Shown here in pieces: positions 1 to 64,000 of a DNA stretch of 64,000 nucleotides. The stretch lies in contig JASAND010020624.1 of NCBI GenBank assembly GCA_030248195.1, positions 1 through 64,000 of the forward strand, read 5' to 3'. The translations under genes and the position numbers were made by a program. Origin of the DNA: Trissonchulus latispiculum. Lineage: Eukaryota > Nematoda > Enoplea > Enoplida > Ironidae. The notes under the pieces were generated by a model. It did not search any database, was not told the origin of the DNA, and saw only the letters and a program-made list of their open reading frames with translations. Positions within the stretch are counted from its first letter, which is position 1. Every line of letters begins with the position of its first letter.

Positions 1-1640
1 GTGCGGCGCTGCTATGGTGCTGCGCTGCGGCGCTGCAGGTGCAGCACCGTACAGCACGCCCTGTAACTCGCAATAGACAAGTTGAAACTGCCTGAAAGCT
101 TGCCCTTTATATAGTAAATCGGGGTCGCTGAACACGATGAGAGTATCCTCGTCGTTGTGCGGTGCTGCTATCGTGTTGTGCTGCGGCGCTGCAGGTGCAG
201 CACGCTCTGTAACTTGAAATAGATAAGTTGAAACTGCCTGAAAGCTTGCCCTTATATATATAGTAAGTCGGGGTCGCTGAACACGATGAGCATATTGTAG
301 ACGCTGTGCGGTGCTGCTATCGTGCTGCGCTGCGGCGCTGCAGGTGCAGCACCTTACAGCACGCCCTGTAACTTGCAATAGACAAGTTGTAACTGCCTGA
401 AAGCTTGCCCTTATATAGTAAATCGGGGTCGCTGAACACGATGAGAGTATCCTCGTCGCTGTGCGGCGCTGCTATGGTGCTGCGCTGCGGCGCTGCAGGT
501 GCAGCACCGTACAGCACGCCCTAACGCTCGCAATAGACAGTTGGGGCTTTTGAAAGCTTGCCCTTATATAGTAAATCGGGGTCGCTGAACACGATGTTCA
601 GGAGTATCCTCGTCGCGTGCGGTGCTGCTATCGTGCTGCGCTGCGGCGCTGCAGCCGCAGCACCGTGCAGCACGCTCTGTACTCGCCGCGGGTAAAAGTT
701 TGAACTGCCTGAAAGCTTGCCCTTGCCAGTAAGTCGGGGTCGCTGAGCACGATGAAATTATCCTGTATCGCTGTGCGGTGCTGCTATCGTGCTGCGCTGC
801 AGGTGCAGCACGCTCTGTAACTTGAAATAGATAAGTTGAAACTGCTGAAGCTTGCCCTTATATAGTAAATCGGGGTCGCTGAACACGATGAGAGTATCCT
901 CGTCGTTGTGCGGTGCTGCTATCGTGCTGCAGCTGCGGCGCTGCAGGGGCGGCGCGCTCTGTAACTTGAAATAGATAAGTTGAAACTGCCTGAAAAGCTT
1001 GCCACCCATATAGTAAGTCGGGGTCGCTGAACACGATGAGCATATTGTCGACGCTGTGCGGGTTGCTGCTATCGTGCTGCGCTGCGGCGCTGCAGCCGCA
1101 GCACACTCTATGGCGAGAAATAGACAAGTTGAAACTGCCTGAAAGCTTGCCCAAATCGGGGTCGCTGAACGCGATGAGAGTATCCTCGTCGCTGTGCGGT
1201 CGCTGCTATCGTGCTGCGCTGCGTCGCGGCAGCCGCAGCACACTCTGTAACGGGAAGTAGACACGTTGAAACTGCCTGAAAGCTTGCCCTTATATAGTAA
1301 ATCAGGGTCGCTTAACACGATGAGCGTATCCTCGTCGCTGTGATCGTGCTGCGTGCGGCGCTGCAGGTGCAACACCATGCAGCACTCCTTTGTAACTTGA
1401 AATGGACAAGTTGAAACTGCCTGAAAGCTTGCCCTTATATAGTAAATCGGGGTCGCTGGAGCGCGATGAGAGTATCCTCGTCGTAGTGTGCGGTGGACGG
1501 CTGCGGCGCTGCAGGTGCAGCACCGTACAGCGCACCCTGTAACTTGAAATGGACAAGTTGAAACTTTGCCTGAAAGCTTGCCCTTATATAGTAAATCGGG
1601 GTCGCTGAACACGATGAGCATATTGTCGACGCCGTATCTC
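1..1640 (-). repeat. 155-bp tandem array, left arm
   Basis: About ten units carry the core gcgaccccgatttactatat, a caagctttcaggcagtt segment and a GC-rich hairpin with ctgcag and gcagcac. They are more divergent than the right-arm array. 155 is not a multiple of 3, so the open frames here are not a coding repeat. Confidence 0.8.
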
Positions 1641-1783
1641 ATCTGGTTCAACTGGTTCAACCTGAACCTGTTCCTGGTTCAAGTTGCTGGGGTAGCATTT
1701 AGTTTAAGGGTATGCGTTAATGTTATGGTCAATAAACCATATTAACACATTACACATTCCCTCATTCCCAAAAATGAAATAGG

Positions 1784-2575
1784 ACAAGTAGGAAAAATGC
1801 TCCTTGCAGTCGCATGAAAAATACAATATGAGCCAGAAGGACAGCATTCAATTCGGGGAAAAGACAAGATTTAAAATGTATAATATGAGCCAGCATTTAC
1901 TTATGTAAAGGACAAGATTTAAAAGTTTAATATGAGCAGCTCCCTTTCTCGGGCTCATATTGACGCCGCACGGACAGCCCGCACGGAGTGGTTTCTCTCT
2001 ATCTTCGTCGTGTTTTGCTCATATGATTCTGATAGAGCATTCAGTCAGACATATACTTTATTGAATACACCAGATCTGTGACAGAAGCTAATGGTATGAC
2101 AGCTAGCTAATGGTATATGCTGGCTGCAATGACAAAAAGGACTTGCTGAAAAGTGTGTTGTGTACAAATACCCCAGATTATGGTTGCGTAAATATATAAT
2201 ACGTAATTACGTAAATAGTGTGATATTATCATGTGTGATATATATATAGTGTGATATATAATAGTCTAAGTAGCATGTTAAGTTACTCTATGCAGGCTCC
2301 TGGGGGCGGCTCTGAGCAATGTCTATTTTTTACACTTACTCTAATTTTATACGTTGGCATCAATTAAGTTGCGTTCACCACATCGTTCCCAAGGCGTCAA
2401 TATGAGCCCGAGAAAGGGAGCTGCTCATATTAAACTTTTAAATCTTGTCCTTTACATAAGTAAATGCTGGCTCATATTATACATTTTAAATCTTGTCTTT
2501 TCCCGAATTGAATGCTGTCCTTCTGGCTCATATTGTATTTTTCATGCGACTGCAAGGAGCATTTTTCCTACTTGT
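1784..2575. mobile_element. Foldback element A, left-arm copy
   Basis: About 180-bp TIRs at 1784-1965 and 2395-2575 begin acaagtaggaaaaatgctcc. Each holds three atatgag-type modules separated by caagatttaaaa segments. The AT-rich spacer contains atatata runs. No transposase is seen. The ends and modules resemble foldbacks B and C. Confidence 0.75.
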
Positions 2576-2792
2576 ATATATAATACACGTACATAATGTC
2601 AACTGCCTTTCGCATCAACTTAATACAAGATTCGGCGCTGACAGTGCAGAAAAAACACCTTGAACACCTTTCTACCAGAACTGCATTGTTTATTTGGAAT
2701 AAGCTTTAATATTTCAAAATCGTCCCGCTTGCTTTGAAAGCTGAAGAATGTAGATCTTACTCGTATGTCATGTGGAGTGGAGCATGAGTGAC

Positions 2793-2983
2793 CGCGAATA
2801 TGGGTTGTTCAGCGAAGCTGGTCCATATTAGTGCACTTTTAACCTAGTCCTCCTGGCATTTACAACCTGTCCCTCCCATATTAACGTTTTAAAACCTAGT
2901 CCTCTGACCATTTACAACCGAATGTCACCCATATTGCATTTTTCATGCTCCACCGGAGCATTTTTATTCTTGTCCTATTTCAT
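2793..2983 (+). repeat. Solo terminal repeat of foldback family C
   Basis: Three atatggg modules alternate with cctagtcctc and acaacc segments. It ends in a tgctccaccggagcattttt hairpin and cttgt. Its mirror is 13240-13421, and a third copy lies at 17205-17386. Confidence 0.65.
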
Positions 2984-3149
2984 TTTTAAGGTTCTCAGTA
3001 AAAAGCAAAAACGTTAAAGCTGTGTGAAAGAAACTTTAAAAATTCCGCCAATCATTAATCGTCAACCGAAAGTACAGAACAAAGAAGCTTGAAAAGTTCC
3101 AAGTTCTTCCTTTTTCTCTATTTTGACAGAAATCCAACATCCAGCAACC

Positions 3150-4709
3150 ATGGCTGCAATAGTTTTAGTTGCTGTATATAGCATATAGCACTCTACTGCA
3201 GCGCAACCAAATGCAAACTTTACTGTCAGTGAAGGAAACTCATAAAACACAATTTGCAATGCTCTTCCGTACTTGTATACTAAATTTCGGACGATTGCAA
3301 CTTACCTGTAGCTAGTAATAGGCAGTGCTGTACTTCAGCAGCACTCTACTGCAGCGCAACCAGATGCAAACTTTACTGTAGGTGAAGGAAACTCATATAG
3401 CACGATTTGCAATGCTCTGCCGCACTTGTGTGCAAAATTTCGGACGATTGCAACTTTACCTGTAGCTAGTTACAGCCTGTAACGTGTACTTCAGCAGCAC
3501 TCTACTGCAGAGCAATTAGGCGCAAACTTCACTGCCAAAAAAGGAGACTTGTATGGCATGATTTCCAATGCTATTATTCTGCACCTGCCTACAGAATTTC
3601 AGACGATTGCAAGTTTTCTGTAGTTAGTTATAGGCCGTGCTGTACTTCTGCAGCACTCCACTGCAGCGCAACCACATAGTAACATAGTAATAAGTATACG
3701 AAACGTATCTATAATAGTTTGTCATGTCCTAAACTATCTGTATGCCGAATTTCAAATCCCAGTGACGAATGAATAACTTGTTATCGAAAGTGCTGTGTTT
3801 GGGGCAGCACATACAGCACGGTGGAAGCTAGAGAGTGCACCAACTAACATAGCTGCAGTTCCCCCTTACTACAGACATAATTTTCACCAAGTTTCATATG
3901 TTTAGCCGTTTACAGTAAGTCTACAGGCAGCGTGCTACGGTTGCTGCATAATAGTACAGCACGATAGCAGCACCGCACAGAGCTGCAACTATGCTCATCG
4001 TGTTCAGCGACCCCGATAACCCTTATATGCGTCCCACTATATGGCCAAAAACAGCATATTTAGGCCTATTTTTGACTATTTTCTGTGGAGTTGGGACTTG
4101 GGACTCCGAAAATGGCTATTTGGCCGGACCAACTTTGGGCCGGCCGCCAGAACGATCCTGGCCAGATATCAAAAATCGCCCTCATTAGGACATATAAACC
4201 CTTCCGTAGATCCTTATGCAATAAACCACGTCTCTCTAGCGTCTTCCCTGAGTCCTGTAGCTTTGACAAAAAATGGGCCATTTTTGGCCATTTTAGCGCC
4301 AAGTCCACTTTTGGCCGGCCGTACAGATGGCTGGCCGGGCCGGGCAGCGAAAAAATATCAAAAAGGTTCAATTTCGGGGTATATACGTTCAGAAAAACCA
4401 AACTTCACCTGCTGAAAATGCCCAGATCGTTCTAACACTCCGACAGAAAATTGCATTTTTCCAAGCGTGACTTACACGGAAAAAAACAAACGGACCTAAC
4501 TTGTCCGGAAGCGAAAATTTTCAAAGTTGGAAATTTTGTCCAAAACTTTTTTGCGACGTGTAGTACTCGTCGTGTAGATTCCAACGATACCAAAATTGTC
4601 CAGTTTGGTTGAGTATTTAGCTGGCACGGAGCTCTAACGGGTCTCCAAGGGCCGCACTGAGCCATTTACACCCATATTATAGGGGAGCGCTCTCGCGCTC
4701 CCCTATAAT
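3150..4709 (+). mobile_element. Composite array + body + hairpin element, copy E1 (left arm)
   Basis: Four units of about 155 bp (ctctactgcagcgcaacc at 3190, 3345 and 3499, with a variant near 3657), then the ctcatcgtgttcagcgaccc core at about 3993, a body with ggccggcc-type palindromes, and a perfect 14-bp-stem hairpin at 4676-4709. Open frames in the body overlap on both strands and look non-coding. Confidence 0.5.
4676..4709. repeat. Perfect 14-bp-stem hairpin
   Basis: attataggggagcg pairs with cgctcccctataat around a 6-nt loop. It marks the 3' end of E1. The copy at 11493-11526 is its mirror; 17041-17073 and 52346-52377 have the same form with different stems, so structure is conserved above sequence. 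Confidence 0.8.
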
Positions 4710-5296
4710 TAAAGTAACTAATAAGACAGAAAAGAAGATATATTTACTCATTTCATAAAAACCATTTATTACATCTTTAAATTACATCAAATTAATTAGT
4801 TAATTTAAAAAGAAAAACGTTTGTCTATTAAAATTCAGTAAGAGAAAAAAAAAAAAAAAAAAAAAAAGAAGAGAATCCAAATTTGACTTGAAATGGTTGC
4901 CCTTAAAATAACAGTAGGGATAACAATTGAACCTGTAAATTCTGTAGTTGCAGCTACGTTCGCGTAACATTAATCTAGCTGTCCTTTCAAAAGTCTAAAG
5001 GTTCAAGGTTTATGTTTATAGTAATTTTCAATTTTATAAGTTTACTTGTTTCAGCTATTCATAGCAAAATTAGCCTTTTAATTATTAATCCGATTTTTGA
5101 GAAAAAGTTGGGATTTTGATTGGTTGTAGTGTTCCGATGATTCGACTTTTCATATGGCCAGCTCTCATACATACTTCAAATCTGCATTCATAAAGTGCTG
5201 TGAAATGTCATCATATTGTCATATTTGAAGCCTCATTACGCGCGCAAAGCGTGGCAATAATAATGTAAAGCATACTCGATTTTAACTAGTTTAACC

Positions 5297-5592
5297 AGCG
5301 TGCTGAGACGCGGGTTAAAGTTCAATGTAAAATAGCGTGAGTGAGTTAAAAGAGTTAAATTTAACCCATTCATGAAAAGGGTATAGTTAAATTTAACTCT
5401 CCAGCTTTTAACTCTACGTGTCATTCACGAAAAAGAAGAGTAAAAAGAGTTGATTTTTAACTCTTTTCGCGAATGAGCAAGGGTTAAAAATTTTAACTCT
5501 GCTTGACTCGACGAGTTAATTTTAACTCTTTTAAATCATTCGCGAAAAGGAGCGAGTTAATTTTAACTCGTTTAACCCATTCGCGAAAGGCC
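5297..5592. repeat. Palindromic iteron array, left arm
   Basis: Repeated gagttaaaattaactc-type palindromes and half sites (gagttaa, gggttaaa) alternate with ttcgcgaa and ttcatgaa. The array ends against a unique AT-rich stretch. The purpose is unknown; clustered palindromic sites resemble protein-binding iterons. Confidence 0.7.
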
Positions 5593-5982
5593 CCAAGAAA
5601 AACCACTATATTGCTTGCTTCCTGCGTTTTCAGCAGAGTAGCATTGTACAGGTAAAAATGCAAACAATGCAAACAGACCATAAACCTATATACAAGTTAA
5701 GAAAAATTAGGAAAATAGATAATTGGCACCAATAAAAAGCAAAATTTGCGAAAGAGAAGCTTACAAACTCACTCCTGCTAAGTAACTTCAACAACAGATC
5801 CCTATACTGTATACAAATCGAAATCTGAGTACGTATATATGCGTAAAAATCAATTAAATCCGACACACCAAAGAAATAAAAAGTAAAAATCTTTTTTCAC
5901 CCTTCCGACATCGGTAAGAGAAAGGAAAAACTGTGGGAATGGTGGGCGAAAATGGAAGAGAATCCACACTCACAAAAATACC

Positions 5983-6324
5983 CTGGGGTGTTTTAGTGGG
6001 GGTGGGGCCCCCACTTTTTGGGTTCCAACCCCCATTTTTGGGGTCCCCCCACTCACCCTAAGGTGCCCAGAAATAGCCAAATTCTTAGGATTTTTGGTCG
6101 AAATTTTCAAAAATCGTCTATTTTGGTGCCAAAACTTAGTTTTTGAGCACTTTTAATCTTAGTTATAACAGTATATTACGTAGAAAACAGGCTTTTTATA
6201 CTGTATTTTTGGCATTTTTAGCTCATTTTACTCCCCCCCCCCACTTTTGCAAATCCCCCCTCACAAGTTGGGGGGGGCGTCATCCCCACTCTTCCCCCCA
6301 CTAATTTTTGCCTAAAAACCCCAG
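5983..6324. mobile_element. MITE with 5-bp target duplication, left arm (family F)
   Basis: Ends ctggggtgttttag and ctaaaaaccccag enclose C/G tracts. The 5-bp duplication atacc is at 5978-5982 and 6325-6329. Same family as 9908-10249 and 56566-57638. Confidence 0.65.
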
Positions 6325-6466
6325 ATACCAAGGCACATAGGCAATCGCAATACCCTTTCATCACATATAGCCACCAACTACGTAATCAACCTCTCACAAT
6401 AAAAGGGAATTCCGGAACATTGCAGGCAGCATACAGTGTAATTTAGTTTGTCGTGAGAATGAATAC

Positions 6467-6556
6467 CTGACGAAAGAAAGTCATAGGACGTTGACCCATA
6501 GCGTGTGCATCTCCAATGTTGGCCTTGATGACATTTGTAAATGGAAACTTTTTCCC
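6467..6556 (-). pseudogene. Inverted duplicate of the first visible ALT exon
   Basis: A 90-nt segment that reads, on the - strand, the same 30 residues as exon 9676-9765 ([13 protein letters not shown], then [11 protein letters not shown] and TFFRQ), with the same acag acceptor and gtatt donor. The coordinates mirror exactly (6467+9765 = 6556+9676 = 16232). Neither upstream nor downstream ALT exons accompany it within the window, so it cannot make an enzyme here. It is a by-product of the giant palindrome, real or an assembly artefact. Confidence 0.9.
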
Positions 6557-6622
6557 CTGTAACAATACAAATTTACTATGAACAATGTTCAAATTCATGC
6601 CGTGTAACCTGCTATGGTTAAG

Positions 6623-7093
6623 CATAGGCGTAAGGCAGGGGGGGGGGTAGCCAGCCATTTTATCAACCCCCCAGAAATTTGGGGGGGGGGGCGTCCGGGG
6701 GGGGGGAGTCCAAAACGGACAAAACTTGGATATTTTTAGGGTAAATTTTGCAAAATTTTCAAAAATGTCCAAATTTTTGGCTTAAAGTGGTTATCATTAT
6801 GAAAAATACACGTTTTTAACTATGTATATTATGGGTTTTCAGACTCATTATTGACCTTATTTTGGACTTGGAAACATGTTATTGTTGGCAATCAAGTTTT
6901 CGAGTTTAAAAACAATGTCTAATGTCAAAATTACTTCATAAATGAATGTTCATTGGCTTTGGAAACGACTGAAAATGCGATTTGTGGCATAAAAGTAGAA
7001 AACTTTTGGGGGGGGAGGGTTCGGGGGTATCCAGAGGGGCCCCCCAAACAAGTTGGGGAGGAGCCACCTACCCCAAATCTCCTTACACCTTTG
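6623..7093. mobile_element. hAT-like MITE, left arm (family H)
   Basis: Ends cataggcgtaagg and its inverse ccttacacctttg. Exact 8-bp target-site duplication tggttaag at 6615-6622 and 7094-7101. Interior has C and G tracts and no transposase. Confidence 0.8.
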
Positions 7094-7739
7094 TGGTTAA
7101 GGCTTGATCACCTGTATAGCTTCGCTTCCTATCTAAACAATGACGATGTGGAATTATTTCGCTTTCAGCAAAATCTAAAAGCTGCAACGCCGCTGCTCTG
7201 CTGATGCGCTAAATTGGCAGGGTATTTTTTGACCCCCCCCCCCACGGACCCGGGAGGGCCCCCGGGAAACCTCCCTCCCCCCAAAAAAATCCCTAAAAAA
7301 TACCATGACTGTTAGCCACGTGGCAGCAAACCTAAGAAAATATTTGTTGTATTAGATTGTAACACTGTTATTAACTGTAATGCTTTCAGCAGTGTGTTTA
7401 ATTTAAATAACAATAACTCATAAAAAGCGGTACGAAACCTGGCTATACTTGCCTGGTCTCACTAGCGTAGATACGGGGGGGGGGGACGGCCGCCCTCCCC
7501 GAAATAATGGCTTTGCCCCCTTGAAAAAATTGGGCAAAAGAAATTATGCACAAATTGTACATTGATGCTTCAATTAGCTCATCACAGATGCATTTTCTAC
7601 ACCATTAAAAATTTTCGCGCCTCCAGCGCGAATCTTGGCTATTTACATTATCAAAATTATTGAGGCGCGAATCTTGGCTATTTACATTATCAAAATTATT
7701 ATTTTTCATTAAGCATGCAGCTAACAACTGTTTGTATAT

Positions 7740-8498
7740 ACAAGAACCAAAAATGCTCCTTCGTCGCATGTAAAATACATATGAGTACTCTCAGGCAGGT
7801 TGTACAAACACGGAAACTAGCCTGTAAAATGCATATGAGTGGCGTTGAGGTTGTAAATTAAGGAAAACAAGTTGCAATGGCTAACATATGAGCCTGTCCT
7901 ACAACGAGGCTCATATTGGCGTATGTCATAATATAATTTGTCGATGACCTTCATATAAATAGCACGTAGTCCTTCACACATCTTGTCGCTAAGACATTAT
8001 ACTGTGGATACGTATTATACGGCATGCCACTCTGCGCTCTGACTCGGAGCCATATGGGGAAAGCATTACGTATGTGAGAGTAGTGTGTCATTGTGTTCCG
8101 ACAATACAGTAGGTGTACTATAGTGCTTCTGGAAATAGTAGGTGCCATGGTGTTTCGGGAAACATCAGCTTGCATGTACAGTTAAACTTGAGTTCACTGC
8201 AGTTCACTTCGTTCTGTCCATTTCTTTCAAGCCACAATGTTAACATGCTATGTCTATTCATTCGTTTTTTCTTTAATATGATGACCTGATGATCTCTAAG
8301 AAGGCTGCACTGTAACGCCAATATGAGCCTCGTTGTAGGACAGGCTCATATGTTAAGCCGTTGCAACTTGTTTTCCTTAATTTACAACCTCAACGCCACT
8401 CATATGCATTTTACAGACTAGTTTCCGTGTTTGTACAACCTGCCTGAGAGCACTCATATGTATTTTACATGCGACGAAGGAGCATTTTTAGTTCTTGT
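7740..8498. mobile_element. Foldback element B (copy 1) at the palindrome axis
   Basis: Terminal inverted repeats of about 180 bp begin acaagaac..aaaatgctcc and contain spaced atatgag motifs. A non-palindromic spacer separates them (7922-8315). A second copy lies at 53934-54671 with the same TIRs and a homologous spacer in the opposite orientation. No transposase frame is visible. The palindrome arms meet exactly in these TIRs. Confidence 0.8.
7922..8315. other. Unique spacer at the palindrome axis
   Basis: These 394 bp do not match their own reverse complement, so the palindrome is not a simple hairpin-read foldback. The ends of the spacer match the spacer ends of the foldback copy at 53934-54671. 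No convincing gene is present. Confidence 0.7.
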
Positions 8499-9140
8499 AT
8501 ATACAAACAGTTGTTAGCTGCATGCTTAATGAAAAATAATAATTTTGATAATGTAAATAGCCAAGATTCGCTCCTCAATAATTTTGATAATGTAAATAGC
8601 CAAGATTCGCGCTGGAGGCGCGACAATTTTTAATGGTGTAGAAAATGCATCTGTGATGAGCTAATTGAAGCATCAATGTACAATTTGTGCATAATTTCTT
8701 TTGCCCAATTTTTCAAGGGGGCAAAGCCATTATTTCGGGGAGGGCGGCCGTCCCCTCCCCGTATCTACGCTAGTGAGACCAGGCAAGTATAGCCAGGTTT
8801 CGTACCGCTTTTTATGAGTTATTGTTATTTAAATTAAACACACTGCTGAAAGCATTACAGTTAATAACAGTGTTACAATCTAATACAACAAATATTTTCT
8901 TAGGTTTGCTGCCACGTGGCTAACAGTCATGGTATTTTTTAGGGATTTTTTTGGGGGGAGGGAGGTTTCCCGGGGGCCCTCCCGGGCCCGGGGGGGGGGG
9001 GTCAAAAAATACCCTGCCAATTTAGCGCATCAGCAGAGCAGCGGCGTTGCAGCTTTTAGATTTTGCTGAAAGCGAAATAATTCCACATCGTCATTGTTTA
9101 GATAGGAAGCGAAGCTATACAGGTGATCAAGCCTTAACCA

Positions 9141-9610
9141 CAAAGGTGTAAGGAGATTTGGGGTAGGTGGCTCCTCCCCAACTTGTTTGGGGGGCCCCTC
9201 TGGATACCCCCGAACCCTCCCCCCCAAAATTTTTCTACTTTATGCCACAAATCGCATTTTCAGTCGTTTCCAATGCCAATGAACATTCATTTATGAAGTA
9301 ATTTTGACATTAGACATTGTTTTTAAACTCGAAAACTTGATTGCCAACAATAACATGTTTCCAAGTCCAAAATAAGGTCAATAATGAGTCTGAAAGCCCA
9401 TAATATACATAGTTAAAAACGTGTATTTTTCATAATGATAACCACTTTAAGCCAAAAATTTGGACATTTTTGAAAAATTTTGCAAAATTTACCCTAAAAA
9501 TATCCAATTTTTGTCCGTTTTTTACTCCCCCCCCCGGACGCCCCCCCCCCCAAAATTTCTGGGGGGTTGATAAAATGGCTGGCTACCCCCCCCCCTGCCT
9601 TACACCTATG
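9141..9610. mobile_element. hAT-like MITE, right arm (family H)
   Basis: Ends caaaggtgtaagg and ccttacacctatg, flanked by the exact 8-bp duplication cttaacca (9133-9140, 9611-9618). It lies 65 bp upstream of ALT exon 9676-9765. Confidence 0.8.
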
Positions 9611-9675
9611 CTTAACCATAGCAGGTTACACGGCATGAATGGAACATTGTTCATAGTAAATTTGTATTGTTACAG

Positions 9676-29898
<20,223 letters not shown>

Positions 29899-30172
29899 TT
29901 TTCTACAAATCTCCCAGCATGTTTGGCTCATGCTTTCTGTAGTGTAGGGTCTTGTCTCTGCATAGACTTCTGGAAATACTTTTCTGTTTGGTGCTTAGTT
30001 CTGTTTGTGTTTAGCTTTGCTAGCCATGTATTTATTAAAACTGATACTGAAACGAGTTCGCAAACTATTGTTTGTCAGTACACAGTATTACTGTGAGTAT
30101 TTTGCTTAGTTGTAAAATATGTAGCATTTGTGCCGGTGAATAGTGTTTGAATTTGTAGATAACTCTTGTCGA

Positions 30173-30178
30173 AATAAA
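30173..30178 (+). promoter_or_regulatory. Poly(A) signal AATAAA of ALT
   Basis: Canonical AATAAA 275 nt after the ALT stop codon, followed by T-rich sequence. It suggests a 3' UTR of about 300 nt. Confidence 0.6.
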
Positions 30179-30842
30179 CAATTGGCTCATATTTTTGATT
30201 ACTGTTTAAGATTGCATAGTTTTAAGGTCGTCGTATTAAGCTACTGGCTGCACTCAATAATCTCACTATAATGGTTTAGTGACTAAAGTGTTAAAAAGGT
30301 GCACGAACAATTGAGTGTGCATGTCGAGGCTTCGCCTATTTAAGGATTTACTCCCTGCTGCTTGGTCGCAGTCGTCTGATTCGTTATGTTTTTAGCTGAT
30401 TTGATCAGCTGTGAATCCAAATGGTAGGTAGTTTGAGCTTAAATGATATCAAGAGTGCAAATGCATAAGTGTATGAGAACACTCATACTGTGTATTATAA
30501 GCCTGGGCTTGGCATATTCTCTGCATGCTAACGTCAGACTCTCCCGCCCTCAAATTGGACCGCTCACTCGATTTTACTAACTGTTATTATAGCGTTCTAA
30601 AGGCGGTGCTGTCTTCAATATATTGAGTTTGTCTTGGTGCGTAGCCAGTACACAACTTTTTGTCTGCTCTGTCAGACCTTTTGCTGCTGTCTCCAAATTG
30701 GTTGGCTGCTGTCTGTCGCTGTCCGGTGGATAACGGAACAAGAGTAATCAGCATATAAACATGTATCTGCGTAATTCAAACTTCTAGTTACTGACCAAAC
30801 TTGACTATAGTAAACATCTGAATATAAATCCGACCAGTCTTA

Positions 30843-30979
30843 CCCTGGCTTGTACCAAATAAGGTTAGGACTATATAACTGCGGATTTGTAAGTACGAAG
30901 TACTATTTTTCCATTCAAAAATTACTTAATCCTCAGCTAATACGCAGTTAGTTCTAATCTTATTTGGTGCAATCCAGGG
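30843..30979. mobile_element. TTA-flanked palindromic MITE, copy 2
   Basis: Ends ccctggcttgtaccaaataa and its inverse, with TTA at 30840-30842 and 30980-30982. Same family as 29272-29412. A partial third copy is near 24465-24576. Confidence 0.65.
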
Positions 30980-31384
30980 TTAAGCTGTCTCGGACCGAAT
31001 GCTCCTGTGGAGCTGTCAATGGTCGGTTGCGTGCGACTCGTTATCCAGCTGGCCGGTCAACAACATTCCCGTTCAGTTATGAAATTCTTTCCAAATTGTA
31101 CTTCTTACAGGGGGGGGGCTTGTAGGAGTAGACCGTCAGAATTTCATTAAAATTTCACTTATACGTTGAATAAACAAAGTTGATCTCTCGTTATGTGGAG
31201 TTTCACTAGTCAGATTTTCAAGAGTCAGAATTTTATTCTTCCGGATTTCTTGAAAATTGATTTTTTCTCCGACACGGGCATCGCAACATCAGTATTTTTC
31301 TTACTCAGAATCATAGGATTAGATCTTGCTTTATGTGCTGAAACTTGAATTGGATTACATCTCAGACTATTAACACTCGTCGTA

Positions 31385-32086
31385 CACTCTTAGAAATGTT
31401 CCTGTAGAAACTACAGGAATCACTTTTGTAGATGATAAGTACAAAAGCTTTTGTAGAAAATACAGGAGTCTTGTAATTTCTACAGGTCATCGTTGGTAGT
31501 GTTTAGCGGACATACTTTGGTAGAATTGATTACAAGTTAGACCAGTATTCAGTACAAATGAAACCTGTACTTTTCACTGGTTTACAGGTTTGCTCACAGG
31601 AAAGTACTCGATATGCTGATAACTCAAATTTTGTATATAAGGGTGACAGTGGTCATAATTTTTGAAGACTGAAATTTTTGCGTTTTTTCAAATTTTAAGT
31701 CTTCCAACACCCAGTGGGGGATTTTTTGTAACGGCCGCTCCCTGCCGAAAATATTTTGGGAGCGGCCGCCCCCTTTTCAAGTAACAGGTCGCTCCAGTAA
31801 AATTTACAGATTTAGTATCTGATATAGGATTGTAAAAAAGTCGAACAGAACTACAGGTTTCTTTTGTATTTTCTACAGGAAATTCCTGTAATAAAAACTA
31901 CAGGTTTGCTTAGTATTTTCTACAGGAAACTCCTGTAATTTTTACTATTCCAGAGACCGGTAAAAAATACAAAAGTTACTTTTGTGGAAAATACACGAAG
32001 CTCCGCTAGTGACTGACCGCACAGGAGCACTTTTGTAGAGAGCTACAAGAATTCCTGTAATTTCTACAGGAGTCTTTTTAAGAGTG
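31385..32086. mobile_element. TA-flanked element with subterminal ctacagga repeats
   Basis: Ends cactcttagaaatg and its inverse tttttaagagtg, flanked by TA. Many ctgtagaaa / tttctacag sites in both orientations fill both ends and part of the middle. The AT-rich interior has no gene. Confidence 0.6.
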
Positions 32087-32113
32087 TACTCAGCAATGCT
32101 GAGCATGGACGAA

Positions 32114-33819
32114 CAGGGGTTTTTTGGTTTTCGGATTTGCGTCAACCTTGCGTCCCGCTAAATTTAAGTTGCGTCCCGTTAAGAAATTTCGCGTCCAGGC
32201 AGAATTCTTGTTTTAGCGTGTTTTTAGTGCAAAAATTGTTGTATTTATACAAATTTCGATAATTCTTGTAGTGTAACGCTATTTAGACTATTTAGAAAGT
32301 ACATGCTGCTTAACTGTTATGCAAGATTATAAGATAACCTGAAGAATATAAGTTAAGTACGTAGATGCGTTCAATATACAGGGCGGGGGGGTCTGGGGGG
32401 CGGAGCCTTCCAGAAGTTGAAGAATTTTTTGAAATTACAGAATAATCTGTAGTGGAAATGTTTAAAAGGTTTTATTTGGCATCTGTTGCATCTAACGAAT
32501 GCCTTGAGTAGGGATGCACCGGGGCCTGTCCGCGGCCCGGTGGTCAGGCCCCGGTCCCGACCGGGGCCAAAAATTAGCAAATTTTTTTTCATTTTTGACA
32601 TTTTTTGACCAAAATTTGGAAATTCCGAAAGTCAAAAAGTGCTACAAATCGTTTGCTTTCCCACCGATTTGAATGAAAACAACGATAGTATCGTTTGTAT
32701 ACCAGAAAATATTGCAAAATTTCAATTTTCAGGAAAATCTTTGAAAATTTTCGATTTGGACCCCCAATTTGCAGGCCCCTGCCCCGGTAGTGGTGGCCCC
32801 GGTGCATATCTAGCCTTGAGTAATTTTCGATATTATTGACACACATCGTTTCGATATTTCAATGGTAGTTAAATTAATTAAAATAGTAAAATTTAATGAA
32901 ATATTTAGGGATATCATTGAGAAGAAAGGTAGTAAATATTAAGACATACTTTCGGTTTCGAAAACTCTGAAAACCACTTATTTTTGATAACAAAATTGCA
33001 AATGAGCACCGGGGGTCTGGGGGGCGGAGCCCCCAAGAAGTTGGAGATTTTTTGAAATTGCGGATTAAATCCGTTGTGGAAATGTCTAAAAAGTTAATTT
33101 GGCAACTGTTACATCTATTCTAACTAAAGCTCCTAACGCTAATGCATTTTTGTGTTAATTTCATCTGTAAATTTTTTAATTTTGAATAAGGAAGTATCAA
33201 AAAACAAAGAAGCGTATATGTTTCGCGCTGCGTTATTCAGCGGCAAAACAGTGAAGCATTTGTAAATACTATTAACGCTAGTTACAATAAATTCATCGTG
33301 AAACGCACGTGCGTAGGCCTTTTGTATTTGAAACTTTTGGAAAAATGGTAGTCTTGCATTAATTCAAATTGCCATTTGTGTATTTTTTGCGAAAAACGTG
33401 TTTTAGAAGAACCAAAAATCTTGATCCTGCCTGACGTGTTGAATGAGAACATTATAAGTGTTCACGATTATGCATCTAGTAAGAGCTAGATATTTGTTGA
33501 AGTGAAATTTATGAGTTCGAAAAGATCTGATATGGATGCAGGTGGACAACAACTTAACAAATAACATTGAGTAACATTGACTCATGATTCGCACCTTGGC
33601 ATTCCATGACAAAGTGGGAAACACCCCCGGGATCCGAAGAAATTTTTGGAAAAAACGGAAAAATTGGCACAGGAAACATTTAAAGCTTTTACTCTTACAA
33701 ATGTGAATTTTCTCCCGAAATAATGTTGCGTCTAGCTTGCGTCCCGTTCAAATTTCATTGCGTCCAGCCAGAATAAGAAACTTTTCGTCCAGATGCACAT
33801 CTGGACGCAAAAAACCCTA
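32114..33819. mobile_element. hAT-like non-autonomous element, 1.7 kb
   Basis: Starts caggggttttttg and ends caaaaaaccct; exact 8-bp duplication tggacgaa (32106-32113, 33820-33827). Sub-terminal gcgtcccg / gcgtccag motifs occur at both ends (32137-32205, 33728-33810). It contains a nested MITE at 32509-32812. No transposase frame. Confidence 0.75.
32509..32812. mobile_element. MITE nested inside the 1.7-kb element
   Basis: Ends tagggatgcaccggggcc and ggccccggtgcatatcta; exact 8-bp duplication gccttgag (32501-32508, 32813-32820). hAT type. A truncated relative lies at about 44100-44330. Confidence 0.85.
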
Positions 33820-34522
33820 TGGACGAAGCAATCATACCAACTTTTAGCTGGGTTCATATTCTAAGCACTGGGAAGAAATCAAATTGGAAGTTCTTTGGGA
33901 CGTATAGCTTTGCATGTTTGGTCAATTCAGTTATCATTAAGATTACGTACTCATTTTGTACCTGAAGATTTTATGGCAGGACAACAAGTTTTACTATACT
34001 CTGACACAGTAGCGTAGGTACAAAAAATTTCAGGGGGGGGGGTTTTGACCGAGGACTTTTGAGGGGGTGGGGGTAAAATTTTCTATTTTTGTGTATATAT
34101 ATATAACAATTACATGCACACTGCGTATATATCTACTGCAAGTTGTCCTATTCATTCAAATGTCTTCTATGGTTCATGTTTTCGACTTGTCCCAACTGAA
34201 AACGATACCCTAACTCCCAAATGGGGGGTCTGGGGGGCAGAGCCCCCCAGAAGTTGAGAAATTTTTTTAAATTTCGCCATTAAACGCTATTGAAACAGTT
34301 AAATCTTTGCAATGATTTATAAAGTGTCTAACAACGTTTTGTGCATTTATATATTTGCTATTCTGTACATTTACTGTCTTGTCTGAAAACTCAAACTATT
34401 AAGATGCTCCCATTAAGAACTGCGTATTCTAATCATATCAACCAACAAGCAAAGTGGCATGAATGGGTTGCCGCTGGCATTTTTCCTCTTATGCCATTAG
34501 TTTTTTCCGTTTATAGACCGTT

Positions 34523-34815
34523 TTTCCTTTGAGACCCCGTAACTTATTTTCTGTACATTTTGGTGCTTTGGGCCTATTACAACTTTTTATCTACTCAAGG
34601 AGAGCTTTCGAATGACACCAGTATCGAGTGGATCCGACAATTTTCAATTTTGACCCGTTTTGGCCATTTTTGACCCTTTGAGACCCCGTAACTTATTTTC
34701 TGTACACTTTGGTGCTTTGGGCCTATTACAACTTTTTATCTACTCAAGGAGAGCTTTCGAATGATACCCATATGAACCCAATTGGACAACTTTCAATTTT
34801 TACCATTTGCAGCAT
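34523..34815. repeat. 149-bp tandem duplication
   Basis: gagaccccgtaacttatttt occurs at 34531 and 34680, each followed by gggcctattacaacttttta and gagctttcgaatga. Confidence 0.75.
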
Positions 34816-35281
34816 CACCGTATCGAGTACTTTCACCCTGAGTCGTACCGGGTCGACCAGGAGATATGCATTTATTTATTTATTTATTTATGTAGTCACT
34901 TCCCGCCCGCTAGCTGGAGAGCTGTCGCGAGGCCCCATAAAGGGACACCTGAGGTGGGCAGCAATGTGGTAGCAAAGCTGCCCACATCAGATGTAGGAAG
35001 CTTAAAACACGGAGAGTCACCCCCGACACCTTTGCGTGTAGAAAAGCTGAACAAACCACAAAATGACAGTACAGGAACCGAAACACCAACACCCGAGATG
35101 TCTTTTATAATTGTACACGAAATTTATGGGTTTGCTTTAGTGAGGAGGCTGCCCCTCCCCATGTGGGTCATGTCGGACATCCCCCATTTTCATATTCAGC
35201 CCTAGCTCCTTACTCACCTATAAGTGCCCCGAAATATAGAGCCACTTTTCCTGGTTTATTTCAAAAAGGAGTAGGTAACGA

Positions 35282-35563
35282 CAAGGCCGCACCCAGGGGG
35301 GGGGGGTTCAAGGGGTCTAGACCCCCCCTTTTGGGATGACAAAATGGAAAATTTTTGCTATTTATGTGGCAAAAACGGCTATTTTTAAAAAATTTTCGCG
35401 CCTTCGGCGCGATAATTCACTTTTTGCAAGAAATAAACGTCCAATGTACTGTTTTTGGGCAAAAATGCAAAAATTCTTCAACTTCTGGGGGGCTCCGCCC
35501 CCCAGACCCCCCCTTGCGTTTTACCTTGGACCCCCCCTTTTCAAAATCCTGGGTGCGGGCCTG
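35282..35563 (-). mobile_element. hAT-like MITE family D, copy 2
   Basis: Same TIRs and internal cgcgccttcggcgcg palindrome, inverted relative to copy 1. The 8-bp duplication is ggtaacga / ggtaccga (one mismatch). Confidence 0.8.
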
Positions 35564-36534
35564 GGTACCGACCATCCTTAAATTCTGTAACGAAGAGGAC
35601 CCCTTTTAGGGGATCTTTTATGCACATAAGCTTAAAAATTGCACTATTTTTTAAAAAATTCCCTAGAGAAGCCGACCCCCCGAAAACGTATTTTTTGATG
35701 AAAAACTGTCATTTAAAATTTTTTGTGACACATGTCTGGCTTTTTCCTAGGCAAAAATTTCTGGGGGGGGGAGTCTGGGGGGTCCCCCCCCCAGGTCTGG
35801 GGGGGGGGGCTCGGTTTTGTGGGGGGGAAGAAAATTTTTTAGAAAAATGTCTAAAATAGCTATTTTTTGCTGCTGAGCTAAAAAATTGACTATTTTTAAC
35901 TTAAATTTAAGCTTAAAATTGCTAAAAAATGCTTAAAAATAGGTAAAAATCCGGCGAAGCCGGAAAAATTTTTCAAAATTTACCCTCAAAACCCTATTTT
36001 TCCGGGCACTTCAGGGTGGGGGGGGTTCTGGGGGGGGAAGGTCCGAATCCTGGGGGGGGGGGGGGCGATTCTGGGGGGGGGCGACCCAAGTCTGGGGGGG
36101 GGGCCCACCCCCCCCCTGTAGGAAAAAGCCAGCATGTGATATCTATCTATCTATGTATCTACTTGATATTTTGTCTCTTTTGGTTCCTCCACTCCCTGTT
36201 TTCAAATTTTTCGCCTAAAGCAAACCCAAATCTTTAAGGAAGACACTCTCTGGGTGGTACTGACATTAGTGGCTGGCCTCCGTTTAGTTCATTACTCAGT
36301 CTGCGACAGATACACCGGATACCGGGCAGGCTTACCTCATGAAAATATTCCCGACTATGAGAGGTTCCGCAGCGTAGTTATATAGTCCGTTCAAGCGACA
36401 GAGACGAGCCAGTGTCATGATATTTCACTACGTAACAGGATTTCTCCTACCCTCCCTTCAGAATCACACTTACCATTATGAAGACAAGATACAACGTTTA
36501 TCATGATCCTATCTGGGAGTGATTCTATCTCGGG

Positions 36535-36882
36535 ACGGCTTGGCTCAATGGTTAGTGGCGGATACAATCCGCTGCCCCTTTCATGTCGGCGCTTTTTACA
36601 AATATAAAGATAAAGTGAATGACAAGCAGTATATAATGCTTGCTGTTAACATTTCCAGCTGAACAATTTTATTGCCAGACACAAAAGCAGCAATGGCATC
36701 ACCGAAGCCATCACTCCCGATAGCTGAGAGCCGCCAGCCACGGGAGGAGATATGCAAACCTCCAAGTCAAGCCCTTCAAAATGAGGTATCAACCACCTCT
36801 CTACCCCTTACCAATCTCGAGATCTGGGGGTGGACACATTCGACAAGAAATAATAAATAATAAATAAATAAATAACGGACAT
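36535..36882 (+). mobile_element. Possible tRNA-derived SINE
   Basis: A tRNA-like head (ggctcaatggttagtgg, anticodon-stem-like gcgg-atacaat-ccgc) at 36538-36580 has no good B box. A run of (aataa) repeats at about 36846-36880 could be the tail. No target duplication was found, so both boundaries are weak. Confidence 0.3.
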
Positions 36883-37002
36883 ACCCAAGTTAAAGGGTTG
36901 CCTTTTTGTTGAAAAAGCGGCAACCCAGTTATGCCAAGGCTGATGATGTTGGCACGAACGCAGATAACAGCAAACCTGCAAAGCAACTATATATGTATAC
37001 AA

Positions 37003-37245
37003 CAAACAGTTGTTAGCTGCATGCTTAATGAAAAATAATAGTTTTGATAATCTAAGTAGCCAAAATTTTTCAGTGGTGTAGAAAATGCATCTATGCTGAG
37101 CTAATTTGAAGCATTAATGTACAATTTGTGCATGTTTCTAATAAAGTTAAACGCCCGCGCGGAATTTCTTTTGCCCAATTTATTCAGGGGGCAAAGCCGT
37201 TATTTCGGGGAGGGCGGGCGCCCCCCCCCTCGTATCTACGCTAGT
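37003..37245 (+). repeat. Partial MITE copy (family K)
   Basis: Matches 8500-8780 (gttgttagctgcatgcttaa, gtgtagaaaatgcatc, gggggcaaagcc) and ends at cgtatctacgctagtg. In the palindrome arms the same end is next to cctggtct / agaccagg. The other terminus is not identified. Confidence 0.55.
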
Positions 37246-37374
37246 GCTCTGACAAATAAAAGTATTATTTATATCAAAAGCAAAATTCTGACTAATGAAA
37301 TTTGGCTTACGAAAGTTTGAAAAGTAAATTTCAGACCACACTAATGCCACCTGCTTCTAGCATGTGATATATAT

Positions 37375-38226
37375 GTCGTAGTAATTTCTGTATTCAGTTA
37401 ATACTGTATTTACTGGCCGATTTCAGTAAATACGGTATTTACTAGTAAGAATGGTATTTTCTTTAAACTCTCCATCTTTACACGTAAATACCATTTTTAC
37501 TGAAACTCGTCCAGTAAATACTGTATTTTCTAGTAAATTCTGTATTTTGCCTTAAATGCCTTTGTCTTTGTGTGTGGCTAGGAGTTCAAAGGGCATGCCG
37601 ACGTCATATTTAAAGCCAAAAGATAGGTCATACATTATCACAATATGTGCAAAGAGGGTGCATGAAGATAAATTCCAGAAGTTAAAAATATTAGTTTACA
37701 AAATTAAGAAATTGTTTTAATTTTAACAAAGTTGTTAAGTCAATACAGATACATGTATTATACACGTACGTTTTCCGTATTTTCTAATAAATTTTATAAA
37801 TAAATTTTATAAAGAATTTAAGATACACTATAAGTTGACTTAAAGTTTTAAACTGCTATTCGTACATTTTTAAATTACGAAACGTAATTAATAATAATTT
37901 TTTAAACTAATATTTTTAACTTCTGAAGTTTATCTTCATGCACCCCCTTTGCACATATTGTGATAATGTATGACCTATCTTTTTGCTTTAAATATGACGT
38001 CGGCATGCCCTTTGCACTCCTAGCCACACACAAAGACAAAGGCATTTAAGGCAAAATACAGAATTTACTAGAAAATACAGTATTTACTGGACGAGTTTCA
38101 GTAAAAATGGTATTTACGTGTAAAGATGGGGAGTTTAAAGAAAATACCATTCTTACTAGTAAATACCGTATTTACTGAAATCGGCCAGTAAATACAGTAT
38201 TTACTGAATACAGAAATTACTACGAC
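37375..38226. mobile_element. 850-bp foldback with CAGTAAATAC palindromes
   Basis: Inverted repeats of about 330 bp (37375-37700, 37905-38226) surround a ~200-bp AT-rich spacer. Each arm starts gtcgtagtaatttctg and holds several short palindromes such as cagtaaatacggtatttact. Flanks are atatat on both sides. Non-coding. Confidence 0.75.
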
Positions 38227-38841
38227 ATATATACGTATAGAGGATTTTCTAATATCGAAGGCTAAGTTAGGTCCATATCAATTTATGCTCTCGCAAGAAA
38301 ATTGAACGTACCGCACTCTGTTATTTAAATTATGTGTTGTTAATTGTTACCTGGCTACTTCTGTTTAGAATTGTTGGAGTCAACATTAGAACATGATTCA
38401 AAACGAAGATATTTGTGAACAGCTTAAACGAGTAATTTTACTTTTTTAAAGTATGGGGAATGGTTGCCATTATTCGATTATGTATGTTTGGTTTTTGTCA
38501 TTTGCACATATGCTGTAGTCCGCAATTTTCCGCAAAAAAGGCAAGTGTGCTTAACTGCCACTATCGTTCACAGTAATCTTCCAAATATGGCACGGCATGT
38601 GTTCGGGAACATAGCTGAACGTAAACAACAATTCTGATACCAGCGGTTTGAAGCCTTAGTAGTTTAAAGTAATTTTATATGTACAGTTTGTCTGGAAGAT
38701 CGCGCATAAATATTAACACGCTACGAATTCAAGATTAGATGTGTGCAAGTCTTCAGCTTGCAACTCTACGCAACGTTCACACTTTACTGGCAGAAAAATT
38801 TTTCGAACTTTTTCCTTGCTCAATACACGGCCACATTTAGG

Positions 38842-39062
38842 CAAGGCCGCACCCAGGGGGGTTCAAGGGGTCTAGACCCCCCCTTTGGGGTGACAAAATA
38901 GAAAATTTTTGCTATTTTTACGGCAAAAACGTTATTTTTTACAAATTTTCGCGCCTGGTCAAAAATGCAAAAATTCTTCAAGTTCTGAGGGGCCCGCCCC
39001 CCAGACCCCCAGCTGCATTTTTCCTTGGAGCTCCCTTCTTCATAATCCTGGGTGCAGGCCTG
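38842..39062 (-). mobile_element. hAT-like MITE family D, copy 3 (internally deleted)
   Basis: TIRs caaggccgcacccagg / cctgggtgcaggcctg with duplication catttagg / catttagt. It is about 50 bp shorter because half of the internal palindrome and its neighbour are missing. It lies 265 bp upstream of the first visible EXOC7 exon. Confidence 0.8.
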
Positions 39063-39326
39063 CATTTAGTCTCTGGCTGTAAGCAACTGGAACAGTTTTC
39101 AACAAACGGTCTTATCTTGCGTGGTGCACTCAAGGGGCCTACAACGTCTGTATGAGAAAAATCTGTTTGAAGGAGCCTCGTCCTTTCCTTAAGCTTTGCT
39201 CCTGTTCTTGCACTGACTCTAAAACTGGAAACTTCAAGCAGTTTTGTTATTTGATCATAAAGCTTTAAACATTTTTAAATGCTTTATGATTAAAACTTAA
39301 TTTTGTCTTTATTTTATCCATACTAG

Positions 39327-42300
39327 TTGCAGGAAGAGACCTGGCTTACCCAACTGAAGGAAACGCTAGATCGGAGTTCTCAAAATCGTGAACGAATGAT
39401 GGGCCTATTGGATTCATTTGTAGAGCGCCTTCAAACCCTGGAAGTCACTGTGCTTCCCCTGTATGAACAAACTGGTGTCCTGCAAAGGCGGCAGCAAAGT
39501 AATTTTTTGTCGATGTGCACTGGTGTTAATTATTAAGAATTGTTGTATCGTTGATGATGGTATGTATATATTATTTTACCAATTTCCAATTTAACCAATT
39601 CTTATTTCTATGCCACAGCAGTATACAATTTTACTGGCTTAATTTTATTAATTCTAGTCCACACTTCATTAATCTTTCTTTTGTTCGTGGTTATTTAATT
39701 CTTCCACAAGTCGTCCCAACGTTCTGTAGTTTTCTCGAATATTTAATTTGTATGCTGCTAGTTCCTTGGTTAAACTTAGTCTCCTCAAACCTCGAGCACT
39801 GCGTTGCGCGATCTTAAAGATGGTTGGGAACCTATTTGTGAATAAATTAATTTAAATTTCCAGTATAGGAGCCACACTGAAGTACTAATATTCCAACATA
39901 TGCTTCATAAAATTTGGTGAATTGCTTCCTTTGCGTATTGTTCTTTGGCATAAATTTCTTTCTTTTTAAACCACTTTACTATACCGCTGCATTATGTGCT
40001 TTTAGATATTGGGAAAACCCTGAAAACTATTGACAATACTCTTGGCTACTACAATTTGGCTAACGAATCAGACTCAGCTGTGAAAGACACGGAGTACGTT
40101 AGTGACTGTAGCACTGTAACTTTCCTACATTATTGGTGTTATCAAGAATACATAATAGATAAGAGTGTGACAAGCGTCACACTCTCTGTTATCAGCTCGC
40201 GAGCCATGCTCTGTTTATGTATGACTCCTTTGGATGGGACGCTGCTCTTCCCAGATCACGTTTAGCTGAATTTCTGCAATTTGAGCAAGTTAGCGCACTA
40301 ACCTCGCCGGCTATCATACATAAATCGTGAAGATTCAAATATTGTAATGAAAGAAGCTACGATTATGCGATGACTCATGTAATCCTACTTACGCTTTTGT
40401 GTTGCTGAGACGGTATCGTTTTTCTCTACGTTTTGTGTACATCTAAGCAAGAAACATTGATGCTGATTATTCTGTAAGCCCGTTGTCACCGGCTAACTTT
40501 ATTTCGCTCATTTTATAATTTATGGTTAGTTTAGTAGTAGTCGTAATAGTATTCATCGCCAGAGCCGCTTGTGCAGGGATCGGTGCTGCAGTACTGCGGA
40601 TACTTGGAGCCGAATCCGTCGCATATATCATAGCACACAGACTCGTCATAACGGCTGCCGCAAAACTCCGCTGCGCATTGGTCTACACATTGTGACTGTA
40701 GACACAGACTTTTGGGATCAGACAAACAGTCTTGCTTGGCCGCTGTGGATGATGAGCTGACACTGCCTCCACCTCCTCCGGTTCCACCAAATAGTTGCTC
40801 TGAAAGCAGAACTTGCCTTCCTTTTTAAAGTACGGAACAAATAGCAGGATGACAAACTTGAATGAAATAGCAATTTTGACATTATTATATCATCAAGCCG
40901 TGGTTACACTTGACAATCTTGTGACAACGCGTTGCTACAACGCGTTGTCACAACTGCCGTTGCTACAGAATTGTCACAACGTTGTTCGTGTAACCAGTGA
41001 CACAACGTTGTGACAACGGGTGACAACGCGTTGGGACTATGCCCGATTTCGTTGTGTGCCAACAGCCAACAGACTCAACAGCCAGTGTGCGTTGTCACGA
41101 TCTGTTGCCATATGTAACCACTAGTTGTCACGATTGACAACTATGTAAAGAGGTGATGGTAGTTGCTGTATTTTTATCGTTCCAACAGATTTGAAGTGTG
41201 CCGCATAAAGTTAATTTCTGAGTAAGGAGTAGATTGCAATTTTTCTAGCCTTCACAATTTTATCAGTCACTGTGAAGTTCCAGGAAACTGTTCCTATTAT
41301 TCGCATATTTTTTACGATTCTTCTCTAAAGTTTGAATTGAAGTAGATCCCACAGTATCCCCGCTCATGCAGCCTTGGGGGCAGTAGTGCCTCCTTGAATA
41401 ATGACTGCAACCGACAACCGAACCGTGGAGGAGGGTTTAACTCTTGCATGCAGATACCCTACAATCTACTTTATACCCTTCAATCTACTTCCTCTTGTTA
41501 GCTTCCAAGTAAGTAATGTAGCCTTTAGTTACCAATTATAAGGATAGTGAGCTGGATTCGCTAGAGCTCACGGCGAACCGATAAGTGCTTAGTCCATTGC
41601 TCAAGGGGATTAGTGAAAGGCAGCGATGATTCGAACCTCGGACTATCAGATCCTGGGCTTACTTGGGGCGGTCCCCCGTAAACACACTTTCCTGCAGAAA
41701 GCACCCTCCCGCCATAAAGTGGGTACCCAATTTTGTCCGGGAAAACTGCTCAGAAGGCCAAATTTTCAAGAAAGTTCCTACTTCACCGGAGAAATTGATT
41801 CAGTTTTCTTTTTTCACCACTGAATAATCTTATTTTTGCAGTAAAAACAAACTTTTTCAGTGGATGCTGCGAAATACCGCAATTTACATTTAGGTTTTAG
41901 AAAAAGTTTCGCCTGTCCGAAATGTCTTGCCTCCGAACATCTCCTATGATAAGGAACTCCTCCTCCTCCTCCTCCTCGAATCAGCCCAGAGATCAAACGC
42001 CCAGCTTTCTGGCCTTAACGGCACAGGAAAATATGGGGAATAATGAAGTCGCAATTGAAATAATTGCGTCCTATGCAGGACTGTTAATGTACTTTTACAC
42101 TGTCTGGGCGTATTCTGGTGGGGGCGGAGACAAATAATCTTCTCCCCCCCCTCAAAATATTTGTTCTCCATCCACAAATCCTCCCTCAAAACCAGAGGGA
42201 TCCCATTTCGGTTTCAAATTTTGTACTGAAAAATGCGCTCAAAAGGCCAAATTTTCAAACATTTTCCTGCTTTGCCGCAGTCCTATTCAGTTTCTGCCAT

Positions 42301-45300
42301 TTTGGCCACTGAATCTGCCTAGTGCTGTGATAAAGACTAACTTTCATTGTGTTTGTTAGAAATTAGCGCTATCTTTTTAGCAAAATGTGCGCACCTCTCC
42401 AAATTTCTTGTCCCTCGGATTTTTTGGAGGACCCAAGGAGTACACCCAGGAAAAAATCCCTGGAATAAGTCCAGGCTTCCAGTGACCAGTCGTCCATTTA
42501 TTCGCTCTGTTCCAAGCAAAAGTATATGAAAAAGCATTATTGAGAAAAATCACTGCAGTACTGCACCCACTATATATAGTTTAAGCCAAAAATATGTAAG
42601 TGTGTATACTTACGTAAGTACGGCGCTAGCGATTCTAGATCGGCCTTGTTTTTAATGGTGATGGTTATTTCTTCGGTTACTTCCGCTCCTACCGCTTTAG
42701 CTGCATCTGTCAGCGCTGTTCGCTTCTTCTTTGCCTTTCTTTTCTTTTTACTTTGATTCCGACTTCTGGTCGGACTTCTGGATCGACTAGTAGGTTTTCG
42801 ACTTCTTCTTTTTTTGCCGGAACCTTTTCTTGCCATTTTAGCCTTTCTCCGCTTCTTACCTCCTGTCGGGCGTCTACGTTTACTCTTCCCTTTGGCCTGT
42901 CTGGACTTTTGTCTTCTCTTTTTTCCAGTTTTTATTTTCACTCTTTTCTTGGTTGCTGGACTTCTCTGCTTAATGCGCTTCTTCAAGTCAACTCCCATCC
43001 TTTTTGGAATGAAGCCTGATCGATGCTTGGTCCTGGCGGCTCTGCTTCCTCTTGGAGCTCTGGCGCGATGAATTCGTTTGGGGCTTCGTACTTTCTTGAC
43101 GATCAGTTTTCCTTTCCTACTTTTGGCATCCTTTTCTTTGACATCGTAAACATAGTCGTAGTCTGAGCTTTCACACAAATCATTCTTTACAGCCTCCATT
43201 GCACTGTCATCGTAGGCATAGTCATAGTCGTAGTCGTAATCGCCGTAGTCATACGATGCCCCACCACTATCACCGGTGCTGGGTGGACTACCACCAGTGT
43301 CGCTACTTCCACTACTACTACTACTGCTACTACTACTGCTGCTGCTGCTACCTCCATCATTTGTTTCGATGTTTACATTTTCTTCTACTGCTGCACCACC
43401 ACCACCACTATCTGCAGTTCCGCCGCCATAGTCGTAATCACCGTAATCGCCGTAATAGTCACCGTAGTAGTCTCCGTAGTAGTCGTAGTAGTAATACTCG
43501 TCACTGCCATCTGCACGTTTGCGACCCGTCTTTGCCTTTCCTTTCCGGCTTTTTCCTTTCCCTTTTCCTTTACGTTTTCTAGAACTGTCAGTCCTTACTT
43601 TAGCCTTCACCTTCACCTTACCGTTGCCATCTTTTCCTGCCGTTCTTCGTTTCGCCTTACTTTTTCGTCGCCTTTTTGGACTTTTTCTGGACTTTCTACT
43701 TTTCTTCTGCGGCTTCCTACGATTATTCCCGTGCGATTTTCGAGATTTTGACGGTTTCCTTTGTTTTCTGGCGCTATTTCTGCGCTTTTTGGCCGGTGAC
43801 CTGCTACGTTGTCTTCGTTTGCGAGCTTTCTGCCTCTTTTTTCTGGAGGTTGGAGCACCTCGTTTAACTACATCCAAGATGTTTCCCAGAGGAGCCAATT
43901 TAACTCGTGCCGATAGAAGACTATCCTTTGGCAAGTTTGGACTTCTTTCGTTTCCGGTGGAAACATCCACGACAACACCATCAGACTGATCATCAGCTTC
44001 TGTAATGGAATTGTGGAATTTAGTACACATTTAGTACACAGTCAGAGCAAGAAGACTGCTTAGGCTAAACTCGCATAATTTGTTTATGGAAAATTTAGAA
44101 TATTGAAAATTTTAGGAATTTTTTGACCATCATTTTGAAATTTTGAACGTCAAAAATAGGTTAAATTTTTAGAGATCATTATTTAGTTTTCTTATCGATT
44201 GGAATAAAAACAACAGTGGCAAGTTGTGATGTATACCTGGCTGAAACTTTTGAAAATCTGAATTTTTTGGAATATTTTTAATTTTTTTATTTGAACCCTA
44301 ATTTCCTGCCCCGACCCCGGTTCCGAAGACGGTGAGTCTCTCCCAGATTACCCCCTTCTCCTGCAGTAAACATTTTAAAACTTAGTTATCGAGTTGAAAT
44401 TTGATATGGGTATGTTTTCGACTACGCTCAATTGAAATATGGGAAAATTTTTCGATTTCGCGAAGTTCTGTTTTTTGGATTCGAAAGAGGAGACCCAGTG
44501 CGCTGAACAAGTTTTTATCTTGCTGAAACGTTGCATAGAGGTGGTTTCGGGTCGCTGAACACGAGTCTGAAGTCTGCTATTGATTCAGCTTTTCGTTACA
44601 TCAGTATATACTTACTACTGAAGCTTACAGTCAATCTCTTTTCAAGCTATTGAAAACCTGAGTCAAAAAGCATACTTCAGATTTGTGTTCTGCGACCCAA
44701 AAAATCCATGTATTATGCGACTTTTCAGATAAAGATAAAGATAAAAACATATTCGGCTTCTCTTGGTCTCCCCTTGCGAATAGACATCTGGGTGAGGGTG
44801 CGGTGCTGAATAAACCCAAGTTGGCCCCGACCCAGGACCCAGCCGGGGGCGTGATGAGGTCACGGCCCCCGACCGAGGAACTGGCGGCGCCGGTGAATCT
44901 CAAGAACTGCTAGGGCACTTGACTTTATAGTTAGACTACTACCATGGGGAAGGTTCTTTTTGAAGGCTAAGGAACAATTCCTAGGCCCACTAATTTCTTA
45001 AGGTTTGATGGGTTTTAAATAATGTCGGCCCATGTCAAGATAAAAGTAACTTTTTGATACGTTCTGATCTACCACTTGTTTTCCTTGAAGCTTTTATTTT
45101 CATTTTGGGGTTTGGGGTTCTTATTTTTGTAGAGTTTGATGTATAACTATGCTTAGTTTCATTTTTTGATGGGAGTTCTTGGGGTTCTTGAGGTTCTTAA
45201 TTTTTCGAAGAGATTTGATCCGTAACTACATATTTAGTTTCAAATATTTGATGGGGGTTCTTGGTGATGTTCTGAAATTTTTTCAGGAGATTTGATCCTC

Positions 45301-48300
45301 TAGTATCTAGTTTTAAGTGTTGCTGGATGTTCTGAGGGTCCTGGAGTCCGGGTATACCGAAAAGTGTGTGCGCTGTCGGGACTTAGATCTTGGACAGACT
45401 TGTTCTTCTTGTCGTAAGCTTTCGATTGATACCCATTGTTGTTGTTGTTGTTGTTGCCATTTCCAGTGTTCGCCGTCAGTTCAATGTCCTAAATTTGAAG
45501 ACCCAGCATTCGTGCCACATTGACTGGGTCCGACCACAGGTGATCGGCAGTCAACCCGGTTGGCTGCGCTGGGCAGTTAAACAGATGATTGGTGTCATGG
45601 GGAGCTCCTCCGCAGTCAGGGCACGTATTTGCAGTGCCCGGATCCAAACGGTTTTGGTACGAATTAAGGAGATGGCAGTGTCCAGATCTGAGCTGAGCCA
45701 GTACTGAGCGAGTTCCTCTGGGCAAAGATTGCTCTGATTTGTCTATGGTGGGCGGGGGTCGACCGAGGACTCTGTTGTCGCCAAGGGTGGTTACGGTACT
45801 CTCGACTATGTGGGTGTGCAGCCATTTTTGGACTGCAGCAACAGAAACATTAGGTCCAAGTGAGTCATCGGCTGCTGTCAGGTACTGAAGGTGGCATCTG
45901 AATGGGTGGCGCTTCATGTCTCTAGGGGTGGGAGGTTCTTGGGCTAAGGAGTGGCAAGGGTGGTCTGGGGCTCTGCATCCCGCGGCAAATTGGCTGGAAA
46001 GGAGGAGACTGTGCTCTTTCACAGGAGGAATGCCGCATTCCTGGTGTAGGTGTTCTGCTGCGGACATTCTGTGGCAGCCGGTAGCTATGCGCAAGGCAGC
46101 ATTTTGAGCGACCTGGATCCTGTTGAGGCTAGATGGCGAAGCCTGGACAGACCAGATTGGCGCTGCGTAGTTGATGATCGATCTTCCTAACGCTTTGAAC
46201 GTGATAAGCAGCGTCTCTTTGTCTTGACCCCAAGACGTTCCGGCAAGGGATTTCAGAATAGAGTTACGTTGTTTCACGCGGTTGGCGATGATCTGGCAGT
46301 GAGGAGCGAAGGTGTACATAGTGTCAAAGGTCACTCCTAGAATCTTAGGTCTGGTTTCAAGGGGGAGGACGTCGTTTCCAATCGCGACTTGTGGGTGGAG
46401 TTTCGCTTGTTTCGTATGAGGCGTGAGAAGGGTGACTGTCGATTTAGCGGCTGAGATGTCCAGTTTGCGAAGGCGAAAAAATTCAGCCAGGCGAGGAAGA
46501 TAGTCATTTATCCTGTCTACGACTGGCGGAATAAGAGGCCCTGTGCTAAGGACAGTGACATCATCTGCGTAGCTAACGACAGAGACCCCATGACCATTGA
46601 TACCCATTGTGGATATTGGGTTAGCATACGCACAAATTTCAGTCTAATTTATGAGAAAAGCCAGGAGGAGCCCCAGCACACCCGGTTATTTACTAAAAAT
46701 TTGATGACTGAGACACATATATAATCAGGCCCGCACCCAGGATTTTGAAAAGGGGGGGGGGGTCCAAGGTAAAATGCAACCGGGGGTCTGGGGGGCGGAG
46801 CCCCCCAGAACTTGAAAATTTTTTGCATTTTTGCCCAAAAACAGTACATTGGACGTTAATTTGCAAATTGTCGCGCCGAAGGCGCGAAAATTTTTTAAAA
46901 TTAGTTGTTTTTGCCATAAAAATAGCAAAAATTTTCCATTTAGTCATCCCAAAAGAGGGGGTCTAGACCCCTTGAACACCCCCCCCTGGGTGCGGCCTTG
47001 TATATAATATACGAATTATAAACATATCATATCTGCTGAAGTACATGCTGAAGGAAAGTATCCGTACATGTCTGTCACGTACAAATCAAAGTCCTGGATA
47101 CAAATGCATGAAAAAATTTGAGAACCTTTTTTCTGAGGGGGGTTCTGGGGGAAGTAACTTTTTTCTTGGCATGGGCCATAATATCCGTAACGCAGACATA
47201 ACGAAAACTTTATTTTTTGTAAGATAGCTTAGAATGATCCAACTTCGAAATTTGGGGCTTCGAAAAAACACATTTTTCTATTTCATGTCTTATGTATATA
47301 AGTACAGTGTTTAGCTTTCATTTATTGAGTGTAAAAAATAATCGTCACTGTAGTATTGTGTAGTTATATTCTTTGAACTCACCAGAAAATTTTACTGCAA
47401 CGGCTATTAGAAGACTGTAAGATATCAGACACAGCCGAAACCGTTCCATCACCATCGCAGCAGTTTATAACCAGCGCCTAAATTCAGATATTTCAGAAAC
47501 AGCTAGATCATAACAGGAGTAATTTTAACGATGTGATCTGTCTTGACTAAGCATCGCAACATTAATTTGTTCGTCTCGCTTTAGTGAAACTCTTATGTTC
47601 AATGAGCTGTTAATCTGGTAAAATCTGAGATTGGGTTAATTTGGAACGTTATGTAGCTATGCTATTTTGCTATATAATACTGACGCACACGCATTTACTT
47701 AAACTTAGGAAATATGGTCCTGATACATGTATATATGTTTATATTGTAGCAAGTTTGCTCTGTTTGTGCTTTTCACTGCTTTTATTTTGTTGTATGTTCA
47801 ATTTATTGTTTTAGACCCTCTGACGATTTAGATCATTACATTCAGTATTTGGAGAAATTGAAGGAAGCCTTGAAATTTTTTGATGAAGAGGCTCCGAGAG
47901 GAAATCAAATTGAAAATCTTGTACGTCATAATTCTAGCTGAGTTTATCCGTCTCCTTGACTTTAACAGAAAACCCTAATTAAATATAGTATCAAAGTCGT
48001 GAGATCACAAACTAGTCGGACGTTCTGGTTCAAAAAAGTAGGCGTTTGTTTTTCCCGCTTAACTATATAGGTTGATATGGATAAAACCCTCAAATTAGCT
48101 AGTTAACGATATTGCTATGTTCACTAGATTTTTCGAGAAGTTCGCAAAAAATTAATTTTGTATTGAGCTATACTGTAGATTTACGAACGTGCTCATTTAC
48201 CAGTTATGTGTATTTATATCTTTGGTTTTATCCTTTGGAAGTCTTACTTCCTCCTCTTTAGGGCGGAGTGAAGCCGCTCCCTTTCAAAATCTATTCAAAG

Positions 48301-51300
48301 TCAAATGTCAATTTATTCCAAATCTGCAAAACAAGACTTCTATAAAAATTCACGCTATATTCTTATTGACCCTAGATTACATTAAACCTCAATTATTTGT
48401 TTAGCGTAACAGTTATGAGTTTGGTTGTGGATCATTGGAGAGAGAGTTTCGTCAAATTTTACGTCATAACAGTCAAGCTGCTAAAGTCGACGAAGTTTTG
48501 GCCAGTGTATCTGATAGCTATGGTATTACATCACGTTAAATCATTTTACTTATATTGAAGCATTTACGTAGTTAATAATGTGTTTTGGTGAAAATTGGCG
48601 GGGTTTTTTCAGTCAGAAAATAAGACCTGAATAATTCAGTTATATTGGAGAAATTTTATATCACTGCCCATTATAACCAGTTGCATTATTTTTGTTTTTA
48701 TGACTTTTGCTCTGAATTAATTTTAGAACCACAGTATGAAGAAGGAAAACTAACACTGTTACCAAGTTAGTTTTATATTTGTTGTTCTTATGTCAGCTGA
48801 TAGGCAAAATTATCGAGCTCGACACCAATTGTTTCGCCTATATAATTAACTTCTATAAATTAATCATATTTTTAGCTTAAAGCTAATAAACTCTTTAGTG
48901 GGTACGTTTCTGCCTTTTACAGTACGTACATTTTGTGGTCTCTTTGCAGAAACTTCTATTGAAAATTTGGCCAAAATTGCTTCATGGCTAACCAGTAATA
49001 CCAAAACGAGGGATTTCTTGCAAATTTACGCCGAAAATCGAGCATCAATGATGACGAAAACTTTACAAAGGTACATAACATAAGAATTCATGCTTCATTG
49101 CGTGCAGTTGTAATACATCGGCAAATTTGAGTTTTGTAACACAGTGGAATGTAACAGACAGTTTATGCCATCGAATCCAGCACCTTGGACTATTCCCAGA
49201 CCTTTTGGTTTTACGGTTGGCCCCTGGGTCGACGCTGAGCTATCTGTGGGAAAGTGGCCTGATCTAATGATCAGTCCACCTTTATGGGAAACCACAACGA
49301 TCACTGAAGAAGGAACGACAATTTAGCAGAGTGGCTTTTCTTCTTTGACCGTCCTTTCCCAGTTTTCAGGTTTCCACTGGTGCATGACCCCTTCTCCCCG
49401 CGTATTGCCTAAGGTACCTTAGTCACGGGTTTTTCTATCCAGAAGTGTGTCCGTCCACCAGGCACCAATTTTCCAGCTGGATACATAACCTTCAGCTGAA
49501 CGTAGAACCTAGCATTGTTTAAAAACGGCTGATTTTCGTTGCTAGTGCTGCAAGTACGTAGTTCAAGACTAGCATAGTATCAGCCAGTTTGTTGAGTTTT
49601 ACAGCACTTTTTAACTTTCAGCACCATTTTTGCATTGTTATACTTGTATTTTTTAGCATTTCTGACAGCAGGAAACTTGATTATGTCCCTGGAAGCGCAT
49701 CACCTTCTTTGGCTACGGGGGTTAGTTTTAAGTGTCTTCGTTTTGTTTTTGACAACTGGTACCGGTATAACTGATGGCCCTCTGCAATAAAAACAAGCAA
49801 ACTCGATGTTTAGTTTTAAGTTTCACTTTGTTATTGCATCATTCACAGCTAATTTCATGAAACAAGGATTTTTAGTATTGAGTGGTAGCTGTCTTGTAAA
49901 TGCGCCTGCATCTGCTTTGAACCTTCCCCGCGTATCTTTTTGGAAGCGGAACCGCTTCGGTTCAATCAGCAATTTCAATATCAACAAACTGTCTTTAAAT
50001 TTCTAGCTTAGAAAGCCTTCGTGGTGCAGCTATTTCATACTGTCTTAGAAGTCGCGGATCATGCCACGGTTAGAATTAAGAAATCTTAGCGCAGCTCCCT
50101 CTATCTCTCATAGGCAGGGGTCGTGTAATTCCCAGGAAAAGCCTGAGGCAGTAGGCAGTAGGCACTCATCTCTTTTTGGACTGAAGTTTCAGCAGTTAGC
50201 AGAAATGACACGAGAGGCTATCGTTCTCCTAGTGTTTCGTGCTTTTTTCTATTGCCGTGTCAAGCTCCTTGGAGAAACTGCGCATAAATCAGTGTCATCT
50301 CAAAGTTAAAATTTGCGTTCAAGGAAGAAAGGAGGAACTACTCCTAAACGGGTTGTCGATACCAAAAATCTTGGCGAAGTGTCATTGTCTTCTATCGTAG
50401 CTTCGTCAAAACACAAAATTTTCCAGAACTCCAGCCCAACACTAGTGAAGTAATATTTTTAGGGTATAAATTTGCTGCTTTCATCAAGGTTTTGTTTTGA
50501 AAATAAAATTGCATACCCCTTCCAAGAACTGCTTAATTACTGAATTCGGTGACCTGCAGGGACCTGGAGCCATCTGAGGGGTACGCTTTGGCAACTTTTT
50601 TTCCAACCTTTTGGGTAAAGTATATATCTCCTAGAAATGGAGAAAATGCGGGTTTTTGCCGCTGTACGCGATGGCACCCCCTCCCCCCCCCCCCCACACA
50701 CACAATCCGCCACCAGCAAGTGTATCGTACAAAGAGACAAGTATCGATACTTATTTTTGTGCATTTTTGTTGATGTTTTCAAAGTCCTGTCCAATTATCT
50801 ATAATTACTTTTTGTCAAAATTAGGAATTAGCCGCTCGTTTTGATTTAAATCGTTACATATATTAAATTCTGTTAACTGTCAGAGTTTGTGTAGGCATTG
50901 TCATCTATGCGTGAAAAGAGAAGCCCGCTTATATTCACCAGGTAAGGTTATTTGTGTGAGCGTGAATTAAAGCTCTTAATGAATGGCTCCGAATGCGTTT
51001 CTGTTTTGAAGCCTGGGCGCTTGCCTTATTTTTGCTGCCAGTTTGTTTGAATTTGATTGAATTTGAATTTTTGAATGTTTCTTTTTATTCAGTTTGTGTA
51101 TTTTCTGCTGGTATACAAGTGTCTTGCCCGAAACTGGGTAAAATTCATTCAGATTCTAGAAATAGAAACTTATCTTCGCAAAGGGTCTGGAATTCATTTA
51201 ATTTTGGGTACATTGCTTTTTGCAAGGCTTTATAGTTGGTTTGATACGCATTTGGAGCTTCATTTTATGTCTTGATCTTATTTTTAAAGTAAATGCTGTA

Positions 51301-54300
51301 GCAAGCTTATCTTTATGTTTTTTTGAACTACTAATGTTATAGGTTGCGCTAAGAAAGGAATCTGCGCCGGCGCGTTTAGGAGTGTGAGTTTTGCGCATGC
51401 GCAGAAACCTTGCGTTTACGTTTTTCATACTGACCAACAAAAAGTGCACCTTATAGCTCTTAATAGATTATGCACATCCGCCCCTATTTTAGCTTCGCTG
51501 ACATATCACCCTTGTGTGATGTTGGAAAATTTCAGAAATTAACATGGACCGTAGTGCATGCTGCATGTAATTGCAATAGCAAAATGACCACAACAGAAGT
51601 TTGGTAGCGTGGAATGCTATGCAAGACTTAACTGCGTCAGAATGCTGATTTTATTTAGTTAAATTTCTTATCTTATTTTGGAAATTCTCTGCGGGACTGT
51701 TCATATTTTACTGTTTATCGTAGTAGACAATAGTATAAGATGGGTCACTTCAGTTTGACAACCGTTCAACCCACACTCTGGTTGATTTTTTAATTAATTG
51801 AATACCGTTTATTAAAATTGTTGTATTCAGCTTCAGCACAGAATTAATGCGCCTGCATCTTTCGATTGTGTTGAAGTTTGTTAAATTTTGCATGGCTGGT
51901 CTAAAATGAGTTAGTTATGATTGTGTACAGCTTTCTCTGTGGCGAAGTGGACATTGAAGGTAGTTTGGATAAACTTAATGTACATCAGCACCTGTCTTCA
52001 CAGTTTGATTTGGATACAGTATCCACAGTTTTTAAATGTCTTCTTACTAAACACTTAATTTTGTTTCTGTCTTGCTTTGTCCACTATTGCACGCAATTGA
52101 TTTGCACGATTTTTTTACGATTCTTTAAATATAACTGTTTTTCTTTGGGAGGAGGAAGAAGAAGAAGATAAGAGGAAGAGTCTGAGAGTATTGTGAATGT
52201 GAGAATACTAAGGTTCAGGATTAAACAACGGATTAAAATTGAGTTAATACTGACTTTTTAAACTAATAGTTAGATAACAAACAAAATTCGAAAAAATTAA
52301 TTAGCTGTATCTGAAGAAATAGAATTAAAGTTAGTCCGTTTAACTATCATAGGGGTCGCGGTAGCGACCCCTATAATATGAGTGAAAATGGTCGAATGAC
52401 CGTGTAAAACAAGGCTGCGCAGAAGCTGCGCAGATCCTGCGCAGATTATGTGCGCAAAAAATTGTACGTGTCGAGTTTAGTATGTGTGCGAAGTTTCATC
52501 CCCGTACCACTTTCCGTTAAAAAGTTATGCCAAAAATCGCTTACGAGAGTGATGTTTTTTTCCGGTTTCTCGCTTTTGATGTCTCATAAGGGGGTTTTGT
52601 AGCTTGAATAACTACAGATAGAAAAATTTTTGCCTATGAAACCCATATATATTCTTGTAGTACAAATCAAAAATAAGAAAATAAGCTAGTTTTTATGCCT
52701 CCCAGGGCCGGAGAAAATTTTTGGCTGGGGGCCAAAGTCGGCCAAAACCCTAAAATGGCCAAAAAGTATGCTTCAAAGGCGCCTTAATAAGTCAGATTGG
52801 GCTATATATGGGGCAATACTGACTATATGGTTAAACAGTACACATATCGGGGTCGTTCAAATGCTATATGATTTTCCGTCTTCGTGCGTAATTTTTCGGT
52901 ACTGGCCGGCCAAAGTTGGTGAATTTTGGGTCGAAATTTGAACTTAATTTTTTCGCTTATTTTGCTACATGGGTGGCTCAAATTTTGCATACAAAGGTTT
53001 TTTGGGACGGAGAATCGATTCCCGCTATCAGTTTTGCTGCCCGAGTAACCCAAGTTGCTGGGCTGGTTCCACTTGACCGTCTGAGGGGTCATGTCGGTAA
53101 CCGCTTCCCGGAGGTCCATAGTAGGCTTTACTTTGCCTCTCCAAACTTTGTCTATAGGGGTTTTCTGTTGCGCCCAGCTCATTCCCGGTGTCCGTTTTGC
53201 CGTCTGACCCACCCATCTAGCTGTGCTGGTTCCACTTTGCCGTCTGGAGGGTCCGGTCGGTACCGACTTCCGGGAACACCATATAGGACTGTACATAGCC
53301 CGACAAAACTTTGTCTATAGGGGTTTTCTGGTGCGCCCAGCTCATTCCTGGCATCCGTTTTGCCGTCTGACCCACCCATCTTGCTGTGCTGGTTCCACTT
53401 TGCCATCTGGAGGGTCAGGTCGGTGGGAGGTCATGGGGTCAAAAATGAAAATTTTCAAAAGTGGTCAAATTTGGTATCAAATGGAAGCGCTAAGCGAGCT
53501 GAGCAACATTTGTCATAGAACTGCATGCTCAAAGTGGCTGTAGAGTGCTGTCGTGGGGTGGGGTGGGGACTTAGGCGATTTTCGGTCAAAAATGAAATTT
53601 TTCAAAAGTGGTATAATTTGGTACCAAATGAAAGCCCTGAGCGAGCTGAGCAACTTTTGTCATAGAACTGCATGCTCAAAGTAGCTGTAGAGTGCTGTGC
53701 TGGGGTGGGGTGGGGACTTAGGCGATTTTCGGTCAAAAATGAAATTTTTCAAAAGTGGTATAATTTGGTACCAAATGAAAGCCCTGAGCGAGCTGAGCAA
53801 CTTTTGTCATAGAACTGCATGCTCAAAGTGGTTGTGGAGTGCTGTGGTTGGTTTGCTTGCTACCGTTGAAAGATATCTATATATACATACCTTCATGAGC
53901 ATACATATATAAAATAATAGAAAACAAGAACAAAAAGTGCTCCTTCGTCGCATGTAAAATACATATGAGTCTTCGTAGGCAGGTTGTACATAAGCAAAAA
54001 CTAGCCTGTGAAATACATATGAGTTCCGTAGGGAGGTTGTAAATTAAGGAAAACAAGTTGCAACCGCTTAACATATGAGCCTGTCCTACAACGAGGCTCA
54101 TATTGGCGTCACAGTGCATTCCACTTTAAAGCCTCATTAAAGAACCTCAGCTTCATCCACATTACGGAAAAATGAATAGACGTCATGGCCCAGGACTGAA
54201 GTGAACTACGACTGCTCAAGCTGAACTGTGCATGCAACCTGTTTCCTGAAACACTATGGCACACCTCTAATGCATTCTCGAAACACTTTCACATTATATA

Positions 54301-57300
54301 TACATACGCAGAATGCGTTCCCACTTGGCTGTGAGTCAGAGCGCCTCATGGCGTACCGTATTGAGCATATGCACACTATAATGACTGATCAACATTATAT
54401 ATATGAAGGATAATTTGTAATGAAAAGCTTTATGCAGTATGTATTTATATAAAAGTAAATCTGCAAATTATTCGTATTATGACATACGCCAATATGAGCC
54501 TCGTTGTAGGACAGGCTCATATGTTAAGCGGTTGCAACTTGTTTTCCTTAATTTACAACCTCCCTACGGAACTCATATGTATTTCACAGGCTAGTTTTTG
54601 CTTATGTACAACCTGCCTACGAAGACTCATATGTATTTTACATGCGACGAAGGAGCACTTTTTGTTCTTGTTTAGTTAGCTGGGTTAGAATTTAATCTTT
54701 CTAACCTGAGCGCCTGTTGAGGGTTCTGATCTAATTTCATTTAATCTAGTTTAATATTTGAGCAACAGAGCGCGGCTTTGCCACTAAACGTTTCGACGAG
54801 CATATCGCGCCGGGCTGGCTTTAGTGTTTTAGCTTTTTAACTTTCCCAGCTTTTTAGATTATGGTAGGCAAATCGGTTACTAACTTCTTTATTTAGGTTC
54901 AAGTGTATAGTACTGTAACGTTAAGAAAAGCAATTTTTGCTGCTTTATGGTATATATTCATTTCAATTGTTTGTAGTATTCTTTGAAACGCCACCATTGT
55001 GTGTGTTCGCAGCCGTTATCACTGCTTTCGTGGTTGTAATTGTAGATTTTGTGGATTTCTTTTTTGTTTATTATTTTAGCCAAAGACAGCGAAAAATTAC
55101 TCGAGCTTATGCAATGGATCCAGGTAATTTTATTTCAGGGATCTACTAGGCAATTAGCGCATTGCATGCACTCTGTTTTTATTTTATTTAGTACTCTGGT
55201 GTGCCCTAGGTTTTTTTTGGTCAAAAATAGCGTCGTTTGCAGAAATGAACAATAGTTTTGACGACGCCAAAATAAAAATGACGAAAGAATGACCAAGCCA
55301 AAATGTGGAAGTAGCACTCAAATTTAAAAAAGAATGCAAAGTTTCTATTATGTTTTAACAGTGATTTTTCAAAAAATTCTCAGATTTTGGGGGCTGCCGC
55401 CCCCAAACCCCCGCTCTATATGGCCCTTTTGGTTTATGTTAACCTTCGACTATGTTTGAATAGTCAATCAGTATATCTATATACAAAGCCATAGATTACG
55501 AGACTTCATGCTACATCCTTCAATTGCGTTTTGATGCATGCTTCTCATACCATTTTCGCTGAATATTTTCTTTGAAAAATGAAAACTTTCTCTTCGGATT
55601 ATCTCGGCTAGAATGGAATGAGAGCTTACGTATATATACGTACGGACCAGGATGTTTAAGAAAGTTTATTATATAAATGTTATAACTACTAGGGATGGAT
55701 CTGGAGGGTAGCCCCGTCGTCGCGATTTGAAGGTAGGAAAAAGCAAACAGGAAAAATAGAAAAAAGGGACGTCAACAAAATTTCGCTCGCGCGTATGCGC
55801 ATATTTTCAAAGTTTTTGCCAGATTTTTGGATAGAAAAAGCTTAAAATGTCGTGCGATTTTAGCAAAAAATTATTATTTTCGCTCAAAAAACTGTAAATT
55901 TTTAAAAATGTTCTTGTTTCTGCAAAATGAAAAGAATTAAAGATTTTAAGAATGATTTCATCTAAAAAGAAAAAAATTTCTTTAACTTCTGGGGGGCTCC
56001 GCCCCCCAGACCCCCCAAACTGTATCGGGTTGTTCTCGTCATTGTTAATGCTCAAAGACATGATACATACAATGACACCAGATATTATTATATGAGTATG
56101 TAAGTTAGCATGTATATTAGCGGGACAATGTGAAATATGAAGTAACACACGCCAACAATGTAAAATTCAACCAAAATTAGGAATTATAACCTAAAATCAA
56201 AACAAAACTGCATTTCTGCAAAAATTTATTTTTGACGTTGGACAAATAAAAATGACGTTCAGAAAATAAAAATGAAGAAAATTTGATGAAATCCGATTTA
56301 AAAAAAACGCTGGGTGTGCCGTTTAGTGATGAACAGTTTTCAGTGGTTATGAAACTTATTCTTCTTAAATTTCACAACAGATATTCAAACATTTGTTGGC
56401 CAGTCTGATTTTCTGCTTGGTAAAATTTTATGGTTAAGTAAGTTGCTCATTAACCCGAATTCTTCAGAATGAAACTTTACTAACCTATAGATAGTTCACT
56501 CTGACTCTCTGACAACTGTATTCTGGGGTTGGAACGGGTTGGTTACAATTTCCCTGGTTAGATACCTGGGTTTATTTAAAAAAAGTGGGGGGGGGACGCC
56601 CCCCCACTAGTGGGGGGGCAGGTCGACAAGTGGGGCAATAAAATGGGCCACAAATGCTAACAAGCAGGCCCCAACGGGGCATTATTCCTTCGCAGACCTG
56701 TAAAATTTCTGTTGATTCCAGTTATCCCCCTATTCCTGCTATGATTGTTTCCGTAGTCTCATTATTCCTTGAATCGACTTATTCTTATTTGAAACTTAAT
56801 GAGCATTTAAGAGTGCATTTTCATTGTTCGACGGAAACAACGACAGTTGCTTAGAAATAGGAACAGAACAAAAGCTAAAAATCAAGTCCCTGATTCGCTG
56901 TCAAGACAGTTACGAATTTGCCCTCTATGTTTAAATCTATAACATTCATAATGGATCCAAATTCCAATACATTTCCATTTATTTTTACATTGTTCGTTTT
57001 TATCCTCATCTTCGGCTGGCTGCTGAGCTGTTCAATGAATAGTTCAGCCCAAAGTCATCCCTATAAGTGCACCTTTGTGCTGCTCTCCCAAGCAGCACTG
57101 GCGCCAAAAATATGCAGCCACCTGGTCTGCTGACAGTCAAAGACTGCGAAAAGAAAGCCGTTGCGAAATCTTAAATAGTCTGAATTCTCAAACCTAATTT
57201 GCATATTGCATCCAGAGCAAAAAACTGCCTAAGCTAGCCCTGTGCTGAAGATAGGGCTTCTAAATAGTGAAATGACTCAGTAAACACAAAAGATACCAAA

Positions 57301-60300
57301 ACCCTTTTTATACATTCCGGCCCGGCTCCAGCCGGAATAAAAATTCTGTATAAATAGCCTGTTTTCCATATACACTGCTATAACTATGCTTAAAAGTGCT
57401 CAAAAATCAAGTTTTAGCACCAAAAAAGGCGATTTAGATCAAACATTTCCGGCGACGCCGGAAAAATTTTGAAAATTTTGACCAAAAATCCTAAAAATTT
57501 GGCAATTTCTGGGTGAGTGGAGGGGGGAAGCCCAAAAAAGTGGGGGTGGGGGCCGAGTGGGGGGGAGGTGCTCGAGTGGGAGGGATCCCAAAAAGTGGGG
57601 GGGGGGCGCCCCCGCCCCCCCCAGTAAAATAAACCCAGGATACAAGGGTTACTGAGATAATTTCCCTGTGTCGTCAGTTCTCCTTTTCCTTTTTTACGTG
57701 AACACCGTACTCTTGGAAAGTTTTATGTTTAGCTTTCCGTCGGCAGACACTTGTTGCTGAAAATTCTATCGATTCATCTGGGGAGCACGACTCTGAAACT
57801 TTTGTTCTATTAATTGCGGCGTTTCAGGTTTTACTTCATGTAAGCTTAACTGATTACGACCACATTTTATTTGCTGTTAAGTTGGAATGGTTTCTTACTT
57901 GTTTAGAGCAATAATGCTTAATGATTTGTGTGTCGTACTCTTAACCGGTTTGTGGTTCTGCTTTATGCGGCAGATTAGCACCTATCCAAGTAAATGAGTC
58001 TTACAGTTCTCCACTGCGCTCAATGCTGACACAGTTTAGGTTAACAGAGTCGTTATGCCGTCGAGTACAATTCTAAACAACGAAGAGTATATATATATGC
58101 AAATGTGTACCGTTGAGCGGTTCAACTAACCTCACGCGTGAAGGATGGCTGTTAGCCGCTCAGACAATAATTTGGGGCGTGAAAACAAGAAACCTTGAGT
58201 CCTGTCAAATTCATAAGTCATGTGCTCTTGTTGTATTGTCCGTCTTTTGACGTGATTTTGCTCTGCTTTTTTACTTTAGCATGAGCTTGGCTTTATGAAG
58301 CAAATTTTCAACAAGGATCAAATCGAGGACTCTCAGCGGTTTCTTATATTCCGACCCTTTACCTTTGTATTGGAAAATGGAGAAGTAATGAATAGCTGTT
58401 TTCTGAATTCTAGTTACTTGATATGATTTGCTTTTGCATGCATAATTGATGGATCACTCAAAGAAAAAGCTTATTTGACTGTTTCTTCATAAATCATTAA
58501 TTTATTATTAACTTAAAGTGTTGTTTTTGATTTGTTGTGTGCAGTAATAGCCGTATTATATGCTTTGATTTTAGAACTTGCATCTGCAGGCAAGAAAGGG
58601 TCAGTCAAAGCAGGATCATAGCGCTATATTTAGTCTATTTTTGGTGGCAAAATATTTTCGCACTAATTCTGGTACTATTGACACACTCTTGAAGGTACGT
58701 ATATAATACGAATCTTTTACTTTTGTTTTCACTAATTTAATTTGTAGGACTTATGTTTTGAGATTTTTGAGCATATTGAAAGTAGCACGTTATGGAAAGC
58801 CCCCTTCTGCTTCTATTTAGACTGCTGTCACTATACTAGTGAAGTTTTTAATTGCTGCACTGCACTATAGTTACTAATATTATTTTCCTGCTCCATTTTT
58901 AACTTAGAAGTTGTTTTATGCTATTATAGTTCACTACGCAAGATCTGATGAATAGATATAAACGATTGATTCGAGAAATTGAAAATTTGGTATGGCTAAA
59001 TTTTTTATGTAATTTTGCAATTGTAATTGCATTTGTATTTGTAATTTTGTTAAGTTCTTTCTTGAAATTAAGTATATTTGTTAAAAATCGGACGAAACGG
59101 TCAGTTTTCGAACTGTTTCATACAGGTTCAATGTATTAGCCATGTTTTTGTCTTTGTTTAGTTTTCGGCAATTTAGGTATATACCTCGTGAAAATAGTCT
59201 CTATAGGCATTTCTATTTTGTGCTAATTAATTTTCTTGTGCTAATAATAGGTTGCAGTTGATATTAACATCCTTATTACTATTGAGATGGAAAATTTTGA
59301 AGTGGTTTTTCTTGACTAATATATTGTGTACGTATATAATAGCTTGTGTTGGATCTTTTTTAGTGCATTCGTGGCCTTGAAGATTTTGTTGAGCATATTA
59401 AGAGTGACCAGGATAAGGTGGTACCTCGAGATGGTACCGTCCATCAGATAACCAGCAATGCAAGTTTGATTAACTAAATTATTATAGATATAACAAAAAA
59501 ACGTACACGAACTAAAACATAACCGCCTCGTTTCATTTAGTTGGCTAATCGAATAAAACGTTTGGTACAATGAAGAGGACCTACAGCGCTATAAAATAGA
59601 CTACCATTGGCTCATGTAGTAAACAACTACATTTCGGATCTCTGGTGTTGTCTTCTCATTCTCAAAGATTTTGTGATTTAAAGATAATAAAAAAGTGTAT
59701 GCCATAATGCTTCATTGGATTTGAATTAAATATGCATAACTTAGCTTATGCTTAGAGCTTTATTCTATTGTAAAAATGTAAGCGTACACCACCTGGTTTC
59801 TCACTACATGCTTAACTGTGAACCAACTGTTGGTTTTAACCAGAACATGAATGTTCCCCTGCTTGGAGGGAGGGCTCGCCAATCATAGTAAGATTCCCTC
59901 CTCTTGTGTCAGGAGGAAATTGCCAAAATTACCAGATTGAGGAAACCCATCCCCGTTTTGGAAAGGAGGTAGAAAATGTTGTTTTTACGTAATACTTATC
60001 ACGCAGAACAGCCTACCAAACTGGGAAAAGACTTTGAAATCTAATTTGCTATTGGCTATCCCGCCCCTTGAATCTTTGACCTTACTCACTACCACAATGA
60101 TATTATTCTTATGAGAGTCCCCTTCCAAAAGAAGATCCTCTAACTTAAGAACTATTTGCAGCAATGTTCCCATTATTTTTATTCACCTCCAAAACGGGGG
60201 TGGATTTTCTTCTAAACCCTTCTTACCAGAGGAATTCAGGTTTGAGCATCGTTGCGCAACCTAAGTAGGTGAGAAATGCCTCTTTCTGGCGTGCTTTTCT

Positions 60301-63300
60301 GAGGACGGCGAATTGTCGTAAGTGATGTAAAACTGTTTGATTTCCTTTCAGGCTTTGATATTTTTGGAACAACTGTTGGAGTTTCGAGAATCCCTGACCA
60401 TGATTCTGTCCACGGATCCTAGCTCAGCTAACCTGGCTGTTCCTAAATATTATGGTAACTTAACTAGCAGGATTTGTATGTTAAGTCAGTTACTAAGCTA
60501 CCCTAGTAAACTCAAATCTTTGTTTAGACTGTTTACTGTAGTTGTAGTATTTGTAAAGCTTTGTATTTTAGCTCGTGTCTTATCAGCCCTTGGTCTGAGT
60601 CTTCGAAATAAGAGTGAACTCTACAGTGATGCTACGCTGAAGGCTCTTTTCATGCTGAATAACTACAATCATATCCTAAAATCTTTGCAGAAGTAATTTA
60701 GTCTTTCGGTTGTCTATTTATTTTTCAGTTGTCTTTGTTTATTTGAATAAGCAGAGAACACGACCGAGGCTTGCCATTCTTAGTGCCTTGGCTGGGCGCA
60801 AATGGGGACCTGGAAAAGAAGATCAAAGGATTCTGTTCATCTCCTACATAAGATCCCTAATGGAGTATGCTATGTCTGCGTGGTATCCCTCAGTCTCCAA
60901 GACCAGCGCTGAGAAGCTGGAAACTATACAAAACCAGGCAGTTAATCACTGGAAGCCTTCCGGGGACTCCTGCCGGATACGTTAGACTGGAGGCCAATCT
61001 AATTCCTCTACACCTGCGAGCTAAGGAACTGGTTGGAATTGGATATGAAAAATCAATCAGACTGCCGGCAGATAATCCCAGATTTGAGGCATGCCTGCGG
61101 TCGGTCAATCAACGTCTCCCAAGTCAGAACTCCTGGAGAGTTATGGGTCGGCAAGTCTCTGAAGCGGCTGGTCTTTCCAGGCACAGAAGAGAGCCGCTCT
61201 GTCTTCCGTCAATCCCACCATGGAACTCGCCTGGCAATGTCACAGTATATACTGACATTGGTCTCAACAGCTCGAGAAAGAAAGATCTACTGCCGCATCA
61301 GCTGAAGCAACTCACCCTTGCCGCCTTGGCGAAGCTTCCACCTGCCGATCTGCTGATTTGGACAGATGGTGCTGTGAAAGATGCCAATCAGGCCGGATTT
61401 TCAGGTGCAGTAGTGTATGACGGGAGTCGAGGTACGCTAATGCACCAGATTACTGTTCCTGCTGGTCCCCTGTGCTCCAGCTTCAGAGCGGAACAAATTG
61501 CTTTCAGGGAGGCTCTCAGCTGGGCGAAAGATCATTTTGCTGCTGATGTGGCTGGTGCTGCTGCCGCAGCAACCGAGGACGGAAGTCTTTTCAGAGAGGC
61601 CAGGGTATGTACTGACTCGTTGTCTCTTGCCGGAAATCTCAAAGCTGGCTGCCAATCCGCGAGTACCCCGACGGCCATCAGTATATGGAAACCTGGCAGA
61701 CTTGGAGAAGATCGGGGTCCATGTCACGGTTCAGTGGACTCCCAGTCACATCGATGTTGCTGGCAACGAAGCAGCTGACACTGCTGCTAAATTGGGAACG
61801 GAAATGGAGCAGGAAAACGTGGAGTTGGACTACGCCACCGCCAAAGCCGCCGTTAAAAGATATATCCGTGAAGAATGCATGCGGCTTTGGAAAGCCGAAG
61901 ATACGAATGGAACATTCGACGGGAATAAACCTGTTTCGCTGGAACTGGAGCAAGGTCTCAGCAGGAAGGAGCGGGTGACTCTCTCACAGCTCAGATGTAA
62001 TGGTCACTCCCTCCTGCTGGCCAAGCAGAGGTACAGGATGGGTATCTCTCCGTCTCCCGCCTGCCCTGACTGCTCAGCTCCGGAAGAAGACCTACCTCAC
62101 CTATTACTCTACTGCCCTGCTCACAGGGGCGCTAGACGACTGCACTTCGGGTCCCGGCCCAGGCTTGACATCCTTTCGAGGGGTCCCCCCAGGGTCCTTG
62201 CCTATCTCCGGGATGTGGGCCGACTCTAGTTGGTCCAACCCCATTGAGCCTGCTCACGACGGTCCAGGAAGATGAAGAAGAAGAAGATTTGAATAAGCTT
62301 TTGCGTACAATTTTGGAATGTTCCACTATTTTGTTCGTTTCGTTATTTATGAATGTTTAATGTGTGCTGAACAACTTTTGTCTGATTTCTTAGGTCTGGA
62401 GGATTGCGTGTTGTCAGTGAACAGAATAAAGAAGTTGGAGGATATTATGAACAGCAAATCAAAGAACACAAAACCCAGTACTTTCAGTGGTATGCATGTC
62501 CATAAATTTTTTGCTTGTTTAGAATAGGTTTTAACTTCTAGATTTCGAAATCTGTTTGCTTATTTCGGTCATTGTATCGATGTTAGACAATTTCGTTTTA
62601 CCTTGCTTGTTATTGTTATTTAGTTGGTCACGTCTTTTATCATTCATTGCGGAACAAAGACCTGGCTATTCGCCTTCTCTGACTGCTGATCGCTTACGTG
62701 ACAAGGACAGACAACTTGTTAAGGATGCTTTTGCGGTGATTTATTATTATATGGTTTACTATGAGTCTATGAGATTATATACCAAATGTAAATGGGAATA
62801 GTTTTGTTTTATTGATTGCAGGGCAATGCTCCTTTAGCGCTGAGGATATTTTGCTGCCTTCCTCAAAATCTCAGATGGGCCGTTGTAGAATATGTAGCTG
62901 GTGGTGATTGACTGTCGTATTAGGGGTTATTTGTTGTAGTAATAATAGTGCATGCTAACATAAGATTTTTGACAAAACCAAATACTCGTGTCAGGAGATC
63001 AGACAAACTCCCGAGTATCATGGACAGTAATATCAGAAGTTTTCTTCATAAAATCCAATACCGGTCGGATAGACTGCAACGTACTACCCAAATGCGTTCA
63101 CGCTTGTTTTAAAATGTTGTAGGTTTAACAAATTTCTTTGACTATTCATTTCGCCGATGCAAATCAGATGTTTGCTACATATCAAATTTGATCTCAACAC
63201 GTAGCTCACAACAGTGAACAATAGCTCATTCAACAGTGCATTATGTTTACCAGTGTGGGCCTCAACACCCACTGCGGGGCATGCCGCCCACCAGGTCCTA

Positions 63301-63750
63301 ACAGTTTACAGCATGGATCACACAACAGACAAGGTGTTCATGTGCGCATTTCTCATTTTAGGGGTTCAATAAGGATTTTGAAGAGATTGTTAAAAATCAT
63401 CGAGGCTATTCTGTTCCGGACTACGAATTGGCTCAGGCTTTGATCAGAGAGAATAAGGATTTAGTGTATCCTAAGTATCAAGCTTTTTATAATCTGTAAG
63501 TTTGTGTTTTAACGTGCATACTTCTTACTGAATGTTAAAGATATTCTTTCGAGTTATCGCAAGTCCAAGATCAAAAACCTTTGGCATTCTTAGCTTCAAT
63601 ATTTCTGACCTTTCTTACCTTACTGTTTACATTTATATTGTTTACAGATGGGCAAAAACTCCGTTTACGAAGAATGTGGAAAAATATGTGCGCCATAGTC
63701 CTCAAGATGTTCTGGCTTCTCTAGAAAATCTCTTTGGACGTCGTACTTGA
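39327..63750 (+). CDS. EXOC7: Exocyst complex component 7 (Exo70), 19 visible exons, first coding exon not found
   Basis: Exo70 tethers secretory vesicles to the plasma membrane within the octameric exocyst and binds PI(4,5)P2 through its C-terminal region. Exons: 39327-39498, 40006-40093, 47815-47920, 48405-48522, 48727-48765, 48950-49070, 50007-50068, 55080-55123, 57747-57827, 58280-58384, 58575-58694, 58930-58989, 59364-59459, 60352-60454, 60572-60692, 62394-62489, 62624-62735, 63362-63495, 63648-63750 (TGA). They total 1881 nt, 626 residues, every phase consistent. Recognised by similarity to animal Exo70: N-terminal coiled coil (LLDSFVERLQTLE, VLPLYEQTGVLQRR), then PRDGTVHQITSN, FMLNNYNHILKSLQK, RLRDKDRQLVKDAF and the C-terminal WAKTPFTKNVEKYVRH. 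Exons at 50007 and 55080 cover the poorly conserved middle loop and are the least certain. The start Met must lie upstream of 39327 in a short exon I cannot locate. The intron 40094-47814 hosts an antisense gene, and 60693-62393 hosts a retrotransposon. Confidence 0.93.
40498..40503 (-). promoter_or_regulatory. Poly(A) signal AATAAA of the nested antisense gene
   Basis: AATAAA on the - strand, 28 nt beyond the stop codon of the nested gene. It independently supports the exon 3 end and the strand of transcription. Confidence 0.6.
40531..47455 (-). CDS. Predicted secreted basic/Tyr-Asp-rich protein with nine-Cys C-terminus, nested antisense in EXOC7
   Basis: Three exons on the - strand: 47455-47383, 43999-42614, 40799-40531 (TAA). 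They total 1728 nt, 575 residues. Junctions are phase 1 with good sites (gtgagt donor and attacag acceptor; gtaagt donor and ctttcag acceptor). Exon 1 encodes a signal peptide (MVMERFR, then hydrophobic LCLISYSLLIAVAV). Map of the protein: basic K/R/S block about 76-185 with RSRSP motifs; DEYYYYDYYGDYYGDYYGD-type repeats about 191-217; Gly and a run of 13 Ser about 224-262; YDYGDYDYDYDYAYDD about 274-289; second basic block about 313-451; a short ordered segment with EEITITIKNKADLESL about 465-482; Gly/Ser linker; then nine cysteines in about 50 residues (C-x6-C-x4-C-x3-C-x4-C and so on); end GDEYYYDYY. I recognise no family. The layout suggests an extracellular matrix, mineral-associated or adhesive protein (inference from composition). 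An AATAAA follows the stop by 28 nt. The whole gene sits inside one EXOC7 intron, and a truncated retrotransposon occupies its own first intron. Confidence 0.8.
40911..41120. mobile_element. Short element dense in cgttgt/acaacg sites
   Basis: Ends tggttacacttgacaa and ttgccatatgtaacca. About 15 gttgt/acaac motifs in both orientations occur within 200 bp. No clear target duplication. It lies 112 bp upstream of exon 3 of the nested gene, in its intron. Confidence 0.5.
41121..42613. other. Intron of the nested gene, unassigned
   Basis: Contains a B-box-like ggttcgaatc on the - strand near 41634 (possible SINE trace) and a (tcc)n run near 41960. No protein family recognised. Confidence 0.4.
44000..45424. 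other. First intron of the nested gene, proximal part
   Basis: Holds the MITE relative at 44100-44330, a gggtcgctgaacacga core at about 44550, a gataaagataaaga stretch at 44731 and a GC-rich 100-bp patch (44800-44900) that may be a SINE fragment. Confidence 0.4.
44100..44330. repeat. Truncated relative of the MITE at 32509-32812
   Basis: Shares tttttgacc, a diverged accgatttgaatgaaaacaa segment (here cgattggaataaaaacaaca) and tttgaaaat in the same order and orientation, ending at cctgccccgaccccgg. The terminal repeats are eroded. Confidence 0.5.
45440..46594 (-). mobile_element. 5'-truncated non-LTR retrotransposon in the nested gene's intron
   Basis: A long intact frame starts within the reverse transcriptase at the catalytic YADD (SYADDVTVLS), continues through the thumb and ends in a Cys/His motif (CPDCGGAPHDTNHLFNC) before the stop at 45489. 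A (CAA)n tail follows. Exact 15-bp target duplications attgatacccattgt at 45425-45439 and 46595-46609 fix both ends. The 5' part (endonuclease, RT fingers) is lost. I/jockey-type by motif; the clade is not decided. Confidence 0.9.
46726..47000 (+). mobile_element. hAT-like MITE family D, copy 4
   Basis: Ends caggcccgcacccagg and cctgggtgcggccttg; exact 8-bp duplication tatataat (46718-46725, 47001-47008). It is in the first intron of the nested antisense gene. Confidence 0.85.
49071..52345. other. EXOC7 introns around exon 50007-50068
   Basis: A 183-nt frame at 49144-49326 has no recognised homology. Low repeat density from 50069 to 52345, apart from short C/CA tracts near 50680. No further exon is convincing. 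Confidence 0.4.
52346..52860 (-). mobile_element. Composite element without array, copy E3
   Basis: The hairpin aggggtcgc-ggta-gcgacccct (52351-52372) is followed by ataatatgag. The body contains ggccaaaa/aaaatggcc segments and ends at a degenerate atcggggtcg core near 52846. It keeps the E layout but has lost the array. Confidence 0.45.
53037..53430. repeat. 163-bp tandem repeat, ~2.5 units
   Basis: gctggttcc recurs at 53062, 53224 and 53388, and tctatagggg at 53151 and 53314. Open frames on both strands are a by-product. Confidence 0.75.
53435..53870. repeat. 147-bp tandem repeat, three units
   Basis: gtcaaaaatgaaa recurs at 53439, 53585 and 53732; each unit ends in a ggggtggggtgggg tract. 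It directly abuts the 163-bp array but is unrelated in sequence. Confidence 0.8.
53934..54671. mobile_element. Foldback element B (copy 2) in an EXOC7 intron
   Basis: Outer ends acaagaacaaaaagtgctcc and its inverse enclose TIRs of about 175 bp (atatgag motifs, paired cgttgtagga segments) and a spacer of about 375 bp. It is homologous to 7740-8498 and non-autonomous. This copy shows the unpaired, ordinary context of the family. Confidence 0.75.
54672..56565. other. EXOC7 introns around exon 55080-55123
   Basis: Includes a ggggctccgccccccagacc segment near 55995 shared with several G-tract MITEs. No independent gene. Confidence 0.4.
56566..57638. mobile_element. Family F element, 1.07 kb, in EXOC7
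   Basis: Ends ctgggtttattt and aaataaacccag, with the 5-bp duplication gatac at 56561-56565 and 57639-57643. The internal segment near 57350-57500 (aagtgctcaaaaatcaagtt, accaaaaatcctaaa) matches the MITEs at 5983 and 9908. No transposase frame. Confidence 0.65.
59460..60351 (+). other. GC-AG intron in EXOC7
   Basis: The exon ends in an Asn codon (AAT) and the intron begins GCAAGT; it ends cctttcag before GCT. Only this GC donor keeps the frame that joins TVHQITSN to ALIFLEQLLEF, as in other Exo70 proteins. The other introns I resolved start with GT. Confidence 0.8.
60753..62286 (+). mobile_element. 5'-truncated, frameshifted non-LTR retrotransposon with RNase H, in EXOC7
   Basis: RT thumb remnant, then RNase H with WTDGAV, SSFRAEQ, CTDSLSL and PSHIDVAGNEAADTAA, then a Cys/His end (CPDCSAPEEDLPHLLLYC). 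The frame changes near 60945 and 61650, so it is dead. It ends in a short GAA-rich tail. Exact 12-bp target duplication atttgaataagc at 60741-60752 and 62287-62298. It lies wholly in the EXOC7 intron 60693-62393. Confidence 0.9.
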
Positions 63751-63813
63751 ATGCGATCTCATTTGTGATATTTGCTGCCCTTGTGTTCGATTGCCTGTTC
63801 TGTATTTTAATTT

Positions 63814-63819
63814 ATTAAA
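63814..63819 (+). promoter_or_regulatory. Poly(A) signal ATTAAA of EXOC7
   Basis: The common variant signal ATTAAA lies 64 nt after the EXOC7 stop codon, so the 3' UTR is probably about 85 nt. Confidence 0.5.
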
Positions 63820-64000
63820 AGCTAACTTGGTCATTCAATCGTCAAATTTTGATGTCCTCCCTCACTTAGTAGTGTTAGTTCCAGAAATACTGTGTTCTTG
63901 ATAAACAAGCTTTGTTTCCTAAACTGCTCCTGTAAAACAAGAAGCTATTGCTGGAGAAATCAGTGACAAGTAAACCGCTATCTGAACTAGAGCTAGAGTC

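Follow-up and report, generated by a model that had tools for sequence, protein, structure and literature searches.

An intron of the EXOC7 gene (40094-47814 in the window, i.e. the whole stretch of 64,000 nt that was analyzed) harbors, in antisense orientation, a second gene which, judged by the comparison of two copies, is real, functional and kept by purifying selection. The protein encoded by this gene combines strongly basic, Tyr/Asp-rich and Cys-rich parts; it is undescribed and without any relative found in the databases searched. The chances are about even that the locus is, in all respects, a functional gene, confined to its lineage and apparently present in single copy, whose product is a secreted structural polyampholyte working by the mechanism proposed below.

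One complete protein-coding gene of three exons, with consensus splice sites and matching phases, had been proposed by the sequence-only reading, and all these elements were reproduced on the - strand (Table 1), with frame, splice sites and selection in agreement. The junctions read TCTG/GTGAGT, TTACAG/AA, TTAC/GTAAGT and TTTCAG/AG, both introns were in phase 1, and the total CDS of 1728 nt encoded a protein of 575 amino acids. The middle exon, described earlier as intact, was open over all of its 461 full codons (1,386 nt) and encoded, in order, a pro-like segment, basic block 1 (opened by the furin-like RKKR and KRRQR), Tyr/Asp block 1, a Gly/Ser linker, Tyr/Asp block 2, basic block 2 and the start of a C-terminal link. 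The last exon encoded a Gly/Ser spacer, the nine-Cys segment (C511 to C562) and a C-terminal GDEYYYDYY; its nine Cys and the AATAAA beginning at the 28th nt past the stop were both present as claimed. Outside this exon, Cys occurred at residue 300 and at residue 9, within the signal-like segment. That exons 2 and 3 belong to one gene, as suggested before, is supported by the recurrence of the Tyr/Asp motif and by constraint shared by both exons across the two copies.

Table 1. Coordinates of the nested gene, its encoded segments and the flanking EXOC7 exons in the window.
Feature	Position	Strand	Residues	Details
AATAAA poly(A) signal	40498..40503	-		first nt is the 28th nt past the stop
Exon 3	40531..40799	-	487-575 + stop TAA	269 nt
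Nine-Cys segment	40573..40728	-		C-x7-C-x4-C-x3-C-x4-C-x8-C-x3-C-x10-C-x4-C
Exon 2	42614..43999	-	25-486	1386 nt; donor GTAAGT
Basic block 2, RS-rich	42681..43109	-	322-464	Lys/Arg 65/143; net +62
Tyr/Asp block 2	43110..43250	-	275-321	contains the only Cys of exon 2 (C300)
Gly/Ser linker	43251..43424	-	217-274	includes a 13-Ser run
Tyr/Asp block 1	43425..43508	-	189-216	28 residues: 13 Tyr, 8 Asp/Glu
Basic block 1	43509..43847	-	76-188	Lys/Arg 60/113; net +57
Exon 1	47383..47455	-	1-24 (MVMERFRLCLISYSLLIAVAVKFS)	73 nt; start ATG; signal-peptide-like; phase-1 donor GTGAGT
EXOC7 exon flanking the nested gene	40006..40093	+		second copy: 0 differences/88 sites
EXOC7 exon flanking the nested gene, other side	47815..47920	+		second copy: 2 differences/106 sites

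EXOC7 itself was located on the + strand by spliced alignment to a human EXOC7 query (224 of 629 aligned residues identical), in a model whose middle exons (about 50-58 kb) are unreliable. The antisense position within an intron of this gene was borne out by the two + strand EXOC7 exons that flank the nested gene (Table 1).

A second contig, C7054, contained an intact copy of the gene, most simply the other haplotype, in the same EXOC7 context, with both introns, the same GT/AG sites and the frame kept. Stop codons and frameshifts, named earlier as signs that would speak against the gene, were absent from this copy, and both copies were free of stops. Between the two, 72/73 nt were identical in exon 1 (the single difference being S12F), 1331/1377 nt in exon 2 and 267/269 nt in exon 3, and the indels, of 3 and 9 nt, were all in-frame and located inside the Gly/Ser linker. 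As the 3' flank was similar to the same degree as exon 2 (225/231 identical), raw identity alone cannot single out the exons. The pattern of differences pointed to purifying selection, with 30 synonymous and 22 nonsynonymous differences (dN/dS = 0.198), distributed over codon positions 1/2/3 as 10/12/30. The 21 replacements compared with a mean of 34.4 in shuffles, none of 2000 being as low (shuffle minimum 23). Five of these replacements altered charge, and none of the 10 mature Cys and 33 mature Tyr was changed. The C-terminal link and the Cys segment were the most constrained part (0 nonsynonymous differences), the two differences in exon 3 both being synonymous. A second intact copy under purifying selection is present, and the gene is therefore regarded as real.

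Hydropathy at the N-terminus peaked over residues 8-22, AXA-type cleavage motifs were present, and cleavage may occur after A20 or A26 as read by the (-3,-1) rule for signal peptides. As far as position 52000, no signal-like exon on the - strand other than exon 1 had an 8/9 donor (one further candidate reached 6/9), and both copies carried exon 1 with this donor. When the cut-off was relaxed to 6/9, about 1.5 signal-like candidates per 8 kb turned up in 20 random stretches of the window. The protein is predicted to be secreted on the basis of exon 1, the weakest part of the gene model.

Searches of the 734-Mb genome revealed no paralogs among the best-scored candidates, only the window and C7054 copies being matched at E ≤ 0.001 (2 matches among 27 scored candidates for exon 2 and 2 among 6 for exon 3). 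The sequence-only reading's view of an undescribed protein was upheld, and sequence and profile searches gave no relative in the protein database, Pfam or PDB. The protein database comprised 5.8 billion sequences, including NCBI/UniRef animals as shown by an EXOC7 control; its searches consider only candidates that have an identical 5-residue word in common with the query and are 0.55-1.75 times as long, and the queries were confined to C-terminal parts of the protein. For residues 490-575, none of 144 candidates matched at E ≤ 1, and for residues 450-575 none of 511 did so at E ≤ 10. No relative was found in IMG/VR, no family in a Pfam scan of the full protein (E up to 1), and nothing relevant in the literature on the protein's motif strings. 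In PDB, 9 matches were obtained with E values allowed to reach 10, the lowest being 0.11 (none below 0.1); they were taken as chance, as was the hit of exon 3 alone to Tic110 in Pfam (14.1 bits for a cut-off of 27). The single-sequence AlphaFold2 model of exon 3 contained helices and had a mean pLDDT of 48.3, too low to inform on the fold. In the alpha-hairpinin-type Cys hairpin, two CX3C motifs are separated by about 8-15 residues, a spacing also found here between C524-C528 and C542-C546 (13 residues).

A mitochondrial COX1 fragment in the assembly was compared under several genetic codes, a modest test with one 203-aa piece that is probably a nuclear copy. Its Pfam COX1 score was highest with the invertebrate code, in which AAA is read as Lys (201.2 bits for table 5, 197.9 for table 13, 197.1 for table 4 and 190.6 for table 9). 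The sponge mitochondrial code differs from the one read here, and that of flatworms does not read AAA as Lys. Since the mitochondrial code points to a protostome, readings as a silica-sponge or calcareous-sponge matrix protein are weakened.

In the protein, basic blocks (+57 and +62) alternated with acidic Tyr-rich blocks, and charge segregation in 20-residue windows was 24 s.d. above that of 500 shuffles. Twenty of the 33 mature Tyr had three or more acidic neighbors and not a single basic one within 5 positions, a sulfation-prone context. The protein also contained two furin-type sites, at residues 77 and 84, and 29 overlapping [KR]R dibasic pairs. Going by composition alone, it is most likely a self-associating building material, e.g. 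a matrix, shell or glue component. Points against a secreted polyampholyte include the following: the RS-rich basic blocks would equally suit a nuclear protein, dense Lys/Arg at many dibasic sites is a proteolysis risk in the secretory path, and no homolog, family or fold backs a function.

In the proposed mechanism, the N-terminal signal peptide would route the protein into the secretory pathway, where RKKR may serve as the cleavage site of a short acidic pro-segment and Tyr in Asp-rich context may be sulfated and/or oxidized to DOPA. Outside the cell, basic and acidic Tyr blocks would pair within and between chains, leading to coacervation, and the nine-Cys C-terminus with C300 (ten Cys, an even number), together with Tyr/Lys cross-links, would fix the condensate. 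The product would be a material made by a protostome animal, be it matrix, eggshell, cuticle, adhesive or mineral-associated. In its most specific form, which is put forward tentatively as one possibility, the protein would be a self-complementary one-protein material, i.e. a +57 / Tyr-Asp / +62 / Cys block copolymer in which a heparin-like sulfotyrosine partner shares one chain with the basic clusters to which it binds, condensing unaided on secretion and locked by ten Cys and Tyr/Lys chemistry, lineage-specific and without homolog.

Several known proteins share parts of this composition. Silaffins and Lys-rich shell matrix proteins are likewise Lys/Ser-rich low-complexity secreted matrix proteins; they are not known to have the nine-Cys end or the Tyr/Asp stripes. 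In sandcastle-worm glue, polybasic and polyacidic proteins are described as coacervating before DOPA cross-linking (PMC11277488). The Phragmatopoma cement proteins Pc1-Pc5 resemble the protein in being secreted, polybasic/polyacidic and Ser- and Tyr-rich, with charge-pair condensation and Tyr-derived cross-links; one Pc3 protein is called zwitterionic or polyampholyte, whereas by these descriptions opposite charges lie mostly on separate proteins (PMC11277488), and here they alternate in one nine-Cys-ended chain. The SLRPs fibromodulin and osteoadherin are described with acidic Tyr-rich, sulfation-prone extracellular stretches, and the sulfotyrosine-rich end of fibromodulin as binding heparin-binding proteins (PMC7310474). 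Such a Tyr cluster was present here (sulfation itself being predicted), while the leucine-rich repeats that build SLRPs were absent from the Pfam scan of the full protein (E up to 1), and the chain holds both a basic cluster and a Tyr/Asp block. Trematode vitelline (eggshell) proteins are also Tyr-rich and secreted, with proposed DOPA-Lys cross-linking, and are described as having a TES domain and mostly lacking Cys (PMC11727788), whereas the protein here had no TES domain in the same Pfam scan and ten mature Cys. Hexactinellid hexaxilin, perisilin and glassin are reported to be secreted into the skeletal matrix and to have conserved Cys, of which hexaxilins contain 6 and perisilins 12, perisilin being distantly related to the CAP superfamily (PMC10772126); no CAP domain was detected here by the Pfam scan.

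That there is no functional gene at all, the open frame being due to chance or the copy being in decay, is very improbable, even though extreme low complexity and the lack of any relative found would fit it. None of 3000 first-order Markov sequences with the middle exon's own composition was open for 461 codons (maximum 214), which together with purifying selection between two intact, stop-free copies speaks strongly against a chance frame, and a pseudogene was rejected on the grounds of the intact second copy, its same splice sites and its dN/dS. Lys, Arg, Ser, Tyr and Asp were each written with mixed codons, so simple triplet slippage is unlikely for the greater part of the protein. At 44030, both copies keep an in-frame ATG followed by an open frame, a start that would give no signal peptide. 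If exon 1 were unused and translation started there, in a longer exon 2 (MCTKFHNSITEADD...), the product would be a nuclear or cytosolic protein, as its RS- and Lys-rich basic blocks resemble those of nuclear proteins; this is unlikely, as an acceptor-like stretch lies right before 43999 (TTCCATTACAG) with branch-like words (TACTAAAT), the upstream signal-like exon has an 8/9 donor and matching phase in both copies, and the clustered nine Cys and Tyr/Asp runs fit the extracellular space.

Among readings that retain secretion, a precursor cut at dibasic sites into polybasic (antimicrobial or protamine-like) peptides, in which the Tyr/Asp blocks only neutralize charge in storage, would account for the furin-type sites, the [KR]R pairs and the alternation of basic with acidic blocks. 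The cleavage sites, however, frame no repeated unit, and the most constrained part, the C-terminal link and Cys segment, would be left unexplained, making this reading decidedly unlikely. Somewhat less doubtful is an eggshell, cuticle or cement protein tanned through DOPA, in which hardening comes from the reaction of Tyr-quinone with Lys instead of sulfation and charge pairing. The single chain is indeed rich in Lys and in Tyr beside Asp, but the mitochondrial code read here is unlike that of flatworms. DOPA-Lys tanning is described for the Tyr-rich vitelline proteins of trematodes, but these carry the TES domain (PMC11727788), and the Pfam scan detected no family in the present protein. This reading overlaps with that of a secreted structural polyampholyte, from which it differs in chemistry alone.

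The nested gene is a clear case of one gene residing on the opposite strand within an intron of another, conserved gene, in this instance an exocytosis gene. It is also an orphan whose functionality is evident from its sequence (dN/dS 0.20) in spite of extreme low complexity, and low-complexity orphan genes are easily overlooked when annotation relies on homology. In most animal materials that harden under water, polycations and polyanions are different proteins that are mixed. One chain bearing both charges and cross-linkers, under selection, would be a compact natural coacervate design and a template for synthetic ones.

The gene proposed in the sequence-only reading, with three exons, matching phases and a minus-strand position antisense within an EXOC7 intron (40094-47814), was borne out on each point. 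The joined exons gave a 1728-nt frame of 575 residues, both introns had consensus GT/AG sites in phase 1, and the first base of the poly(A) signal AATAAA was the 28th nt past the stop codon, as had been claimed. The middle exon was likewise intact, with 461 full codons and no stop; 3000 first-order Markov sequences matched to it in composition included none as open (maximum 214), and its other five frames contained 8 to 50 stops. EXOC7 itself was placed on the plus strand from 39327 to 63735 by tblastn and spliced alignment (224 identities over 629 aligned residues with an approximate human query), with middle exons, at about 50-58 kb, that look unreliable. Further open frames in its introns (plus strand, 60861-62226) resembled, by eye, pieces of a non-LTR retrotransposon.

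The window belongs to contig C14014, 156,357 bases long, in an assembly of 734 Mb; there, an exon 3 search found one further locus, on contig C7054. Across the whole assembly at E <= 0.001, exon 2 (27 candidates scored) and exon 3 (6) matched only these two loci. To either side of the gene, 19.8 kb of C7054 aligned with the window, six EXOC7 exons among them, so the simplest reading of the C7054 copy is the second haplotype; a recent duplication is the alternative. The gene in C7054 contained no stop and only indels of 3 and 9 nt, and it used the same splice sites. Identity between copies was 72/73 in exon 1, 1331/1377 in exon 2 and 267/269 in exon 3, compared to 1795/2227 in intron 1 (1177 gap columns), 1591/1707 in intron 2, 135/145 upstream and 225/231 in the 3' flank. 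As this last value is on par with exon 2, the pattern of change is a stronger test of selection than raw exon identity. The copies differed by 30 synonymous and 22 nonsynonymous changes (10/12/30 by codon position; dS 0.084, dN 0.017, ratio 0.198), exon 3 accounting for two synonymous and no nonsynonymous ones. Only 21 residues were replaced (2000 shuffles: mean 34.4, minimum 23), five with altered charge and none involving Tyr or Cys. The second copy thus shows selection on the gene, and the original observation is both confirmed and strengthened. In the control, the six EXOC7 exons showed 5 differences over 644 sites and their flanks 15 over 324; the EXOC7 exons are therefore more conserved than exon 2 of the gene.

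In intron 1, an insert of about 1.16 kb (minus strand, 45437-46595), whose open frame looks like that of a reverse transcriptase (YADD motif, by eye), was missing from the C7054 copy, where the alignments overlapped by 12 bases in the manner of a target-site duplication. Intron 2 contained a short tandem array (40924-40967) of the near-palindromic unit ACAACGCGTTGCT. Conversely, about 7.5 kb of C7054 (about 9862-17335) had no counterpart in the window (at 40212-40215); this segment was rich in repeats also present at 52.3-54.7 kb of the window. Positions 1-7922 and 8315-16186 formed a long inverted repeat (arms about 7.9 kb, spacer about 390 bp, identity 97.2% and 98.6% in two pieces, a 149-155-bp tandem array per arm), which is either genuinely palindromic DNA or a fold-back made in assembly. 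C14014 has another large inverted repeat, in which the same open frames recur in inverted order at 77.6-84.2 and 134.6-141.3 kb, about 55 kb apart; one of these frames resembles the HMBOX1 homeodomain.

Elsewhere in the assembly, an AT-rich stretch of contig C17523 (about 25.8-31.6 kb) contained COX1 (Pfam) and, by eye, pieces of nad3, cytb, nad2, nad1 and cox2. Stops and a change of frame break up its COX1, and the flanking DNA is GC-richer, so this stretch is probably mitochondrial DNA copied into the nuclear genome. A 203-aa open COX1 piece scored highest in Pfam with the invertebrate code (201.2 bits; table 13, 197.9; table 4, 197.1; table 9, 190.6) and, with ATA as Met and AGA as Ser, agreed with a mammalian chain at visible conserved places. 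The mitochondrial codes of sponges, cnidarians, flatworms and echinoderms differ from the invertebrate code, so the result argues against these groups and in favour of a protostome.

Exon 1 is the weak link of the gene model. It was the top signal-like exon on the minus strand up to 52000, had an 8/9 donor and was found in both copies; looser signal-like candidates occur at random about 1.5 times per 8 kb. A rival in-frame ATG at 44030, also kept in both copies, would skip the signal peptide that the first residues of the chain look like.

Exons of the gene and segments of the predicted protein
Feature	Position	Strand	Detail
Exon 1	47455-47383	-	gene model
Exon 2 (middle)	43999-42614	-	gene model
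Exon 3	40799-40531	-	gene model
Signal-like segment	residues 1-24		
Mildly acidic segment	residues 25-75		ends ahead of furin-like RKKR
Basic block 1	residues 76-188		net charge +57
Tyr/Asp block 1	residues 189-216		acidic
Gly/Ser linker	residues 217-274		acidic
Tyr/Asp block 2	residues 275-321		acidic
Basic block 2	residues 322-464		net charge +62
Link	46 residues		N-terminal to nine-Cys segment
Nine-Cys segment	C511-C562		
C-terminal end			GDEYYYDYY

Charge segregation in 20-residue windows was 24 s.d. above shuffles (n=500). The nine-Cys last exon also held up, and C300 brings the mature chain to ten Cys. Among its 33 Tyr, 23 adjoin Asp or Glu, and around 20 the five positions to either side include three or more acidic residues but no basic one, a context favouring tyrosine sulfation in the Golgi. 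A single-sequence model of exon 3 was uninformative (mean pLDDT 48.3).

The protein architecture matched no family, in agreement with the earlier claim: no Pfam family was found for the whole protein, no PDB chain below E = 0.1 for the C-terminal part, no match among IMG/VR contigs and none in the protein database for the C-terminal 126 residues (144 and 511 candidates; shared 5-residue word required). That database includes animal proteins, as indicated by the EXOC7 control (arthropod EXOC7, 34-35% identity). The last search being word-based and C-terminal only, the absence of relatives applies to these searches.

The chain is a block polyampholyte. According to passages of PMC7310474, fibromodulin has a sulfotyrosine-rich end that acts as a GAG mimic and to which heparin-binding proteins bind, and a reference cited there has "motifs of basic clusters" in its title; the present protein has both partners, acidic Tyr-rich and basic, in one chain. 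Sandcastle-worm glue is described, in part of PMC11277488, as forming by coacervation of oppositely charged proteins and then setting by DOPA cross-links. For the present protein, we infer secretion, sulfation, DOPA and coacervation, and the earlier likening to matrix, mineral-binding or adhesive proteins is plausible, not proven. By analogy, the protein would most likely condense by itself upon secretion and be fixed via disulfides and Tyr/Lys chemistry. The gene is an orphan of a known general kind, that of low-complexity charged proteins of extracellular materials.
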